Positions 1-61,544 of a DNA stretch of 61,544 nt are shown here, in pieces. How positions within the stretch are numbered: position 1 is the first letter of the stretch; the number at the start of each line of letters is the position of its first letter. The notes beneath the pieces were generated by a model. It was not told where the DNA came from. It did no database searches and was given only the letters and a program-made list of their open reading frames with translations. Source of the stretch: a virus; IMG/VR virus record IMGVR_UViG_3300044998_000395, positions 1 to 61,544 of that record. The stretch is one strand, 5' to 3'. The position numbers were made by a program, and so were the translations under genes.

Positions 1-127
1 TCGGCGAACTGGTGGTCGTCCCACACGAGGCCGCGGAAGTCGTCGCGGATCTTGTCGACCCGCACGGCCTCGAGGTCCTTGCCGTCCCACCACGGCATCG
101 CGAAAGCCGTGACCACGACACCGCCCT
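1..127. repeat. Terminal direct repeat, left copy (circular overlap)
   Basis: Bases 1-127 are identical to 61418-61544, the last bases of the window. The repeat lies inside the DNA ligase reading frame, which is restored when the ends are joined. An exact 127-base overlap is the usual signature of a circular contig closed by an assembler using k=127, so it marks a complete circular or circularly permuted genome rather than a biological terminal repeat. Confidence 0.93.
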
Positions 128-416
128 CGCGCAGCGCGGTTGGCACATCGCTGGCCGGCTTGCCGGGAACCCAGACCTCGCAGTCCATCGAGCTGCGGGG
201 CGGCGCTTCCTTCTTGAAGCGCTGCACGACCTCGGAAGCCAGCAGTGACGGAAACCGGGACGTCATCTCGAGGTCGGGCCGCACCTCGCGGCCGTACGCC
301 ACGAGGCCGGCGTCGCCCTTGAAGAACGTGACGCGGTGGCCGTCGAGCTTCGCGTGGGCGAAGTCGCGCCAGCGGCCGTCCCACTTCTTCGGCTTGAGTC
401 GTTCGTGAGTGAACAT
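1..416 (-). CDS. ATP-dependent DNA ligase, N-terminal part (continues at 61544)
   Basis: This is the first half of a ligase that continues across the circular join to 60973; joined length is about 286 aa. It seals nicks with ATP through a lysyl-AMP intermediate. Near residue 23 the nucleotidyl-transferase motif I is seen as KLDGHR, with the catalytic Lys. About residue 78 DCEVW fits motif III. The start ATG overlaps the stop of the upstream gene by one base (TGATG), suggesting translational coupling. At 286 aa it is close to the smallest known viral ligases (Chlorella virus type, about 298 aa), so it is probably a minimal nucleotidyltransferase plus OB-fold enzyme serving phage replication and repair. 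Confidence 0.9.
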   Translation of the reverse strand, partial: MFTHERLKPKKWDGRWRDFAHAKLDGHRVTFFKGDAGLVAYGREVRPDLEMTSRFPSLLASEVVQRFKKEAPPRSSMDCEVWVPGKPASDVPTALREGGVVVTAFAMPWWDGKDLEAVRVDKIRDDFRGLVWDDHQFA

Positions 417-706
417 CAGAGGATCCGCTCGAAGACGTGCCACACGAGAGCGTGGCCTTCCATCACGATCGACGCGAGGTGCTTCAGCGACTCGGGCCGC
501 TCGATCTCCCAGCCCGTGCCGACCGTCACGAAGCGACGAGTGACGGCCGTTGCGTCGGGGTCAACGACAGCCCAGAGACAGACCTGCCCGCGTTGTTCGC
601 CTACGTGCACGATCTCGGCGCCGGCCGGCATCTGCACGTCGCAGGCATGCGACGGCAACTCGTACTTGAAGACCTTCTTCATAATCGGGCGCTCGCCGAT
701 CTTCAC
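416..706 (-). CDS. Conserved phage protein, DUF7352-like
   Basis: A 96-aa protein. The pattern MPAGAEIVHVGEQRG followed by LWAVVDP, RRFVTVGTG and a final ALVWHVFE is the one I recall from small phage proteins called DUF7352, whose function is unknown. The frame starts at 706; an internal Met at residue 9 (MKKVFKYEL) is an equally good start and fits the family's usual N-terminus. Its stop overlaps the ligase start, so both are probably on one transcript. Confidence 0.75.
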   Translation of the reverse strand: MKIGERPIMKKVFKYELPSHACDVQMPAGAEIVHVGEQRGQVCLWAVVDPDATAVTRRFVTVGTGWEIERPESLKHLASIVMEGHALVWHVFERIL

Positions 707-920
707 CGGCGGGCCCTAGCGGTCTAGGCCAAGTTAGCCAACGCCCGGTGTGTCAGTCGGGCGCTGTCCCGCGAGACCTTCCGGTCCCGAATGCCCCAAG
801 AGAACCTTTCGGTCCAAGTTGGTGGGGCAATGAGCTCGCGTATCCGGCGTCCCGGGATCGGCCGAGCCAGGAAACGGGGGAGGCCGGCTTTCGCCGGCCA
901 GCGTCCCGTAGCGAGAGAGC
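707..920. other. Intergenic region, no gene seen
   Basis: This 214-base gap separates the small gene ending at 921 from the DUF7352 gene. It holds the GAAA-loop hairpin at 882-899. I see no convincing promoter, tRNA or reading frame; open frames here have Arg/Pro-rich shadow composition. Confidence 0.6.
882..899 (-). terminator. GAAA-loop hairpin after 921 gene
   Basis: On the minus strand GGCCGGC, loop GAAA, GCCGGCC: seven perfect pairs just downstream of the stop at 921. The following bases are TGCTCC-poor and only weakly T-rich, so it may be a terminator or an RNA-stabilising 3' hairpin. The same GAAA-loop design recurs after the genes ending at 3696 and 40632. Confidence 0.55.
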
Positions 921-1289
921 TCAGGCGCGCATGGCCTCTGCACAAGCCGATGCGAGGTCGAGGCACAGCTCGCGGAGCGCGTAGACGAGGATCTCGGTGC
1001 GCTTGCTCTCGTCGCGCAGGTCGTACTTGGCCTGCACTTGCTTCAGCACGCGGTTGATCCGCTCCTCGGACTCCTTGACGTCGGTCTCGAGCGACGCGAC
1101 CGGGTCGCGGCCGTCCTTCTTGCAGCGCATCCCCATCGGGATCCCGTGAAAGGCGCCCATCGTCCCGGCGAGGTCAAGGAGCTCCGACCGCAGGCGTTGC
1201 TCGGGCGATGCAACGTTGTCGAGGGCGCCGAGAAGTGCCAGCCCGAGCAGCGCAGCGCTCGGGTTCGTGCGTGAACGACCAGTGAACAT
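921..1289 (-). CDS. Small protein of unknown function, helical C-terminus
   Basis: A 122-aa protein that I do not recognise. The start at 1289 was chosen because GGAG lies about nine bases upstream, whereas the longer frame begins with Pro/Arg-rich shadow sequence. A hydrophobic stretch (AALLGLALLGAL, residues about 11-22) could be a short membrane or signal segment. The rest is charged and helical (SLETDVKESEERINRVLKQV), suggesting coiled-coil packing. It is preceded by a strong promoter at 1390-1417 and followed by a hairpin, so it is probably transcribed as a single early gene. Confidence 0.6.
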   Translation of the reverse strand: MFTGRSRTNPSAALLGLALLGALDNVASPEQRLRSELLDLAGTMGAFHGIPMGMRCKKDGRDPVASLETDVKESEERINRVLKQVQAKYDLRDESKRTEILVYALRELCLDLASACAEAMRA

Positions 1290-1389
1290 CGGTGATTCTC
1301 CAAGAGGGTGAAAGGACCGGAACGACAGCCTTGGTCGGCCCGGCCCAGGAGGTCGCCCCGGTGGTCCAAACCGGGGACTTGACGGTATA

Positions 1390-1417
1390 ACTATACACCA
1401 GGATCCGGGTATGTCAA
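1390..1417 (-). promoter_or_regulatory. Sigma70-like promoter
   Basis: On the minus strand TTGACA, a 16-base spacer and TATAGT. The bases GATTGT precede the -35 box, as they also do at the 4238 promoter. It lies about 95 bases upstream of the gene starting at 1289, implying a leader of roughly 90 nt. Confidence 0.75.
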
Positions 1418-1431
1418 ACAATCTGTGAAGA

Positions 1432-1665
1432 TTATTTCCTGATGTCGACCGTGTCGATGTTCACGGTGTGCTGCGTGTGCTTCCACGCTCGAAGGCGGTA
1501 AGTGCCTTCACGATTGAGCGGGCTCTGGGTCAGCTGCACGACTCGGTAGCCTTCAGCGAACACCTGCTTGAGAGCAGCGTTCAGGTCCGCGGGAGCAACT
1601 GATTCGATGACCACCTCGTCACTCATCCGCTTCATCATGATCCTCTTATGCATTTTCTTCGCCAT
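1432..1665 (-). CDS. Small hypothetical protein, basic N-terminus
   Basis: A 77-aa protein of unknown function. AAAGGA lies seven bases before the ATG, in the sequence AAAGGACAGTACGATG, one of several starts in this genome with an ACAGTA element between ribosome-binding site and ATG. The first 15 residues are Lys/Met/Arg-rich; the rest (ADLNAALKQVFAEGYRVV) resembles a compact alpha-beta fold. It sits 12 bases after the glycosylase-like gene and probably shares its transcript. Confidence 0.65.
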   Translation of the reverse strand: MAKKMHKRIMMKRMSDEVVIESVAPADLNAALKQVFAEGYRVVQLTQSPLNREGTYRLRAWKHTQHTVNIDTVDIRK

Positions 1666-1677
1666 CGTACTGTCCTT

Positions 1678-2106
1678 TCACTTAGGCCACCAGTAGTCCG
1701 CGTCCGGGTCGTCGACCCAGTCAAAGCGCAGGTACCAATCGAGCGTGTCGTCGTCGCCTTCGTATGCCTTGCGCATCAAGTTGGACCGGTGCGAGCTGTG
1801 AAGCCGCTCGTCGCCGAGCCAAGGAGGCTGTGGGCACGGTGGGAAGTTCATCGCCTGCACTTGCGCTTTCACCGAGTCCCTGAAGCCGCGCTCGATCCAC
1901 TCATCGCAGACCGCGAACGTGTACTCAGCCAGCCAGAGCTCGTGTCCCGCCCACATCCGCGTCGCCGGGTGGTTGCGCCAGCCCTTCGTCTCGCCGCGCA
2001 GTGCCTTGAGGATCTGTAGGCACTCTACGCGCTGCTTGCCGAGCCGGCGGTCGTCGAGCGCGGCGGCCGACTGCGCGAAGTTGGCGTATGGCAGGAAGGT
2101 CTGCAT
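1678..2106 (-). CDS. MSMEG_6728-type (pyrimidine dimer DNA glycosylase-like) protein
   Basis: A 142-aa protein matching the pattern I recall for the MSMEG_6728 family, which is related to pyrimidine-dimer DNA glycosylases: MQTFLPYANF at the N-terminus, LDDRRLGKQRVE around residues 18-28, WRNHPATRMWAGHE around 43-56, and PPWLGDERLHSSHRSNL near residue 100. T4 endonuclease V homologues use an N-terminal residue and a glutamate for base excision. The likely role is recognition or repair of damaged DNA; activity in this branch is not established. Its ATG overlaps the upstream stop (TAATG). Confidence 0.8.
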   Translation of the reverse strand: MQTFLPYANFAQSAAALDDRRLGKQRVECLQILKALRGETKGWRNHPATRMWAGHELWLAEYTFAVCDEWIERGFRDSVKAQVQAMNFPPCPQPPWLGDERLHSSHRSNLMRKAYEGDDDTLDWYLRFDWVDDPDADYWWPK

Positions 2107-2459
2107 TAGTCACAACTCGATGATGAAGTCCAAGTGGTCACGATCTCGTCGCCGTCTGCCCGAGATGACACGTGGTCAGGCCCGCCGTATCCGGCCGGGT
2201 GGTAACCCGCTGCCGTCTGGGCCGCCGCCAACGTGTCACGAGACGGCACCGTCGGCGTCCGGAGTCGGTACTGGTTATTGTCGCCTGGGCGGCCGCAACC
2301 GCGGTAAGTCACCTCGGCAATATAAAACGTCTCGGTTGCGTCTTCGCAAGGCCGCCGTTGCGAGCAAGCGTTACAGAGCGCACAATGGCGGTGAGGGCCG
2401 TAGTAATACCCATTGGCCCCGTCGTACTGCATCCGGGTGCTTGTGTGGTTGCAACTCAC
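2106..2459 (-). CDS. Cys-rich small protein, probable zinc binder
   Basis: A 117-aa protein of unknown function. A GTG start at 2459 overlaps the upstream stop (GTGA); an internal ATG at 2432 is an alternative. The region HRHCALCNACSQRRPC has four Cys and two His and could bind zinc. The C-terminal half is Ala/Gly/Ser-rich and probably disordered. It belongs to the tightly overlapping set between 1678 and 3638. Confidence 0.6.
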   Translation of the reverse strand: MSCNHTSTRMQYDGANGYYYGPHRHCALCNACSQRRPCEDATETFYIAEVTYRGCGRPGDNNQYRLRTPTVPSRDTLAAAQTAAGYHPAGYGGPDHVSSRADGDEIVTTWTSSSSCD

Positions 2460-2611
2460 GCCAGCACCTCCGCTACGGACGAGTTGCCTACACGGCGCCA
2501 CTTGTAGACGATCGTGGTCTCACCCGACAGCCACGTCACGAGGTACGATCCATCGTTGAAACGATCAAGTACGTAGCCGCGCTGCTTGCCTAGCACAAAG
2601 GTGTCGATCAC
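2456..2611 (-). CDS. 51-aa hypothetical protein, GTG start
   Basis: The GTG at 2611 overlaps the stop of the DUF2786 gene (GTGA), and its own stop overlaps the next GTG in the same way. The product (VIDTFVLGKQRGYVLDRF, then YLVTWLSGETTIVYKWRRVG) reads as a small beta-barrel, SH3- or KOW-like, but I cannot name it. The perfect overlap at both ends is the main support. Confidence 0.6.
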   Translation of the reverse strand: MIDTFVLGKQRGYVLDRFNDGSYLVTWLSGETTIVYKWRRVGNSSVAEVLA

Positions 2612-3285
2612 GCCAGCGCCTCCCTCTGGGCGACGCCCATGGTGTTCTTGAGCGCGACGCGCTCGCCTTGCCGCTTGCCTTCTGCATACGCGTCCGGGTC
2701 GAACGAACCGCGCGACGCGGATGACCGCCCGGGGCGCAGCTTGAGGTTGTCGTCCATCCACTTCTGGATAGCGAGGTCCTTGCGGAGGATGATTGCGTTG
2801 GCCTGCTGAGCCGCTTGCTTGGCCTGCCGCGCCTGCTTGCTGAGGCCGGCAATGAACCCCTCGGCGAACGACCTGTGGTGGAAGTTCCACCCTTGGCCGA
2901 ACTGCATCCGTGCGCAGACGCGGATCGACGCGAGCAGCGCCGGGTATAGCGCGGCCGCGACCGCCGTGTCGGCAGGGAAGCCGATGAACTGGATTGTGAC
3001 CTTGCGCCCGCTGTGATTGAGCACGGCCTTGACGTCGCACACGTTGGTGACGACGTTGATGAGGCTCTGCTCCCACCTTGCCCAGCCTGCGCGGCTAGCG
3101 GAGTCGGCTCGGTTGATCGTCGCCTGCTGTTGCGCCGGCTCGACTTCGCCGTCCTCGATCCCGTACTTCGTCATGAGCTCGCGGGCGAGCTTCATGGCGT
3201 TCTCGATCTCGCCGGGCGAGGCCGCGTTGTCGCGGGCCAGCGCCACCATCTTCCTGACGCGGTCGACGATGGAGTCGCGGTTCAC
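2608..3285 (-). CDS. DUF2786 domain protein
   Basis: A 225-aa protein. The first 45 residues (VDRVRKMVALARDNAASPGE, then ENAMKLARELMTKYGIE) fit DUF2786, a short helical domain common in phage and prophage proteins of unknown function. The middle has a beta-rich segment (VTIQFIGFPADTAVAAALYPAL) usual for the DUF7168 partner domain. The C-terminus is basic and helical. The ATG overlaps the upstream stop by four bases. Presence among early genes suggests a role in host take-over or DNA transactions, but nothing specific can be claimed. Confidence 0.75.
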   Translation of the reverse strand: MNRDSIVDRVRKMVALARDNAASPGEIENAMKLARELMTKYGIEDGEVEPAQQQATINRADSASRAGWARWEQSLINVVTNVCDVKAVLNHSGRKVTIQFIGFPADTAVAAALYPALLASIRVCARMQFGQGWNFHHRSFAEGFIAGLSKQARQAKQAAQQANAIILRKDLAIQKWMDDNLKLRPGRSSASRGSFDPDAYAEGKRQGERVALKNTMGVAQREALA

Positions 3286-3638
3286 TGGTCGCCGCCAAGC
3301 TGGGCGAGCAGCTTCTGGAGTTCCTCGGGCGACAACTTGGAGAGGTCCTTCGCGAGCTTGTCGAGCTGGGAGACTTGGTGGCGGGCGTCGTGCTGGGCGA
3401 GTTCCTGCTTGAGCCCCTGCAGCCGTTTCCGCGCGCCTTCGAGCTTGGCTGGTGCCTCCTCGTGCTTGAGCTGGATGGCCGCGATCTCGTCCTCGAGCAC
3501 GCGGATCTTCTGCCGCCTTGCTTCGATCATTGCAGCGGTGTGCTTCGGGTCAGCTTCGCTGCGCAGTTGGTTGACGCGTTGTTCTTGGATGCCGATCTGC
3601 TCTTTGAGCTGATCGCGCTTGCTGGGTTCCTTGGGCAT
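3282..3638 (-). CDS. Coiled-coil protein
   Basis: A 118-aa, highly charged, almost wholly helical protein with heptad-like leucines (LKEQIGIQEQRVNQLRSEAD; RVLEDEIAAIQLKHEE). No enzyme motif is visible. Start: ATG at 3638 preceded by GGAGTACAGTAC, an SD plus ACAGTA leader. It overlaps the DUF2786 start by four bases. Function unknown; coiled-coil small proteins of this kind are often adaptors or inhibitors of host proteins. Confidence 0.65.
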   Translation of the reverse strand: MPKEPSKRDQLKEQIGIQEQRVNQLRSEADPKHTAAMIEARRQKIRVLEDEIAAIQLKHEEAPAKLEGARKRLQGLKQELAQHDARHQVSQLDKLAKDLSKLSPEELQKLLAQLGGDQ

Positions 3639-3664
3639 GTACTGTACTCCAGTGAGGAAAGGCG

Positions 3665-3686
3665 GGCGCCCGCTTTCGCGAGCGCC
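3665..3686 (-). terminator. GAAA-loop hairpin after 3696 gene
   Basis: On the minus strand GGCGCTCGC, loop GAAA, GCGGGCGCC: nine pairs including one wobble, directly after the stop at 3696 and before the next gene. No T-tract follows, so it may only attenuate transcription or protect the 3' end. Confidence 0.5.
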
Positions 3687-3695
3687 GGTCGCCTG

Positions 3696-4163
3696 TTAGG
3701 CCTTCTTCGACGCGGCGTCGAGCAGCGTCTTGAGGAAGTTGACGTCGACCCCGGCGCCCGCGAGGACCGCGCCGACGTCCACGTTCTTCGCCGCCAGCTT
3801 CTGCTGGAGGTCGCCGAGCCGCTGCGTCATCTTGATGAGGCGCTTAGCGCCGGCCTTGTCCTTGCTGCCGCCCGTCGCCTTGGCCTCCTCCATCGCGCGC
3901 TCGAGCTTGACGACGTTCTTGCGGGCGATGTCAAGGCGCCACGCGAAGTACTGCCACTCCTCCTTGAAGTCCTTCTTCTTGAAGGGGAAGTGCTTCTTGC
4001 CGTCGAAGTCGGCGGGCGCGGTCTCGAAGGGGTACACGGCGGGGTCCTTGCTGCCGACGGCGGGGTGCTCGATGCGTTTCGCCGGCTTCTTCTCGGCCTT
4101 GGCGTCGGGCTTCGCGGCGGGCTTGGCGGACTGGGACGGGGCGGCCTTCGTAGCAGTACTCAT
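3696..4163 (-). CDS. Lys/Ala-rich N-terminal protein of unknown function
   Basis: A 155-aa protein. The first 35 residues are Ala/Lys/Pro-rich and likely disordered; the remainder is helical (WRLDIARKNVVKLERAMEEA; LIKMTQRLGDLQQKLA). GGAG lies ten bases before the ATG at 4163; an in-frame ATG at 4178 is possible. The promoter at 4238-4265 gives a leader of about 70 nt. Basic disordered tails suggest nucleic-acid or partner binding, but I do not recognise the family. Confidence 0.6.
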   Translation of the reverse strand: MSTATKAAPSQSAKPAAKPDAKAEKKPAKRIEHPAVGSKDPAVYPFETAPADFDGKKHFPFKKKDFKEEWQYFAWRLDIARKNVVKLERAMEEAKATGGSKDKAGAKRLIKMTQRLGDLQQKLAAKNVDVGAVLAGAGVDVNFLKTLLDAASKKA

Positions 4164-4237
4164 GACGTCATACTCCATACAGGAACCTGTGAAACCTACC
4201 GGAATCCTACGTCGGATTCCGACAACGTTGCGGGTAG

Positions 4238-4265
4238 ATTGTACCCCGCATTGGGGACTTGTCAA
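4238..4265 (-). promoter_or_regulatory. Sigma70-like promoter
   Basis: On the minus strand TTGACA, 16-base spacer, TACAAT, with GATTGT before the -35 box. It overlaps the end of the gene stopping at 4262 and should start the operon running 4163 to 1678. Confidence 0.75.
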
Positions 4266-4756
4266 ACAATCGGGAGAGGATTCTTGCACGCGGCCTTGAT
4301 GGCGGTGAGGTCCTTCTTGAGCGACCGCATGTCGTAGGTCGGGTCAGTACCGACGGCCTTGACCTCGTCGAGGTCGTACTTCGCGAACACGGCCTGGTAG
4401 CGCTCGTAGGTCTTCATCCAATCGGACTGCCCGGTCCACTCGCCCGTGGTGCAGTCGAAGAGGCTCGCGAGCACGTCGATGTCATCCGTGAAACCGTACT
4501 TGAGAGTGAGGCGGGCGATGACCAGCATGCGGCCGCCGACACAGTCGAGAAGGTCCTTTGAGGTGAAGTTGTAGTTATCCTTCAGGGCGAAGAAGTCGCG
4601 ACCGGCATTCGGGCCAACCTTGATCTCAGCATCGCACCAGACTTCCCAGTGGCGCGTCGGGCGGGTGTTCTCCCAGTGGCCGTCGCTGATCTGACCAGCG
4701 AGTTCGTACTTGAAGAGAGCGGCCTGGGTGTTCGTGTTGAGGACCAGAGTTGCCAT
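4262..4756 (-). CDS. Hypothetical phage protein
   Basis: A 164-aa protein that I do not recognise. It has an N-terminal beta segment (MATLVLNTNTQAALFKYELA), a Trp-rich part (HWENTRPTRHWEVW) and an Asp/Leu-rich centre. AAAGGA lies ten bases before the ATG. It is the first gene after element A copy 1 and has its own promoter at 4786-4814, so it may be among the first expressed. The gene in the matching position next to copy 2 (23580-23759) is unrelated in sequence. Confidence 0.65.
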   Translation of the reverse strand: MATLVLNTNTQAALFKYELAGQISDGHWENTRPTRHWEVWCDAEIKVGPNAGRDFFALKDNYNFTSKDLLDCVGGRMLVIARLTLKYGFTDDIDVLASLFDCTTGEWTGQSDWMKTYERYQAVFAKYDLDEVKAVGTDPTYDMRSLKKDLTAIKAACKNPLPIV

Positions 4757-4785
4757 TGCTGTGTTCCTTTCAGTTGCGACAGTAG

Positions 4786-4814
4786 AATATCGAATACAAA
4801 CGCAAGTAGGTCAA
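4786..4814 (-). promoter_or_regulatory. Promoter with GTATTCGATATT -10 region
   Basis: On the minus strand TTGACC, 17-base spacer, GATATT. The -10 context GTAT(T/C)CGATATT is shared with the promoters at 23768-23796 (minus) and 24108-24136 (plus), so these three form a class distinct from the 16-spacer TATAAT promoters. It drives the gene at 4262-4756. Confidence 0.6.
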
Positions 4815-5098
4815 TCAATCGACAAACAATCGAATGAAGATTCTGCATTTCGTATCATCTGTAACATCTACAGTTTCCTCTGGCCGATAACAACCGGTGT
4901 TTCTACATCCCTAGGGCAGTTTTCGTCTAGAAGCCTCCTGGATGCGTCGGTCTATCGGACGGGTCGATATACCAGACCGGTCGTCGGGATGTTCCAGACA
5001 TGCCCGTCGGGCAGCAGTTTGGACGGTCTGGTGCCTGAGTTTCCGTTGGTTTGTCAACCTGCATGGGAAACTAAGCGCGTGTGAATCAATCAAAGCGA
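4786..5098. repeat. Element A, copy 1: structured intergenic repeat
   Basis: About 310 bases homologous to 23768-24106. Identical blocks: 24 bases at 4883-4906, 22 at 4956-4977, 19 at 5003-5021. Variable arms keep pairing: GACGGGT 4958-4964 with GCCCGTC 5002-5008; CCAGAC 4994-4999 with GTCTGG 5026-5031; GTTTCC 5039-5044 with GGAAAC 5066-5071, enclosing GTTG/CAAC. The CCCGTC arm can instead close a local hairpin with GGGCA (5001-5013). A 45-codon minus frame (4927-5064) covers part of it and shares a NCCPTG ... VWYIDPS peptide with copy 2, so a small protein is an alternative reading. Function unknown: structured RNA, origin or regulatory DNA. Confidence 0.8.
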
Positions 5099-5120
5099 GG
5101 CACCCGGTTTCCCAGGTGCC
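5099..5120 (-). terminator. Terminator hairpin after 5127 gene
   Basis: GGCACC and GGTGCC pair around a ten-base loop directly after the stop at 5127. On the minus strand the stem is followed by TCGCTTTGATTGATT, moderately T-rich, which fits a factor-independent terminator closing the replication module before element A. Confidence 0.6.
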
Positions 5121-5126
5121 ATCGCG

Positions 5127-5351
5127 TCAGACGCCAGCGAACCACAAGTCGAGGAACTGGAAGAGGCCATCGACGGTGACGACGCCGTCGCGGTTCGTGT
5201 CAGAGCGCGCGTACTTGCGGTCAAGCTGCAAGTTGTAGAGGCTCATCGAGCCGGCACCCGCGGGCCCGCCAGTCGCGGACGTGACGCCGACATAGACCTC
5301 GGTGGCCGCCGTACAGAGGACGAGAGACAAGAGAGCACACAACTTCTTCAA
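5127..5351 (-). CDS. Small exported protein with dockerin/EF-hand-like motif
   Basis: A 74-aa protein. A TTG start at 5351 is chosen because AAGGAG sits seven bases upstream and it exposes a clean signal sequence (KKLCALLSLVLCTAA). A longer ATG-less frame begins at 5387. The C-terminus carries DTNRDGVVTVDGLFQFLDLW, a calcium-binding loop (D-x-N-x-D-G) followed by the hydrophobic helix of type I dockerins; such single motifs end many exported planctomycete proteins. A second phage protein (19737-20447) ends the same way. The likely location is the host envelope or outside; its role could be anchoring to a host surface scaffold. It directly follows the DNA polymerase gene. Confidence 0.7.
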   Translation of the reverse strand: MKKLCALLSLVLCTAATEVYVGVTSATGGPAGAGSMSLYNLQLDRKYARSDTNRDGVVTVDGLFQFLDLWFAGV

Positions 5352-5405
5352 GCGAGACTCCTTCAGGCGGAGAACGTGCCGCCGCACGACGTGAGTGGAT
5401 GCCGC

Positions 5406-7376
5406 TCACGCTCGGACGATGTCGAGCTTACCGTACCCGTGCTCAGCCACGGTGTGCTTGTCGTCACAAGCGCTCGCCCAGTCCTTGTCAGACCAGCCGG
5501 CGCCCGCGCGGATGGGTACGCGGAACTTGCGCTTCGTGTCCTCGAGCGACAAGACGAGCCGGGACACGACCTCGGGCGACTTCATGAGTGAAGCCTCGCC
5601 CTTGAACTTCGTTTCGTCGTGCACCGACGCAGCGAGCTTGATTCCCTGGGACTTGACCCAGTCGTTGTAGCGCGGGCTCACCGCGACCGTGCGCTCCTTC
5701 ATGATGTCGGCGGCCGTGCCCTGCACGACGCGGTTGAACGCCACGTGCGCCGCCTTGTCAGGCAGGTGACAGCGACGGCCGTACGCAGTGAACACGTACC
5801 CGCGGTGAAGTGCGTTCGCGGCCGCGCTCTTCGTCGTAGGACGCAGGCCGGGCAGCACCTCGTGGTACTTCTCGAACACCTGCTCGGCTCTGATGCGACA
5901 AGCGGCGTTGAACTGCTGCGGCGTCATACCGTCGCCGAGGCCCTTCATCAGGTCCATGTTGCCGGCCAGCATCGTGGTGACCTTTGCCTTGCCTGCGCCG
6001 TAGCCTACGGCAAAGTTCACGTTCTTAGCCGGCTTACGCGGGATGCCGCACATGTCGGCGACCCACTGGTGGAAGTCAGTGTCGGGATCGCGCTCGTAGG
6101 ACTTGATGGCCTCGAGCGCTCTCGTGTAGTGAACGATGAGGCGGAACTCGATCTGCGAGTAGTCGCATGAGAGGAAGGCCTCGCCCGGACCCGGCAGGAT
6201 GAAGCTCTTTGCTTCCTTGTTCAGCTGCTGTGCGTTCGGGCGCTTGCAGCTCATGCGCCCGGAGCGCACGGCCTGGTTGTAGTCGGGGTGCATGATACCA
6301 CCGACGTTGTGCTCCTGGTACGGCCGCACGAAGAAGGTCAGCAGCGTGTTACGCTTGCGGTAGTGCTGAAGGAGCATAACGACGTTCGTGCGTAGCTCGC
6401 TCGACTTGACGTCCGGGTGCATCAAGTAGTGGGCGAGCGCGTCCTTGTCGAACGACGGGTTGCCGTCCTCGTTGTACTCAAGAACCGGCAAGCCCCAGTG
6501 CGTGCACAGCAGCATAAAGCAGTCCGGGCTACTGGCAGGGTTGACCGCGAACCCGAGAAGCGCGTGCAGCGTCTCCTCGATCTTAGTCAGCTCGAGCAGG
6601 ATCTTCATCTCCGCTTCCTCGAGCTGGTGCTGGTCGACCCGCATGCCCTCGACCTCCATGTCGAACAGCACGGGTGTGAGCAGCTGCTCCGTCTCCCAGA
6701 CCTCGAGACAGTCCTCGGGCATCATGCGCTCGATGTAGTGGTCGAGCTTGCGTGCCGTGAGGGCGTCCTGCCCGGCGTACCGCGCCATGATGTCGATCGG
6801 GACGAGGCCGTAGTCGTTGGCCTTCTTGTTCCTCGGCAGCTTGATCGTGTCGAGGTGCCCGCGCACGCCGTCTTCAAGGTCGGTGATGACCTCGTCCAGC
6901 CACGCCTCCGACAGCGGCTTGAGGCCGTACCCGCCCTTGAACGTGCGGTCACTGTCAAGGAGCTTCGCGCTCGTCGTAAGGCAGCGGAGCCGCCCGCGGA
7001 ACGTGGCACCTTCGCAGTGAGCGAAGTGCGCGTCGAACTTGACGTTTGCGTTCGACCACATGTCGCACGACTCGACGACGTCCTTCATCCATCGCTGGAC
7101 TTGCGGTACGTCGAGGTTGCCCCGCATAGCTGTCCCGTCAGCGAAGCGGTGGCGCATCGGGACGTAGTACGCGTACGGGTGATCGTCTGCCGTGACAGCG
7201 ACGCCGGCGATCTTGTCGCCCTTATACGGGTTGAGCGCCTTCTCGTCTGCCTTGCCCGCGGTGGTCTCGAAGTCCATGAAGAGCTTCTTGGCCCGCGTCA
7301 ACTGCGGGAGCTCAGCCGTGGACTCCACGATGCGTACCATCGTGTCAGTGCCATCCGGGCGCGTAAGAGTGATCAT
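5406..7376 (-). CDS. DNA polymerase I (family A) with 3'-5' exonuclease domain
   Basis: A 656-aa replicative polymerase. The exonuclease ExoI motif is FMDFETT near residue 35, with further acidic residues at about 115 (NVKFDAHFA) and 215 (YAGQDALTA). Polymerase motif A is SCDYSQIEFRL, motif B is KNVNFAVGYG with Phe at the position of E. coli Phe762, and motif C is SVHDE. There is no 5'-3' exonuclease domain, as usual for phage enzymes. The ATG at 7376 is chosen because GAGGT lies six bases before it and it follows the upstream stop; the open frame reaches 7400. With the primase-helicase, SNF2 helicase and ligase it forms the phage's own replication set. Confidence 0.97.
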   Translation of the reverse strand: MITLTRPDGTDTMVRIVESTAELPQLTRAKKLFMDFETTAGKADEKALNPYKGDKIAGVAVTADDHPYAYYVPMRHRFADGTAMRGNLDVPQVQRWMKDVVESCDMWSNANVKFDAHFAHCEGATFRGRLRCLTTSAKLLDSDRTFKGGYGLKPLSEAWLDEVITDLEDGVRGHLDTIKLPRNKKANDYGLVPIDIMARYAGQDALTARKLDHYIERMMPEDCLEVWETEQLLTPVLFDMEVEGMRVDQHQLEEAEMKILLELTKIEETLHALLGFAVNPASSPDCFMLLCTHWGLPVLEYNEDGNPSFDKDALAHYLMHPDVKSSELRTNVVMLLQHYRKRNTLLTFFVRPYQEHNVGGIMHPDYNQAVRSGRMSCKRPNAQQLNKEAKSFILPGPGEAFLSCDYSQIEFRLIVHYTRALEAIKSYERDPDTDFHQWVADMCGIPRKPAKNVNFAVGYGAGKAKVTTMLAGNMDLMKGLGDGMTPQQFNAACRIRAEQVFEKYHEVLPGLRPTTKSAAANALHRGYVFTAYGRRCHLPDKAAHVAFNRVVQGTAADIMKERTVAVSPRYNDWVKSQGIKLAASVHDETKFKGEASLMKSPEVVSRLVLSLEDTKRKFRVPIRAGAGWSDKDWASACDDKHTVAEHGYGKLDIVRA

Positions 7377-7378
7377 CG

Positions 7379-7618
7379 TTACCTCATCTGGATGAGACAC
7401 ATGCTCTGGACGTGCTCGAGAAGGAAAGTCATCTCGCAGTCAGCCCTGTCAGCCGTGTCAGTGAAACCGTGAATCGTGATGAACGCCTTGTCATCGTGGG
7501 TACGCTCCTTGCGGTACTCGCGCCACTCGTCGAGCGCTTGACGCAGCACCTGCTCGGTACCGCACACGGAGCACGGGCCCCAAGGACGCTCGATCGTCAG
7601 CCTCCAGTATTCCTTCAT
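7379..7618 (-). CDS. Small hypothetical protein
   Basis: A 79-aa protein of unknown function with a CSVC pair near residue 16 and an acidic, helical middle (LRQALDEWREYRKERTHDDK). The ATG at 7618 overlaps the dCMP deaminase stop in ATGA fashion and has GGAG seven bases upstream; a longer frame starts at 7630. Position between deaminase and polymerase suggests a nucleotide-metabolism or replication link only by context. Confidence 0.6.
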   Translation of the reverse strand: MKEYWRLTIERPWGPCSVCGTEQVLRQALDEWREYRKERTHDDKAFITIHGFTDTADRADCEMTFLLEHVQSMCLIQMR

Positions 7619-8112
7619 CGGTTGCTCCATGCGATGTTGCCTGCGTCGTCGATGATGAGCGCCGCTTTGTTGAGCTCGTTGATGTACTTGATGGACATCG
7701 TGGCAGACTCGCCCCAGCGCGACCAGTAGTCGTCGTCGCCGTTCATGAACACAAATCGCTCGATGCCAGCCTGCAGCATGAACACGGTGCAGCGATCGCA
7801 GGCAACGCCGCTAGTAACGTACGCTGTGTAGCCGCGCACGGGCTCGTGGCAGTTGAGCACTGCGTTGACCTCACCATGCATGACCCGGCTGTACTTCTCC
7901 GGGCGGTCAACTGCGTCCTCCTCGACCGGGCAGCCGCGCACGAAGCCGTTGTACCCGAGGCCGGCGATCGTACGATCCGGCCTCACGATCACGGTGGCGT
8001 GCTTCGTGCTAGGATCCTTCGACCACGAGCGCACGTGCTTAGCGAGGTCGAGGAACCGCACGTCCCACTTATCGGCTGGCCGTCGTTCGGCGGTTGGCAC
8101 GAGAGAGAACAT
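7615..8112 (-). CDS. dCMP deaminase family protein
   Basis: A 165-aa zinc deaminase. The catalytic motif appears as HGEVNAVL (usual H-A-E), near residue 79, and the zinc cysteines as ACDRC (usual P-C-x-x-C), about residue 104. The helix QAGIERFVF is typical of dCMP deaminases, which convert dCMP to dUMP for thymidylate synthesis. Ala to Gly and Pro to Ala changes at two conserved spots are modest but worth noting. The start overlaps the dNMP kinase gene by 44 bases. With ThyX, the TS-like enzyme, MazG and RNR it forms a complete pyrimidine nucleotide set. Confidence 0.88.
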   Translation of the reverse strand: MFSLVPTAERRPADKWDVRFLDLAKHVRSWSKDPSTKHATVIVRPDRTIAGLGYNGFVRGCPVEEDAVDRPEKYSRVMHGEVNAVLNCHEPVRGYTAYVTSGVACDRCTVFMLQAGIERFVFMNGDDDYWSRWGESATMSIKYINELNKAALIIDDAGNIAWSNR

Positions 8113-8644
8113 CGTCGAGCTCCTGCTGTCGCGCGAGGTACTTATCCACGACTTCCTCCGCGCGTTCGGAGGGCCAGCCGTCCTCGGCGTACATCACGAG
8201 GTCGATGTCGAACTCACGAGACTGGATGATGTCGACATACTTACGGTTGACGCCGAGGATCCCGTCGATCTTGTACATCTCCTCACGGTCCTTGTTCGCG
8301 AACTGGGTCTTGAGAAACTCGTCGGTCCTCGCGACGCAGACGACGGTGAACCCGCCGACTTGCCAGATCGCGGACTGGAGCAGCTTGAGCTCGATGTCGT
8401 TCATCCGCTCCTGCTCAAGGAACTGACGGCCGTAGGCCTGCCTGCTCATGTGAAAGCGGTCCTGCACGACGGCCCTGCGCACGTGCGGGAGGTAGTCCCA
8501 GTAGCGATCGAACGCGACGGGCAGCCGCGTGAAGTGCGAGTAGATGTGCGGGTAGCGCCGGCGGGCGAGCGCCTTCTGGCACTCGAGTGCGAGCGTGGTC
8601 TTACCCACCAAGTCCGGGCCCTCTATTATAAGGATGTTACACAC
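8069..8644 (-). CDS. Deoxynucleoside monophosphate / thymidylate kinase-like P-loop kinase
   Basis: About 191 aa. The Walker A motif is GPDLVGKTTLA at residues about 9-19, next to the N-terminus as in thymidylate kinases; VVQDRF near residue 70 fits the DRY/DRF substrate motif. The role would be phosphorylation of dTMP or a modified dNMP. The start is uncertain: GTG at 8644 gives a family-like N-terminus but the AAAGGA lies too close to it; the open frame continues to 8689 with TTG codons, overlapping the GIY-YIG gene. That homing-type gene may have disturbed the original 5' end. Confidence 0.75.
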   Translation of the reverse strand: MCNILIIEGPDLVGKTTLALECQKALARRRYPHIYSHFTRLPVAFDRYWDYLPHVRRAVVQDRFHMSRQAYGRQFLEQERMNDIELKLLQSAIWQVGGFTVVCVARTDEFLKTQFANKDREEMYKIDGILGVNRKYVDIIQSREFDIDLVMYAEDGWPSERAEEVVDKYLARQQELDDVLSRANRRTTASR

Positions 8645-8982
8645 TCCTTTATAAGCGCGATGAGTTCGTTCTTCCAACGCGTTTCCCAAATGGCATCTCG
8701 CGTGCGCTTACTTCGCTTCTTGCCAGTTTGAGCGCGTGACATCTTCTGCTTCGTTTCTTCAGATACTTTTCGTCCAGTCATTGCTGTCCGTTGTCGTTCA
8801 CGTCGTTCTTTAGATTGAATGGCTGCGACTACGGCCGCACGGTGCTCGCTCGCTAGAGGCTTCTTACAGCCGCTCTTCATCAGACCGACGTGCTCTTTCC
8901 AACGAAGAGACGCCTCTTTGCTAGTTATACCTACGTAAGACTTACTGCTCGATTCACAGTGAATGACGTACACGAAGCCCAT
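8626..8982 (-). CDS. GIY-YIG endonuclease with NUMOD3 motif
   Basis: A 118-aa protein. The N-terminus has the GIY-YIG pair as VYVI (residues 4-7) and SYVGIT (15-20), then a shortened catalytic region; the second half has a NUMOD3 DNA-binding motif (GRKVSEETKQKMSRAQTGKK). Such proteins are free-standing homing endonucleases that cut intronless alleles. The gene is visibly more A+T-rich than its neighbours, a sign of separate origin. The GIY-YIG domain is short (about 50 instead of 90 residues) and I cannot place the catalytic Glu, so activity is doubtful. It overlaps the kinase start. Confidence 0.82.
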   Translation of the reverse strand: MGFVYVIHCESSSKSYVGITSKEASLRWKEHVGLMKSGCKKPLASEHRAAVVAAIQSKERRERQRTAMTGRKVSEETKQKMSRAQTGKKRSKRTRDAIWETRWKNELIALIKECVTSL

Positions 8983-8987
8983 AAGCC

Positions 8988-9013
8988 GCGGCCTGAGCTC
9001 TCGCCCAGGCCGC
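8988..9013 (-). terminator. Hairpin after 9020 gene
   Basis: GCGGCCTG and CAGGCCGC form eight perfect pairs around a ten-base loop, directly downstream of the stop at 9020 and upstream of the GIY-YIG gene. No strong T-tract follows on the minus strand. Confidence 0.5.
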
Positions 9014-9019
9014 AGGCGG

Positions 9020-9625
9020 TTACTTGGAGTTGCGCGCCTTCAACCCGGACAGAACGTCCAAGGCGCGGGCGCGAACGACTTCGTCTTCGTCGTTGATGAG
9101 CCGTTCAACGAGAAGGAAGATCGCGTCACCGTAGACGAGATTGGCCTCGGCCATCACCGAGATCGCGGTAGCGCGGACTGCCGGCCGCTCGTCGTTGATG
9201 CAGTCCTTGATGAGCTGCTCGAGCCGACCGCGAACCTCGTTCGACAGCTTGGCCTCGAGCAGTCGGTCAGACGCGACAGCCAGCGCCCACCGCGCGACCT
9301 TCTCGGTTGACGCGATGGTGGCGCCCTCGAGGACGAAGGCCTGCTCCGGCGTGATGTCGCCGTAGTACTCCTTGCCCTCGAGGTGCCGGATGAAGGCCTT
9401 CTCGTCGTCCTTCAAGTCGGCGATGACACTGGTCCCGTCGCACTTGTTCTGACAGCCGACCGGGTCCGTGCAGCTCGTGTTACAGCAGTTGTAACACGCA
9501 CGGATGCCGACCTTGCCAGAACACGCCCGGGTGTAGCACTCGGCCCCGGTCTCACCAAGGGCCACGCACGCCACAGCGCCGAGCACGATCCCAACCGCGA
9601 ACAGCAACGATGCGTACTTGCGCAT
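9020..9625 (-). CDS. Exported Cys-rich / HEAT-repeat-like protein
   Basis: A 201-aa protein. Residues 1-24 form a signal peptide (RKYASLLFAVGIVLGAVACVA). Residues about 28-65 hold ten cysteines (CYTRACSGK, ACYNCCNTSC, GCQNKCDG), suggesting disulphides and an oxidising location. The remaining 120 residues are helical repeats with HEAT-like spacing (RPAVRATAISVMAEANL; DEDEVVRARALDVLSGL). It would be exported to the host periplasm or surface. I know no phage protein with this layout; possible roles are superinfection exclusion or remodelling of the envelope. It sits oddly between nucleotide-synthesis genes. Confidence 0.7.
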   Translation of the reverse strand: MRKYASLLFAVGIVLGAVACVALGETGAECYTRACSGKVGIRACYNCCNTSCTDPVGCQNKCDGTSVIADLKDDEKAFIRHLEGKEYYGDITPEQAFVLEGATIASTEKVARWALAVASDRLLEAKLSNEVRGRLEQLIKDCINDERPAVRATAISVMAEANLVYGDAIFLLVERLINDEDEVVRARALDVLSGLKARNSK

Positions 9626-9653
9626 ACGCCGCTCCTTCCTGCGGCCGAAGCCG

Positions 9654-10589
9654 CTACAAGAGGTTGCGCAGAAGATCGGTGGACGGATCCACCGCGAGAG
9701 TTGGCTGCCACTTCTTGCAGCACACGGTCAGCAGCTCCTGCGCGAGGCCACCGACCCTCCCAACGTCTTGCGCGCTCACGTCAGCCGTAGTCCGTGACCG
9801 CATCTCGAGTTGTATCGCCGCGGCGAGGTTGCCCTCGCTCGACGGGTTGAACGCGTATGAGCCCATGCCGTTCGTGTCACGTGCCTCGATGACCTTGTCC
9901 TTGTTGCGGTCGTACACGTGCATCGACCCAGCGACGTGCGTGTAGGTGCCGGGCTCGACGCCGAGCCGCAACGCAACGATGCGCTGGAACGTCGTGAAGG
10001 CGAACACGTCGTACGGCGTACCGAGCCACAAGTCGTTGCTGCGCATCGTCACCACGGAGTGCAGCTTGTCGTTGCGAAGCAGGAACTGGATCGCGACGGT
10101 ACACGGGATGTCGTTGATCTCGCCGGTCTGCCCGTGGACGAGATCGCCATGGTCCCACATGCCGACGAGGCACTGGCGCGTGTTGGGCGACTTCTTGATC
10201 ATTGCCACCGCGGCGTCGAGCTGCGACGGGAACTCGAGCCCGGTCGTCGCCTTCGCTAGAAGGAAGGCAGGCGAGTCCACCCACCGCTTGCCGTAGGCGC
10301 CGTGCGCGCGGTTCGTGCCGGGCTGGGCGAAGCGACGGTATTGCGGAGCGTAGGCCTCGACGACTCGCACGTCGTCGCTGCCGCTCAGGTACCACAGCGT
10401 CTCGGCCGCCGCGTACACGAGCGAGGCCTTGCGCACTGACGCGAGGCAGTGGTCGATGTTGCTCAGGCGGAAGCCGAAGCCGGTGAGCTCCGTACAACCG
10501 CCGTCACGCGACTCGAGCCGGCTGCCGTGCTTGAAGATGTCGTGAGCGATGCCAACCCACGCCTCGTTCATGGTGTCATACGTGATCAT
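9654..10589 (-). CDS. Thymidylate synthase family enzyme, dCMP-hydroxymethylase-like
   Basis: A 311-aa enzyme of the thymidylate synthase fold. The catalytic Cys is in NDIPCTVAIQF (Cys163), phosphate-binding Arg/Ser in TMRSNDLWLG, and the dUMP-side chain motif reads GTPYDVF, with Asp194 where true thymidylate synthases have Asn. In T4 dCMP hydroxymethylase the equivalent Asn is also Asp (Asp179) and selects dCMP. Since ThyX (12440-13420) can supply dTMP, this enzyme may make 5-hydroxymethyl-dCMP. The ATG at 10589 has GAGGT upstream; frame extends to 10607. A dTMP-making role with altered specificity remains possible. Confidence 0.85.
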   Translation of the reverse strand: MITYDTMNEAWVGIAHDIFKHGSRLESRDGGCTELTGFGFRLSNIDHCLASVRKASLVYAAAETLWYLSGSDDVRVVEAYAPQYRRFAQPGTNRAHGAYGKRWVDSPAFLLAKATTGLEFPSQLDAAVAMIKKSPNTRQCLVGMWDHGDLVHGQTGEINDIPCTVAIQFLLRNDKLHSVVTMRSNDLWLGTPYDVFAFTTFQRIVALRLGVEPGTYTHVAGSMHVYDRNKDKVIEARDTNGMGSYAFNPSSEGNLAAAIQLEMRSRTTADVSAQDVGRVGGLAQELLTVCCKKWQPTLAVDPSTDLLRNLL

Positions 10590-10824
10590 GAGACCTCGCA
10601 TCAGCACAGGAAGCGAGTTCGTACACGCGCTCGTCTCCTGGGAAGAATGACTCGGTGCGAACGTAGTAAGATCCCTTGTACGAAAGGATCTTCCAGTCGT
10701 GGTTGCTCGTCATAGGGCCGTGAAGCTTGTCGTACAGTGCCTCTGGCGGCAGGGCCTTGAACCCGTCCTGCCTACGACCTGGCGGCATCTCACGCTTACG
10801 ACAGAGGATGATCTTCTCGATCAT
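10576..10824 (-). CDS. Small hypothetical protein
   Basis: An 82-aa basic protein of unknown function. MIEKIILCRKREMPPGRRQDGF then WKILSYKGSYYVRTESFF suggest a small alpha-beta fold. Its ATG overlaps the C5 methyltransferase stop (ATGA) and its 3' end overlaps the TS-like gene, so it is translated within the DNA-modification operon. Confidence 0.6.
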   Translation of the reverse strand: MIEKIILCRKREMPPGRRQDGFKALPPEALYDKLHGPMTSNHDWKILSYKGSYYVRTESFFPGDERVYELASCADARSHDHV

Positions 10825-11996
10825 GCTGGCTTCTCCGGACAGTAGTCGGTCATGAGGAAAGACTTCTCGACCTTGCCGTGCGAGTCGTCACCGTGCCACT
10901 GGCCAGTGGACTTGTAGTACGACGACTCCCAGTCCTCGCCACCCCACGAGTCCTCGAGGTACAGCTTTGCCTGCTCCGCGAGCCACGTGCCGACGGCCGG
11001 CACAATGCCCTTGCCGATCTGACCGATGGGCATCTCACCAAGAGGAGTGACGCCTTCTGGCCAGCCCATGAGCAACGACAGCTCTCGCAGCGTGAGCGTA
11101 CGGTCAAGTGTAGGGTGAACGAACCGGCCGGCCGAGCTGCTGATCACCGGCATGAACCCGTCACCGCGCACACGCATCAGCGAGTGCATTGAGAAGGGCA
11201 TGTCGGACGACCGCTCCCGCCACGTGCGGGCGTACTTTGCTGACACCCGCTCGAGCACGTCGTACTTCTCGCGAGCGAATCGGTTGAGGTCCCATCCTTG
11301 CGGCAGGTGCGGCATGACCCGCCACTCGTCGTCCGTCTTGTCGTTCGCGTGGTCCGGCCCGTAGATCGACTTCTTGCCGAACCGCGAGAACTGCACGTCG
11401 GTCTTGAGCAGGTCGTCACGGAAGAGAACGTCCCCGCAGGTCGCGTGCCGCTCGAGCAACGGCGGTGGCTTGATGTTGAACGGCTTATCCGCCTTGTAGG
11501 CCATGAAGAAATAGCGCTTGCGGTGCTGCGGGTTGCCGAACGACGCCGCGTTGAGCATGAGGTGCGCGATGCGGTAGCCGTTCGGCACGAAGATCTTGTC
11601 ACGCAGGTAGTCGAGCAGCTCGCGACCGACGGTCATCGCCTGCTGAACCGATTCCCAGCACACGAGCTGGTAGCCGTGCTTCACGCCGTAGTGGCATAGA
11701 TCGTGGATGTCACGGGTAGGCGCAGACCACGCCCCGTGAACGGCCTCGTCGTGTCCAGCGGTCGTGCAGCTGAAGCCCGTGCACCGCGGGTTACCGAACA
11801 GCATCACGGCGCCGGGCGATGGCGACGGCCAGTCCTCCCAGGTGTTACCCACGATGAAGTCGATGCCCGCCGCCTTGACGGTCTTTTCGCCGAGGCCGTG
11901 GATCTCGAGCTGTCTTGGTACGTCCATCACCTCGCGCACACCGAAGGAGAACCCGCCGGCGAACACGTGGCAGCCGTCAGCGACGAATCTTGGCAT
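10821..11996 (-). CDS. DNA cytosine-5 methyltransferase-like protein
   Basis: A 391-aa protein with C5-methyltransferase motifs in order: motif I VFAGGFSFGVREV (residues about 11-23), motif IV GNPRCTGFS with the candidate catalytic Cys (PRC instead of PCQ), motif VI CWESV (usual ENV), motif VIII QHRKRYFFM and motif X GKGIVPAVGTWLAEQ. It should flip and modify cytosines in DNA, most simply to protect phage DNA. The altered IV and VI motifs set it apart from standard Dcm/HhaI enzymes. ATG at 11996 is preceded by GAAGAAGG; a TTG at 12002 is in frame. It overlaps the MazG gene and lies beside the TS-like enzyme. Confidence 0.85.
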   Translation of the reverse strand: MPRFVADGCHVFAGGFSFGVREVMDVPRQLEIHGLGEKTVKAAGIDFIVGNTWEDWPSPSPGAVMLFGNPRCTGFSCTTAGHDEAVHGAWSAPTRDIHDLCHYGVKHGYQLVCWESVQQAMTVGRELLDYLRDKIFVPNGYRIAHLMLNAASFGNPQHRKRYFFMAYKADKPFNIKPPPLLERHATCGDVLFRDDLLKTDVQFSRFGKKSIYGPDHANDKTDDEWRVMPHLPQGWDLNRFAREKYDVLERVSAKYARTWRERSSDMPFSMHSLMRVRGDGFMPVISSSAGRFVHPTLDRTLTLRELSLLMGWPEGVTPLGEMPIGQIGKGIVPAVGTWLAEQAKLYLEDSWGGEDWESSYYKSTGQWHGDDSHGKVEKSFLMTDYCPEKPA

Positions 11997-12471
11997 CTTC
12001 AAGTACCTTCTTCAAGTTCGGCGGCTGATACGACGCGCCCTTGTTCCGGAGGCGAGGGTCGTCAACGCCGGGCGTGCGGACCGCCTTGGTCATGTTGCTG
12101 CGGTGGATCTCTTCGCCTACCTCGTCGAGCGGGATGCCGAACGCGACCGCCGCACCGTGCACGACGTAGTCAAGGTCGCCGAGGCCGTCGGCCAACTTCA
12201 CCTCATCGCCCTCGGCGAGGGCATGCATGACTTCGGCCGCCTCCTCGAGGATCAAGTGAGCCCGCATCAGCCGGCTGTTGAACGGTAAGTCTTTACCGCC
12301 CGCGTTGATCGTGCCCTTGGCCAGCTTCACGGACAGGCTGTGCAGGATCTTGCCCGCGAGCTCGAGTTCGTACGACGCAGCGTCGCACTTACAATCATCG
12401 ACCGCGAGGTCGCGATCGAAGCCATGCTTGTCATGGAACTCACGAACCAGCTGGGTCATCGTCTTCTGCAT
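11977..12471 (-). CDS. MazG-like nucleotide pyrophosphohydrolase
   Basis: A 164-aa all-alpha NTP pyrophosphohydrolase. The metal-binding signature is LEEAAEVMHAL (residues about 74-84) and DGLGDLDYVVHGAAVAFG (about 92-109), the E-x-x-E ... E/D-x-x-D pattern of the MazG/dUTPase superfamily, and the C-terminal half matches phage enzymes annotated as phosphoribosyl-ATP pyrophosphohydrolase-like. It would cleave a (d)NTP to NMP and pyrophosphate. In a T4-like scheme it could act as dCTPase, removing dCTP and feeding dCMP to the TS-like enzyme. It overlaps thyX by 32 bases; AGGAG lies nine bases before its ATG. Confidence 0.85.
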   Translation of the reverse strand: MQKTMTQLVREFHDKHGFDRDLAVDDCKCDAASYELELAGKILHSLSVKLAKGTINAGGKDLPFNSRLMRAHLILEEAAEVMHALAEGDEVKLADGLGDLDYVVHGAAVAFGIPLDEVGEEIHRSNMTKAVRTPGVDDPRLRNKGASYQPPNLKKVLEDAKIRR

Positions 12472-13420
12472 ACTCAGGATCTCCTTTGATGTTCGACTGC
12501 ACGTCTTTCATGATCACGGCGATCTCGCCGTCAGCGAACCGGTTGCACCGCATGCGGAAGATGTGGTTCCACTGGGCGAGCGACGCGGAGAAGATCATCT
12601 GCGTCTCGAGGCCCATTGGGAGCATCAGCCGCGCAGCGCCGCGGGCCTGCTTGCGAGCGAAGTCCAGTGTCTCCTTCTTCTCATCGACGAGCCAGGTCTC
12701 GAGCTTCTTGACGATCAAGTCGTAGGCGGATTGGCAGCCGCCCTTCACGCCGTCGATGTACTCCTCGAACTCGAAGTCGTGCTCGTCGAAGTACTCGCGA
12801 AGCAGCGGGTGATCGAGGATCGGCGATGACGACTCATCAACGTACCGCGTGCTTCGCTGGCTGATGGCTGACCAGTCGCCGTGCCTGACCTGCTCATGCG
12901 ACCAACCGCGGGAGCCGCTGATCCACGCGCTGACCCAGACCTCGTTGACGTTCGCAGGCTTGACGAGCCGGCATGTCGTGTCGGACGTCAGCACAAGCGG
13001 CACGACCTGCGGCGCGAGGTTGTAAGCCTCCTGGGCGATGAGCGTGTACAGCGGGCAGGCCGTGTCCCACTCGAGCACGTGCCGGAGGTTGAGCACCATG
13101 CGAACCTTGCCGCGCGGCCTGTGCAGCCACAGCGCCGGCTTGTTCCAGCACAGCTCTGACCACTGCGGCTTCCACGTGTTGAACTCGAGCACGAACGTGC
13201 AGTGCTCGTACACGCTGAGGTGTCCGACTTCCTTGACGTGCTTGTGCCAATCGGCCGAAGACCGGCCCGTGCCAAGCGAATCGTAACACACGCGGCCTGC
13301 GACCTCGGCCAGTAGCTCGAGCGGAGTACCGACGAGCTGGCCCGGCTTGGGCTGGCCCATGGCCTTCGGAACGTTGAAGAAGTCAGGCATCGCTGTGTTG
13401 TATACTGTCTCAGAACTCAT
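12440..13420 (-). CDS. thyX: Flavin-dependent thymidylate synthase ThyX
   Basis: A 326-aa ThyX. The FAD/dUMP-binding region shows HLSVYEHCTFVLEF near residues 73-86, the ThyX signature appears as RHGDWSAISQRSTRY (variant of R-H-R-x7-S), and the C-terminal MRCNRFADGEIAVIM fits the Arg-rich dUMP site. ThyX methylates dUMP using methylene-tetrahydrofolate and FADH2. It is longer than usual (220-260 aa) because of inserts. Start ATG at 13420, AAGGAA upstream; overlaps the primase-helicase stop by 11 bases. Having ThyX together with a ThyA-type enzyme is unusual and suggests the latter has another job. Confidence 0.9.
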   Translation of the reverse strand: MSSETVYNTAMPDFFNVPKAMGQPKPGQLVGTPLELLAEVAGRVCYDSLGTGRSSADWHKHVKEVGHLSVYEHCTFVLEFNTWKPQWSELCWNKPALWLHRPRGKVRMVLNLRHVLEWDTACPLYTLIAQEAYNLAPQVVPLVLTSDTTCRLVKPANVNEVWVSAWISGSRGWSHEQVRHGDWSAISQRSTRYVDESSSPILDHPLLREYFDEHDFEFEEYIDGVKGGCQSAYDLIVKKLETWLVDEKKETLDFARKQARGAARLMLPMGLETQMIFSASLAQWNHIFRMRCNRFADGEIAVIMKDVQSNIKGDPEYAEDDDPAGS

Positions 13421-16319
13421 GCTTGGGTTCCTTCAGGAAGTCGGGACGGGTAACACGCTTCATGTCGTCGCTCTCCTTGAGCTTACGCAGGAGCGTGATA
13501 AACTCGGGGTTCTTACGATACGACCGGCCGTCACGGATCAGCGCGTGCTTACGAACGAGGAAGGACAGGAGGTCAGTCGCCTCCTGCTTGTCCCACCCGG
13601 TCCAGTCGCACATGTCACGGAGCTCGATCTCGTCGGTGTGCAGGACTTGATCAACGAAGTCGCCCGGGAACGGGGTCGTCAGCACGCGCTTGCCGATCTG
13701 CTCACCGTCGTTCAGCTGCCGGGTCTTGGCATACGCTTGTGAGAAGTCGAGGTAGCCGACGGTGCGTGAAGAGTATACCCGGTCCAGAGTCTTTGCGATG
13801 TAGCGCACGTGACACTCGCGAACCAGCACGTCCTGCGGCGTGGTGCCGAAGGAAGCCGTCCTGCAGGCGAGGGCTGCCGCTAGCCGGGCGATCTTGAACC
13901 GCGTGCTGCCGCGGTCGAGTACCGGGATGGCGTCCACGTATCGACTGCACAGCTCGTTCGTTACCTCGAGGACGGCTGCTTGCGCATCCGGGTCGAACCG
14001 GACTTGCTCCTCCGTGCGAGTCCACGCCCAGAGCACGCAGCGCTTGCAGAGCTCGGCCGTGTACGTATGCTCGACGACCGGGCGGGACGCCGTGAGCATG
14101 TTGAGCCGTGAGGAATCAACCTCTTGAGCCGATACGACAAGGACCGCATCGAATCGACGCAGGTCTTCCGGTCCACCAATGAGCTCCCGGACCGCCTCGA
14201 TGCCATAGGAGTACGCAGCCACTGGTTGATCGCTACGAGGATTTGACAGTGCAAGCAGACGGGTACGGGCGTGCGTGCGGCGCTTCTCGATCTTGTCGAT
14301 CTCGGCGATGCCTGAAGACCGCATGTCCGTGAGCTTGCTGATCGTCTCGACTGGCGCACCCTTGAGCTCCTCGAGGACGACGAGGCGACGGTCGTGCCGC
14401 GGGATAACGCCCCACGTGACCATCCACCTCGCGCCCAGCTGCTGCAACCCGCCGAGCAAGCCGGCGGCCGACGCGTTCTTAACCTCGACCTTCTCACCAA
14501 GGCCGTAGTGCTCCATCATACGTCGCGTCGTTTCCGACTTGCCCTGCGCCGAGTCGCCTACGATGAGTACCTCGCTCCAGCCCTTCTCGACTCGACCATC
14601 GAACGTGATCAGCAGCGGGCTGTGATACACGAGGTCGACGAAGAGGTGTAGGTCAGGTCGATCGAAGATGCGCGTGACGTTGGCAGCGAAGTCGCTGTAC
14701 ACAGACGCGAGCTTCGCGTCGATACCGTCCACCGTCCACTCCGACGGGCGGAAGACCTCGAGCTCCTCGAGCTCGTCGTCGGTCGGCTTGTAGGTGTTGA
14801 GTGCGTCCTCGGCCGGCTCAGCCTCGCTGATCAGGAGGATGGCTTGCTGGTTACGAGGGTGCGGGAACAGTCGCCCTGTGAACTTGTAGGCGACGTTCAT
14901 CTCAAGACCGTGACTGACGGTCAGCGCCGGGATCATCACGCTGTCTGACGAGCGGCTGCCGATCTCGAGCTGCGGACTGATCCGAACGTCCTCGACGTTG
15001 TAGTGCGTCTTGACGTGGAACTGCGCGCTCTTGCACGGCGGGATCTTGAGGCCTTCCCGGATCGAGTCGCGCTTGGTCTTCTTGCCCGTGTTGACGAGGT
15101 CAAGGATCGCGGGCGACTCGGCGCTGATGGTCAGCTGCACGAGGTCGTCGCTTGCGTCGTGAACGAAGACTGGGCAGTTCACGCAGAACGGCTGGTTCCG
15201 GTCGCACTCGACCGCGACGTCCTTCGGGATGATGTACGGCGTCGTGTCCATCGCCGTGATGATGGCCTTCGTACACACGCGTCGCCGCGTGTACTCGGCC
15301 TTCGTCGACTCGGCGAGATGGACGTCAGTCAACTCGGCCGGCTCGTCCTGCGAAGCGCCTTGCTTAGGCACCCACACCTTAGCCCGCTCGAGCAACGCGA
15401 CGAAGTCAGGCCCAGTCTTGTTCTCTTGACCGAAGTAATCGTTGACGTCGCCGTGCGGGTACTTGTCCGAAGACAAGTCCTTGCACAGCTCGGCCGTCGC
15501 GTCGTACACGGCGTCAGCGTAGTTCTTGAGCCGCGCGGCTACCTTACCGGTGCCAACGATACCGCCTTCGTCGATGTCGTAGCAGACCCAGACCTTCTTA
15601 CCGCGGAACCGCGGGCTGAACTCGGCTTCCCAGTTGTCCTCGCCGCCGCACTGCGTCATAGCGCCCCAGCCGAGCTGGTTCAAGCGCTGCATGACGGCCG
15701 CTGCCTTCATCTCGCCGCCGAGCAAGACGATCTTATCGAACTTGAGCTGGTCGATCGGGTAGAGTCGGTTGCGCCCGCACCCGCGCGTGTTGCGCATCTT
15801 CTCCTTGCCCGGTGCGCCCGGCTTGTACCGCCGGACATTCACGACGTGACCGTGCTCGTTGTAGACCGGGATCGTGATCCGGTTGTTCTCGTCAACGCCG
15901 AGCCGCAGCTTGCGGATCGTCTCGTCGCTGATGCCGCGGTCGTACAGCTCACGCTTGAGCGGACCGGCGTCCCAGATCTTCTCATGGTACTTCTCGACCA
16001 CGGTCGGGTCGATCGTGCCGCCAGACTCGACACCGTACTCCTTACGGATGTACTCGATGATCGTCTTGCGGTTGGTCTTCGTCGCGATGGCAATGAAGCT
16101 GATGAAGTCGCCTGACTCGCCGCAGCCGGCGGCCATGCACTTCCAGACTTTCTTCTTGACGTTGATGCCGCAAGAAGGCGTCTTGTCAGCGTGTGCTGGG
16201 CAGCAGCACTTGACCTCCTCGTCGCCAGCGAACTCGTACTTCCAGCCCATGCGGTCGAGCTCGGCCAGTACGTTGATCGCCTGGAGTTCTGCGTAGATGT
16301 CGTTACTGCGTTCTGTCAT
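13410..16319 (-). CDS. DnaG-type primase fused to MCM-like AAA+ helicase
   Basis: A 969-aa protein. Residues about 38-66 form a CHC2-type zinc finger (KCCCPAHADKTPSC, then KCMAAGC); 196-255 hold a TOPRIM primase core (IVLLGGEMKAA with Glu203; VCYDIDEGG with the paired Asp). A linker has C-x6-C-x2-C plus a later Cys (372-429), perhaps a second metal site. Residues 588-595 are Walker A GDSAQGKS, 645-653 Walker B RLVVLEEL, and SSGIAEIDKIEK ... RLLALSNPRS fits the MCM pre-sensor and sensor I. It should prime and unwind at the fork. DnaG-MCM fusion replaces the usual DnaB-type partner. ATG at 16319; a TTG at 16337 is in frame. Confidence 0.9.
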   Translation of the reverse strand: MTERSNDIYAELQAINVLAELDRMGWKYEFAGDEEVKCCCPAHADKTPSCGINVKKKVWKCMAAGCGESGDFISFIAIATKTNRKTIIEYIRKEYGVESGGTIDPTVVEKYHEKIWDAGPLKRELYDRGISDETIRKLRLGVDENNRITIPVYNEHGHVVNVRRYKPGAPGKEKMRNTRGCGRNRLYPIDQLKFDKIVLLGGEMKAAAVMQRLNQLGWGAMTQCGGEDNWEAEFSPRFRGKKVWVCYDIDEGGIVGTGKVAARLKNYADAVYDATAELCKDLSSDKYPHGDVNDYFGQENKTGPDFVALLERAKVWVPKQGASQDEPAELTDVHLAESTKAEYTRRRVCTKAIITAMDTTPYIIPKDVAVECDRNQPFCVNCPVFVHDASDDLVQLTISAESPAILDLVNTGKKTKRDSIREGLKIPPCKSAQFHVKTHYNVEDVRISPQLEIGSRSSDSVMIPALTVSHGLEMNVAYKFTGRLFPHPRNQQAILLISEAEPAEDALNTYKPTDDELEELEVFRPSEWTVDGIDAKLASVYSDFAANVTRIFDRPDLHLFVDLVYHSPLLITFDGRVEKGWSEVLIVGDSAQGKSETTRRMMEHYGLGEKVEVKNASAAGLLGGLQQLGARWMVTWGVIPRHDRRLVVLEELKGAPVETISKLTDMRSSGIAEIDKIEKRRTHARTRLLALSNPRSDQPVAAYSYGIEAVRELIGGPEDLRRFDAVLVVSAQEVDSSRLNMLTASRPVVEHTYTAELCKRCVLWAWTRTEEQVRFDPDAQAAVLEVTNELCSRYVDAIPVLDRGSTRFKIARLAAALACRTASFGTTPQDVLVRECHVRYIAKTLDRVYSSRTVGYLDFSQAYAKTRQLNDGEQIGKRVLTTPFPGDFVDQVLHTDEIELRDMCDWTGWDKQEATDLLSFLVRKHALIRDGRSYRKNPEFITLLRKLKESDDMKRVTRPDFLKEPKHEF

Positions 16320-16337
16320 GGTTCCGTCAATGAACAA

Positions 16338-16361
16338 GGCCCCGGTCCGAAGACCGAGGCC
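16338..16361 (-). terminator. UUCG-loop terminator hairpin
   Basis: On the minus strand GGCCTCGGTC, loop TTCG, GACCGGGGCC: ten pairs with one wobble, followed by TTGTTCATT. A second hairpin (CCGAGC/GCTCGG) lies at 16411-16431. Together they separate the 16433-17263 gene from the primase-helicase and probably terminate or attenuate. Confidence 0.65.
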
Positions 16362-16432
16362 CTGTGCACAACCGTGCCATCACCGCTGACCCGTATTTCG
16401 CCAGCACGGTGTACCCGAGCGGTTCAGCTCGG

Positions 16433-17263
16433 TCACATGTCTTCGCGCTTCTCCGCCGCGGGACCGCCGGCGTCGACCGGCGCGTCGTCGTCGTAGTTGG
16501 CGCGCAGGAGGTTGTTCTGGTAGGCCTCCTCGAAGTCCTTGTTGAGCTTCGCGAGGTTGTCGTAGAGCTCCTTGTCGGTGACCCAGGGAGCGACGCCTTC
16601 GACCGTCGGGTTGCGGATGTCCCACCCGAACCACGAGCCCTTCTCGTTCTTGCGCGGCTCGGGGTTGACGACGGCCTCGAAGACACAGCCGAACATGTCA
16701 GCCTGCCGCATCTTGATCATCGACGCGAGCTGGCGGCCGCTCTTGTGCTCGGCACGAGCGAACGACATCACCGCGGGCATGAGGCCGATCTCGTGGTTGA
16801 ACAGCGCGACGATGAACGTGATGTGCTCGACGTGCCGCACCTTCTCGATGGTCCGGTCGTTGAACTTGTAGCCCTGCTCGATCCACGTGTCACGGTTCGT
16901 CGCCTTGCGGGCGAGCTCGCTCTTCTGGTCGAGCGTGCGGGCGAGGATCGCCGGCACCTGGCCCTTGAGCTCGATCGGCGCCCAGGTGACGTACTCGGGA
17001 TACTGGATGATCGGGATGATGTGGAACGGCGTGCCAGCCTTCGCCACCACGACGTCGGCCGGCCGGAGGATCGTGGTCCCCTTGCCGAACGCGTCCTGCA
17101 GCGCGTCGTCAGACTGCTTCTGCACGACCTTGAACAGCGGCGGAGTAACGAACTGCGCGAGGCGTTCGGTGCCCAGCGCTTCCTTGCCGCGCTTGATGAA
17201 GTCCGGTGCCGGCGCCGCGAGAGCTCCCGCGGGCTGCACCTTCGTGATGCCCTTGTCTGCCAT
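16433..17263 (-). CDS. Conserved phage replication-region protein
   Basis: A 276-aa protein. The layout (FVTPPLFKVVQKQSDDALQD, then GTTILRPADVVVAKAGTPFH, IIQYPEYVTW and a late SWFGWDIRNP) resembles the phage proteins of unknown function that describe lists of resist-or-release single-strand DNA binders upstream of primase genes. It ends in an acidic tail (DDDAPVD), as ssDNA-binding proteins do. A single-strand-binding role is thus plausible but unproven. AAAGG lies ten bases before the ATG at 17263. Confidence 0.55.
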   Translation of the reverse strand: MADKGITKVQPAGALAAPAPDFIKRGKEALGTERLAQFVTPPLFKVVQKQSDDALQDAFGKGTTILRPADVVVAKAGTPFHIIPIIQYPEYVTWAPIELKGQVPAILARTLDQKSELARKATNRDTWIEQGYKFNDRTIEKVRHVEHITFIVALFNHEIGLMPAVMSFARAEHKSGRQLASMIKMRQADMFGCVFEAVVNPEPRKNEKGSWFGWDIRNPTVEGVAPWVTDKELYDNLAKLNKDFEEAYQNNLLRANYDDDAPVDAGGPAAEKREDM

Positions 17264-17307
17264 GATTGAACCTTTCGTATGGACGAACATTCAGTACTGT
17301 GACCGAC

Positions 17308-17892
17308 TTACTGCTTGGCCTCCTTCCTGACCTCGTTGAGGTCGACGTCAGTGCGCTTACGAACCGAGGTGGAGTACTTCGGCTTCGTGTTGTCGGGGTC
17401 GATGCCGTCGGGCAGGGGCTTGCCCTGCTGCGTCAGCTCCGTGCAGTACTCGACCATCCGCGGCCAGTGAGCCGTGAGCAGGCCGAGCTGGATCGTTTCT
17501 TCGGGCACGCCCAGTGACTTCATGAGCATGCCATAGCGGGTCGGCTCTTTCGTGAAGGAGGGACACGTCGCTTGGATCTTGAGGTCGGGCGTGCAGATCG
17601 CGACGTTGCCCTTGACGGACCGGTCCTTCGCCGCCGCGCCGCTTGACACGTACACGGCGCACAGGATGTTGTCGAAGAGCTCGCGCATCGCGCCAGCTTC
17701 CTTCTTCAGGTCCTCGAAGATGTCGAACATCTGCTTGACGAAGTAGATCACGTCGGCCCGGTCTTCCTGGGTGATGCCGGCCTTCGCGTCCTTCATCTTG
17801 TCGCTGATCGCCTTGAGCTTCTTGTACATCTCGGCGTGGAAGGCTTCGGCCTCCTCGTGAGCAACGACCGCGGTCTTCAGTGCTGTATGCAT
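17308..17892 (-). CDS. Hypothetical protein, replication region
   Basis: A 194-aa protein, helical in its first half (HEEAEAFHAEMYKKLKAISD; FVKQMFDIFEDLKKEAGAM). No catalytic motif is recognisable. GGAGACAGT directly precedes the ATG at 17892, the recurrent ACAGTA-type leader. It overlaps the neighbouring 17877-18218 gene by 16 bases. Its location before the putative ssDNA-binding protein suggests a replication accessory role by context only. Confidence 0.6.
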   Translation of the reverse strand: MHTALKTAVVAHEEAEAFHAEMYKKLKAISDKMKDAKAGITQEDRADVIYFVKQMFDIFEDLKKEAGAMRELFDNILCAVYVSSGAAAKDRSVKGNVAICTPDLKIQATCPSFTKEPTRYGMLMKSLGVPEETIQLGLLTAHWPRMVEYCTELTQQGKPLPDGIDPDNTKPKYSTSVRKRTDVDLNEVRKEAKQ

Positions 17893-18218
17893 ACTGTCTC
17901 CAAGTTGACGCGGCGTTCCTCGTACCCACCGGTGCTCGCGTTGAACACCACAAGATGGAGAGGGGACTGTCCGCAGTACATGACGAGCGCTGACAAGGCG
18001 AGCGACGTCGTGAGCAACGGCGGCGTGATGCAGAAGCGATCCACCTCGGGATCGAACCGCACCTCGCGGAGTCGCCGCACGACGTCCTGCATGAACAGGT
18101 CACAACGCAGGACGGACGACCGGCGCTGCCCAGACGGGAAGAGCACGTTGAGCTCGCCGTAGCTTTGCAAGCCGTCGGTCGAGACCTTGGGTTGTTCGAT
18201 GATGAAGACCCTATTCAT
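17877..18218 (-). CDS. Hypothetical protein
   Basis: A 113-aa protein of unknown function (MNRVFIIEQPKVSTDGLQSY at the start, then alternating beta segments). The ATG at 18218 overlaps the stop of the zinc-ribbon gene; the longer open frame to 18266 lies within that gene and is less likely. Confidence 0.6.
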   Translation of the reverse strand: MNRVFIIEQPKVSTDGLQSYGELNVLFPSGQRRSSVLRCDLFMQDVVRRLREVRFDPEVDRFCITPPLLTTSLALSALVMYCGQSPLHLVVFNASTGGYEERRVNLETVCIQH

Positions 18219-18411
18219 GTGAGCAGCTGTCGTCGTTACAGACGCCTCCGTATTGCGGACGGTCACGACGACCGCAGTTGCGACAACCGCGGCGCGGCCA
18301 ATCCGTCGAGTCCTTGTTCGTTGGGTCGGGCTGGACCTTCGAGTCGTCGTACGGCGGCATTGCCTCGATCATGGCCCGTCCGTCCTCGCCCAGCTTCCAG
18401 TTGGTACCCAT
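18211..18411 (-). CDS. Small zinc-ribbon-like protein
   Basis: A 66-aa protein ending in CRNCGRRDRPQYGGVCNDDSC, a two-CxxC-like pattern that could bind zinc. AGGATACAGT precedes the ATG at 18411. A promoter-like pair at 18412-18439 abuts the ATG; if real, transcription would begin inside this frame and the next in-frame ATG (18372) would be used. Confidence 0.6.
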   Translation of the reverse strand: MGTNWKLGEDGRAMIEAMPPYDDSKVQPDPTNKDSTDWPRRGCRNCGRRDRPQYGGVCNDDSCSHE

Positions 18412-18439
18412 ACTGTATCCTGTCTTCTGGCTGTGTCAA
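18412..18439 (-). promoter_or_regulatory. Promoter-like sequence abutting ATG
   Basis: On the minus strand TTGACA, 16-base spacer, TACAGT, immediately followed by ATG of the 18411 gene. Box quality matches the 1390 and 4238 promoters, but the position allows no leader, so it may be fortuitous. Confidence 0.4.
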
Positions 18440-18449
18440 ACGGAAACCG

Positions 18450-18587
18450 TTATTGCTTGCACAATGAGCCGGCCGGGCCGGCATGCACGTGCCGCATGCA
18501 CACGTTGTCAAGTACTTGACCCGTTCCTTGAGCTTGGACCGCACGCTCTCGAAGGATCTCTCGAGCGTGGGTGACAAGATCTTGCAC
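18450..18587 (-). CDS. 45-aa hypothetical protein, GTG start
   Basis: The frame begins GTG at 18587 with AAAAGG a few bases upstream and ends TAA at 18450. Product VQDLVTHAREILRERAVQAQ then a Cys/His-containing tail. It fits between two genes without overlap in a genome that leaves few gaps; sequence composition (amphipathic helix) looks coding, but support is limited. Confidence 0.4.
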   Translation of the reverse strand: MQDLVTHAREILRERAVQAQGTGQVLDNVCMRHVHAGPAGSLCKQ

Positions 18588-18592
18588 GCCTT

Positions 18593-18670
18593 TTAGTACG
18601 TGACCTTCCGGTCTACGACGAGACGGGCGTACTGCGTAACGAGGATCAGCTCAGGTTCTTTCCACCGCAT
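18593..18670 (-). CDS. 25-aa hypothetical protein
   Basis: A very short frame (MRWKEPELILVTQYARLVVD, 25 aa) whose ATG overlaps the end of the GHKL ATPase gene. The sequence looks like a natural small protein rather than a shadow, and it fills the space before the GTG gene at 18587. No family is recognisable. Confidence 0.4.
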   Translation of the reverse strand: MRWKEPELILVTQYARLVVDRKVTY

Positions 18671-19697
18671 TGCCGCCCTCCATCGTCTTGATGATGTCAT
18701 CCAGCTCCGCGAGCAGATCTTGGTTGAGCGCGTACTGCGCCTTCTTACGAAAGTCACGCAGCCGGTCGAGAGGCGACTTGGCAGACGGGATGAACCACTT
18801 CCGCACGTGCCGCAAGATGGACTTCGCGGCCTCGGTCACGAGCTGCCACTTGAGCCCGGCCGCTTGTGCCTTCTCGACTTCCTCTTGATTCGTCACAGGG
18901 ACTACGTCGGGTGGCACGGTGCGCTCGATCGCGGCGATGATCCGTGACTGGGCGCCAACATGCGACGTGACGTACTCGACATCGGGCGCTCTCGAGCTGA
19001 CGAGCTCCGCCGCGCGATCATCGTCTCGGTCAGCCCAGATGCGCGAGGTCGCATACTTGACGTTGAACCCGTCAACCATTCCGCGGTCGCGGTCAAGCGG
19101 CAGTTCCTCCGGACGGAACGCGTACCCATGCTTCATGTCCTTCAGCGTCGTGACGTATAGACCGCCAACGTAGATGCGACCCGCCTGGTCGTCGCTAAGC
19201 ACCCCGTGTAGCGACGGGTCGATCATGTTGGGCTTGATCTCGTCCCACGTCTGCTGGCCGACGCCATACACGAGGAACTCGACGCCCCACTCGGAGTTCT
19301 CCTCTTGGTGGACGTTGATCTTCAGGACTTCGCAGTCGAAGTTCTCGTCATGCTCGATGACAGGAACCCAGAACTCGTTGTCCATGATCACACGAACTGG
19401 GTAGCCCATCCGAGCCAGCACGAGCAGCGCGAGCTTGTAGCCCTCACCGAACTTGCCGCGCAGGCCCTTATCGTTGTCCTTGTCAGTCTCGCCGAGCAGT
19501 AGCGTCTTACGATCGAGACGACCGTCGCTCGTCTTGATGCGAAGCTGCTGGTTGTCAGGGTCATACTTGACCTCAGCCGTGCAGCCAGGCGACCGGTCCC
19601 GTTGGTCGTATGCGTTCTGCACGAGCTCGCGGACGGCTTCCCAGAAGCCCCAGTGAGCGGCGTACTTCGGCGACAGAGTGAGTGTGTATTGTTTCAT
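18651..19697 (-). CDS. GHKL-type (Hsp90/histidine-kinase-like) ATPase
   Basis: A 348-aa protein. The Bergerat ATP fold is shown by ELVQNAYDQ (N box, residues 24-32) and GLRGKFGEGYKLALLVLAR (G box, about 79-97). After about residue 200 no histidine-kinase dimerisation or receiver domain follows, and the C-terminus is basic and helical. This resembles stand-alone GHKL ATPases of MORC or Hsp90 type rather than a sensor kinase. In a phage it could act as a DNA-handling or chaperone ATPase. Rare in this context; function unknown. ATG at 19697. Confidence 0.72.
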   Translation of the reverse strand: MKQYTLTLSPKYAAHWGFWEAVRELVQNAYDQRDRSPGCTAEVKYDPDNQQLRIKTSDGRLDRKTLLLGETDKDNDKGLRGKFGEGYKLALLVLARMGYPVRVIMDNEFWVPVIEHDENFDCEVLKINVHQEENSEWGVEFLVYGVGQQTWDEIKPNMIDPSLHGVLSDDQAGRIYVGGLYVTTLKDMKHGYAFRPEELPLDRDRGMVDGFNVKYATSRIWADRDDDRAAELVSSRAPDVEYVTSHVGAQSRIIAAIERTVPPDVVPVTNQEEVEKAQAAGLKWQLVTEAAKSILRHVRKWFIPSAKSPLDRLRDFRKKAQYALNQDLLAELDDIIKTMEGGNAVERT

Positions 19698-19736
19698 AAG
19701 CGGCTGCCGAGCCGTTAAGCTGGGCAGTCCTGTAAG

Positions 19737-20447
19737 TCAGATGGGCTTACGACCGCGGAACCAGCGGTTGAGGTAGTCGAAGAACCGCTGCACCGGACCG
19801 CGCATGCCGAGCCACGTGTCGAGGAAGGAGAAGATATCGTCCACGTCCACGTCGCCGTCACCATCCTCGTCGAGCGTGTGGTACTCGATCCACTCGATGT
19901 GCGGCCACAGCGCGATTCCGTACGACGCGTCACCGAACTCGGATCGCCCGCTGCGTGACACGCTCACGGCCACCGCGGCCAACTCGCCGTTCACGACCCA
20001 GCCACCTCCTGAGTCGTTCTCGGCGAACTGCGCCTCGTGCGGACCGCCGTCGGCATCGAACGTCGATGCGACCCACGTGCCGACCAGTTCAACGCGGTTC
20101 GTGCCGACCAGCGGCAGCCGCGGGAATCCCCACGGGCCGCCAACGACGCCCGTCCGCCCGAACCCGAGCATCAGCGACTCGGCGCTCGGCTCGTTCACGC
20201 CGGACTTGCGCGGCGGGTACCAGCGAGGCAGCTTGCGGTCGACGCGCAGCAGGGCGAGGTCGGCCCACGGGTGTTGCACGCGCTCAAGGACCTTGTACTC
20301 CTCGTGGTTGATCCGCACCACGGTACCAGTCCACGTATGGGCAGCAGTGATGCACCAGCGCGCAGCGATCGGGATGGCGGTCGATCCGTTGTAGTCGCCG
20401 ACCGCGTGTTGTTCGTACTCGTCGATCGGTCTCTCGGCTAAGATCAT
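19737..20447 (-). CDS. Trypsin-like serine protease with dockerin-like C-terminus
   Basis: A 236-aa protein with a full catalytic triad: His in ITAAHTW (about residue 37), Asp in ADLALLRV, Ser in NDSGGGWV. The C-terminus has DEDGDGDVDVDDIFSFLDTW, an EF-hand/dockerin loop and helix like that of the 5127-5351 product, then a short basic tail. I see no N-terminal signal peptide, so it may act in the cytoplasm, or leave at lysis. The ATG at 20447 lies one base after the SNF2 helicase stop. Candidate roles are cleavage of host proteins, virion maturation, or breaking a protein-rich planctomycete cell wall. Confidence 0.85.
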   Translation of the reverse strand: MILAERPIDEYEQHAVGDYNGSTAIPIAARWCITAAHTWTGTVVRINHEEYKVLERVQHPWADLALLRVDRKLPRWYPPRKSGVNEPSAESLMLGFGRTGVVGGPWGFPRLPLVGTNRVELVGTWVASTFDADGGPHEAQFAENDSGGGWVVNGELAAVAVSVSRSGRSEFGDASYGIALWPHIEWIEYHTLDEDGDGDVDVDDIFSFLDTWLGMRGPVQRFFDYLNRWFRGRKPI

Positions 20448-20448
20448 G

Positions 20449-22452
20449 TCAGTCCTCCATGGCAGATGGGTCAAAGGAGACAAGGCGCTTGAGGATCTCT
20501 CGCACGTCGCCCGCCTCCATGGCGACTTGCTTCTTCGACTGGAGCTTGCTCAGGATCTCGACGTCGATCGTACCCGGTACGATGAAGTCACGGTATTGGA
20601 TCGACTGCCGGCAACGGCCGCGCCCGTGGTTACGGTCCTCGGACTGCCAGCGTTGGACGCCCGACCAGTTGCATGCGTAGTACCATGCCTCACTGGCATT
20701 GGTCGTGTAGGCGTCGGGGTTGCTCGCGTCATAGCCCGGCAGGTTGAGACCCACGCCACCCGCAGCCGGGTTGCCGAGGAACACTTTGTACTTGGGATCG
20801 AGGTTGAAGCAACGCTCGGCCTCGGCGCGGTCAGCCTCGCTCATCCCGCCGTAGTAAAGCACGTGCGGGATGCCCTCAGCCGTGAGACGCTCGGAGATCT
20901 TCTTGATGACCGGGACCCAGCAGCACCACACGATCGTCTTATCGTCGGGGCCACGGGCCTTGAGCCCCTCGACGATGGCATCGAGCTTCGGCACCTCGTC
21001 GAACCACTTGATGCGGTCGGCGCCCGACTTGATCGGGTTACCGTCATCATCGTACTCGGCGTCCACGACGACGTACCCGGCCGTGATCTGGGACAGCCGC
21101 AGCAACTTCGTAAGGGTGTTGTTGATGGTGATGGCCGAGGGCGAGTCGTCGAGCGCGTCTTGGATCTCGGCCGCGAGCTCGGAGGACACCTTGCGGTAGA
21201 CCTCCTTCTGCTTCGGGCTCATCCCGCACTCTTCGAGCAGGTACGTCTTCTCCGGCAGCGAGGGCATCGCTTCCTTCTTAGTGATGGAGAAGGACACGCG
21301 TGCGAGCCGCTCGTGCAGCATCGGCAGGTTCTGGAAGCCGACGAGCACCTTCGCGCCTTGATAGTTGTCCTCGCCATTCTCGGAGTACTTGTTGTAGAAG
21401 GACCGGAACTCCTTCCACTCGACGAAGCCGGACATGCCCTCTCCCAGCCACTCGAGCGGGAAGTAGAGGTCAAGTAGCGAGTTCGTGACGGGCGTGCCCG
21501 TGAGAGCGAGGCGACGCTCACACTTCTCACGCAGCTTCACCATCGCGTTGGCACGCTTGGCCCACGGCGACTTGAACATGTGCGCCTCGTCGGCGATGCC
21601 CAAGTCCCAGTTGAACATCTGGAGCGCGTCCCACGACTTCTGCAAGGTCTCGTAGGACGTGATGACCACGTTGAACATGCTGCCCGGTTCGTCCTCGGCG
21701 ATCTCGATGAGCTGCTTCACGCGGTGAAGCTTGCCACCGCGCAGCACGACGACGCGACCGGGGACCGTGCAGAACTTCTGGATCTCTCGAGCCCAGTTGG
21801 CCTTCACGTTCTTCGGGCACACGACGATGCAGTAGTACGGCTTGCCGGTCCGTGTGTACTTCTCGCGGGCAAGGTGACACATCACCGCGATGGCGGTGGG
21901 CGTCTTACCCGTGCCCTGCTCCATGAAGAGCGCGTACCCTTCGGACTCGATGGCGTTCCACGCCGCGCACCGCTGGTACGCAGCAAGCGGGAACTCCGGG
22001 TGCTCGACCCAGCCAGCCGGCGGGTCGGGAAGCTGCCCGGTCTCCTTGAACACGGCGGTGCGCTGCGCACACATCGTCTGCTCCATGAACCGGAGCAGCA
22101 AGTAGTTGTACGTCGTGCGGGCGGTCTCGTCAGTGAACGTGATGCGGTCCTGCGGCCAGACGGCATTCGTCACCATCACATTGAAGTCCGTGGCCGCGAC
22201 CTTCCACCGGCCGTAGCCCAGCTCTTCACGCTCTTGCGTACGTGCGAACCAGTCAAGCGTAGCCGCACGGGACGCCGGGCCTCGTTGGCCCGCCGCCGTC
22301 GCCACTGCTTGCATGATGAACTCGTTCGCCGTCTGGCCCATCCCGATCTCAAGCCGGTCGTTCGGCATGAGGGGCACCGGGCTCAAGAGCTGAGCCGTCG
22401 CGTCGTTGAGCGGCTCGAGAACGTGCTTGGCGATTTCCGTTGCCGTGGTCAT
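20449..22452 (-). CDS. SNF2-family DEAD/DEAH helicase
   Basis: A 667-aa superfamily 2 ATPase: motif I FMEQGTGKTPTAIAV (around residue 180), motif II IADEAHMFKS, motif III LALTGTPVTNSLLDLYF, and motif VI as QRWQSEDRNHGRGRCRQS, a variant of the SNF2 Q-x-x-D-R-x-x-R. Phage SNF2 helicases of this size probably remodel protein-DNA complexes during replication. The promoter at 22474-22501 gives a leader of about 15 nt containing AGGACACAGTAC before the ATG. Confidence 0.92.
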   Translation of the reverse strand: MTTATEIAKHVLEPLNDATAQLLSPVPLMPNDRLEIGMGQTANEFIMQAVATAAGQRGPASRAATLDWFARTQEREELGYGRWKVAATDFNVMVTNAVWPQDRITFTDETARTTYNYLLLRFMEQTMCAQRTAVFKETGQLPDPPAGWVEHPEFPLAAYQRCAAWNAIESEGYALFMEQGTGKTPTAIAVMCHLAREKYTRTGKPYYCIVVCPKNVKANWAREIQKFCTVPGRVVVLRGGKLHRVKQLIEIAEDEPGSMFNVVITSYETLQKSWDALQMFNWDLGIADEAHMFKSPWAKRANAMVKLREKCERRLALTGTPVTNSLLDLYFPLEWLGEGMSGFVEWKEFRSFYNKYSENGEDNYQGAKVLVGFQNLPMLHERLARVSFSITKKEAMPSLPEKTYLLEECGMSPKQKEVYRKVSSELAAEIQDALDDSPSAITINNTLTKLLRLSQITAGYVVVDAEYDDDGNPIKSGADRIKWFDEVPKLDAIVEGLKARGPDDKTIVWCCWVPVIKKISERLTAEGIPHVLYYGGMSEADRAEAERCFNLDPKYKVFLGNPAAGGVGLNLPGYDASNPDAYTTNASEAWYYACNWSGVQRWQSEDRNHGRGRCRQSIQYRDFIVPGTIDVEILSKLQSKKQVAMEAGDVREILKRLVSFDPSAMED

Positions 22453-22473
22453 GTACTGTGTCCTGTGGAGATC

Positions 22474-22501
22474 ATTATACCCCAGATTCCCAGGATGTCA
22501 A
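22474..22501 (-). promoter_or_regulatory. Strong sigma70-like promoter
   Basis: On the minus strand TTGACA, 16-base spacer, TATAAT: a consensus match at both boxes. It overlaps the stop of the gene at 22498 and drives the SNF2 helicase and genes below it. Confidence 0.8.
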
Positions 22502-23160
22502 CCAATCTGCGGGAAAAGATTGCCGATCTTGTTGCGCACCTGCTCAATGAGCGACTCCGCGTCTGTGTGTCCCCACGGAAGGCCCCACTTATCCGCGCAC
22601 ACGGGGCCATAGCCCGCCGTGACGGACTCCTTCGTCTCAAGGTGACGCTGGCAGAAGCAGCACTGGCCCGTGACTCGGCCGTTCAACGTAGCCGCGCCTA
22701 CCGGGTCTATCTCCATCACGACGAGCGTTGCGAGCGCAGTGTCGTTGAGCGTCTCGCCGCTGATGACTGTCACTGACCCGTCGGGCCGGATGCGAGCAAC
22801 GAAGCGGTCCTGCACGATCACGAGGCACGCGTCGCGGCCCTTGTTGAGCTTGACCTTCACCGGCACGCCGAACGCGCCGAGCTCGATGCACGGCCGTTCA
22901 AGCTTCACGGTCGTGAGCAGCGTGTAAAGACGAGGTAACCGGAAGTCAGCCGGCGTCTCGACGCTGCGCTCGCTCGCCTCCTTCACGATGAAGTGAACCC
23001 AGCACCACTGCTTCTCGCTTAAGCGAGGCGCCTGAGCCGCAAGGTCTTGGGCGAACGGCGACGTCACCTCGCCGTCGGTGATGAGCTTCTTGAGGATCGT
23101 GAGAGCTTGGTCGTTCGTACGACCCGCGTCGTCGAACGAAACGAGGATGCCTTTACGCAT
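22498..23160 (-). CDS. DUF6011-like protein with C-terminal zinc motif
   Basis: A 220-aa protein. The C-terminal CCFCQRHLETKESVTAGYGP followed by VCADKWG matches the zinc-binding end I associate with DUF6011 (C-x2-C-x-R-x-L ... GxGPxC). The N-terminal half is helical (LRLSEKQWCWVHFIVKEASE). It probably binds nucleic acid. The ATG at 23160 follows GTACAGTA; the open frame upstream (to 23196) lacks a good site. Confidence 0.7.
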   Translation of the reverse strand: MRKGILVSFDDAGRTNDQALTILKKLITDGEVTSPFAQDLAAQAPRLSEKQWCWVHFIVKEASERSVETPADFRLPRLYTLLTTVKLERPCIELGAFGVPVKVKLNKGRDACLVIVQDRFVARIRPDGSVTVISGETLNDTALATLVVMEIDPVGAATLNGRVTGQCCFCQRHLETKESVTAGYGPVCADKWGLPWGHTDAESLIEQVRNKIGNLFPQIG

Positions 23161-23186
23161 TACTGTACGTTGCATAAACCGGACGC

Positions 23187-23207
23187 GGGCGGTCAAGCAC
23201 CGCGCCC
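23187..23207 (-). terminator. Hairpin after HTH gene
   Basis: GGGCGGT pairs with ACCgCGCCC (one bulged base) between the stop at 23221 and the next start at 23160. Likely a 3' end or attenuator. Confidence 0.45.
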
Positions 23208-23220
23208 GGCGAGAGGGTGC

Positions 23221-23418
23221 TTACTGCTTCGCGAGCCGTTCACGGCGTCGCTTGTTGTTCGCGTCCATCCGACGACGAGCACCGTCCTCGTCGCCGTCCT
23301 TGATGATGGTGCGGATGTAGTCCGCGTTCTTCCCGAGGTCTTGGGCGATGCTTGCCGCAGACTCGCCATTCCGGGCGCGTGCCCGGATCGACTCACGATC
23401 ACTTGCTGTCAGACGCAT
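23221..23418 (-). CDS. Small HTH protein
   Basis: A 65-aa protein. RLTASDRESIRARARNGE and SAASIAQDLGKNADYIRTII form a homeodomain-like/Hin-recombinase-type helix-turn-helix (S-x-x-x-I-A-x-x-L-G), followed by a basic tail. It is a probable DNA-binding regulator. AAAGGAG sits eight bases before the ATG. A long imperfect hairpin (23447-23525) lies in its leader and could be its control site. Confidence 0.75.
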   Translation of the reverse strand: MRLTASDRESIRARARNGESAASIAQDLGKNADYIRTIIKDGDEDGARRRMDANNKRRRERLAKQ

Positions 23419-23446
23419 TGCGAAACTCCTTTCAGAGAGGTGGGAA

Positions 23447-23525
23447 TCAGGAGTGACTCAGGCGGCTGGTCGGCGTCATGGCAGTCGAGGGCCGTCGTGC
23501 CCGCCTTTTCCTGAGTTACTCCTGA
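23447..23525. repeat. Long inverted repeat / leader hairpin
   Basis: TCAGGAGTGACTCAGG (23447-23462) pairs with CCTGAGTTACTCCTGA (23510-23525) with one mismatch in 16; inside, GGCGG and CCGCC can extend the stem. It lies between the 15-aa frame and the HTH gene. It could be a terminator without a T-tract, a regulatory leader or a binding site for the HTH protein. Confidence 0.6.
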
Positions 23526-23535
23526 GGCCCACGCC

Positions 23536-23583
23536 TCAGCAGAGAGCGATGAACGCGAGGATGCAGAGGATGAACTGCTTCAC
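23536..23583 (-). CDS. 15-aa hydrophobic peptide frame
   Basis: GTG at 23583 overlaps the stop of the 59-aa membrane protein (ATGTGA context) and encodes VKQFILCILAFIALC. It is a tiny membrane-type peptide; coupling to the upstream gene is the only support. Confidence 0.3.
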   Translation of the reverse strand: MKQFILCILAFIALC

Positions 23584-23759
23584 ATGCACCCCGCGATCTG
23601 CATCAGAGCGAAGCCGAAGCCGATGAGGCCAGCCGCGACGATGAACGGGAGGAAGTTGAACGGCTTGCGAGTCTCGATGACTTCCTGCTCCGGAGCGAAC
23701 TCCTTGAGCCAGTTGTCCATCGCGCCAGTCACTCGGTTGCGGTTGGGGTAGTTGATCAT
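23580..23759 (-). CDS. 59-aa membrane protein, leaderless start
   Basis: MINYPNRNRVTGAMDNWLKE is followed by an acidic linker and one transmembrane segment (FLPFIVAAGLIGFGFALMQI). The ATG lies eight bases after the GATATT -10 box at 23768, so the mRNA is probably leaderless. It is the first gene read from element A copy 2 towards the replication module. Function unknown. Confidence 0.6.
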   Translation of the reverse strand: MINYPNRNRVTGAMDNWLKEFAPEQEVIETRKPFNFLPFIVAAGLIGFGFALMQIAGCM

Positions 23760-23767
23760 GGTACTAG

Positions 23768-23796
23768 AATATCGGATACAACTGGCCGCGAGTCAA
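23768..23796 (-). promoter_or_regulatory. Promoter of the GATATT class
   Basis: On the minus strand TTGACT, 17-base spacer, GATATT, in the same GTATCCGATATTCTA context as the 4786 promoter. It directs leaderless transcription of the 23580-23759 gene. Confidence 0.65.
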
Positions 23797-24106
23797 TCAA
23801 TCGACCAACTTTCTCTCTGCTTCAGAGCGACGTAATGCCGTTTATGCAGGCTATGTCACGAGGGTATTTCCTGTAGCCGATAACAACCGGTGTTTCTACG
23901 CTTCTAGACGCTATTTCGTCTAGATGGCTTCTAAACGGGCCCGCCTGACGGACGGGTCGATATACCAGACTAGTTGTCGGGATGCACCAGGCCTACCCGT
24001 CGGGCAGCAGTTTGAAGCCTGTTTCCCCTGTCGTAGCCCGCATCGACGACAGTCGTGATACGGGAAACATAGATGATACGCTTTTGTGATTTCATCAACC
24101 AAAGCA
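23768..24106. repeat. Element A, copy 2: structured intergenic repeat
   Basis: Homologous to 4786-5098. Identical blocks at 23876-23899 (24 bases), 23949-23970 (22) and 23996-24014 (19). Paired arms: GACGGGT 23951-23957 with ACCCGTC 23995-24001; CAGGC 23988-23992 with GCCTG 24017-24021 (CAGAC/GTCTG in copy 1, a compensatory change); GTTTCCC 24021-24027 with GGGAAAC 24062-24068 around an inner CTGTCGT/ACGACAG stem that differs wholly from copy 1 yet still pairs. TCTAGACG/CGTCTAGA forms a further hairpin near 23903-23926. A 60-codon minus frame (23920-24102, TTG) is the coding alternative. It sits between divergent promoters. Confidence 0.82.
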
Positions 24107-24107
24107 G

Positions 24108-24136
24108 TTGTCTTGCGGTCTCGCGTATTCGATATT
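24108..24136 (+). promoter_or_regulatory. Plus-strand promoter, GATATT class
   Basis: TTGTCT, 17-base spacer, GATATT with the shared CGTATTCGATATT context, but pointing right. It should drive the only plus-strand genes (24211-24814), leaving a leader of about 70 nt. Confidence 0.55.
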
Positions 24137-24210
24137 TAGTTGTCAACGAAAGGATGCAACGGCGTCGATAAAGCGGCCCTCATCGCTCAACGTGAAGTGA
24201 AAGGAACGAA

Positions 24211-24471
24211 ATGAACCTCACGTCTGCATCGCTCGCTCTCTTCCTCGCTCTCGTTGACGACGCACCCAACTGGAGCGGCTGTCCGCCCATCGCGACGAAA
24301 GGCCGAGGCGGCAACGTCGAGTTGAAGCCGGGTGAAACCGGCAACCTCACTGACTTGCAGGCCAAGGGCCTCATCAAGCTCGACTGGGATCCTGAGTCGA
24401 GGCTCAACTGGGTCACGTTCACTGAGGCCGGCGAGAAGCTCGCGGCCGAACACGGAAAGGGGATCCGATGA
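24211..24471 (+). CDS. Small winged-helix-like protein, plus strand
   Basis: An 86-aa protein with AAAGGA six bases before the ATG. Residues about 45-80 (LTDLQAKGLIKLDWDPES, then VTFTEAGEKLAAEHGK) look like the end of a winged helix: helix, turn, two-strand wing with LT-x-x-G. It may be a regulator divergently transcribed from the replication module. Function not established. Confidence 0.65.
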   Translation: MNLTSASLALFLALVDDAPNWSGCPPIATKGRGGNVELKPGETGNLTDLQAKGLIKLDWDPESRLNWVTFTEAGEKLAAEHGKGIR

Positions 24472-24614
24472 TCATCAAGTGCAACAACCGCTTTCTCGTC
24501 GTCCTTGCTGACTTTGCGTACGAGTGGACCTCCTCACGTGAGGAAGCCACTGTCCTCGACGCGTCGTCAGCCGCGCGTTGGTCCGCACTCATTCCCGGCA
24601 CGGAGGTTTTATGA
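24468..24614 (+). CDS. 48-aa hypothetical protein, plus strand
   Basis: ATG at 24468 overlaps the upstream stop (ATGA), and its stop overlaps the next ATG the same way. Product MIIKCNNRFLVVLADFAYEW then a Ser/Ala/Glu-rich helix. The perfect overlaps support it as a real gene; function unknown. Confidence 0.6.
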   Translation: MIIKCNNRFLVVLADFAYEWTSSREEATVLDASSAARWSALIPGTEVL

Positions 24615-24814
24615 CTGGCACTATCCTTGCGCCCGACCTCATGGGCAAGCGCTTCATCGTTCACGAGGTGATCGGCGAAGTCGTGTCTCTGCCCAGCAAT
24701 GTCCGCGACACGATGTACTGCGTCATCATCAACGACCCATCTTGCGGCGAGCACGAAGAGATGTACGATCTGCCCGGCCGCGACCTCATCTTTGATCATC
24801 ACGAGCCCACGTGA
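24611..24814 (+). CDS. 67-aa hypothetical protein, plus strand
   Basis: MTGTILAPDLMGKRFIVHEV and a following beta-rich body ending in acidic/His residues. It is coupled to the upstream gene by ATGA and converges on the metallophosphoesterase gene, overlapping its 3' end by 29 bases. Function unknown. Confidence 0.6.
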   Translation: MTGTILAPDLMGKRFIVHEVIGEVVSLPSNVRDTMYCVIINDPSCGEHEEMYDLPGRDLIFDHHEPT

Positions 24815-26108
24815 CGTGTGAACCACGGAATCCGGTCTCGTCGTAGCGCCACGCCTCAACTGACTTCATCGGCTCGCCGATGAGGCCGCCCTTGTGGTGC
24901 CACGCGTCCACGTTGCAGAGAGCGGGGTTACGCCGCACGAGCAGCCCGTTCGTCGGCGTGACGCCTTCATACTGCTTCTCCCAGCGCTGGTGCAGGTGAC
25001 CGACTTGCACCTCGCGGTAGGTGCTTCGTGCCCAGAGGTCCTTGAACTCCGTCGCGAGGATTGTGTTCAGCTGGTTGGGCTTGCAGTCTTGCCCGTGGTC
25101 GAACACGACCATCGAGCCGCCGTGCATTATCGCCTTCCTGGGGTTCATGGCGAGGTCCATCGTGAACCGCTTCTCGTTGCGGTACCGCTCGGCCAAGGCC
25201 ACACACATCGCGAAGCTCGACGTTACGTCGTGGTTGCCCGGCACGTAGAGCGCGTCTACCTTCGCGCCGACCTCGAGCGCCCGCTGCACCATGTACACTT
25301 GACAGCGCAGCCCTTCGAGGAACACCTTGCTGTACCGCGTGTCGGTGTCAAGGAAGTGCGTGCCGTGCGTCGTGGTGTGACGCACAGAGTCGAAGTGCAT
25401 GAAGTCGTTGCCCACGGGCATGACGATGCGCTGCACGTTGTACATCGAGAGCTCGCGCACCATGTCGTCGACTGAGTTCATGACTCGACGCACGGCGATC
25501 TCGAGGTCGAAGCTCGCACCGACTTCCTTGTCCCATGCGTACATTCCGAGGTGCGCGTCCCAGAGGCCCCACACCACCATGAACGGCTCGCCGCTGGGCT
25601 GCATGCGCTTGCCCATCGGCGGCACGGGAGCGGCGTGCTTCTGGGCGAAGGCGACGAGAGCAGCCGCCACGGGCTCCTGCACCTTGCGCTTCCACACCAC
25701 GCGCGTTTGGTAGAGCGTGACCTTCTTGTGGCCCTTCCCGTCGGCGAGCTTATAGAAGCCCTGCCATTCGTTCGCACGGAAGTACTCGCTCACCCACTCG
25801 TCGCGGTCGACGCCGAACAGCTCTGCCATCTCGTCGAGCGTCTTGGGCTTGTCGAGCGTCAAGATGCGCGTGCTGCCATCGACCTCGCGCTGGTCGATCG
25901 GAACGTTGAGCGGGTCAGTCGGCGCGCCTGCGCCGTTGACGAGCCTAAGCTTGGGCAGCTTGCCAGACCCGCCGTGCGCCTTTGCGTAGCGGTGCGCGGT
26001 CGCGACGTCGATGCCCAGCTGCTTCGCGATGTCACGGAACGAGTGTCCGCTCCTGCGCAGCCGCAGGATCTGCTCAATCTTCTTAGCGTCGAGCGATTTC
26101 GTCGGCAT
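24786..26108 (-). CDS. HTH plus calcineurin-like metallophosphoesterase
   Basis: A 440-aa protein. Residues 8-40 form a resolvase-type helix-turn-helix (IEQILRLRRSGHSFRDIAKQ). From about 175 a metallophosphoesterase domain shows all metal ligands: GLWDAHLG (D-x-H), VGNDFMHFD (G-N-D), PGNHD (GNHD) and GHLH. Similar HTH-phosphoesterases occur in tailed phages near tail genes and are of unknown substrate; DNA 3'-end processing is a fair guess. It lies alone between element B copy 1 and the plus-strand trio. The inverted arm of element B ends at its ATG, so that arm likely controls it. Confidence 0.88.
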   Translation of the reverse strand: MPTKSLDAKKIEQILRLRRSGHSFRDIAKQLGIDVATAHRYAKAHGGSGKLPKLRLVNGAGAPTDPLNVPIDQREVDGSTRILTLDKPKTLDEMAELFGVDRDEWVSEYFRANEWQGFYKLADGKGHKKVTLYQTRVVWKRKVQEPVAAALVAFAQKHAAPVPPMGKRMQPSGEPFMVVWGLWDAHLGMYAWDKEVGASFDLEIAVRRVMNSVDDMVRELSMYNVQRIVMPVGNDFMHFDSVRHTTTHGTHFLDTDTRYSKVFLEGLRCQVYMVQRALEVGAKVDALYVPGNHDVTSSFAMCVALAERYRNEKRFTMDLAMNPRKAIMHGGSMVVFDHGQDCKPNQLNTILATEFKDLWARSTYREVQVGHLHQRWEKQYEGVTPTNGLLVRRNPALCNVDAWHHKGGLIGEPMKSVEAWRYDETGFRGSHVTWARDDQR

Positions 26109-26361
26109 GTGAGCTCCAGTTTGTATACAGGAAACTAGTTATGTCGACCGCAACCGCCAATCCAACCACTAGGCAGACAGCCAATACAACAGCTCTAGAA
26201 CAACAAACTCAACTTAGCCTACGTAGTGAGATAGATTGATAGAGTTTTCATGGTACTGGTCGTTGTCGATTTTCCGGTAGTGCTTTTCCGGTGAAGCGTG
26301 CAGTTTGGTGTCAGGGACTGGCTGAGCAAAACTAGTTTCCTGTATACAAACTGAAGCTCAC
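26109..26361. repeat. Element B, copy 1: inverted-arm intergenic repeat
   Basis: Arms 26109-26140 and 26330-26361 are inverted copies matching at 31 of 32 bases, each containing TGTATACA. Between them are a 16-base block at 26213-26228 and GATTTTCCG at 26268-26276, both found in the same order in copy 2 (51248-51531). The spacing from left arm to the 16-base block is nearly the same in both (104 and 103). The region is more A+T-rich than the genome and has no gene. TATACA within the left arm could be a -10 box for the 24786-26108 gene. Confidence 0.82.
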
Positions 26362-26375
26362 GGGCTTGATCAGAA

Positions 26376-29186
26376 TCACCAAGTAAACACAGCGTATGCA
26401 TCGGAGCTCGAGCTCGGCGCATCAATCACGAGAACGCTCTCGCTCGCGTTCGTTCCAGCCTGCGTATGGCGGAACGTGAGCGTGTCGCCCGCGGTCACGC
26501 CGGCGAGTGTACCACTCGAGGCGCCGGCCGAGATCACGGTCGCGTATGCGCCACCATTGATGCTCGCCTCAACGACGCCCGTCGCTAGCACGGGCGAGAT
26601 GCTCAGCCCGTACGAGCCCGTCGTTGGCGCGGTGTAGCCAGAAGTCGCGACGTTGATGGCCCGCACCCCGGCGAAGAACGTCCCGCTCAGCGCGCTAGTG
26701 GTAGTGAAGTCCCACACCGTGTTCTGCAACGCCTCGAACACCGTGCCCTCGTAGGTGTGTCGCGTCTTCACGCTTACGCGAAGCGTGCTCGGGATCGCGC
26801 CGTTCGTTGCTCGCAGGATCTTTGCCCGCGTGACAGCCTGCGGGATCGTGCCCAGCCAGTCAGTCGTGAAGAGAAGCGTGTTCGTGCCCGCAGGATCATT
26901 ACGGAACTCCATCGCGTACTGAGTCGTGTTAGCCGTCGGGAAGTCAGCCGCGACGCTTGACGCGTCGTTGAGCACGCCCACGACTTCGTCGAAGGTGCGG
27001 TAGTCGCGCCTACGCCAAGTCAGGGACAAGCCCGAGTCGATGCTCGACGACCCAGTCGGGTAGCGCGTTCCGTTGATGCTGAGCTCGACGGGCGGGTACG
27101 GCTTGCGCGCTCGGTCCGCCATCGTAAGCGAGATCTGGGTTGCGCCCGACTCGGACAGCGTGTTGGTTCGCGACTGCGTCTGGAGCCGCACGTGCACGTT
27201 ATGGCCGCGCGGGATCGCGACGTCAGCGATGGTTCCGCGCACCAGCCAGACACGCGCGCCGGCCGCGTGATTCGCGGGCGCTGTGTCGCACAGGCCGCGC
27301 CACACCGTGTTGAGCGTAAGAGTCGACCCGCCGTCAACGAATGCGTCGCAGGCGACGAACTCGTTGTCGATCAGGAAGAGGTTCGTCAAGTTGCTGCCGA
27401 CGTCGGCCGCGCCCGGGCTCTGCGTGAGCTTTGCCTTGAGCCGCGCCACGGTGTCCGGGTTGGGCAGGACGACGACGCCGCTGTGCGGGTTCGTAGCGCC
27501 CGCGCTCATCGACGACTGGAGTTCGCCGGCGAGGATGAACTCAGACCCAGTGCCTGCGTTCGTGAACACGCCGCTCGGGGTCGACGCCGAGCTGCGCTGC
27601 AGGAGGTTGTACCGTGCAGCCCTATCGCCCTGCTTGCGGCCCGAGGCCCACACGCGGTCGATCACGCCGGGCTGGTCCGGGTCTCGACGACAGAACGCGA
27701 GCGGCGCCTCGAAGACGCAGTTGTCGCCCGACGGGATCGCGACGAGCGTGTCGCTGGGCCGCGTCCACGACGTCGCGGGCGGATCGGCGAAGGCGCCGGA
27801 GTCGTACGTGAACACGTCTTGCACGAGGTTGAGCGTGATCTCGCCGTTCGCATGCGTGCCGTAGTCCGCGTTCGTCACGCGCATCGGCAGCTGCGTGATC
27901 CCAAGCGTCGAGTTTGTCCACGCGATCACCATGCCCGGGACGACGTTATAGAACTCGCGGTTGACGACGAGCGTCGCCTTCGCGAGCGGGAAGCTCAGCC
28001 CACGCAGCGTCCGCGCCGCGATGTCGTTCGCCGTCTTCGCCACCTTCACGCCCGGGAACCGCTGCGTCACGCTAACGTTCAAGCCGCCCTGCGTGAACTG
28101 GTTGGCCGTATCCTGGGCGAACGCCGACGTGTCGAAGTAGTCACGCGCCCGGTCGCTGTACTCGACTCGCACTTGGTTCGTCGTGTCGTCCCACGAGCCT
28201 CGCGAGAAGTCCTTCACCTCGATCACGTTCGAGTCGTCGGCCTGCGGCACGCTGCCGATGAGGTAGTCCGCCCGCGCGAGGATGACCTTCCACTTGCCCG
28301 AGTTCGGGTCGAGGTACACGACGCCGTCGATCTGTTGCTGGATGAGATCGAGCAGTTCCTTCGCCTCCATCGGCGAGTCGAGCACGAAGCTGAAGCCGTT
28401 ACCTTCCGTGCGCAGCGTGTTAGCCGCGTTCGTGAAGTTAGCAACGTCGATGTCGCCGGCCGGGAAGCCGAGGCCCCAGTCAGTGTTCGTCATGATCTCG
28501 TAGATCACGTTCATCGGGTTAGCGTCGGCGTTCGAGTTGACGCCGGGCGTGCCGAGCCCAAGGCCGTTCGGGATGCGGCGCACCTCGAAGGCCCACGGCG
28601 CGATGCTCGTGGAGTTACCGAAGTAGAACTGACGGGTGACGACGTAGGTCGTGCCGCGGTAACCCGGGCACGGCGACTGGAAGTCGTCGAGGTACGGGTC
28701 CGCGCCCTGCAGCTCGTCGCCCATGTACACCGCGACGTCGCCGCTGATGCCACCGCTGCCGAGTTCGTCGCCGCCGAAGAGGTTCGGCTGGCTGATGTTG
28801 ATCACGCTGTCAGTAGACGTGACGGTCGTGAACACTTCCTTGTCGGCTACCCAGATGCGACGCAGCGAGTCAATCTTGCCGCGGCACAGCGCCATCTGCA
28901 CGCCGAGGTAGTAGCGGTACCCGGTCGTCACCTTGCTCGAGGAGAAGAGGCCGGTCTTGACCTTCTTAGTGATGCCTTCCTGTTGGAAGTCCCCGTACCA
29001 CACGACGTTAGGCGCCTCGAGCTTCACGGTGCCCCACACGATCGGGACGACGCGGCCCTCGGTGGCGGTCGGGAACCGGAAGTCGCCGAGGCTCGCGGGC
29101 TTGGCGTTCTCCACCTTCGGCTTTGGGCGGAGGAACTCACTGAGCACGAAGACGACGGCGTACAGCGCTAGCGTGAGGAAGAACAT
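26376..29186 (-). CDS. Tail tip / host-specificity protein (Phage_tail_3-like)
   Basis: A 936-aa protein at the end of the tail module. The N-terminus has a membrane-like or hydrophobic start (FFLTLALYAVVFVLSEFL), then GRVVPIVWGTVKLEAPNVVW and TNTDWGLGFPAGDID, which fit the tip proteins of GTA and lambda J-like families. The centre LIQQQIDGVVYLDPNSGKWK matches the tail-hub fold. The C-terminal 250 residues are beta-rich and Ser/Thr-rich and probably contact the receptor. It ends next to element B and has no further tail-fibre gene after it. Length suits a siphovirus tip. Confidence 0.85.
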   Translation of the reverse strand: MFFLTLALYAVVFVLSEFLRPKPKVENAKPASLGDFRFPTATEGRVVPIVWGTVKLEAPNVVWYGDFQQEGITKKVKTGLFSSSKVTTGYRYYLGVQMALCRGKIDSLRRIWVADKEVFTTVTSTDSVINISQPNLFGGDELGSGGISGDVAVYMGDELQGADPYLDDFQSPCPGYRGTTYVVTRQFYFGNSTSIAPWAFEVRRIPNGLGLGTPGVNSNADANPMNVIYEIMTNTDWGLGFPAGDIDVANFTNAANTLRTEGNGFSFVLDSPMEAKELLDLIQQQIDGVVYLDPNSGKWKVILARADYLIGSVPQADDSNVIEVKDFSRGSWDDTTNQVRVEYSDRARDYFDTSAFAQDTANQFTQGGLNVSVTQRFPGVKVAKTANDIAARTLRGLSFPLAKATLVVNREFYNVVPGMVIAWTNSTLGITQLPMRVTNADYGTHANGEITLNLVQDVFTYDSGAFADPPATSWTRPSDTLVAIPSGDNCVFEAPLAFCRRDPDQPGVIDRVWASGRKQGDRAARYNLLQRSSASTPSGVFTNAGTGSEFILAGELQSSMSAGATNPHSGVVVLPNPDTVARLKAKLTQSPGAADVGSNLTNLFLIDNEFVACDAFVDGGSTLTLNTVWRGLCDTAPANHAAGARVWLVRGTIADVAIPRGHNVHVRLQTQSRTNTLSESGATQISLTMADRARKPYPPVELSINGTRYPTGSSSIDSGLSLTWRRRDYRTFDEVVGVLNDASSVAADFPTANTTQYAMEFRNDPAGTNTLLFTTDWLGTIPQAVTRAKILRATNGAIPSTLRVSVKTRHTYEGTVFEALQNTVWDFTTTSALSGTFFAGVRAINVATSGYTAPTTGSYGLSISPVLATGVVEASINGGAYATVISAGASSGTLAGVTAGDTLTFRHTQAGTNASESVLVIDAPSSSSDAYAVFTW

Positions 29187-29993
29187 TCAGTCAATCCCCT
29201 TGCGGAAGATGTCCTGCAGCGGCACGAACGCGAAGCCGCCGAAGTTGTCTTTGTTCGAGAACTTGCTGTTGCACGTCGCCAGTGAGTGGTCGCACCCAGC
29301 AAACACGTCCACGGTCTGGTTGAGCACCGTGTCGGAGAACGGGTACCACAGCGTCAGCACGTCTCCGGTCTGCGAACGGATGAACCGGTACTCGCTAGTG
29401 CCGAAGGCGACGAACCCGCCGTTCGCCCAGTTACTGCCCTTCGCCGCGCCGAGGCCGGGCACGGTGATCGTCACGCCGCTCACCGCGCTCGCGGTGCCTG
29501 TGTACTTGAATAGGGACGAGGCGACCTTGCACCTTGCGTCGAAGAGCGCGTGATTGCACAGGCCCTGGAACGTGAAGCGCGGGATCTGCCGCGACTGCGC
29601 CGCTTGGAGCGGGAGCACGGCGATCGACGAAGCGCTGCCGTCAGTCGTGAAGGCGACGGACTGCACCATCCCTTTGAAGATCACGACGGTCTCGCCATCG
29701 TCGCGATGGAGTCGCTTCACGGTCAACGAAGCCCGCCGGCTGGGCAGGTTCTCGATGAACTGCTTCGGGAACGGGTGGTCGCTAGGCAGCGTCACCTCGA
29801 TCATCTCGGCCGGGGTCTCCTTGCCGAGCTGCACGCTCGTGCGCGTGATGGCGGCAGACTGGTACGTATTAGGCAGCACGACTTGGTCGCCTTCAGCGTC
29901 AGTAAGGTACCACGTCTCGGCGCCGAGCGAGATCTCGAAGAGCTCGATTGGCTGTCCGCCCTGCTGGCTGATTTCCCTCGCGTCGTACGTCAC
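29187..29993 (-). CDS. Tail assembly protein, phage BR0599-like
   Basis: A 268-aa protein. CNHALFDARCKV (about 147-158) and AGCDHSLATCNSKFSNKDNF near 230 match the Cys-pair signature of the BR0599/DUF2163 family, a distal-tail component in GTA-like siphoviruses. It stands between the 563-aa tail protein and the tip, the usual place. Overlaps the upstream gene by four bases. Confidence 0.85.
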   Translation of the reverse strand: MTYDAREISQQGGQPIELFEISLGAETWYLTDAEGDQVVLPNTYQSAAITRTSVQLGKETPAEMIEVTLPSDHPFPKQFIENLPSRRASLTVKRLHRDDGETVVIFKGMVQSVAFTTDGSASSIAVLPLQAAQSRQIPRFTFQGLCNHALFDARCKVASSLFKYTGTASAVSGVTITVPGLGAAKGSNWANGGFVAFGTSEYRFIRSQTGDVLTLWYPFSDTVLNQTVDVFAGCDHSLATCNSKFSNKDNFGGFAFVPLQDIFRKGID

Positions 29994-31681
29994 TCGAAGA
30001 CTCCCTTCACTGGGAAGCTGACCTCGGCCTCGGTCGAGTTGAAGTGCGTGAACTCGATCTCGTCGCTGTCGACTCGGACGAGCTCGATGATCTCGATCCG
30101 GTCGATGGTGTTGAGCGGGATGTCAGCAGACCACGTCGTGTTGAGCGTCAGCTGCTCCTGGGTAGGCGACAGTTCAGACGCCGAGACCACTGTGCGAACG
30201 ATCTGCGTACCGTTCGTGAGGTTGACGCGAATGAGATTACGCGGCGCGCGCGACTGCACATACTTCGCGTATCCCGTGTTCTCGATCGTGAGCGTGCTCG
30301 CTCCGTTTGATGGCGCAATCGCGGCCGTGAGGTCCTTCGACCTGTTAGGCATGTAGAACGAGACCTGCCGACCTTTGAGCGCGTGCAGGAGCTGCCGCAC
30401 TTCCCACGTGCGCTGGAACGTGCGCGAGAAGAACGTCTTACCGCTGCTCTTCTTGCTATGGTCCCAGGAAGTGCGCTGCACCGGCACGCCTGTGTCGTTG
30501 TCGATCGTTGTGAGCCGCCGCTCGAGCGTCTCGTCGAGAGTCGAGTCTACGAAGTTGTTGTCGTCAAGCAGGACCTTAGAGTTCAGCGTTGCGAAGGCTG
30601 CCGTGCTCGCGAGGTCGACGTCGTTGTCAATCGTCGTGAATCGTATCCCGATCTCCGCGCCGTCAGCGACGTAGCGGCGGATCTGCATGCGTCCTTCAGC
30701 GATGGCGGTTCGCAGCGGGTACACCTTTGTACCGCGGGCGTAGGCATTCGTAAGCGGCGAGGCGAACGTAAGCGAGGTTGCGCCAACGGCCGTGATCTCG
30801 ATGGCGTCGTACGTCGTGTCGTCCTGAAGGACGATCGCGAGACCGCCGACACGGTAGTCCGCGAAGCTCGTGGTGCCAACATTGATCGAAGTCTGCCCGG
30901 CTGTCGCGGCTGAAGTCAACTCGGTCGGCTCGTGCCACATCGGCAGGCCGAACACGCGGCCCTGCCAGTCGAACATCAGGTTGTCGATTCGCTGCCTTTG
31001 CGACCCGTCACGGACGATGAACGTGTGGTCGAACTGCTGCCTGGGCGCGCGACGAAGCGCAACTCGCTGCTCGCTGCCGTCAACGGCCTCCATGACCTGC
31101 GTCAAGAACTGCAAGCGCTCGATGACTGGTGCCTGAGGACGGAACGGGAACACGACGATGCGAGACCCTGTGACTGGCACCTCAGTCGTGTATACGTCGA
31201 AGACGAAGTCGAGCGTGTCGTCGATCTGGGCGGGACCGTTCGGGCTCACCGTCATCGTGAACGAGAACCCGCCCTGCGGCGGCAGCGTTGCTGGGATCGT
31301 CGGCAGCCCGGTGAACGTCACGCCGCTGCCGAGGTTATTGACGAGGTTCGTCCACGAACGGTTGCCCACAAGGTACGAGCTATACACGTCAAAGTCGACG
31401 ACGACGGGCGACAAGATGTTGCCCAGCGCGACCGACCGCGGTACGACGTGCACGCGGTCAAACCAGTCAGTTCGTACGCCGAAGTCAAGGTAGCCCGGGT
31501 AGTCGATCGTCGTGTACGGCACGTTGCCACCGAGTGCGTAGACGCCCGCCTCCGGGTACACGTTCGGTAGAGCGCCGCGCGTAAGCCCGAGCGGATGCGG
31601 ATGGTCAACGGCCTCCGGGACTTGGCCGTCGATGACCGCGAACTCGTGCCCGCTGAGGATTGTGCCTGGGAAGTCAGCCAT
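29990..31681 (-). CDS. Distal tail protein
   Basis: A 563-aa beta-rich protein. EAVDGSEQRVALRRAPRQQF (about residue 204) matches a conserved segment of distal-tail proteins in GTA-like phages (W/x-D-G-x-E-x-R). The first 190 residues contain a Ser/Pro immunoglobulin-like segment. Position between the tape measure/fibre-like genes and BR0599 protein supports a baseplate-hub role. ATG at 31681 overlaps the upstream stop. Confidence 0.75.
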   Translation of the reverse strand: MADFPGTILSGHEFAVIDGQVPEAVDHPHPLGLTRGALPNVYPEAGVYALGGNVPYTTIDYPGYLDFGVRTDWFDRVHVVPRSVALGNILSPVVVDFDVYSSYLVGNRSWTNLVNNLGSGVTFTGLPTIPATLPPQGGFSFTMTVSPNGPAQIDDTLDFVFDVYTTEVPVTGSRIVVFPFRPQAPVIERLQFLTQVMEAVDGSEQRVALRRAPRQQFDHTFIVRDGSQRQRIDNLMFDWQGRVFGLPMWHEPTELTSAATAGQTSINVGTTSFADYRVGGLAIVLQDDTTYDAIEITAVGATSLTFASPLTNAYARGTKVYPLRTAIAEGRMQIRRYVADGAEIGIRFTTIDNDVDLASTAAFATLNSKVLLDDNNFVDSTLDETLERRLTTIDNDTGVPVQRTSWDHSKKSSGKTFFSRTFQRTWEVRQLLHALKGRQVSFYMPNRSKDLTAAIAPSNGASTLTIENTGYAKYVQSRAPRNLIRVNLTNGTQIVRTVVSASELSPTQEQLTLNTTWSADIPLNTIDRIEIIELVRVDSDEIEFTHFNSTEAEVSFPVKGVFE

Positions 31682-32667
31682 TAGACGATCTTCTTATACG
31701 CGACACCAGCGTTCTCAGAGCGGTCGCCAGACCCACCGACCTGCTTACGGATCATCGGGAATACCTTCCACGTGTCAGACCCGACGGTGAACTCCTGGCC
31801 GGGCGTGAAGTTCGCCATCTGCATAATGCGCACGTCCGGTGCGTAGCCCAGCAGCATCACTTGGTTGGGAGTAGGCGTCGTGTTAGCCCAGTGGATCGGG
31901 ATCTTGAACATCGGGACATACCCTGCGTTCGGCGACGCCCGTGGGAACGCGAACGCCGTCTCAGTGTTGTCGAACCCGGTAGCCCCTCCTCGCAGGTTGA
32001 TGACGTTGTTACCGGCCGTGTCTGGGTTGAGAAAGCTGCTGGACTGCGAGAACACGGCCCAGGTCATGCCGCCCGACTGGTTAGGCATCCCTGAGACGCG
32101 CATCGTCGACTTCTCGTCGCCTTGCGCCGTCGTGGACTGCCCGCTGCGTGAATCCCAGAGGAAGTTGTTAGTCGCGGCTCCACCAAACCCGTTGGCCCAC
32201 TGCGTGTGAACGACGTACTCCCCGCCGGTCCACGTTCCGATCTTCTCGATCGTGCCACAACCGAAGTGTCGGAACAAGCCAGGGCTGTACTCGAGCACCG
32301 CGTGGATGTACGGCGAGTCGGTTGACTGCGAGAAGAGAGTGAGTGCGGTGTACGGCCCGTCACCGATGCTCGTGAGACGTCGCTCGAGGGTAACAGCCCC
32401 GGTCGTAACTTGGCCGCGACCGGAGTCGCCTGGGTGCTGGCCGACGTTATTGCCGCTAGTGTAGCCCGTGGACTGGTACAGTCCGATGACGCCGCCAGAC
32501 GCGGCAGCCGACCAGCGGAACCCCATGAACACGGTCCCGCGCGAGATGACAGCCCGGCGGTTCACTGTGTCGAGTTCGTTCTGCGTCCAGCCGTTAGCGA
32601 CGGCGAAGTTTACGAACTGCGTTACGACGTCCTGCTGACTCGTCGCGACGCCTGTCTGGTAAGCCAT
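31681..32667 (-). CDS. Virion tail protein, paralogue of the 32669 product
   Basis: A 328-aa beta-rich protein of unknown exact role. GLYQSTGYTSGNNVGQHPGD and a later TWKVFPMIRKQ share a pattern with GATGFQSGNTWDNQPG and RYRVFQCG in the adjacent 428-aa protein, so the two seem to be tandem paralogues. Located after the tape measure, they are likely tail-tip or side-fibre components that may bind carbohydrate. Confidence 0.65.
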   Translation of the reverse strand: MAYQTGVATSQQDVVTQFVNFAVANGWTQNELDTVNRRAVISRGTVFMGFRWSAAASGGVIGLYQSTGYTSGNNVGQHPGDSGRGQVTTGAVTLERRLTSIGDGPYTALTLFSQSTDSPYIHAVLEYSPGLFRHFGCGTIEKIGTWTGGEYVVHTQWANGFGGAATNNFLWDSRSGQSTTAQGDEKSTMRVSGMPNQSGGMTWAVFSQSSSFLNPDTAGNNVINLRGGATGFDNTETAFAFPRASPNAGYVPMFKIPIHWANTTPTPNQVMLLGYAPDVRIMQMANFTPGQEFTVGSDTWKVFPMIRKQVGGSGDRSENAGVAYKKIV

Positions 32668-32668
32668 C

Positions 32669-33955
32669 TTAGCCCTCCTTCACTGCAAACTTCGCCCAGT
32701 TGTCCGTGCGCGCGCCGCACTGGAAGACGCGGTAGCGCTGCGTGCCGACTGTGATTGTGTCGTTCGGCACGACGCCGCCCTGTGCGTCGAACCAGAAGAG
32801 CCCATCGACCTCGCCCAGGATGCCGAAGCCACTTCCGGAGTTGACCAGCGAGCACGGACGAAGGATGTACAAGTCCCCGCCGGAGTTCGTCGTCCGGATT
32901 AGACGCGACGTCTGTGTACCCGGGTTACCGGCTCCAGGAACGAAGTCACTCGCGTCAACGACGCCCGTGGAGATGTTAGGCCAGTTGTCGCCGGCGTCGT
33001 ACGGCGGGCTTCCATCGACCCCGGTAGGAAACACAAAAGTGCCACCCGACTCGGCTGACCGAGCAGTACCAGACCACGCCGAGTTGCTGACGCGACCCCA
33101 GACTCCGCCGGGAAGACGAACGTATGCCGGGCCGATGGAGCTCGTCGAGAAGCGCACCGGGTCGCTGATGCCGGAGTGGTGAATGCTCGAGCTCGACGCC
33201 AGCATGTCCCATTCGTTCGTCGTGCCGCATACAAACAGCGGGTACGGGTACTCGCCCGCGGTGCCAAACCGGTTCAAGAACCCGAGGTGCATACTCGGGT
33301 AGTTAGACCCGATCTTGAACATCGCGACGATTCGGTACGGCGTGACGCTGACCCAGAAGTCAATCGTGCTCGTCGTAAGCGGGACGTAGCAGCCTTGATC
33401 GTTCGCCGTCGTGAAGCGACCCGGGCTGATGCCTGGCTGGTTGTCCCACGTGTTGCCGGACTGGAAGCCAGTCGCGCCCATGAGCTCGAAGTTACGAGCA
33501 CCAGACGGCACGTCGCTGAAGGTCCTCCACCCGACGATGATCGCGTCACTACCGGAGCCCGCACCCTCGACGATGACCTCGCGTTCACCGGAACCGCCGA
33601 CATTCGTCGAGCGCCGCGACGTCCAGCCGTTCGTGCCCATCGTCAAGTTGATGGTACAGCCTGAGCCAGCGCCCGTATCAGTCACGGCGTTGCCCGTCAT
33701 AGTAGGGTTCACCGTGTAGAGGCCAGCATTGATGATACGGACGGCCGTCACGGCGCCGCCACCATCGACGGTGACGACTTGCAGCTGAGCAGTAATCGTC
33801 GCGGTACCACCTGCGACTGTGAGCACATCGCCGACCGAGTATCCCGTGCCAGCAGCGTTGATCGCAACGCTCTGCACTGACGTGCCGGTGACGATGTTGT
33901 GCAGCATGTCGGCCATCGCCTGATGGCCAGTCACGGTGCCTAGGATCCACGCCAT
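32669..33955 (-). CDS. Virion tail protein, paralogue of the 31681 product
   Basis: A 428-aa beta-rich protein. It has an extra N-terminal Ala/Gly/Thr domain (GYSVGDVLTVAGGTATITAQ) typical of phage decoration or receptor-binding repeats, then the shared domain. It directly follows the tape measure gene. Probably part of the distal tail. Confidence 0.65.
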   Translation of the reverse strand: MAWILGTVTGHQAMADMLHNIVTGTSVQSVAINAAGTGYSVGDVLTVAGGTATITAQLQVVTVDGGGAVTAVRIINAGLYTVNPTMTGNAVTDTGAGSGCTINLTMGTNGWTSRRSTNVGGSGEREVIVEGAGSGSDAIIVGWRTFSDVPSGARNFELMGATGFQSGNTWDNQPGISPGRFTTANDQGCYVPLTTSTIDFWVSVTPYRIVAMFKIGSNYPSMHLGFLNRFGTAGEYPYPLFVCGTTNEWDMLASSSSIHHSGISDPVRFSTSSIGPAYVRLPGGVWGRVSNSAWSGTARSAESGGTFVFPTGVDGSPPYDAGDNWPNISTGVVDASDFVPGAGNPGTQTSRLIRTTNSGGDLYILRPCSLVNSGSGFGILGEVDGLFWFDAQGGVVPNDTITVGTQRYRVFQCGARTDNWAKFAVKEG

Positions 33956-33957
33956 GC

Positions 33958-36549
33958 TTAGCTCCTCTCCGTAGCCCTACGGTTACGGCGGATGATGTTG
34001 AGGACGACGCGCTCGCCGTCAGCTGAGTTGAGCGCGCCGAGGACTTCCTTCGGGTCGAGCACGTTGATCACGCTGACGTTTCCACCTATCGTCGCGCCGT
34101 TCGGCACGATGGTCCCGGGCCCGTCTGGCACGAAGAGCTCAGGGCCCTTCTCACCGACGACGCTGGGTCGACCGACGGGCGGGCGGCCGCCTTCAGCGAA
34201 CCCAAGCAGTCCTCTGAACAGCCCGAAGAGACCGCCGCCTCCGCCGCCGATGCCCGGCCCGCCGGAGAAGATCGCGTCGAAGATGCCGTCAGTCAGCTTG
34301 TCGAGTGCCTTGTTCCCGATGCTATCGAAGAACGATAGCAGCGCCTCCTCCGCCGTCTTCGCCCCGGTCGCGAACTCCTTGAAGGCGTCCTTCGCGGAGC
34401 TGCCGATGTCATCGAAGAACTCAGCCAGCTCGCGCTTCTGCTGCAGCTCGTCGAGCCGCTGGATGAACTGCACCATGATCGGGTCGTTGTCCTCGAGACG
34501 ACGACCGAAGGCTTGCTCGGCCTGCTCCTGCAGAGTAGCGATCGCGATAGCTCGCTCGCGGGCCTCGTTGCTTAGGCCGACGAGCTGGATCTCGCGCTCG
34601 ATGTCATCGAGGATCCGCAGCCGAGTGCTGACGACTGGGTCCTCGCGTGCATCGTCAAACGGGTCGTTTACGTCGCCGCCGGGGCCCTGCGGAACTCCGG
34701 CCGCACCACGCTGACGCCGCGCTTCACGGGCTGCGTCACGCTGGGCACGAGCCGCGCGACGTGAATCAACATTTACACCAACCCGACGAGCAAACTCGAA
34801 GTCACCCTCGAGCACGGCGTCCACGCCTTCCTTGAACTGGAAGGCGAAGTCCTTGCCAAGGTTGAGTCCTTGACCAACGACGTCCTCGTCGAAGTTCTTC
34901 TTGAACCGCCCGCCCACGTCGCGGAAGGCAGCCTCGATCTGGCGGTTGAACAGCGTTGCCGAGTTGGCGGCGATAGTCTTGGCCTGCTCGACGTTACCGG
35001 CCAGCAGCTGGTCGAGCGCATCAAGTGAAAACTGTACCTGGTCGTAGATTGCGTTAAGAACCTTGCCAGCGACCTGACCGATGGTACGGAAGAACGCGAT
35101 GATGCCGTTCGCGTAGTCCTTCCACAGCTGGAAGATCCCGCCAAAGACCTCGTTAGTGCTCGTGCCCAGGTCGTTGAACGTCTGCTCGATGAACTCGTAC
35201 GCATCGCCGAAGAACCCGATCACGAACTGGAGCCCGTCACGCACGCCGTTGACGAGTGACTCGATCAGGTCGCCGATGACGTCGATCGTTTCCCCGAACC
35301 CGATGGCCAGTTCCTCGAAGACAGCAAGCGTGTAGTCGACCGCGTCGTTCACGCCCTCAGCTTCGACAGTCACGCCAGCCAGCGCTCGCACGACGTCCGT
35401 GGTCAGGTCAACGAGGTCACGCAGCGCTCCGCCGAAGCCGTCCTCTCCAGCGACAATGAACAGCTCTTGGACCGAAGCCTTGAGTTCCTTGAACGACCCG
35501 CTCAGCGAGTTAGTGACAGTGTCACCGAAGGCCTTGGCCGTGCCGTTCGAGTTACGCAGCTGCGTGTCGAAGTCCTTGGCAGCCTTCGTATTCTCAACGA
35601 GGGCTAGGGCACCGGCCGCGACCTCACGACCGAAGATGATGCCAGCGGACCGAGCGTCGAGGTTGGCTGACGCGAGTCGCTCGAGTGCAGCCTGCAGTCC
35701 GACGCTGCGAACGTCGATCTCGTTGAAGTTGATGCCGAGCTTCTGGAGCTCCTTGCTCGCCTCGGCCGTCGGCCTGATGAGTGTCGAGATGACGCCACGC
35801 AGGGCAGTACCGCCGCGTGCGCCGTTCTGTGCATTGTTCGCGAGGACGGACAGGAACGACGCCGTGCTCTCGATGTCGAGCCCGACGGCGTTGGCCGTCG
35901 AGCCAACGAACGAGAAGGCGAGAGCGAGGTCGCGCACGTCCGTCGTAGACGCGTTCGCCGCGGCGGTGAGGACGTCAGCCACACGGGCCGACTGCTCAGC
36001 GCCGATCTGGAACTGTGCAAGCGATCGTACGACGATCTCGGAGGCTTCGGCCAGCTCAAGCTGACCTGCGGTCGCGAGCGCGAGCACCGACGGCAGCGAA
36101 GCCGCCTGCTGCTCGACCGTGAGACCGGCCTTCGCGAGTTCAACGAGGCCGCTGGCTGCCTGCGACGCAGAGAACTGCGTCGAGGTGCCGATGTCCCTTG
36201 CGATCGTCTCGAGTTCCTTCAGCTGGTCGCCAGTGGCACCGCTGACGGCAGCGAGGTTGGCGAGCTGCTGCTCGAACTCAGCGAACGTCGTGACCGCTTC
36301 CTTCACGAGGGCGACGCCGCTGAAGGCCGCGAACACGGCACCCAACGGCCCGACCAGCGCGGTCGCGGCGACGCGAAGACCACCCAGGCCGGTTCCCAGC
36401 CTGAGTGATGCACCTTGGAACCGGCCGAACTCGTTGCGACCCTGTGAGGCGGCTTGCCGCACACTGGCGATCGAGCGCTCAGCGGCTGCCGCGCCGCGGA
36501 CTGCCCCTGAAGGGTCGATGTCCACTTGTAGGCGAGCCACGTCGGCCAT
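33958..36549 (-). CDS. Tail tape measure protein
   Basis: An 863-aa protein. The N-terminal half fits the TP901-type core (FEQQLANLAAVSGATGDQLK; ARDIGTSTQFSASQAASGLV; NARGGTALRGVISTLI), followed by membrane-like helices around 400-500 and a Gly-rich end with FAEGGRPPVGRPSVVGEKGP, the usual tape-measure C-terminus. It sets tail length: at about 0.15 nm per residue, roughly 130 nm. Overlaps the chaperone T-frame by 71 bases. Confidence 0.95.
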   Translation of the reverse strand: MADVARLQVDIDPSGAVRGAAAAERSIASVRQAASQGRNEFGRFQGASLRLGTGLGGLRVAATALVGPLGAVFAAFSGVALVKEAVTTFAEFEQQLANLAAVSGATGDQLKELETIARDIGTSTQFSASQAASGLVELAKAGLTVEQQAASLPSVLALATAGQLELAEASEIVVRSLAQFQIGAEQSARVADVLTAAANASTTDVRDLALAFSFVGSTANAVGLDIESTASFLSVLANNAQNGARGGTALRGVISTLIRPTAEASKELQKLGINFNEIDVRSVGLQAALERLASANLDARSAGIIFGREVAAGALALVENTKAAKDFDTQLRNSNGTAKAFGDTVTNSLSGSFKELKASVQELFIVAGEDGFGGALRDLVDLTTDVVRALAGVTVEAEGVNDAVDYTLAVFEELAIGFGETIDVIGDLIESLVNGVRDGLQFVIGFFGDAYEFIEQTFNDLGTSTNEVFGGIFQLWKDYANGIIAFFRTIGQVAGKVLNAIYDQVQFSLDALDQLLAGNVEQAKTIAANSATLFNRQIEAAFRDVGGRFKKNFDEDVVGQGLNLGKDFAFQFKEGVDAVLEGDFEFARRVGVNVDSRRAARAQRDAAREARRQRGAAGVPQGPGGDVNDPFDDAREDPVVSTRLRILDDIEREIQLVGLSNEARERAIAIATLQEQAEQAFGRRLEDNDPIMVQFIQRLDELQQKRELAEFFDDIGSSAKDAFKEFATGAKTAEEALLSFFDSIGNKALDKLTDGIFDAIFSGGPGIGGGGGGLFGLFRGLLGFAEGGRPPVGRPSVVGEKGPELFVPDGPGTIVPNGATIGGNVSVINVLDPKEVLGALNSADGERVVLNIIRRNRRATERS

Positions 36550-36892
36550 GAGCCGGTTCCTCCTTCTTCGGTTCTTCCTCAGACTTGTGACTGAGGAAAG
36601 CCGAGTCCATGGCGCGGATGAGCGTGAACCACTCGAGCCGCTCCTCTACGTCTGTCATGCAGTAGAGATCGAGGATAGCCACGATCTCGGTCGCCGGGAT
36701 GGCGCCCGCCGACCAGCCGACCGGTCGCGCGTTGCTCAGCAAGGTGAACGCGTCCCAGACCGGCATCAGCTCGTCATCGAGCCGCGGTAGGTCACGCAGC
36801 GGCGTCCGCTGGCCCCTCTTCTCGAGGAGCTCAAAGTACTCAACGTGCTTGCCCCACGTCAAGTACCATCGGAGCCGCTTTGTGAGTTTCCC
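36479..36892 (-). CDS. Tail assembly chaperone, -1 frameshift extension (T-like)
   Basis: This reading frame, open from the slippery site to 36479, adds about 135 aa to the chaperone encoded at 36859-37284, giving a fused product of about 268 aa. An independent start is weak (TTG at 36862). The product has a helical GT-like region (VWDAFTLLSNARPVGW; EIVAILDLYCMTDVEERLEW) and a Glu/Lys/Arg tail. In lambda-type phages such G-T fusions guide tape-measure folding. Its position just before the tape measure gene and the GGGAAAC heptamer both support this. Confidence 0.85.
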   Translation of the reverse strand, partial: GKLTKRLRWYLTWGKHVEYFELLEKRGQRTPLRDLPRLDDELMPVWDAFTLLSNARPVGWSAGAIPATEIVAILDLYCMTDVEERLEWFTLIRAMDSAFLSHKSEEEPKKEEPAHGRRGSPTSGHRPFRGSPRRGSR

Positions 36893-37284
36893 TGCGCCTC
36901 GAGCATCCTCTTCGTGCGGAAGAGGTCAACTCGGCGGGCCTGACCTTGCACGATGCGGAAGAAGTCAGGGTACGTCTTGAGCAGGCGCTTTGCCGTCTCG
37001 GGCGAGTACTCGAGGGTCTTACCGTCCTCCTCAAGTCCCTCCCACCCGAGCAGCACGCAGCGCGAGTACACGTCGGCGGCGGCCTCCGCCATGTCTTCCG
37101 CGCTCGCGTCGCCGAGTCCAGAGGCGCCGATCTTGGCCTTGACGGCGCGGCGCATCTCCTCGTTGTACTTGACGTTGCCCTCCCGGGCCACGAGCAGCTT
37201 GAGCCCGTCGCCCAGGTCCTCCGTCCACGTACCAGTGAGTTCCTTGCTCGCGTCGGTCGCGAGCTTCTCGATCTTGAAGCCCAT
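36859..37284 (-). CDS. Tail assembly chaperone (G-like)
   Basis: A 141-aa protein, helical, with KIEKLATDASKELTGTWTED at the start and YSPETAKRLLKTYPDFFRIV near residue 95, fitting the tail assembly chaperone shape. GGAGACAGC precedes the ATG at 37284. A GGGAAAC slippery heptamer at 36886-36892 near its end allows -1 shifting into the T-like frame. Confidence 0.85.
   Translation of the reverse strand: MGFKIEKLATDASKELTGTWTEDLGDGLKLLVAREGNVKYNEEMRRAVKAKIGASGLGDASAEDMAEAAADVYSRCVLLGWEGLEEDGKTLEYSPETAKRLLKTYPDFFRIVQGQARRVDLFRTKRMLEAQGNSQSGSDGT
36886..36892 (-). promoter_or_regulatory. Programmed -1 ribosomal frameshift site GGGAAAC
   Basis: In the chaperone frame the codons are CAG GGA AAC, i.e. 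the X-XXY-YYZ heptamer G-GGA-AAC, matching the lambda GGGAAAG type. After a -1 slip the frame is open through 36479. The ordinary stop TGA lies 24 bases downstream. Confidence 0.85.
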
Positions 37285-37293
37285 GCTGTCTCC

Positions 37294-38505
37294 TTACGGA
37301 CCAGGGATGCGCACGACGCGGATCGTGTGACCGATGGTCGGGTTGCGGAAGGCTGTCCACGACAGGTCCGCGACCACGTCGGTGTTGATGCCGCCAGCCA
37401 CGCGGCGGGCGTTGGTGTACTTGATCGCCGGGATGTCGAGGATGTAGCGGTTGTTGCTCGAATCCCGGAAGCGGTTGATGAGGAAGGACGTCGTGAAGTT
37501 CAGGTACTGGTCGATGATCGCGTGCGACTCGAACAGCGCCTGCACGGTGCCGGTGAGGCCGATCGAGCCGGAACCGATCGACGCGGCGCCCAGGCGGCCG
37601 ATGCAGCCGCGGGCTCGCAGGTTGTTCGCGAGGTCCATCGTGAAGTTCTGGAAGCAGAGGTTCGCGGACCCGGTTGACGCGTCCTTGATCTGGGCGATGT
37701 TGTCGATCGAGTTCTGCACCGGGTTGCTCGGCGCGGCGACGATGCTGCCCGTCGAGCTCGACGAAGTCTTCGACTCGGCCTTGCTGCCGATGAACCCGAA
37801 GCCGGTGTTCACGATCGAGTTGAGCGCGATGGTGAGGTTCCACGTGTCGACCGACATGCCCGAGTAGAGCTCGAAGATGTTCGACAGATCGAGGAAGCCC
37901 TTCTCGATGTTGTACGACCGCAGCGTCGTGCCGTTCGTGACCTGGGACTCGAGCTGGACGGTGAGGGTCGCGCCCGAGGCCTCGTCCACGATCGACGTGA
38001 GGCCGTGCTCCAGCACGAGCCGGTTGTTATCCAGCGTGCCCGGGTTCGAGCTCTGGATCGCCGAGATGCGGAACGTGCCACGGTTAGCCGCGACGTTCGT
38101 ACCGCTGACATGGATGATGGTGACCCACGCACCAACGGTGAGGGACGCGAATGCTTCGTCCGTCGCCGATGTGACGGTCTGGCCAGCAGCTGCGAAGGTC
38201 AGGTTCGTGACCGACGTCACGATGCTGCTCGCGGTCGTCCAGTCAGCCGAGAGCAGCGCGGCCTGGATGAACTCGTCGTAGGTGCCGTAGGACAGCTCAC
38301 CGCTGACGTCGCCCGAGGCAGACAGGTTCGTGCGGATGACGTCCGACACCTGCCGGTCAGAGCGGATCTCCTGCGACGTCGTCGTCTCGGTGTCCTGGCC
38401 GAGCGTGTCACTGACAAAGCGCAGCGCCTGGAACGCCACAGAAGGGGTTAGGCCGTACGAGACTTCCTTCCCGTACGACAGGAGGACACGATTCGCGTCA
38501 GACAT
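37294..38505 (-). CDS. Major tail tube protein
   Basis: A 403-aa protein starting at ATG 38505 (GGGAGAC upstream). NRVLLSYGKEVSYGLTPSVA and the following ETTTSQEIRSDRQVSDVIR match siphovirus tail-tube proteins of the PF18906 kind. The central insertion (about 110-190, Ser/Thr/Gly-rich) is probably a surface Ig-like decoration. Located directly before the chaperone pair. Confidence 0.88.
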   Translation of the reverse strand: MSDANRVLLSYGKEVSYGLTPSVAFQALRFVSDTLGQDTETTTSQEIRSDRQVSDVIRTNLSASGDVSGELSYGTYDEFIQAALLSADWTTASSIVTSVTNLTFAAAGQTVTSATDEAFASLTVGAWVTIIHVSGTNVAANRGTFRISAIQSSNPGTLDNNRLVLEHGLTSIVDEASGATLTVQLESQVTNGTTLRSYNIEKGFLDLSNIFELYSGMSVDTWNLTIALNSIVNTGFGFIGSKAESKTSSSSTGSIVAAPSNPVQNSIDNIAQIKDASTGSANLCFQNFTMDLANNLRARGCIGRLGAASIGSGSIGLTGTVQALFESHAIIDQYLNFTTSFLINRFRDSSNNRYILDIPAIKYTNARRVAGGINTDVVADLSWTAFRNPTIGHTIRVVRIPGP

Positions 38506-38507
38506 GA

Positions 38508-38924
38508 TCAGTCTCCCGTGTTCACGATCTCGTCGTACTGGAAGGGGCACGTCACGTTGACTTGCCACCACGCTTGTGTTACACCGACGGTCGTGATCGT
38601 CGGTTCTGAATACACAATGCCATCAGCGGTCACCATGCGGAACGCCGACTTGATGCGGTCGGCGAGCTTTATGGCGCTCGCGTCTCCCTTGCCGATCGGG
38701 CTGAACACCTGGAAGATGATCGAGCCCGTCGTCCTCGAGCGGGGCTTCCCAGGACAGATGTCGACCTGCACGGAGGCTGCTGGGCGGATGTTCATCCGCA
38801 CCCAGTCTTCGTTGTCCGGCTTCTCGAAGTCTGACTGGTTGTCGTACTGCGTCGGCACGTCCTCAAGGTCGACGACCTTTGCCTTGTAGCGAGCGCGCAT
38901 GAGCTTGTTCATGTCTTGGTTCAC
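38508..38924 (-). CDS. Tail terminator protein
   Basis: A 138-aa protein with the DUF4128/terminator pattern: NIRPAASVQVDIC, GSIIFQVFSPIGKGDASAIK, and a C-terminal WWQVNVTCPFQYDE. It caps the tail tube at the neck. GTG at 38924 overlaps the upstream stop (GTGA). Confidence 0.8.
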   Translation of the reverse strand: MNQDMNKLMRARYKAKVVDLEDVPTQYDNQSDFEKPDNEDWVRMNIRPAASVQVDICPGKPRSRTTGSIIFQVFSPIGKGDASAIKLADRIKSAFRMVTADGIVYSEPTITTVGVTQAWWQVNVTCPFQYDEIVNTGD

Positions 38925-39319
38925 GTGAACTGGCTCCGCACTTCATCGAGGGTGATCGCCACCATGCCCTGCGGCGCTTGGTCGGACGAGCCGTTCTCAA
39001 GGTAGATGATGTAGGTGACGTTGTTGCTGATCGCTACTCGTTCACCGAACTTCAACGCGCCAAGCTTCCTTGCCGCGTCAGCAAAGATCGCAGACCCGTC
39101 CTTGTCAAGACGGTCAGGCGCCCCACTGACTGCGCCTACATCGAGCTGCCAACCGCCACGGGCACGGCCTGTATCTACCGGCGTCTTCAAGACGACGCCC
39201 GTGAGTACCTGAAACGCGACCTTCTTCTGCAATAGCACGACTCGTTCCGGCACGACCTTCTTCGCGAAGCGCTCAAGCGCCGCGTTGAACTGGGCCGTGG
39301 ATCGTGCAAGTCTGCTCAT
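38921..39319 (-). CDS. HK97 gp10-like neck/tail completion protein
   Basis: A 132-aa protein with KTPVDTGRARGGWQL (residues about 45-59) and YIIYLENGSSDQAPQGMV (about 100-117), the conserved core of HK97 gp10-like proteins. It joins head and tail. ATG at 39319 overlaps the upstream stop. Confidence 0.88.
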   Translation of the reverse strand: MSRLARSTAQFNAALERFAKKVVPERVVLLQKKVAFQVLTGVVLKTPVDTGRARGGWQLDVGAVSGAPDRLDKDGSAIFADAARKLGALKFGERVAISNNVTYIIYLENGSSDQAPQGMVAITLDEVRSQFT

Positions 39320-39681
39320 GCGGTGAGGAAGATTCGGTACGCCGCGGTCTGCACGCCGCTGATGAGCGGGTCGACACGGACGGCGGACCAGTTGCGGCCA
39401 GATACTGTCACGCGCATCCCGCGCTTCGGCGTGAAGGTCACGTTCCCTTTGATGAAGCAGTAGGAAACGTCAGCGAGCTTTACGTCGCCGTCGAAGAAGT
39501 CTTTCTTATACCGCTGAGGAGGCGTGATGACGACGTCGACCTCGGACGGCGCCAGCTCGCAGGCCTCGCCCTCTGTAACGTCGAAGCCGGTGTCCGCCGG
39601 CACGGTGACCTTACCCGCGGTTCCGAACTCATCGATGAGCTCGATCGCGAGGTCCGGTGCAAATGCATCAGCCTCGTTCAA
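39316..39681 (-). CDS. Head closure / neck protein
   Basis: A 121-aa beta-rich protein. Its place between the DnaT-like adaptor and gp10-like proteins, and segments such as TFTPKRGMRVTVSGRNWSAV, suit a head-closure (stopper) protein. No diagnostic motif. Confidence 0.65.
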   Translation of the reverse strand: MNEADAFAPDLAIELIDEFGTAGKVTVPADTGFDVTEGEACELAPSEVDVVITPPQRYKKDFFDGDVKLADVSYCFIKGNVTFTPKRGMRVTVSGRNWSAVRVDPLISGVQTAAYRIFLTA

Positions 39682-40186
39682 CGGCGTCTCCTGAGGCGAT
39701 GAGGTCCGCGAGCAGGCGGTCGATCTTCGTGTATCGCACCGCGGTTGGCTTGCTGCCCGCGTACTCGACTTCCTTCTCGAGCACGTCCAGCTTCTTGCGC
39801 TCGCGGACGATCCCGCGCTCGACGCCGACGTCTGGCTGCAGGTCCTCAGTGCTGGCCCGTAGCGAAGCCTCAGCGTGGGCCTTGAGCAAGTTAGGCGGGA
39901 GCACGTTCGCGTCGAGACAGAACCCGTCGAAGTCCGTCACGCCTGCGCGCGGCCAAGCAAGGCCCTGGGTCTCGTGCAAGCGCTGCCCCTTCCATCGGTT
40001 GCGATACCTGTCGTCAATGAAGGCCGCGCCCTGTCGGACCGCGACCTCCTGTGCGCTGAGTGCCAACGCGTTGAAGGCCGTGAACCCTTCCGGGTCGAAC
40101 TTCTGGAGATAGGCGAGTACATCCGCGACCGACTGGTAAGAGTCGGCTCCGGGTACGCCAGCACCAGTTTCGATGGTTAGGGCCAC
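39668..40186 (-). CDS. Head-tail adaptor, DnaT-like family
   Basis: A 172-aa protein. VPGADSYQSVADVLAYLQKF at the N-terminus and QEVAVRQGAAFIDDRYRNRW match the family often labelled putative DnaT-like ssDNA-binding protein, which in siphoviruses is the head-tail adaptor. AAAGGAAACC precedes the ATG. Element A core copy 3 lies just upstream. Confidence 0.8.
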   Translation of the reverse strand: MALTIETGAGVPGADSYQSVADVLAYLQKFDPEGFTAFNALALSAQEVAVRQGAAFIDDRYRNRWKGQRLHETQGLAWPRAGVTDFDGFCLDANVLPPNLLKAHAEASLRASTEDLQPDVGVERGIVRERKKLDVLEKEVEYAGSKPTAVRYTKIDRLLADLIASGDAVERG

Positions 40187-40204
40187 GTTGGTTTCCTTTG
40201 AGGT

Positions 40205-40272
40205 TTAGTGACCTCTAGATGCGTCAGCCTGTCGGACGGGTCGATATATCAGCCGCGGTCTTCGGACCCGTC
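40205..40272. repeat. Element A core, copy 3
   Basis: Bases 40212-40252 match the centre of element A copy 1 (4935-4975) at most positions, including 16 identical at 40233-40248. GACGGGT 40235-40241 again pairs with ACCCGTC 40266-40272, though the enclosed loop is shorter (24 against 37 bases). It covers the 3' end of the 40249-40572 gene and the gap before the adaptor. Reading in the coat-side gene's frame continues past TGA as YIDPSDR, the same peptide as in copies 1 and 2. Confidence 0.65.
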
Positions 40273-40572
40273 AGACCCGCCCGTATCGTCAGAGTTGTCG
40301 GCGTTCGTGTCCTTGGTTTCCTCCGACTCGCTCGAGTCATCGGTCTCGGGAAACTTGGCCTGCGCCGCCTCTTGGGCAGCCTTCGCCTCTTCGTCTGTCT
40401 TGCCGGACTCGAGCGCCTTTGCGTAGGCGAGTCGTCCAGCGATGACCGCGGGATCCTCGGCCTCCTTGACGAGGCCGTCAGTGCGAGCGTAGCCCAGCTC
40501 CGTGTACTCATCGACCTCGCTCGGCGCGACCATGACTTCTCGGCCGCACTCGCTCTTCATCGAAATCAGCAT
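40249..40572 (-). CDS. Small acidic protein following the coat gene
   Basis: A 107-aa protein. The N-terminal 35 residues (MLISMKSECGREVMVAPSEV) look like a short virion or accessory fold, and the rest is Glu/Asp/Ser-rich and disordered. GGAGACACG precedes the ATG at 40572. Its place between coat and adaptor genes suggests a head accessory protein; the acidic tail overlaps element A copy 3. Confidence 0.6.
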   Translation of the reverse strand: MLISMKSECGREVMVAPSEVDEYTELGYARTDGLVKEAEDPAVIAGRLAYAKALESGKTDEEAKAAQEAAQAKFPETDDSSESEETKDTNADNSDDTGGSDGSEDRG

Positions 40573-40604
40573 CGTGTCTCCTTTCTGTAAGAGGAATAAA
40601 CGGA

Positions 40605-40620
40605 GCCCGCTTTCGCAGGC
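40605..40620 (-). terminator. GAAA-loop hairpin after coat gene
   Basis: On the minus strand GCCTGC, loop GAAA, GCGGGC, six pairs with one wobble, between the coat stop and the next start. It may reduce read-through so that coat mRNA is in excess. Confidence 0.5.
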
Positions 40621-40631
40621 CCCGGTCTGGG

Positions 40632-41780
40632 TTAGATATTGACGCGCACGGCCATGTTCGGGTCGAGCACCTTTGTGCCGAACAGGACGTCGAGCGCGAC
40701 GTTCACCTTGCTGTTGTCGCCGTCGTAGTAGATGCGCGAGCGGAGCGACAGGCCGGTGATCGGGTCCTGGATCGACGCGATCTCGGCGCCGCGGCCGTTG
40801 CCCATCTCGGACAGCGGGGCGGTGACGAGGCACAGCGCGTTGCGGTGGAAGGCGAGGCCCTGCTTGCCGGTGTTGCGGATGAAGGTGATCGCCTCGTTGT
40901 CAACCACAGCAGCCTTGAGCGGCGGGCTGATGGCGATGCTGCCGGCGTTGGCGGTGAAGGTGGGGTCCGCGGTGAGGACGTAGGCCTGGGCGTGACCGGA
41001 GAACTTGAGCGAGTCGCCCTTCTTGAGCGTGCCGGTGGTGATGGCCGCGGCGTCGATGTTGAGAGTGGAAGTGCCAGCCGCGTAGCCTGCGACGTTGTTC
41101 ACGGCCGGGGTCGTGATCGTGCCAGTGCCAGCGGTGTGGGTCGGCGTGTTCTGGTTCGCCCAGAGGTTGAACCCGAACTTGGTGCCGAGGTTGCCGTTGA
41201 ACTGGGTCGTGACGCCGCGGTCAGCCGCGCCCTGCTGCTGCGAGAAGGCCGACAGCTGGAGGAACGCGTTCTCGAGCGACCCGTCCATCATGTAGTGCAT
41301 CATGTTAGGGTCGTTGAGCGGCACCTTGTTGTCGAAGAGGATCTGGCGCGGCGTGGTGATGTCGACGACGCCCGGCGTGGTGCCCACGTCGTACTGCCAC
41401 GGGATGTCGATGTAGTGCGCGGCCAGCGTCTGGTCGATGACGTCGGCGAGGGCCACGGCCGCCGGGCGGATGTGGTCCTGGATGATGCGCTCGCGCGTGA
41501 AGGCCAGCTCCTTGTCGGTCAGCGCGAACTTGACCTCCTTCCAGTAGGCCAGCGTGACGGGCACCGTATCGGTGTTGACGTCCTGGGCGCTCGACGGAGC
41601 GTTCTGCGCGACGAACGAGCTGGGCCGGCGAATGTTGATCGTCTCGCCACGACCGAAGGAGCGGCGCTCCTCGTCGTAGCCCATGTACACGCGGTTCGCC
41701 AGGCCCATCACGTTCTCGAGCTGGACGAGGGCCTCCTGCGCGTAGAAGATCGGATTGTAAACGCCAAGGGTATTCGGCAT
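40632..41780 (-). CDS. Major capsid protein (P22 coat-like)
   Basis: A 382-aa protein. RRPSSFVAQNAPSSAQDVNT, FALTDKELAFTRERIIQDHI and GLAFHRNALCLVTAPL match the P22 gp5-like coat family. HK97-fold shells built from it need the scaffold encoded next (41783-42637). GGAG lies eight bases before ATG 41780. Confidence 0.93.
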   Translation of the reverse strand: MPNTLGVYNPIFYAQEALVQLENVMGLANRVYMGYDEERRSFGRGETINIRRPSSFVAQNAPSSAQDVNTDTVPVTLAYWKEVKFALTDKELAFTRERIIQDHIRPAAVALADVIDQTLAAHYIDIPWQYDVGTTPGVVDITTPRQILFDNKVPLNDPNMMHYMMDGSLENAFLQLSAFSQQQGAADRGVTTQFNGNLGTKFGFNLWANQNTPTHTAGTGTITTPAVNNVAGYAAGTSTLNIDAAAITTGTLKKGDSLKFSGHAQAYVLTADPTFTANAGSIAISPPLKAAVVDNEAITFIRNTGKQGLAFHRNALCLVTAPLSEMGNGRGAEIASIQDPITGLSLRSRIYYDGDNSKVNVALDVLFGTKVLDPNMAVRVNI

Positions 41781-41782
41781 GA

Positions 41783-42637
41783 TCAAGTCTCCATGATCAC
41801 GAGCTCAGCGCCGGCCTTCTTGGCCTGCTCCTGAGCAGCGCGATACGTTCGCACGTCCTTGGCTTGTTCACGCGTGAGCGTGATCTTGCCGCCGGACGCG
41901 TTGTTCCCATTGCCATTGCTGTTGCCGCCGGCGGCAGAACCGCCGCCGGAGGATCCGCTGCCGCGGAAGGCACCCGCGAACTCCGTCTTGGACTTGAGGA
42001 TCCCCACGTACTCGTCGATCGGCATGGGCTCGGTCGAGCTGCCGGGCTTGCGGCTCAGCAGCGGACGACCGTCATCGCCGATGACGTGCGTGACGAACTT
42101 CCCGTCCTCCTCGACCAGCTTCACGCGGGACGAGACGAGCGGCTCGAGCAACTCGGGGATACCCTGGCTGGAGGCGATAGCCGCGCGGACCACCGACTTG
42201 ACCTTCGCGTCCGTCAGTTCGGTCAGGAGCTTGGTCTCGCGCTCCTTGAACTGCGTACGCTCGGTCCCCAGGTTTGCCTCGATCTGCTTCCTCTGGTCCT
42301 CGAACTTCTGGGCCAGCTGCTTCTCCTTCTCCGCGAGCCGAGTCTTGGCGTCTTCCGGCAGCTCGCCGCTGTCGTACTTCGCCTTGAACTCCAGCGCGTC
42401 ACGCGCCGCGGCCACGTCGATGCCGTCATAGGCCTTGAGCTTCGCGCTCATGGTCTTGACGTTGTCGCGCTCCTTGGTCAGAGCGCCCTGCAGCTTGCCA
42501 ACGTCAGCGAGCTGGAGCCCGTTCACCGGGTCCACCTTGAGCTGATACGTCTCCGACCCCTCAACCGGCGCGTACTCCGACTGGAGCACGGGGTTGAGCG
42601 AGCCGAACTCTTCTTTCGTCACGATTGCCTTCGCCAT
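41783..42637 (-). CDS. Capsid scaffolding protein
   Basis: A 284-aa protein rich in Glu, Lys and Gln with a long coiled coil (about 50-130), a small folded part, a Gly/Ser/Asn linker and a basic helical C-terminus. This shape and its place just before the coat gene are typical of scaffolds. No protease motif is seen. Confidence 0.82.
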   Translation of the reverse strand: MAKAIVTKEEFGSLNPVLQSEYAPVEGSETYQLKVDPVNGLQLADVGKLQGALTKERDNVKTMSAKLKAYDGIDVAAARDALEFKAKYDSGELPEDAKTRLAEKEKQLAQKFEDQRKQIEANLGTERTQFKERETKLLTELTDAKVKSVVRAAIASSQGIPELLEPLVSSRVKLVEEDGKFVTHVIGDDGRPLLSRKPGSSTEPMPIDEYVGILKSKTEFAGAFRGSGSSGGGSAAGGNSNGNGNNASGGKITLTREQAKDVRTYRAAQEQAKKAGAELVIMET

Positions 42638-42658
42638 TGCTATCCTTTCCGGGTCGCG

Positions 42659-43696
42659 TCACGCGGCCCTGGCTTCACGCCTCAGTTCTTCCAACGAGAG
42701 CGGGCGGAGGTTCTCATCCACCAGCTCGTCAACGGTGATCTTACCTTCTCGGAACAACTTCGCTCGTCCCGGGCCGAGTGCGGCGTCCTGCACAGATGCA
42801 GGCTGCTCCTCGAGCCAGTCTTGGTACGTCTGGTCCGCGGGGACCTGCCCATTCATGCTAGCACGCGTGGCGGGCGACAGGTCCCGGGCCTTGATGCCGA
42901 GCTCCTCCCAAGACTTGAGGATCGGCGTCGTTGTTGATCGACAGTTGAAGTGCGCCGGAGGGCGGGGGCCCTCGTCCACCTTGAACACCTTGCCGTCCAA
43001 CGACTTGCAGACGTTCGACGTGCGGGAGTCGAGGGTCGACACCCACTTCACGCCCTTTACTACGTCGTCGTTCTCGTCGTACGTCTCCTCGCGGGCCTGG
43101 GCAGACACGTGAGTGACTGCCGTGCGCGTGACTGACTCGGCCTGCGACTTCGTGATGACCAGCTGCCTGCGTACTGCTCGGCTCATCGTACCAATGTCGT
43201 CGCCGCGCACTAGCCCGATGTTCACTGCGCGGGCTACGCGGTCCTTTGCTGACGCTGACACGCCGTCCGTCCATTGCTTCAGCACCCTACCCTCGAATGG
43301 GTTGCTCGAGACGATGCTTCTCAGTAGGGCCGTGGACGGCGACCGGAACTGCAGGGCCAGCTCGGCGGGCACGGCCTGTGTCAATATACTAACCTGCCTT
43401 GCTGCCTCAGTCAAGGAAATATCACGGAGGTCAGAGGAAAGGACTTGGGCCCACTTCGTTGCTTCCAGTTGGGCCTCGAGCTCGGCTTGCATCGCCTGGA
43501 GCTGTTTCACTCGAAGCTTAGAGGTCTGCCTCCCGCTCTTCATACGGTCGAGACGGCTCGCGATGTCGTTCTCGATGTCCGGGATGGCGCGCTGGATCAG
43601 AGCTCCGATCTTGCGCGCCTCGCCCTTGCGAAGCCGGGCCACTTGGATCGCGTGGCGGAGCATCAAGTTGAGGAGCTTCTCATTTACGGATGTCAC
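42659..43696 (-). CDS. Minor head protein, MuF / SPP1 gp7-like
   Basis: A 345-aa protein. The MuF motif is VSTLDSRTSNVCKSLDGKVF (about 226-245) followed by PPAHFNCRSTTTP (about 255-267), which gives the conserved Asp, Cys and His. The protein is probably injected or helps portal assembly. GTG at 43696 with GGGAG five bases upstream; overlaps the GT25 gene by 17 bases. Confidence 0.9.
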   Translation of the reverse strand: MTSVNEKLLNLMLRHAIQVARLRKGEARKIGALIQRAIPDIENDIASRLDRMKSGRQTSKLRVKQLQAMQAELEAQLEATKWAQVLSSDLRDISLTEAARQVSILTQAVPAELALQFRSPSTALLRSIVSSNPFEGRVLKQWTDGVSASAKDRVARAVNIGLVRGDDIGTMSRAVRRQLVITKSQAESVTRTAVTHVSAQAREETYDENDDVVKGVKWVSTLDSRTSNVCKSLDGKVFKVDEGPRPPAHFNCRSTTTPILKSWEELGIKARDLSPATRASMNGQVPADQTYQDWLEEQPASVQDAALGPGRAKLFREGKITVDELVDENLRPLSLEELRREARAA

Positions 43697-44147
43697 TACG
43701 ACTCCCGTCTTGCTTGTATGCGAGCATTGTGTACACCTCGAGCTCGCACTCGAACACGCTCCAGTAGAAGTCGGGCGATGTGCACGCGCCCGAGAACACT
43801 TTCGACGCGAAGGCTGCTGCGTGCGGCTTCACAAGGTAGGCGTGCGTGCCGTTCGGCCCCTTACCGCCGTCGCGGGAGCCGCCGAGCCAGACGAGGTCCC
43901 AGCTTGGCGGCAGCTCGACGTCGGCGACCCACTCCGCGTCGTCCTCAAGAACCAGCGTCGGCTCTGTGATGCCACGAAGCGCCTCGGCGTGTGCCAGCGC
44001 GCAGCCTACGCGGGGATCACTGTGGAGGAACCCTGGGCGGAACTGCGGGCGGGGCACCCAGCTCAGGATCTTCGTCTGGCGATCCTTCCGGTGCGGCAGG
44101 GTTATCACCAGCGTTGGGAAGACCGAGTGGCACTTCAGGAATGGCAT
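43680..44147 (-). CDS. Glycosyltransferase family 25-like protein
   Basis: A 155-aa protein with GT25 signatures: VITLPHRKDRQTKI (residues about 14-27), GCALAHAEALRGI (about 48-60) and TLVLEDDAEW (about 64-73, with the DxD-like acidic pair). GT25 enzymes add galactose or other sugars in LPS or collagen-type glycosylation. Lying between portal and MuF genes, it may glycosylate a virion protein. Its first 131 bases are read in another frame within the portal gene. A GTG at 44108 is an alternative start, giving a family-like N-terminus. Confidence 0.8.
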   Translation of the reverse strand: MPFLKCHSVFPTLVITLPHRKDRQTKILSWVPRPQFRPGFLHSDPRVGCALAHAEALRGITEPTLVLEDDAEWVADVELPPSWDLVWLGGSRDGGKGPNGTHAYLVKPHAAAFASKVFSGACTSPDFYWSVFECELEVYTMLAYKQDGSRSDIRK

Positions 44148-45609
44148 CCATGTCCTCCTCTTCGATGCGCTCGCGCTCGGTTTCCGCGTAAACGTCGTCG
44201 CTCAGCACGCCGCGACGCTTCGTTTCGTTGATGAAGGTCTCGTGAGAGATGTCACGCGAGTCGCGCATCTTCTGGAGCTTGTCCACGTCGTCGCTCGAGC
44301 GGATGGCGATCGCGAAGTCGGAGAAGATGTCAACGCCGAAGTTCTCGTCCATCTCAACGCCGATGAAGGCGTGCGCGTGCTTGAAGCCCTCGAGCAGCCC
44401 AGATTCGACCGCACGAACCCAGACCTGCGACGCGGCGTCGTTGTTCCCCTCGTCGAAGATCTTGCCCGTCGCCGTGCTCGACGCGGAGCGCTCGATCAGG
44501 GGCTGCATACCCATGACCTCCATCTGCTCCTCGAGCTTGTTGATGTCGTCAACGCCTGCCGCGATCGCTGAGCCCTTGTGCTCGACAAACTCGAGTGAGG
44601 CGTTTGTGTTCGACACCGCCTTCACCATGTTGGGCGAGATTGTGATGCCCTTCTCGATCTCCTCGTCGGAGAAGCCCTTCGCGAAGAGCAGCCCGATGCG
44701 CGAGAAGCGCAGGTAGTTGCGGTGGTCGGCCGACGACTGCCAGTGCGCGCAGTTCAGCCAAGCGAGGTCCTCGAACGGCGGAGCCGCGGTGAAGAACCCG
44801 GTTTTCTCGAAGTAGATGGTCACTAGCGGAATGCGCTGCATGACCTCGCCCGCCTGGATGACCTCGACCTCGTCAACGCTTATGAAGTCGTTCTGCGAAG
44901 CGGTCTTCATGTACGTGCGATACTTGCCGGGCTCGAGCACGCGCACCTGGTCCGTGAGCTCCTGCCCGTAGTCGCCGTTAGCCTCCATCTTCGTTTCACG
45001 GATGCGCACCTGCGTCGGGTACTCCTCGCCGGTGACCGGGTCGACGCCGCGGCGCCACCCGATGACGGTAGGCGCGGGCACGTGAACGAAGTAAGGACGA
45101 ATGCCGCCCTCGGTCTCATCGCGCAGCGTCTGCCTGCCGCCGGTCTTCGGGTACTCGACGAGGAAGTGCGTCTTGCCGTGCACGGCCGCGTCGTTCATGA
45201 GCGCCTTCGCGAACTCAGTGAGCGACGTGCCCTGAAGGTCGATGTTGTCCTTCATCGGCTCGAGCTGCGTCGGGAGGTCGCCCTTGATCGTGACAGGCCG
45301 CGAGAACGGCTTCTGCACGATTCGCTTCACCGCGTTCTTGTACCCGTTGTAGAGGACGGCGCGGGAGAGCCGGATGAGGTAGTTCTTCCACTCCTCGCGC
45401 GGCTCGCGCGGGAGCCACTGCTCGCCGGCGGCGCGCATCGCGAGCGTGCCTCCGAGGAGGTCGTGCGGCAGCGCCCACCGCGTCGCCATGACCGCCCACT
45501 CGTTGCTGGGAGACTCGACCTTGTCCTCGCCGTACACGAGCGAGGACACGTCGAGGCGCAGGTGCATGGGCACCGGCGAGAACGGCGTGTAGCGGTCTGA
45601 CGAGCTCAT
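44017..45609 (-). CDS. Portal protein (DUF4055-like)
   Basis: A 530-aa protein. WLPREPREEWKNYLIRLSRA near residue 65, FLVEYPKTGGR (about 152) and AHWQSSADHRNYLRFSRIGL near 295 match the DUF4055 portal family. It forms the DNA entry ring. The C-terminus is Pro/Ala/Glu-rich, encoded in the region overlapped by the GT25 gene. Confidence 0.92.
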   Translation of the reverse strand: MSSSDRYTPFSPVPMHLRLDVSSLVYGEDKVESPSNEWAVMATRWALPHDLLGGTLAMRAAGEQWLPREPREEWKNYLIRLSRAVLYNGYKNAVKRIVQKPFSRPVTIKGDLPTQLEPMKDNIDLQGTSLTEFAKALMNDAAVHGKTHFLVEYPKTGGRQTLRDETEGGIRPYFVHVPAPTVIGWRRGVDPVTGEEYPTQVRIRETKMEANGDYGQELTDQVRVLEPGKYRTYMKTASQNDFISVDEVEVIQAGEVMQRIPLVTIYFEKTGFFTAAPPFEDLAWLNCAHWQSSADHRNYLRFSRIGLLFAKGFSDEEIEKGITISPNMVKAVSNTNASLEFVEHKGSAIAAGVDDINKLEEQMEVMGMQPLIERSASSTATGKIFDEGNNDAASQVWVRAVESGLLEGFKHAHAFIGVEMDENFGVDIFSDFAIAIRSSDDVDKLQKMRDSRDISHETFINETKRRGVLSDDVYAETERERIEEEDMDAIPEVPLGLPNAGDNPAAPEGSPDEDPELGAPPAVPPRVPPQ

Positions 45610-45815
45610 ACCTTCTCCTCAAGAACCGAGAGGCGTACTTCGTGGTTGTCCAGCTTCTCGTCCATCTTCTCAGCCGCGGACGCGAGCTTGTCCGTTGCCT
45701 TCGCGAGGCTCTCGAGCCGGGTCGAGAGCTTGACGATGAAGACGACTAGCGCGATGCAGTTCATGGCAATCGTGAAGCCCGCTCCCACGATCGCTACGAC
45801 CACAGCCGGGGTCAT
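45606..45815 (-). CDS. Small membrane protein with coiled coil
   Basis: A 69-aa protein: one transmembrane segment (VVVAIVGAGFTIAMNCIALV, residues 5-24) then a coiled coil (ATDKLASAAEKMDEKLDNHE). This shape occurs in phage holin-accessory or spanin-like proteins. ATGA overlap with the portal gene. A role in lysis is possible. Confidence 0.65.
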   Translation of the reverse strand: MTPAVVVAIVGAGFTIAMNCIALVVFIVKLSTRLESLAKATDKLASAAEKMDEKLDNHEVRLSVLEEKV

Positions 45816-46039
45816 TGGCCGATCTCCAGCTTGACCACGGTCTCGTTGCCGAGGTCACGCTTCATGGAGCTCACGAGTGAGCTGAGGTGCGTGATGGCCG
45901 CGTCGGCAAGGACGCCGTCTGGGACCTGCACGGTAGTCGTAGGCCGTGGGTCGTTCGGCACGAGCTCTGACACAATGCGAACCTTGTGATTGGCGGGATC
46001 AGGATCCCGGATGTCCTTCACGATGTACATGACGATCAT
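45812..46039 (-). CDS. Small hypothetical protein
   Basis: A 75-aa beta-rich protein (MIVMYIVKDIRDPDPANHKV start). GGAGA lies eight bases before the ATG at 46039. Located between the fibre and membrane-protein genes. Function unknown. Confidence 0.6.
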   Translation of the reverse strand: MIVMYIVKDIRDPDPANHKVRIVSELVPNDPRPTTTVQVPDGVLADAAITHLSSLVSSMKRDLGNETVVKLEIGQ

Positions 46040-46052
46040 TGGTCTTCTCCCA

Positions 46053-47561
46053 TCACACCGTAGAGATTGAGTTCTGTACCAGCCAAGTATAAGTGCCAGG
46101 CAGAACAGTGATGTCGTTAGTGTTACTGATATCATTGTTCTCGAGGAAGAAGGCCGGTGCACCAGCGGCCCCATAGTAGACCAGCTCCGCTTCGACTGCG
46201 AAACGGCCATTGATCACGACGAGATCAGTCCATGGGACGCTGATGACGTTCGTGTCGTTGAACACGTCAACGATGCGCGTGCCAACGCGCAGGTAAGCGT
46301 AGCTCGCGCTCCAGGCACTCGTCTGCACGCCTACGATGACGCCGGGGTTCAGCGTGCCGGTGGCCTCAACGTAGAAGACGACCTTCTGGATGCCAGCGTT
46401 CGCGGCCTCGTGCTTCATCCCGCCACCGGCTTGGAACTGGCCGCCGAGGCTGTACGGTCCGGACACGAACGACAGCATCACCTTGCGAGTCGCCTGCACC
46501 TCGTCAACCATGTCTGGGACAAAGAGGACATCGGCGCTGTTCAGTGCGCGGAAGGTCGGTGTGCCGCTAGACACGGCTGGCGACGCGAAGACGCGTGCAG
46601 CCGACTGGCTTGCCAGCGTCGCCGTCAGCGTGCCAGTGCCCGTGACCGGCGAGCCGCTCACCGTGAAGATGCTCGGCAGGCTCAGCCCGACGCTTGTGAC
46701 TGCTGGCACTGCCGCGTTGACCCAGTTCGTGCCATTGAACATCAGCACTTGTTTCGCTGAAGGCGACGGCACGACGACGTTGGCTAGAGCGTCGAGGTTC
46801 GCGGCGGCGATGCGCGCATCTACCGCGGTCGAGAAGTTGGTGACCTGCGACGCGGTGTGTGTGTGCGAAGGTAGGTCGCCCGCCGAGATCGCGGCATTCA
46901 CCCAAGCGGAGCCGTTCCACCGGAGGTACTGCCCGGAGGCGGGCGTGCTGACCGTGACGTCAGACAGCGCGTCGATGGACGCGGCCGCAATGCGCGCGTC
47001 CGCAGCCGTCGAGAAGTCGGTGATGTTCGCCGCGACGTGGGTATGGGCAGAGGGCGGGAACGTGCTAGGCACCGAGGTCAGCTGGTCCCACGCGATGGAC
47101 AGCAGGGCTTGGTGCTGCGTGACGTTGCTGCCCGCGATCCGCACATCCGCGAACGTGCCGCTCACAATGTCAGCGGCGGCGTGCGTGTGGGCACTCGGAG
47201 CGAAGGTGCTCGGGACGTCGGTCAGCTCGGAGTACGCGACGCTACCGTTCACCCACTGTGAGCCGTTGTACCGGAGGACCTGAGCAGCAGCCGGCGTCGT
47301 GATCGTGACGTCGGTCAGGTCGTTGAGCGTCCCGACGGTGGACACCGTCTGGTTGACCCAGATGGAGCCGTTGTACACGAGCGCCTGCCCGTTGCTCGGC
47401 GTCGTGATCGTGACGTCAGTCAAGCCATCGAGAGTCGTAGCGCCGGCTGGGCCCGCTGGACCCTGCGGCCCCTGGGGACCGACCGTCGCAACCTCGACGA
47501 TCTTATCGGGTCCCGTGACCTCGATGACGTCGGTGCTCGTGATGACCTGGATGATGTCCAT
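46053..47561 (-). CDS. Collagen-like tail fibre protein
   Basis: A 502-aa protein. A collagen-type GPQGPQGPAGPAG stretch (about 28-40) is followed by at least five copies of a repeat with LTDVTITTP and YNGSxWVN, and SAHTHAA His motifs typical of fibre shafts. The C-terminal 150 residues are a beta-rich head. It probably binds the host surface. It is unusual that the fibre gene lies between terminase and portal genes rather than after the tail tip. Confidence 0.85.
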   Translation of the reverse strand: MDIIQVITSTDVIEVTGPDKIVEVATVGPQGPQGPAGPAGATTLDGLTDVTITTPSNGQALVYNGSIWVNQTVSTVGTLNDLTDVTITTPAAAQVLRYNGSQWVNGSVAYSELTDVPSTFAPSAHTHAAADIVSGTFADVRIAGSNVTQHQALLSIAWDQLTSVPSTFPPSAHTHVAANITDFSTAADARIAAASIDALSDVTVSTPASGQYLRWNGSAWVNAAISAGDLPSHTHTASQVTNFSTAVDARIAAANLDALANVVVPSPSAKQVLMFNGTNWVNAAVPAVTSVGLSLPSIFTVSGSPVTGTGTLTATLASQSAARVFASPAVSSGTPTFRALNSADVLFVPDMVDEVQATRKVMLSFVSGPYSLGGQFQAGGGMKHEAANAGIQKVVFYVEATGTLNPGVIVGVQTSAWSASYAYLRVGTRIVDVFNDTNVISVPWTDLVVINGRFAVEAELVYYGAAGAPAFFLENNDISNTNDITVLPGTYTWLVQNSISTV

Positions 47562-47887
47562 CAGGTCGTGACCTCCGGGAGGACCTCGAGGACGCCACGG
47601 AGCAGCGTCTGCCTGTCGGTGGTGCTGATCTTGAACTCGACGTCGTAGACGTACTTGCCCTGAGGCAGCGCGGCGAAGCCACTGAAGTCAGCGCGCCCGG
47701 TGAGCGGCGCGGAGATCACGCCGTTGAGCGTGAGCAGCGGCGGGCCCGACGTGTCGTAGGTGGCACGCACCATGCACGTGGCCGTCCAGCCCGTGAGGTC
47801 CCTTGGCGCGCCGGCCGAGTCCTTCCATACGATCGCGAAGGACCAGAGGTCGTTCTCCACGATCTCATACTTCTTGGTGACTGCCAT
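47561..47887 (-). CDS. Fibre/baseplate-associated protein
   Basis: A 108-aa protein. KYEIVENDLWSFAIVWKDSA and LPQGKYVYDVEFK match the small N-terminal domain of baseplate upper proteins (BppU-like). It is followed directly by the fibre gene and probably attaches it. Confidence 0.72.
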   Translation of the reverse strand: MAVTKKYEIVENDLWSFAIVWKDSAGAPRDLTGWTATCMVRATYDTSGPPLLTLNGVISAPLTGRADFSGFAALPQGKYVYDVEFKISTTDRQTLLRGVLEVLPEVTT

Positions 47888-47897
47888 AAAGCGACGA

Positions 47898-47913
47898 GCG
47901 GCGTGTCCGCCGC
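47898..47913 (-). terminator. Hairpin after holin-like gene
   Basis: GCGGCG and CGCCGC pair around TGTC between the 47923 stop and the 47887 start. Likely a 3' end or attenuator. Confidence 0.45.
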
Positions 47914-47922
47914 CCGGCGCGG

Positions 47923-48120
47923 TTACTTCGTGTCGTTCGCGATGCCGCTGCGCAGGAAGGCGCCGATCAGCGCGATGGCCGTCATCTGCACGGCGTCCGC
48001 GAGGGTCAGCGCATCCTGGCCCAGCACGGGCTCACCGGCCGCGAAGCCGGCCCAGGCCGCCAGCAGGGTCACACCGGCCGCGATGTACGTCTTCTTTCCA
48101 CTCAAGAAGCCACGGGTCAT
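47923..48120 (-). CDS. Holin-like small membrane protein
   Basis: A 65-aa protein with two hydrophobic segments (YIAAGVTLLAAWAGFAAG and AVQMTAIALIGAFL) separated by an acidic link, preceded by SGKKT. This matches small class II holin-type proteins. AAGGAG sits six bases before the ATG at 48120. It overlaps a second small gene (48032-48175). No endolysin gene is recognisable beside it. Confidence 0.65.
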   Translation of the reverse strand: MTRGFLSGKKTYIAAGVTLLAAWAGFAAGEPVLGQDALTLADAVQMTAIALIGAFLRSGIANDTK

Positions 48121-48175
48121 AATCGTCTCCTTCAAGAAAGTCTTCCCAGTCAGGTCCAAAGATACACTCCAGCAT
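48032..48175 (-). CDS. 47-aa protein overlapping the holin-like gene
   Basis: AGGAGG lies seven bases before the ATG, one of the strongest ribosome-binding sites in the genome. The product MLECIFGPDWEDFLEGDDYD is strongly acidic and then becomes His/Arg/Gly-rich where it overlaps the holin frame by 89 bases. It could be a translational leader or a regulator of the holin. Confidence 0.45.
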   Translation of the reverse strand: MLECIFGPDWEDFLEGDDYDPWLLEWKEDVHRGRCDPAGGLGRLRGR

Positions 48176-48225
48176 GTCTCGTCCTCCTGGGTGAGAGGGC
48201 GCGCTGCAGTGACGTACCAAAGCGG

Positions 48226-48247
48226 GGCACGGCGGTTAGGCCGCGCC
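48226..48247 (-). terminator. Hairpin after 48254 gene
   Basis: GGCACGG and CCGCGCC pair (one wobble) around an eight-base loop just after the stop at 48254. Confidence 0.4.
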
Positions 48248-48253
48248 CTGCGT

Positions 48254-48547
48254 TCATCGTGCCAAGAGCTGGGCGGCCATGGCCAGCGCGCCCTGCACGA
48301 TGCCGAGCAGGCGGGCATCGACCTGGTCGCCCTGGTTCACAGCCTTGATGCCGGCCTTCAGGGCGACGTTGTCGCGCTCGGCGACGACGGCGTCCCAGAA
48401 GTCAGGCGCCGCCACGAGAGTCGACAGGTGCGTCGCGCGCTCGCTGGCGTACTGGGCCACCTCGTTGAGGTCGGCCGTGAGGTCACGCCCGGCCTCCTCG
48501 GCCGCGCGCTTGAGGATCAACATGAAGTTGTCGATGGGGTCCATCAT
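48254..48547 (-). CDS. Hypothetical protein, lysis region
   Basis: A 97-aa helical protein (DNFMLILKRAAEEAGRDLTA; QGDQVDARLLGIVQGALAMA). Its ATG overlaps the lipoprotein stop. Among membrane and lipoprotein genes it may belong to the lysis set, but nothing specific is seen. Confidence 0.6.
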   Translation of the reverse strand: MMDPIDNFMLILKRAAEEAGRDLTADLNEVAQYASERATHLSTLVAAPDFWDAVVAERDNVALKAGIKAVNQGDQVDARLLGIVQGALAMAAQLLAR

Positions 48548-48897
48548 TCATTCCTTTCCTGGAGCAGTCGCATGGCCTCATCCATGTTAGTGAGGCGCTC
48601 CAGCTTGGAGGCGTCGGCGGCGTTGGGTTCCGCCAGAATGTTCGCACGCGCGGCGTCGCGGATCGCGGGCCACGCGGAGAACGGGATCACGCGCCGGTCA
48701 CCGGCACGCATGGCCGCGTCGAACGCAGCGAAGGTATCCGGCACGGCGGTGGGGCCGGCCTGCACGTCCTGGGCAACGCCTTCCCACGCCATGATGGTCG
48801 TGGGCAGGAGGACGTTGTCCCGGGCGGTCTTGCCCACGCACGCGCCGAGCGCCAGAGTGGCGCACAGGACGACGCAGGCAACGACACTGTTCTTCAT
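48544..48897 (-). CDS. Putative lipoprotein
   Basis: A 117-aa protein with a lipoprotein signal: KNSVVACVVLCATLALGAC, the LGAC lipobox placing the lipid Cys at residue 20. The mature part is helical. It would be anchored in a host membrane; an outer-membrane spanin or superinfection-exclusion role is conceivable. Located between terminase and holin-like genes. Confidence 0.78.
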   Translation of the reverse strand: MKNSVVACVVLCATLALGACVGKTARDNVLLPTTIMAWEGVAQDVQAGPTAVPDTFAAFDAAMRAGDRRVIPFSAWPAIRDAARANILAEPNAADASKLERLTNMDEAMRLLQERNE

Positions 48898-48909
48898 GGG
48901 GCCTCCTTC

Positions 48910-50172
48910 TCAATAAGTGGTGTCCTTGCCGACAACCCCGGCAATGGGGAAACGCCTGTGGATGTAATAGCGGATGGCGTCGCTGATGTGAGTCAGCGGG
49001 TCGTCTGCCTTCTTCTCGATGTCTCCCGCTTGGTCGCGGGTGACGCCCTCAAGGTCGCGGATCACGTACTTGCAGGCCTTGTTCACGTGAAGCCGGCCTG
49101 CGCTCGCTCGGGCGTTGACCGCGTTCACGCAGGAGCGTACCTGCGGGTTCGATTCCGGCACGCGCCACTTGAGCTGGCCCGGGAACAGCGGGTTCAGCGT
49201 CTGCCGCACGAGGTCCCAGTCGCTGCCCTGCACCTTCGCTGACCCGCGGTTGCCGCCGGTCGCGTCACCGTAGAGCAGGATGCCCTGCTTGTGGTCCTTG
49301 AACTTCTCCGCGAAGACCTTACATACCTTGGGTGTGTTGCTGTCCTGCTTGATGTACACCTCGTCGACGACGACCGTGCCAAGCTCCGGGTGTTCCTGCA
49401 CGACGGCCGCGACGCCCGGCTCGACGTTGAAGTCGAGGCAGAGGGCGACGTCCCAGTCGGGGTTGTACTTGACCTCGACGAGGTGCTTCGAGGAGTCGAA
49501 CGCGTAGTAGGCACGCCCCGCGAAGTTTACGAACGAGGCCTTGATCTCTTGGTCGTACGTGAGAGGGTCGAGGTCGCGCTTGAGGCGCTCGATCTCGTCA
49601 GCGGGCAGGACCTCCTCGGACGTCCACGTGAAGCAACCCCAGTCAGTGTCGCCCAGCGCGTCGGTCCAGAGCTCGTAGAAGTGGTCACGGCCCTCGGGCG
49701 TGCCCGTGAAGTCAGCCGTCCCGTTGCGCTCGGCCAGCATGGGCCGCACGTGCTCGCCCCACACCTCGGGCTTCATGTCCGCGAACTCGTCGAACTGGAT
49801 GTGGTCCAGCGGCGAGCCTTCGATGCGGGCAGGCTCGTCGAGTCCTGCACACTCGACCGTGACGCCGTTGACCAGCGTCAGCTTCATCTCTCCGTCCAGC
49901 GGCTTGCCCACCGTGAACGGCTTGAACATCCGCTTGATCGGCTTCCAGAAGATGTTCTTGGCCTGCCTGTGCGTAGGCGCCGCGAACACGATCCGGCCGT
50001 CCTCATGCTCGATCTCGAAGGCCCGGCGGAACCCGCGAGCCTTGCCCGTCATGGTCTTGCCCGAGCGACGGCCGGCGGGCACGACGTTGAAGCGCTTGCG
50101 GCTCAGCAGGAAGTCCCGCTGAGGAACGACGAGCTTCATCTGCTTAGGCAAGATGACCGCGGAGCTCGTCAT
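48910..50172 (-). CDS. Terminase large subunit
   Basis: A 420-aa packaging motor. Walker A PAGRRSGKTMTGK (about 32-44), Walker B HIQFDEFAD (about 128-136), coupling TGTPEGRDHFY, then an RNase H-like nuclease with CLDFNVEPG, LYGDATGG and the last acidic site DDPLTHISDAIRYY. It cuts and pumps DNA with the small subunit encoded upstream. Confidence 0.95.
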   Translation of the reverse strand: MTSSAVILPKQMKLVVPQRDFLLSRKRFNVVPAGRRSGKTMTGKARGFRRAFEIEHEDGRIVFAAPTHRQAKNIFWKPIKRMFKPFTVGKPLDGEMKLTLVNGVTVECAGLDEPARIEGSPLDHIQFDEFADMKPEVWGEHVRPMLAERNGTADFTGTPEGRDHFYELWTDALGDTDWGCFTWTSEEVLPADEIERLKRDLDPLTYDQEIKASFVNFAGRAYYAFDSSKHLVEVKYNPDWDVALCLDFNVEPGVAAVVQEHPELGTVVVDEVYIKQDSNTPKVCKVFAEKFKDHKQGILLYGDATGGNRGSAKVQGSDWDLVRQTLNPLFPGQLKWRVPESNPQVRSCVNAVNARASAGRLHVNKACKYVIRDLEGVTRDQAGDIEKKADDPLTHISDAIRYYIHRRFPIAGVVGKDTTY

Positions 50173-50362
50173 CGAAGTCCTCTTCGTTCTCGGTCAGCAC
50201 CATGTAGTGTACGTTGCCCACGATCTCGTCGCACTCATAACGGAGGAGGCTCCCGTCAACGATGAGCACGGCCTTGTCGATCTCCTTCCCGATGTCGAAG
50301 GCGAAGCCGTCAAGCAACCCGCCCTTGAACTCAGCCCTTCTGCTCTCCGGTTCCGTTGGCAT
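50144..50362 (-). CDS. Small hypothetical protein between terminase genes
   Basis: A 72-aa acidic protein (ATG 50362) that overlaps both terminase genes in another frame. Segments KAVLIVDGSLLRYECDEIVG and VHYMVLTENEEDF look like a small beta fold. Function unknown. Confidence 0.6.
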   Translation of the reverse strand: MPTEPESRRAEFKGGLLDGFAFDIGKEIDKAVLIVDGSLLRYECDEIVGNVHYMVLTENEEDFDDELRGHLA

Positions 50363-50774
50363 AGGCGTTCTCCATTGCCCGGAGCGCCTCGCGGATTCGC
50401 TTCGCCGTGGCGTCCGCGTCGTCGTCCTTGTCGTGCTTGCTCTCGAGGCCAAGCAGCTTATCGAGCCGCTCCTGGGCCGCGATCTTCGTGCGGGCATCGA
50501 CGCCTTCGTCCCGCAGGACGTTCTCGTAGAACGCGATGGCCTTCTCGCGGGCGGTCTCGCGGGTCTCGCCCGCGGCCATCCGCATCAGTTCCCTCGCGTC
50601 GTTGGCAATGCCCTCGTACTTGCGGTGGTCCCACTCGAGCTTGGCCTTCTCGATGAGGAGCTTGACGGCCGCCTTGATGGTCCCCTTGTGGAACCGCCGT
50701 GCCATCATGTCCGAGACGAGCTCGACCAGTTGCTCGTAGGTTGCCTCTGGGAGTTGTTCCTTGTAGCTTCCCAC
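50331..50774 (-). CDS. Terminase small subunit-like protein
   Basis: A 147-aa helical protein: YEQLVELVSDMMARRFHKGT is a candidate DNA-binding region, followed by a long helix and KIAAQERLDKLLGLESK. Size and position just before the large subunit fit. A GTG start lies eight bases after the -10 box of its promoter, so its mRNA is likely leaderless; there is no ribosome-binding site. Confidence 0.8.
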   Translation of the reverse strand: MGSYKEQLPEATYEQLVELVSDMMARRFHKGTIKAAVKLLIEKAKLEWDHRKYEGIANDARELMRMAAGETRETAREKAIAFYENVLRDEGVDARTKIAAQERLDKLLGLESKHDKDDDADATAKRIREALRAMENAYANGTGEQKG

Positions 50775-50782
50775 ACCAGTTG

Positions 50783-50811
50783 AATATACACCGCACGGCG
50801 GGTGGAGTCAA
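50783..50811 (-). promoter_or_regulatory. Promoter of the packaging genes
   Basis: On the minus strand TTGACT, 17-base spacer, TATATT. It starts the terminase-head-tail transcript with essentially no leader before the GTG at 50774. Confidence 0.7.
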
Positions 50812-50946
50812 ACGGAAAATGCGGCGAACGCCTCGCGCACGATCTCCATCTCGACTTCTCGAGCGCGCAAGTCTCGCCGAAGCCACCTTTCTACCGAGCA
50901 GCACGATCTTGGGCGGCAGGTATGGGAACTCCTCCGTGCCCAGCAT
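50808..50946 (-). pseudogene. Small gene apparently interrupted by a frameshift
   Basis: The frame from ATG 50946 begins naturally (TEEFPYLPPKIVLLGRK) but soon becomes Arg-rich shadow. The +1 frame takes over from about 50893 with VERWLRRDLRAREVEMEIVR and EAFAAFSV, ending TGA at 50808. Joined, the two halves give a plausible protein of about 45 aa. This indicates a one-base indel (sequencing, assembly or real) or a +1 shift site. No function can be assigned. Confidence 0.45.
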
Positions 50947-50952
50947 CCATGA

Positions 50953-51216
50953 TCACGGCTTCACCTTCTTGTCGCAGCTCCTGCACCTCGCCTTCCCGTC
51001 GCGAATCACCCAGCTCTTGTTCGTGATCTTCACCTTCTTGCACCCGGGGCACACGCGGTCCGCCGGGATCTTCTTCTCGCGCATCTTGCGCTTGTACTCC
51101 CGCACGTACTCCTTGCGCGCCGCGGGGTCGTCCCAGTTCGCGCGGCGCTTTGACTTCTTCTCCGCCTTCTCGAGTGCGCGTAGGGCGTCACACAAAGCTT
51201 TCACGACATCCGCCAT
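50953..51216 (-). CDS. Small basic zinc-ribbon protein
   Basis: An 87-aa protein: a Lys/Arg-rich helical part (EKKSKRRANWDD; YVREYKRKMREKK) then C-x2-C ... C-x2-C (CPGCKK; CRSCDK), a zinc ribbon. It is probably a DNA-binding protein, in a place where phages often have HNH or terminase-associated factors. It is the first gene after element B copy 2. GGAG lies nine bases before the ATG. Confidence 0.7.
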   Translation of the reverse strand: MADVVKALCDALRALEKAEKKSKRRANWDDPAARKEYVREYKRKMREKKIPADRVCPGCKKVKITNKSWVIRDGKARCRSCDKKVKP

Positions 51217-51531
51217 ATTTCATCTCCGTCGCGAAACCGCCAAACCCGTGAGCTTCAGTTCTACCAACGGAAACCGCAACTTCGCTCAGAACCCCTAACC
51301 CATAAACCAGCCAGACAACGTATTCATCTCAACAATAACACAAACTCCATCTTAGCCTACTTAGTGTTATTATTACGTCTATTGTATCCTGGTACCTGTG
51401 GTAGTTAATCAGAGATTTTCCGTTATGACGCGAGTTTGAGTACAGGGTACCGTTCCTTACATTGCGACTAGTCAAGGGTTACCGCTAACCAGCGCGCATT
51501 TTCAGTTTCCTGTATACAAACTGAACCTCAC
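51217..51531. repeat. Element B, copy 2: inverted-arm intergenic repeat
   Basis: Left arm 51248-51274 is a decayed copy (GTGAGCTTCAGTT, GGAAAC), right arm 51504-51531 is near-identical to that of copy 1. The 16-base block is at 51351-51366 (one change) and GATTTTCCG at 51414-51422. AATAACAC and GTGTTATT flank the block as an extra inverted pair. The region is A+T-rich, has no gene, and the right arm overlaps the 3' end of the gene at 51528. Confidence 0.75.
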
Positions 51532-51887
51532 TCGCCGATGCGAACTCGCTCGGGAACCTCTCTCGCCGGCTTTTCCCCAGTCGCCAGCCACTGCGCCAAC
51601 CACGAGAGCTGCGCAACGCCGACCGGCGTCTTCATGGTCACTTCGCCGCTCTCCCACTTGAAGCGCCACCCGGCCGGGGTCCATTTCACCCGCACGACCT
51701 TCGCGCCCTGATATTCCATTCGCAGTGCGTGCTCCTCGTTCTTGCGCGCGGACTGTGATTCGTCCTCGCAGAAGAACCAGCGCCCAGTGCGAAGCTCCCA
51801 CACGGCCTCGCCGCCCTTGCGCACGCACATCCCGCTCTTGCGCATTTCATGCTCGAGCTGCCCGGCTAGCGTGAGTCTTCTAGGCAC
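51528..51887 (-). CDS. Hypothetical protein
   Basis: A 119-aa protein, rich in Trp and Arg (WELRTGRWFFCEDE; RVKWTPAGWRFKWESG). GTG at 51887 with GGAG nine bases upstream. It is the last gene of the long array from the ligase to here, ending inside element B copy 2. Function unknown. Confidence 0.6.
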   Translation of the reverse strand: MPRRLTLAGQLEHEMRKSGMCVRKGGEAVWELRTGRWFFCEDESQSARKNEEHALRMEYQGAKVVRVKWTPAGWRFKWESGEVTMKTPVGVAQLSWLAQWLATGEKPAREVPERVRIGE

Positions 51888-52114
51888 TTGATGTGCTCCT
51901 TCCAGTTACGGTGTACCCAGCGTATCGCGTCGAGCATGCTCGGGACTGGGGAGTCATTCACGAGCCAGCGCGCCCCGTCGTAGTAGGCGTCGCAGCGCTT
52001 CTCCTTGCACAGGCCGATCCGTACGCCGTACGCGAGAACCGTGTTGTCCGGCATGATGGTGTATTCGATCCCGTTGGCCCGGGCCTCGGCCATCAAGTCG
52101 TCTATGCGGGGCAT
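51866..52114 (-). CDS. Small hypothetical protein
   Basis: An 82-aa protein: MPRIDDLMAEARANGIEYTI, then a Cys-containing beta part (GLCKEKRCDAYYDG) and a helical end. ATG at 52114. The upstream frame to 52339 is shadow. Overlaps its neighbours at both ends. Confidence 0.6.
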   Translation of the reverse strand: MPRIDDLMAEARANGIEYTIMPDNTVLAYGVRIGLCKEKRCDAYYDGARWLVNDSPVPSMLDAIRWVHRNWKEHIKCLEDSR

Positions 52115-52191
52115 GTCATGGCCCTCGCGATCATGGCGGAGGCGTGCGCGGCACCCGGGACCTCGCGGTGCTCGTCGAAGAAGATCTTCAC
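52102..52191 (-). CDS. 29-aa hypothetical protein
   Basis: GTG at 52191 overlaps the VRR-nuclease stop (GTGA) and encodes VKIFFDEHREVPGAAHASAM followed by nine residues. It bridges two confirmed genes; support is its coupling and natural composition. Confidence 0.4.
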   Translation of the reverse strand: MKIFFDEHREVPGAAHASAMIARAMTCPA

Positions 52192-52556
52192 GCCAGTGCT
52201 CCTGCGATTGAGTTGCGAATCTGCACGCCGGCTGGCGTGTCCTTAGCCAAGGGCAGCTCGATGCGCCCACGAAGGTTACCCAGGCGGTCCTCCCACTGCA
52301 GGCACCACCCGCAGTAGCGCCCGACGAGGTAGGGGACACCGCGTTCCTCGAACTTACGAAGCACCTGCTTCTGGTCCTCGGACAGCGTGCCGTTCCGCGC
52401 CTTCATCTCGATCCAGCACCCGGGCACGTCCTTGCCGCACACGTAGCGGTCTGGGATCCCGGGCTGCTGCATGGCCGATGCGACGAAGGCGATGACGAAG
52501 CAGTTGCACTTCCTCAGCTCGTCGCACATCCATCTTGTGAACTCTGATTCAGTCAA
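52188..52556 (-). CDS. VRR-type nuclease
   Basis: A 122-aa protein with the PD-(D/E)xK core of VRR-NUC enzymes: QPGIPDRYVCG (residues about 31-41), GCWIEMKAR (about 46-54) and LSEDQKQVLRKFEERGVPYL. These phage nucleases probably resolve branched DNA or trim ends. A TTG start at 52556 with AGGAG seven bases upstream is used. Confidence 0.85.
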   Translation of the reverse strand: MTESEFTRWMCDELRKCNCFVIAFVASAMQQPGIPDRYVCGKDVPGCWIEMKARNGTLSEDQKQVLRKFEERGVPYLVGRYCGWCLQWEDRLGNLRGRIELPLAKDTPAGVQIRNSIAGALA

Positions 52557-52719
52557 CGTCGACTCCTAACACGCCAAGGAGGGCGTCGAGCTGCTCCTCA
52601 TTGAGCCGGGTCGTCTTGCTGTTGTCGAACGTCACCACGGTCACGCTGCCGCCTTCCGCCTCCACCTTGTGGTGCTTCTCGGACCACACGACCGGCGTCG
52701 AGCTCGATGTCGTACTCAT
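52549..52719 (-). CDS. 56-aa hypothetical protein
   Basis: ATG at 52719; VVWSEKHHKVEAEGGSVTVV and TRLNEEQLDALLGVLGVDV read as a natural small protein. It overlaps the 3' end of the 52598-52855 frame by 122 bases and is coupled to the VRR gene. Function unknown. Confidence 0.55.
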   Translation of the reverse strand: MSTTSSSTPVVWSEKHHKVEAEGGSVTVVTFDNSKTTRLNEEQLDALLGVLGVDVD

Positions 52720-52855
52720 ACAGGTCATTCTCCCAGAGCTCCATGAGGAGCGCTTCCTTCTCGGTCCTGCCTACGCCGAGCTCCAAGCAAACTTGTCTCG
52801 GCAGTTTGTACGGTCGTAGGTTTCCCAGTAGCCATCTAGCACGCTTAGAGATCAT
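52598..52855 (-). CDS. Small hypothetical protein
   Basis: An 85-aa frame. MISKRARWLLGNLRPYKLPR and TEKEALLMELWENDLYEYDI look natural; after about residue 57 it is Gly/Arg/Gln-rich where it overlaps the next gene, so the true C-terminus may be poorly conserved. ATG at 52855 overlaps the HNH stop. Confidence 0.55.
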   Translation of the reverse strand: MISKRARWLLGNLRPYKLPRQVCLELGVGRTEKEALLMELWENDLYEYDIELDAGRVVREAPQGGGGRRQRDRGDVRQQQDDPAQ

Positions 52856-53255
52856 CCCGCTGCTCCAACCCGCAGTGTCGCAGGAAGTCAGGTCGCCCGT
52901 CGTGCTTCTGCTGTACTGCGTGGGTATCGACCTTGGGCGCTACCCCATTGTCGATCGCGGTCATCGCCTCGTGGCACGGGTCGCATACCGCGCGCAGGTC
53001 CCAGAGCGGCTCGAAGTACTTGTAGCGGTAGCTGAGGTGGTGTACCTGCCACGCGTCGCGCTGGCCGCAGCACTCACACCGTTTAGCACTCCGTGCAATC
53101 ACGAGGTCACGCTTCTGTCGCCATTCCTCGCTCTTGAGGTAGGCGTGGTAGGTCTTGCGCGAGCCGAACTCCTGCTCGGCCTGACGCCACGCGGCCCACC
53201 TCGTCATCGTGAGGCAGAGCTCGTCAACCCTGTCCTTGATTCTGTCTGGCGTCAT
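52845..53255 (-). CDS. HNH endonuclease
   Basis: A 136-aa protein with CECCGQRDAWQVHHLSY (about 60-76) and LRAVCDPCHEAM (about 86-97): two CxxC zinc pairs and the HH of the HNH fold. Phage HNH nucleases near packaging genes can help terminase; here it lies with the VRR nuclease in the accessory array. Confidence 0.9.
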   Translation of the reverse strand: MTPDRIKDRVDELCLTMTRWAAWRQAEQEFGSRKTYHAYLKSEEWRQKRDLVIARSAKRCECCGQRDAWQVHHLSYRYKYFEPLWDLRAVCDPCHEAMTAIDNGVAPKVDTHAVQQKHDGRPDFLRHCGLEQRDDL

Positions 53256-53346
53256 GTTCCCTCTGTTTCAGTTGTTCGTTGCGGCCCACCTTCACCGCCG
53301 CCTTGAGGACTGCCACCTTGTTCAGCAGGTGGATGATCCACATCAT
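53224..53346 (-). CDS. 40-aa hypothetical protein
   Basis: MMWIIHLLNKVAVLKAAVKV then a Gln/Arg-rich tail; AGGAG lies seven bases before the ATG pair at 53346. It may associate with membranes. It overlaps the HNH start by 32 bases. Confidence 0.5.
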   Translation of the reverse strand: MMWIIHLLNKVAVLKAAVKVGRNEQLKQREHDARQNQGQG

Positions 53347-53366
53347 GCTCGACTCCTGTGCCCTTC

Positions 53367-53729
53367 TTAGTCAGCGAGTCGGAGACCCGCACCCGTCGCT
53401 TTCTCAGACACGTCCTGCAGGTCCTTAGCGAGAACGATCCCACGAGACGCAGCATCTTGGCCCCTCGACATCAGGAAGGTAACGAGCTGTGGCACGGCTT
53501 GCTTCGCGGCCTCGGCCGGCGGGACGCCGATCGGGATCTCGAAGTCGATGCACGCGAGCGGTGCCTCGCGGAACCGGAACGTGTAGGTCTGGTGCGTGGG
53601 CGTGCCGAGCTTCTGCCCGCCCTCGAAGGTCAGCTTGTCGATCGCGACGCCTTCCTTCAGGGCCTCAGACGCGATCTTGACGGCGTCACCGCCAGCGATG
53701 ATCGCCTTCAGCGCTTCCTCGTACGTCAT
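53367..53729 (-). CDS. Hypothetical protein
   Basis: A 120-aa protein: MTYEEALKAIIAGGDAVKIA, then a beta part and a helical C-terminus. GGGAGA precedes the ATG at 53729. Function unknown. Confidence 0.62.
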   Translation of the reverse strand: MTYEEALKAIIAGGDAVKIASEALKEGVAIDKLTFEGGQKLGTPTHQTYTFRFREAPLACIDFEIPIGVPPAEAAKQAVPQLVTFLMSRGQDAASRGIVLAKDLQDVSEKATGAGLRLAD

Positions 53730-53935
53730 CCGTGCTTCTCCCTTCGTATGTGCCTGCGCACCTTGGTTATGGCTGACTCGAGCCGCGAGTCGCACTTGAG
53801 CGGGTCAACGACGCGGCCGTCGGTCAACAACACAGTGCAGTCCCTGAGCACCTGGGACGCGACACCCCAATAGACGCGCGCGCCTTCCGTCCAGTAGAGG
53901 ACGGTTCCCTCCTTCACGTCACGGCTTGCTGGCAT
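53726..53935 (-). CDS. Small hypothetical protein
   Basis: A 69-aa protein with a beta-rich body (EGTVLYWTEGARVYWGVASQ; RDCTVLLTDGRVVDPLKC) and a basic tail. ATG at 53935 overlaps the 39-aa gene by 17 bases and its stop overlaps the next ATG. Confidence 0.6.
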   Translation of the reverse strand: MPASRDVKEGTVLYWTEGARVYWGVASQVLRDCTVLLTDGRVVDPLKCDSRLESAITKVRRHIRREKHG

Positions 53936-54038
53936 ACACCATCTCCGTTTGGCCCTTGCACGGACAGTACGGCATGACTTGCTTACAGACAGGGCGCTGC
54001 CAGCCCTGACGAATGAACTCACCTGGGATGATGCACAT
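53919..54038 (-). CDS. 39-aa Cys-containing protein
   Basis: MCIIPGEFIRQGWQRPVCKQ, VMPYCPCKGQ: four Cys, maybe a small zinc site. ATG at 54038 overlaps the membrane-protein stop (TGATG). Too short for the usual gene finders. Confidence 0.5.
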   Translation of the reverse strand: MCIIPGEFIRQGWQRPVCKQVMPYCPCKGQTEMVYASKP

Positions 54039-54604
54039 CACCAACTCCTATAGTGAACGTAGCCGCAGCCGTTGGTGTCACTCACCTGCACGGCCTCGGC
54101 GTTGAGCTCGGTTGCGATGCGCTCGGCGACCAGCTCCATGTCATCGAACTTCTTGCCCCAGCAGCAGGCCATGACCTCGCGCTCGCTGATGTCGGCCTTG
54201 GTCCACACCCGCACCTTGTAGGCCTCGTTCACGATGACCTCGATGATGCGCTCGGTGAACGGCTTGAACTTGATGACCTTACCCTCGAGCAGCTTGGCCA
54301 GCCAGTGGGCGAACACTGAGCCTGACACGGTAGTCATCGTGTAGACGGCGACCCACTGCCAAGCTGCCTGCGGCGCCTCCTTGATGTTGAAGAGGAACAG
54401 CGCCGCCCAGATGCCGTTACTTGCGACCGCCGCGCCGAGGTAGTACGCGAGGCTTGGGCTGTTTCTCGCCCGGCTCACGAACGTGAACGCCACGTTCTGG
54501 ACGAACGCGAGCGCGACCACGGGCAACAGCTCGGGCCGCCAGTAGCACCAAGCGAGAGCCACTCCAAGAAGAAGACCAGCCCAGAACATCGGCTTGCGGA
54601 TCAT
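54038..54604 (-). CDS. Membrane protein, three or four segments
   Basis: A 188-aa protein. Hydrophobic segments: FWAGLLLGVALAWCYW, LLPVVALAFVQNVAFTFV, LAYYLGAAVASNGIWAALFL and WVAVYTMTTVSGSVFAHWLA. The C-terminal 85 residues are soluble and contain a Cys pair. GGAG lies eight bases before ATG 54604. Function unknown. Confidence 0.68.
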   Translation of the reverse strand: MIRKPMFWAGLLLGVALAWCYWRPELLPVVALAFVQNVAFTFVSRARNSPSLAYYLGAAVASNGIWAALFLFNIKEAPQAAWQWVAVYTMTTVSGSVFAHWLAKLLEGKVIKFKPFTERIIEVIVNEAYKVRVWTKADISEREVMACCWGKKFDDMELVAERIATELNAEAVQVSDTNGCGYVHYRSW

Positions 54605-54953
54605 ACATCGCTCCAACGATACAGGGGTTGCGGGACGACCACGGCGTGCCGTCCATCTTGATTCCCACCCAGGCCATCGCGCTGTTGCCGTCTGGGTACT
54701 TTACCTTCTGCGTCTCAGCCTTCGTGATAAGGCCAAGAGCGCCAGCCCCGCACAAAGCGAGATCGCCGACGCGGGGTGCTCGACCGGGGAAGTCATCACG
54801 GGCGCAGCATCCACAACAACCATGAACTCGGTCCCGCACCCACACGGGAGGATGACCCACACCGTGCCGGCAGACGAACTCGTTGTTGTGGGATGCATCG
54901 AAGCGCCAGTTACCGCCACTTGCGGCTCCCTTCGTCGTCTTTGACTTTGACAC
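54417..54953 (-). CDS. Cys/His-containing hypothetical protein
   Basis: A 178-aa frame. Residues about 20-50 contain HNNEFVCRHGVGH and HGCCGCC, a likely zinc site. Then VGDLALCGAGALGLITKAET and WVGIKMDGTPWSSRNP form a conserved-looking beta domain. After about residue 120 it becomes Arg-rich in the 188-base overlap with the membrane-protein gene, so the natural end may lie earlier or be little constrained. Confidence 0.55.
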   Translation of the reverse strand: MSKSKTTKGAASGGNWRFDASHNNEFVCRHGVGHPPVWVRDRVHGCCGCCARDDFPGRAPRVGDLALCGAGALGLITKAETQKVKYPDGNSAMAWVGIKMDGTPWSSRNPCIVGAMYDPQADVLGWSSSWSGSRLVLLAARAVARGRARVRPERGVHVREPGEKQPKPRVLPRRGGRK

Positions 54954-55128
54954 GGGTCACTCCAGTCACGAGGGCGAGGAAGACCGGCACGGCCGCCCAT
55001 GCCAGCATGACGTCCTCGCCGTTTGCGAACCGCCACAGGCACGCAGCGGCCGCGAGCACGCAGGCAACGGCGCCCGGGTTCCACTCGCTGTTCTTGATCA
55101 CCTTGAGCAGCATGTTCACTCGAGCCAT
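54910..55128 (-). CDS. Small two-segment membrane protein
   Basis: A 72-aa protein. GGAGG sits six bases before ATG 55128. Hydrophobic segments WNPGAVACVLAAAACLWRF and VMLAWAAVPVFLALVTGVT, then a basic/acidic tail. It overlaps the glycosyltransferase-like gene by 13 bases. Function unknown. Confidence 0.65.
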   Translation of the reverse strand: MARVNMLLKVIKNSEWNPGAVACVLAAAACLWRFANGEDVMLAWAAVPVFLALVTGVTRVKVKDDEGSRKWR

Positions 55129-56237
55129 TCGACACCTCCCATCTTCTCGCCCGCCAGCGCCCTCTCGAGGGCCGAAAAGTCGGGCGTCGTCTTCTGGCGC
55201 AGATGCTCTACCCATTCGCGGTCGCTCCAGTGGCCCCACGGCTCACCCGCCTTGATTCGTGACGGGTGGTCGAGCGGGACGTACTTTGTCCGGAGGTCGT
55301 AGGTATGTGTGTCGCCGACGACCGGCCTGGGCGTGCAACCAGCGAGCACGTACTCGCGGAGCTTGCCCGTGTTGAAGTTCGACTCGATCGGGATCATCGG
55401 GCCGGATGAGTAGTGCCGGAGCTTGTCCTGCACCTCGTCATGCTTCAGGAGTCCACGGTGCTTGTCCGCCCACCCGGTCTCCTCCCAGCCAGACCCGTAG
55501 ATCGCGAAGTCCTCAGTACAGCTGTTGAGCACAGCCTCCCAAGTCGCGCCGCGACGACCATTGCCGTTCACGCGCTTGTCATTGATGTGGCTGTGGGCCA
55601 GCACGATGATCGCAGGCACCTGTGCGACGGCATAGGGCTCGAGGTACGACATCCCGTAGGACCACCAGTTCTCGGCCGAGGCGTCGACCTCGACGAGGCG
55701 CTGCTTACGCCCGCGCACGATGCGGGTGAACTCGCTTGAACGCTGCGAGAGCAGGCTGGCCGGGACGGCCCGGGGCCAGTAGTGCATCTCGTGGTCCTTC
55801 GGGTAGTTGCGCGGGTCGTTGATGACCACGTGCCTCGGGAGATCGAGCGCATGGCAGGCCTTGAGGCAAGGCATTACCGTGCGGGTCGCCCACATCTGGC
55901 ACCGCACGCCCCACTCGTTCGCTGGGTCGCTGATCGTAGGCGCCGCGCCTGCGACGTTGAGGCAGACGTCCGGCTTCCAAGCGGCGAGCTCGGCGATGGC
56001 AGCGTCCGCCCGCTCGTGGAATAGCGACGGGTCGTCGAGGTCGTCGAGCCCGCTCATGTTCACGTTGAACACGGGACAGCCGAAGTCGCCCTGCGCCATG
56101 CCGAAGACGCAGACCTCGTGCTGCGAGTCCTTGAGGTAGCGCAGCACGCCGAGCGCGTCTTGGTTGCCGGCGACGGGCGAGGCCTTGTGGTTGTCGGCGT
56201 ACAGGACTGTGCCCGTACGCATCAGAGCGATCCTCAT
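55116..56237 (-). CDS. Glycosyltransferase-like protein (GT-B fold, possibly DNA-modifying)
   Basis: A 373-aa protein. N-terminus MRIALMRTGTVLYADNH, a central helical part and a C-terminal FAIYGSGWEETG, then NFNTGKLREYVLAGCTPRPV are typical of GT-B sugar transferases; the LRE motif sits where nucleotide-sugar enzymes have an Arg-Glu pair. Overall length and layout recall T4 beta-glucosyltransferase, but I cannot show homology. It follows the sugar-activation genes at 56313-57843, which could provide its donor. AAGGGG six bases before the ATG. Confidence 0.6.
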   Translation of the reverse strand: MRIALMRTGTVLYADNHKASPVAGNQDALGVLRYLKDSQHEVCVFGMAQGDFGCPVFNVNMSGLDDLDDPSLFHERADAAIAELAAWKPDVCLNVAGAAPTISDPANEWGVRCQMWATRTVMPCLKACHALDLPRHVVINDPRNYPKDHEMHYWPRAVPASLLSQRSSEFTRIVRGRKQRLVEVDASAENWWSYGMSYLEPYAVAQVPAIIVLAHSHINDKRVNGNGRRGATWEAVLNSCTEDFAIYGSGWEETGWADKHRGLLKHDEVQDKLRHYSSGPMIPIESNFNTGKLREYVLAGCTPRPVVGDTHTYDLRTKYVPLDHPSRIKAGEPWGHWSDREWVEHLRQKTTPDFSALERALAGEKMGGVEWLE

Positions 56238-56299
56238 TGTGTCCCCTTGCAGATGCAGTCGTTGCAGATGTGCGAGCCGTCCATGAGCGGGATCAGCAT
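56234..56299 (-). CDS. 21-aa Cys-rich peptide
   Basis: ATG at 56299 with GGAG seven bases upstream; MLIPLMDGSHICNDCICKGT is almost the whole product, with three closely spaced Cys. Its stop overlaps the glycosyltransferase ATG, so it may be a coupling leader peptide. Confidence 0.35.
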   Translation of the reverse strand: MLIPLMDGSHICNDCICKGTQ

Positions 56300-56312
56300 C
56301 TCGGGCTCCGAT

Positions 56313-56753
56313 TTACGTAAGGCTGATAGCACGGATGCCCTCGTTTCGGTTGATGCAGACCGCCCGGGCCGTGTCGACGTCGGGCGCGTACGGTTTCCTG
56401 TCATTGACCAGCAGCCGCGGGCCATTACCGCAGCCGTAGATGACCCGGTGGACGGCCAGACCCAATCGAACCAGCTCGGACTCGACGTGCATTCTGGTGG
56501 CTTCCGGCCGCCCCGTCGTGACGATAATCTGGTGGCCGGCGTCCCACCATTCCTTGAGTCGTTCCCGGGAACCGATTAGAGGAATAAGTGGCTCGTTCCA
56601 CTCGCGATGCTCGACGAGAGTGCCGTCGAGGTCTACGAAGATCGTATGCGTCGCAAGCTTGCGAGCCCGTCCCTCGTCGGCAGGCTGGGCCAGTGCCTGA
56701 TCAGCCTTGCCCAGTGAGTCACGAGGAACGCCCAGTCCAGTTCGGTCGCCCAC
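56313..56753 (-). CDS. HAD-like phosphatase
   Basis: The HAD motif I is IFVDLDGTLVEHREW and motif II VTTGRPEATR; a late VNDRKPY fits motif IV in short (capless) HAD enzymes. It would remove a phosphate from a small metabolite. The start is uncertain: GTG at 56753 is the nearest, but the core begins at about 56660 and the preceding bases are also used by the kinase gene. It lies in a cassette with kinase, nucleotidyltransferase and glycosyltransferase, in the pattern of sugar or alcohol activation. Confidence 0.75.
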   Translation of the reverse strand: MGDRTGLGVPRDSLGKADQALAQPADEGRARKLATHTIFVDLDGTLVEHREWNEPLIPLIGSRERLKEWWDAGHQIIVTTGRPEATRMHVESELVRLGLAVHRVIYGCGNGPRLLVNDRKPYAPDVDTARAVCINRNEGIRAISLT

Positions 56754-57262
56754 GTCGGTAACGGTCTCGGGTCCTGCCACTTTCGTTCCTCCCAGCGCAT
56801 GCAGTAAGACTGCAGCAGCTTGCCTCGGTCCAGCTCGGCGCACACCATGCCACGGGCGTCGCCCGGGTCGATGAACACAACCGTCCCGCACGGCTTGATG
56901 ATGACGTTCTCGAAGGTCAGGTCGCCGTGCACGGCCTGCACCGAGAGGATGCGGTGGTTCTGAATGACGCGTACGGCCTCGTGAACAACGTCGTCGTCGC
57001 AACGATCGAGCACGTACGCGCAGTAGTCGTTGACGACGTCCCGCGAGAGGACATGGCGGTTCTCGCGCCACACCCAGGTCTGCGCAGCAAACTTGACCAG
57101 CAGGACCTCGTCCGCGGTCGGGTGTCGCCCGTCAACGAAGTCGTACTCGTAGGCCTCGCGCGGACGCAGGCCGCTGGGCCGCATGTGAGCGGGCACGCAG
57201 TTGTAGAACTCCGGCACCTTGCCCGGCTTGATCACGAGCTTGCCGTCACGCATCATCTTCAT
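56633..57262 (-). CDS. APH/choline-kinase-like phosphotransferase
   Basis: A 209-aa protein. The kinase catalytic loop is VHGDLTFENVIIK (H-x-D-x4-N) and the metal motif FIDPGD, as in aminoglycoside phosphotransferases and choline kinases. The N-lobe is short. It would phosphorylate a small alcohol or sugar. ATG at 57262 overlaps the nucleotidyltransferase stop (ATGA). Confidence 0.85.
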   Translation of the reverse strand: MKMMRDGKLVIKPGKVPEFYNCVPAHMRPSGLRPREAYEYDFVDGRHPTADEVLLVKFAAQTWVWRENRHVLSRDVVNDYCAYVLDRCDDDVVHEAVRVIQNHRILSVQAVHGDLTFENVIIKPCGTVVFIDPGDARGMVCAELDRGKLLQSYCMRWEERKWQDPRPLPTWATELDWAFLVTHWARLIRHWPSLPTRDGLASLRRIRSS

Positions 57263-57843
57263 TGCTGTCTCCAGTAAGCGGCGTACAGCTCGGGAGTACC
57301 GATGTCCCACCAGCCGTCCGCCTCGCGCTCGACTTGCTTGATCCCGGCGAGCGAAGGCCACCCGTCTGGGTCCCATGACTTGCCCGGCCCGACCACCCAA
57401 GGTGTCGTGAGCGAGAAGGGCATGAAGCTCGACCCGCCGCGATCGAGCCGTTCGCCGTCGGCTCCTACGAGGTGCGGTCTCCGCCAAGCGGGCACGCGCC
57501 GTATGACGACACACTCGACTTCGTTGACGACCTCGGCCTCGGGGTAGATGTTGTCAGCGACGACGATCATCGCGCGCACGGAGGCCTTCACGAGGTTGAT
57601 TGCGTCGCCTACTCCCTTGGCCTCGGGCTGGTAGACGTAGGAGTACTTCTGACCCGGGCGGAAGTGCTCGATGACGTCCACGAGCGGCGAGTTCGGCGGG
57701 ACGACGATCACGGTGTGCGAGACGCCATGACGCTTGAGGTAGTCTAGCCCGCTAAGGCAGACCGGTGACCCGTCCTTCGTCGGAAGGAGCGGCTTGTTGG
57801 GCAGGCGAGTCGCAAGACCGCCCGCGAGCATGATGCCGATCAT
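57259..57843 (-). CDS. Nucleotidylyltransferase (sugar- or alcohol-phosphate)
   Basis: A 194-aa protein. The signature GIMLAGGLATRLPNKPLLP sits at residues 3-21, the substrate-metal Asp in MIVVADNIYP near residue 96, and a late GWWDIGTPELYAAY fits RfbA/LicC-like enzymes. It joins NTP and a phosphate ester to give NDP-sugar or CDP-alcohol. The family usually spans 230-300 aa; this is a compact form. The link between TRL and KPLLP is shorter than usual. Coupled to both neighbours by ATGA. Confidence 0.88.
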   Translation of the reverse strand: MIGIMLAGGLATRLPNKPLLPTKDGSPVCLSGLDYLKRHGVSHTVIVVPPNSPLVDVIEHFRPGQKYSYVYQPEAKGVGDAINLVKASVRAMIVVADNIYPEAEVVNEVECVVIRRVPAWRRPHLVGADGERLDRGGSSFMPFSLTTPWVVGPGKSWDPDGWPSLAGIKQVEREADGWWDIGTPELYAAYWRQQ

Positions 57844-58238
57844 CGTCGGTACTCCAAGTCGATCATCGTTGCGCCCAGCCCGTACTCCTTGAGCAGGTCG
57901 CCGAGCTTCTTGTAGAGCACGTCGTCCATCGCCTTGTGTTGTGTGGCGGTGACGTTACGGCAGTTGAAGTGACGCGGCGGCGCGTAGAGCTCGGCCAGCG
58001 TACGACGCTTCGCCTCCGCCCGGCTGATGCCCTCGCGTTGTGCACGGTCCTCATAGAGGTCGATCTTGGGCATCGTGCGCGGCCCGTGTTCTGATAGGTG
58101 CCACGATCGTGTTTTCGGAAACGGCATCTCGAGCGGGGCTTTGCCGAAGTCGTCCTTCTTGAAGCCGTTGACGCATGTGCACGGCACGACGCTCGTGAGC
58201 AGCTGGACCTCGCCCTTGCCTTTGCAGTCAGGACACAT
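57840..58238 (-). CDS. Zinc-ribbon plus PPRHFNCR-motif protein
   Basis: A 132-aa protein. CPDCKGKGEVQ and VPCTCVNG at the N-terminus form a DnaJ-like zinc ribbon; near residue 95 PPRHFNCRNVTAT resembles the PPAHFNCRS motif of the phage's MuF protein, perhaps by chance. ATG at 58238 follows AAGGAGAAACAGTA. Function unknown. Confidence 0.6.
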   Translation of the reverse strand: MCPDCKGKGEVQLLTSVVPCTCVNGFKKDDFGKAPLEMPFPKTRSWHLSEHGPRTMPKIDLYEDRAQREGISRAEAKRRTLAELYAPPRHFNCRNVTATQHKAMDDVLYKKLGDLLKEYGLGATMIDLEYRR

Positions 58239-58453
58239 TACTGTTTCTCCTTGCATTGCATGAGGACCATCACGTGGTCCTCAAGAACGTGCGCACGCAC
58301 GTGTTCCATCGTCTTAGGGTCCCCGCCGGCCGCTTCACATGCGACCGACGGGATCACGGCGCCTGTCTTCTCGAAGCGGCCACAGACCTTCATCGTCCCG
58401 TGGCAACACCGCCCGTAGACCTCGGCCGATAGCAACTTCGCGACTGCCTCCAT
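58238..58453 (-). CDS. Small Cys-containing protein
   Basis: A 71-aa protein: MEAVAKLLSAEVYGRCCHGT, GAVIPSVACEAAGG and a hydrophobic end. GGAAGA precedes ATG 58453. It overlaps the 58390-58605 gene by 64 bases. Function unknown. Confidence 0.55.
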   Translation of the reverse strand: MEAVAKLLSAEVYGRCCHGTMKVCGRFEKTGAVIPSVACEAAGGDPKTMEHVRAHVLEDHVMVLMQCKEKQ

Positions 58454-58605
58454 TCTTCCTCCGTCAGCCAGCAGCGCCTGCCGGCGCATCGGCCGTCTAG
58501 CAGGCGGTAGTGAATCACGCCGTCGCGCACAGCCTCGATCTCACGGGTCACGCCGGTCGGCGTGAACTCCCACTCGGAACCGACCTCAGGCAAGTTCGCA
58601 TGCAC
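58390..58605 (-). CDS. Small hypothetical protein
   Basis: A 71-aa protein: GSEWEFTPTGVTREIEAVRD, then a Cys/Arg-rich tail (RCAGRRCWLTEEEW), a short beta domain. The GTG at 58605 overlaps the RNR end; a TTG at 58593 is an alternative. Function unknown. Confidence 0.55.
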   Translation of the reverse strand: MHANLPEVGSEWEFTPTGVTREIEAVRDGVIHYRLLDGRCAGRRCWLTEEEWRQSRSCYRPRSTGGVATGR

Positions 58606-60994
58606 CTCCGCTGCAAGCAGGATCAGATGCCCGGCTCGACGTCTCGCTGATCACGGAGTAGTCGACCGGGCGGTAGTTCTCGATCAGGTACTGCCACCGC
58701 GCCTCGTCAGCGGGAGTCGTGACCTCCTCACGTGGCATAAACGGGATGCCCTTATCGCCCATGCGCGGGAGGAAGGCCATCGCCGACACGCGCCGCCGCT
58801 CGTCGTAGAAGCGACGAGTCACCTCGTCCCACTCGTCCTCGCTCACGACGACCGTGCAGCTGACGTTGTGCGACAGCCCAGGGATGATCTGCTCATCGCG
58901 GGCGCCGGGCATGACCCACGATTCGTAGACTGTGAAGATCCGCTCCATAAAGTCGGACGCGGGCATCTGCTTGACAGTCTCGGCGGCGTCGGGCGCCTTC
59001 ACGCAGAACGTGATGCACCAGTTGCCATCCGGCTTGGTCTCCACCATGTGCGGGTTGACTTCCTTGAACCGCTGCGCCACGAGCGAGGTAGGCGACTCAG
59101 TGATGCGGCGGAAGTAGCGCCGCGCGTGGTGCGGATGAATGCCGCTACCGACGGTACCGAGCACGAGCGACGCCGTGCCACTCGGCTTGACCGTCGTGCA
59201 CCGCGCCGATGGCCGGATCCCTACCTGGTCAGCGACGCGGGCGTTGACCTGCTTGACGATCGTCGCGCCGCGACGCAGGACGTCTGGGTCGAACGCGACC
59301 ATCGGTCGATCGCACATGCCTGTGAGGCCAACACCGATGAGAGCCTCGCGCTCAGTGATGCGCTCGGTCACCGGGCCGAGGTACGGCATCTTCGTGAACG
59401 TGGCCTGCAGCGTGCCGAGCGTCGCAGCGGCGTGACAAGCCTGCAGGAACTGCGCCTCGTCCTCGCATGCCGCGACGTTGACCTCGCACAGGTTGCAGAA
59501 CTGGAAGCCGGTGTCATGGCCATAGAAGCCGATCGCGACCGCGTCGCTGCTGTTCATCGACACGACCGTCGGACCGGTCGAGCGGGCCACTTCGTAGGCG
59601 CGGTAGTCATAGTCGAGCGAACGGTCGACCTCGTGCTGGATCATACCCGGCCGTTCGATGACGCCCTGAGACGAACCAAGGCTCAGCTCGAACAGCTTGC
59701 CGAGGTCTGTGCCAGCCGGCCAGTACCTCACACGCTCGTTGGGTAGCGTCAGCTTCGGGTACATCCCGATCTCGGCGCACGGGTTGCAGCCGCAGTCAGG
59801 GTGGGCCAGCCACACGACGCCCGGGTCGCCGTACGCCTTTGCGAGCTTGATGAGGCGCTCGACGTATTCACGTGCCGGTGGCTCGTCCTTCAAGCAGCCG
59901 GCGCTGATGTTCGCCATGCGCCGCCAGAAGTTCTTACCCGACCATTCGTAGTTGCCCGGCACCTTGGCGTGCGCCATCTCGCCATCCTCGGGCGAGAAGA
60001 TCGCGATGAGCGAGCTGCGGCGGATGCCGCCGGCCAGCACCGCCTCGGCGATCTTACACACGAGGTCGAACGCCTCGATGGGTCGCATCTTGCGGAACGC
60101 ACACTCGTCGAGCTGGACTCGGATCTGGTCGTGCAGGCGCTTGAGCGGCAGGTGGCCCGGCGCCCGCCCACCCGACGACTTGAGCTTGGCGCCCTTGGGT
60201 CGGATCTGCGAGTAGTCGAACTCGACGTAGTCGCCGGTCACGAAGTACGACCGCACGAGCTCGCCGACCGAGTTGGCCCAGCCCTCGATGTCGTCAGTGA
60301 CGGTGTGGTGCCGCACGCGGTCGGTGTCGACCTTCATCACGTCGGGCAACTGCTCGACGTGACGATACTGCACGCTAAAACCGACGCCGCACCCGGCGAG
60401 CAGGCAGTAGAAGATCTCCTGGAAGACGCGGAGGCGGTTGATGAGCGTGAACGAGCAGTTGTACATCCGCACGTTGTGCTGGAAGACGCCGGCACCACCG
60501 AACTGCATGCCGCGCATCGACCCGAGCACCTTATTGCCGCGCACGAGGTCGAAGACACCGTCGAGCTCGAGGTACGGAAAGCGCTTGCGGAACATCGTCT
60601 CGTTGCGCTCGATCGTGTCGGACCACGACTCGAACTTGGCGAGGTCCTCACGGTACATTCCGTACTTGCTGGCGGCGACGAACTCGCTGACGGCACGCGG
60701 GTCCGGGTCCAGCCGCTGTTCCCGCACGGCACGCCGCTTGTCGCGGAACGACGTGTAGTGGTCGGCCGTGCCCGGGAACCCGGAGTGCACGAGCTCCTTG
60801 ATGACGGCCGTCTCGAGGTCTCCGATCGAGACGTCGCCCGAGAACTGTGCAGCCACGCGGGCCGCCATGTCGTTCACGCCCTCGGGCACGTGGCCCAGCG
60901 AGTCGTTGAACGACTTGAGCAGCGCGTTGACGATCTTGCGCTGGTCGAACTTCTGGAGAGTACCGTCTCTCTTTATGACGCGAGTTGGTCCCAA
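58586..60994 (-). CDS. Adenosylcobalamin-dependent (class II) ribonucleotide reductase
   Basis: About 802 aa. An ATP-cone-like N-terminus (RVIKRDGTLQKFDQRKIV) is followed by the barrel with a Cys in VRMYNCSF, the active-site NPCAEIG, LCEVNVAAC and a C-terminal redox pair (CSGGAC). It matches monomeric triphosphate reductases of the class II type, which use vitamin B12 and work with or without oxygen. It supplies dNTPs for replication. The TTG at 60994 with AAGGAG five bases upstream is preferred to the GTG at 61000. Dependence on B12 means the host must make or import it. Confidence 0.93.
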   Translation of the reverse strand: MGPTRVIKRDGTLQKFDQRKIVNALLKSFNDSLGHVPEGVNDMAARVAAQFSGDVSIGDLETAVIKELVHSGFPGTADHYTSFRDKRRAVREQRLDPDPRAVSEFVAASKYGMYREDLAKFESWSDTIERNETMFRKRFPYLELDGVFDLVRGNKVLGSMRGMQFGGAGVFQHNVRMYNCSFTLINRLRVFQEIFYCLLAGCGVGFSVQYRHVEQLPDVMKVDTDRVRHHTVTDDIEGWANSVGELVRSYFVTGDYVEFDYSQIRPKGAKLKSSGGRAPGHLPLKRLHDQIRVQLDECAFRKMRPIEAFDLVCKIAEAVLAGGIRRSSLIAIFSPEDGEMAHAKVPGNYEWSGKNFWRRMANISAGCLKDEPPAREYVERLIKLAKAYGDPGVVWLAHPDCGCNPCAEIGMYPKLTLPNERVRYWPAGTDLGKLFELSLGSSQGVIERPGMIQHEVDRSLDYDYRAYEVARSTGPTVVSMNSSDAVAIGFYGHDTGFQFCNLCEVNVAACEDEAQFLQACHAAATLGTLQATFTKMPYLGPVTERITEREALIGVGLTGMCDRPMVAFDPDVLRRGATIVKQVNARVADQVGIRPSARCTTVKPSGTASLVLGTVGSGIHPHHARRYFRRITESPTSLVAQRFKEVNPHMVETKPDGNWCITFCVKAPDAAETVKQMPASDFMERIFTVYESWVMPGARDEQIIPGLSHNVSCTVVVSEDEWDEVTRRFYDERRRVSAMAFLPRMGDKGIPFMPREEVTTPADEARWQYLIENYRPVDYSVISETSSRASDPACSGGACELA

Positions 60995-61544
60995 GTGCAC
61001 TCCTTAGCAGGCTTATCGTCGCGCCACCGCACGAAGCGCGGGTGGCGCAGCTTTCCCTTCGCTCCAACGTACTGGTAGGCGACCTCGAAGACGCGTCCCG
61101 CGTCGTTCACGGACATCGCCTTACGTTCGTCGTCAGTCATCCCGCTGACGTTCGCCACGACGACGAGCTCGCCGTCGCGGTACACCGAACCCTCCAGCGA
61201 GCCGACGAGACCGTCGTACTTGCCCTTGCCCGGCTCGACGCCAGTCACGACGCAGTCAACCGTCTCCTCAGCCTTGACCTTGCACCAGCCGACGTAGTTC
61301 ATCGACTTGAGGACGTAACCCTCGAGTCCCTTGGCCGCGGCGAGCTCGACGAGCTTCTGTTCGGCCCATGACTCGTCCCACGGCGGGTCGCCGAGCAGCT
61401 CCTCGAGCGGGTGCAGCTCGGCGAACTGGTGGTCGTCCCACACGAGGCCGCGGAAGTCGTCGCGGATCTTGTCGACCCGCACGGCCTCGAGGTCCTTGCC
61501 GTCCCACCACGGCATCGCGAAAGCCGTGACCACGACACCGCCCT
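60973..61544 (-). CDS. ATP-dependent DNA ligase, C-terminal part (start at 416)
   Basis: C-terminal half of the circular-junction-spanning ligase. LEGYVLKSMNY is motif IV, CKVKAEETVDCVVTG motif V, and the OB-fold region follows (GSLEGSVYRDGELVVVANVS; HPRFVRWRDDKP). The stop at 60973 overlaps the RNR gene start by about 22 bases, so both are co-translated. Confidence 0.9.
   Translation of the reverse strand, partial: GGVVVTAFAMPWWDGKDLEAVRVDKIRDDFRGLVWDDHQFAELHPLEELLGDPPWDESWAEQKLVELAAAKGLEGYVLKSMNYVGWCKVKAEETVDCVVTGVEPGKGKYDGLVGSLEGSVYRDGELVVVANVSGMTDDERKAMSVNDAGRVFEVAYQYVGAKGKLRHPRFVRWRDDKPAKECTWDQLAS
61418..61544. repeat. Terminal direct repeat, right copy
   Basis: Identical to 1-127; see the left copy. 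Within the ligase frame. Confidence 0.93.

Follow-up and report, generated by a model that had tools for sequence, protein, structure and literature searches.

Paired intergenic regions with predicted outward-reading promoters, probably duplicated operon-control regions, flank the replication module of an uncultured siphophage

The siphophage SPP1 carries two similar AT-rich origins that lie far apart, one of them intergenic (PMC6316719), and a literature search returned this phage as the sole useful parallel to the locus described here. The early and middle operon promoters of phages, such as PE1-PE5 of SPP1, are of the sigma70 type. We analysed two related elements, A1 and A2, of a metagenomic siphophage that had been suspected of encoding a new structured RNA, and found that they look like something fairly ordinary, namely twin promoter regions before two gene clusters.

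The window, by which we mean the whole stretch of DNA analysed, is the metagenomic IMG/VR virus record IMGVR_UViG_3300044998_000395, with a length of 61,544 bases, a GC content of 63% and a 127-base repeat at its ends (1-127 = 61418-61544). Almost all of its genes are on the minus strand, and PHROGs matches identify a siphophage (terminase, portal, major head protein, tape measure and tail proteins) that also encodes a polymerase, a primase/helicase, a helicase, members of the thymidylate synthase family and a ribonucleotide reductase. A megablast search with positions 1-25000 against an annotated phage collection gave no match. The preliminary description of this DNA had placed A1 and A2 on either side of the replication module, and the positions of the replication genes, assigned with PHROGs and Pfam, agree with this:

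5406-22452, minus strand: replication module, between A1 and A2
5406-7400, within the module: DNA polymerase
13410-16337, within the module: primase/helicase
20449-22452, within the module: helicase

Two genes of the thymidylate synthase family are located on the minus strand at 9654-10589 and 12440-13420; the former has a homologue in the related phage MW202657 that carries the annotation pyrimidine hydroxymethylase, so modified DNA bases are possible in the window phage. A predicted DNA repair exonuclease (24786-26108, minus strand; weak metallophosphoesterase match) has an N-terminal helix-turn-helix, and is a possible candidate for a DNA-binding regulator.

That a region is duplicated near 4786-5098 and 23768-24106 was confirmed by alignment of A1 (4783-5021) with A2 (23765-24014), which are 69% identical over 251 columns (E 2.5e-29). 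The identity falls in separate blocks: the reported identical runs of 24, 22 and 19 bases were recovered together with further runs of 11 and 9, and the three longest show significant clustering (p = 0.00025). A core of 148 bases aligns between A1 and A2 with no gap and 32 differences (78% identical), and a partial copy of this core, copy C, is 72% identical to A1 over 123 columns (E 1.1e-8; nhmmer E 2e-9). The elements and their parts are as follows:

4783-5098, minus strand: A1, putative intergenic control region preceding a minus-strand operon whose first gene is 4262-4756
4874-5021, minus strand: conserved core of A1, 148 bases
5099-5120, minus strand: GC-rich hairpin bordering A1 on the right, after the end of the replication operon
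23765-24140, unstranded: A2, putative intergenic control region separating the leftward replication operon from rightward small genes
23867-24014, minus strand: conserved core of A2
40203-40284, minus strand: copy C, partial copy of the core, spanning the 3' end of gene 40249-40572 and the gap between it and gene 39668-40186

A scan of 4757-5126 for genes gave none that was convincing. A1 and A2 are among the few AT-rich intergenic gaps of this genome, and local GC around A1 is 0.445-0.485, compared with 0.629 genome-wide. The hairpin at the right edge of A1 has 9-base arms that are 89% complementary, and it resembles a terminator lacking a clear T run; the minus strand of 5080-5126 folds with -26.1 kcal/mol, and our terminator scan did not report this hairpin. 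The window also contains a second pair of AT-rich intergenic elements, unrelated to A, at 26109-26375 and 51217-51527. These are 64% identical over 180 columns, have terminal inverted repeats and lie at the ends of the structural module; the sequence AGTTTCCTGTATACAAACT occurs exactly three times in the window, always within this pair.

In the collections searched, the A elements are restricted to the window siphophage and one near-identical contig. Exact scans of 2.9 million viral contigs with three blocks returned only this contig (L004) and coincidental matches to a single block; a 500-base comparison of L004 with the window showed no difference, and L004 carries the same stretch of copy C. 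The four coincidences examined frame by frame (L005-L008) were all inside coding genes. One 19-base pattern had no match in 84,980 prokaryote genomes, a distant blastn search of A2 against annotated phages had none either, and nhmmer and a covariance model, run over the relatives that we fetched (1.03 Mb for the covariance model, a check proposed in the preliminary description), found no further convincing member. L007 and L008 reached E 1.4e-5 in the model search and were rejected as members of the A family, their blastn similarity being one 22-base block in a gene.

Outward-reading promoters of a shared GATATT class had been noted on both copies. This observation held, and could be sharpened to the pattern TTGWC-N18-GATATT, equivalent to a sigma70-like promoter with a 17-base spacer, which occurs at exactly three sites in the 61.5 kb, each directed outward from the outer edge of an A element; A1 has the leftward promoter only. 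When one mismatch was allowed, 5 sites were found against 0.35 expected. Hexamers of the sigma70 type at a spacing of 16-18 bases, upstream of genes and oriented toward them, are thus predicted at three element edges:

4786-4814, minus strand: A1 promoter, TTGACC-N17-GATATT, reading left into gene 4262-4756
23768-23796, minus strand: A2 left promoter, TTGACT-N17-GATATT, reading left
24108-24136, plus strand: A2 right promoter, TTGTCT-N17-GATATT, reading right toward gene 24211-24471

Spacing is conserved among the three A promoters, and the spacer sequence has diverged. The leftward pair heads the replication operon (A2) and the next operon (A1). The A1 promoter is approximately 30 bases before the ATG at 4756, with an AAAGGA ribosome site in between, and the left promoter of A2 is 8 bases before the ATG at 23759, where the transcript would be leaderless or nearly so if that start is right. 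Just past the rightward A2 promoter, a five-codon frame (ATGCAACGGCGTCGATAA; 24155-24172, plus strand) preceded by an AAAGG ribosome site is possibly a leader peptide. An extended -10 sequence within the core, TGGTATATC, was looked at by eye as a further promoter and rejected, there being no conserved -35.

Because this pattern occurs three times in the genome, always at A edges and with its leftward sites near start codons, we consider A1 and A2 to be probably duplicated operon-control regions; of the functions suggested in the preliminary description, a regulatory one fits best, with outward sigma70-like promoters at the element edges before operons. The AT-rich intergenic setting, the identity in separate blocks and the arrangement in the relatives G008 and G006 (below) point the same way. 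Against this reading, the A promoters match the sigma70 consensus at only 8-9 of 12 positions, copy C has no promoter and overlaps a coding end, the core lies 60-220 bases behind the leftward promoter, which is far for a simple operator, and a clear A-type pair is missing from most of the relatives examined. In its favour, sigma70-like sites with at least 10 of 12 matches number six in the genome, all on the coding strand, compared with about two in shuffled sequence. Within operons and upstream of genes, four sigma70-like TTGACA-N16 promoters are present on the minus strand at 22474-22501, 18412-18439, 4238-4265 and 1390-1417, with -10 boxes near consensus (TATAAT, TACAGT, TACAAT and TATAGT); the one at 22474-22501, in front of the helicase, matches at 12 of 12 positions. 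The A promoters thus make up a class separate from, and weaker than, these TTGACA-N16-TATAAT-type promoters.

Under the control-region reading, host RNA polymerase would start transcription at the element edges, and a DNA-binding protein encoded by the phage or the host would recognise the conserved blocks and thereby couple the switching of the replication operon to that of the next one. The core is non-coding and lacks support as a conserved fold; it most likely represents the binding site of such a regulator. A GATATT -10 box, weak relative to the promoters of the TTGACA-N16-TATAAT type elsewhere, would suit an activator, although this is a guess, and copy C might then be an extra binding site within the structural operon.

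Relatives were gathered through searches with the polymerase, the exonuclease and the head protein, and share mostly 38-62% protein identity with the window phage; among them we detected no homologue of the A sequence. One relative (G008; polymerase 38% identical) has a duplicated region of its own (139 columns, 68%, E 1.5e-12), one copy following the polymerase match at a distance of 38 bases and the other preceding the helicase match by 775 bases. These are the gene positions that A1 and A2 occupy in the window, and the duplicated region extends into the promoters TTGCTT-N17-TATACT and TTGCAT-N16-TATAAT. In layout this relative matches the window, and in sequence the region is unrelated. A second (G006) has repeated TTTGCAT-TATAAT promoters after the polymerase; the spacing differs, and both promoters lie between the polymerase and the helicase, whose order is different there. 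Duplicated intergenic elements with the form of long imperfect palindromes were also observed at other operon heads in G002 (24765-25004 and 64854-65498; L041, L043) and G009 (12216-12408 and 45743-46062; L049, L051); with respect to the genes, those of G009 are placed like the second pair of the window. These palindromes reach about 300 bases and are 60-70% self-complementary, and their self-palindrome E-values are overstated, every pair having been counted twice. G001, G003 and most other relatives examined have no clear A-type pair. Gene calls came from a home-made caller that produces false gaps, so gap-based counts in the relatives are approximate. The pattern thus appears to be recurrent, and not universal.

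The chief rival is that A1 and A2 are replication origins in two copies, as with oriL and oriR of SPP1. That phage gives a precedent, and such a function could coexist with the promoters, but we think it unlikely. The elements are intergenic and AT-rich for this genome, and 19 kb of sequence separates the two, one at each end of the replication module; A1 contains a repeat with a 17-base period that only 1 of 500 shuffles equalled, and a weak 22-base-period repeat is found in both copies. However, the 17-base repeat is not in A2, the 22-base repeat is non-significant alone, GC skew does not switch at the elements, and no origin-binding protein was recognised among the subset of genes scanned. 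An iteron array was rejected as a candidate, since the repeat-period test was not significant in both copies.

Slightly less favoured still is an RNA reading, in which the phage would encode, in its two cores, copies of a structured RNA or of a structured leader arising from read-through. Its main support had been paired arms said to co-vary, and this did not withstand testing. RNAalifold energies were compared with those of 200 column-shuffled alignments for three ranges on both strands, a comparison of low power with two sequences, and gave z values (plus/minus strand) of -0.8/-1.4 for the core, -0.3/-1.1 for the 148-base block and +0.1/-1.0 for the whole, so that none of the ranges folded better than its shuffles; the structure conservation index (SCI) of the two-copy alignments, 0.36-0.58, was about that of the shuffles. 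In the first of the claimed arms, GACGGGT/RCCCGTC, a single position differs on one side only, giving a G-U pair on plus-strand RNA and an A-C mismatch on the minus strand. The change from CAGAC/GTCTG to CAGGC/GCCTG is a true double change, and the sole genuine compensatory pair found among these arms, but requires a 2-base indel. The GTTTCC/GGAAAC stems are located where A1 and A2 do not align, and their inner stems therefore cannot count as covariation. As there are only two full copies, such tests have low power, and covariation consequently lacks support rather than being disproved.

Folding of single sequences was likewise divided. Against 134 genome windows, the A2 core ranked 3rd and 1st, out-folding nearly all of them on both strands, but the A1 core ranked 41 and 33, like ordinary windows, so foldability is not common to both copies; similarly, an 8-bp hairpin, TCTAGACG/CGTCTAGA, is perfect in A2 and broken in A1. 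The 7-base GACGGGT/RCCCGTC helix and the one compensatory pair are common to the copies, and conservation in blocks would also fit an RNA. Promoter scans, however, show none reading into the core, the covariance model recruited no further convincing member, and Rfam 15 gave no match at gathering score, a permissive search returning YenS alone (16.4 bits against 80, E 0.32). The structured-RNA reading has thus lost its main support and is improbable.

Degenerate MITE-like mobile elements that happen to carry promoters are very unlikely. The genome has several copies, a 34-base terminal inverted repeat (74%) bounds A2, and copy C overlaps a gene end, but no terminal inverted repeat was found in A1, that of A2 consists of its two promoters, the full copies are placed exactly at operon heads, and copies in the viral and genome collections searched occur only in the near-identical contig. 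A remnant of a minus-strand gene, or the small minus-strand protein suggested in the preliminary description, can be dismissed: although the minus strand is readable as peptide-like stretches (KLLPDG, VWYIDPS, VETPVVI) and unrelated phages have genes that contain exact pieces of 16-19 bases, these outside matches are confined to one block each, the peptides are spread over two frames, all six frames contain a stop in at least one copy, the 60-codon minus-strand ORFs (4911-5093 and 23920-24102) are in different frames, and substitutions are distributed over codon positions with no third-position excess (14/10/8 over codon phases in the core; 5/9/6 at positions 1/2/3 of the VWYIDPS frame).

A more ambitious combination, which we also regard as unlikely, would be a phage-specific duplicated 300-base cis unit, promoter together with replication start (or transcribed structured RNA), one at either end of the replication module; each phage lineage would have renewed the unit independently and kept its gene position. 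On the operon-control reading, a suspected new RNA is replaced by a testable transcription-unit map for an uncultured siphophage. The comparison with relatives suggests that, in some of the more distant ones, the same operon heads are still preceded by duplicated control regions whose sequence is no longer recognisable, and if this is general, regulatory regions of phages could be found by position instead of sequence.

Compared with described systems, the A elements share with Rfam structured RNA families the presence of GC-rich inverted repeats within a conserved non-coding region, but differ in having neither a significant Rfam 15 match nor support from covariation. Like oriL and oriR of SPP1, A1 and A2 form a pair of similar AT-rich sites, widely separated within a siphophage genome; unlike them, they have no clear shared direct repeats and, among the genes scanned, no recognised origin-binding protein. 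There is also a likeness in form to sigma70-type phage early and middle operon promoters such as SPP1 PE1-PE5, where paired hexamers, 17 bases apart, likewise stand immediately before an operon's first gene and long AT-rich intergenic stretches are reserved for control (PMC6316719). The A region differs from these in that it is duplicated within one genome, including a block-conserved core of about 150 bases behind the promoter.
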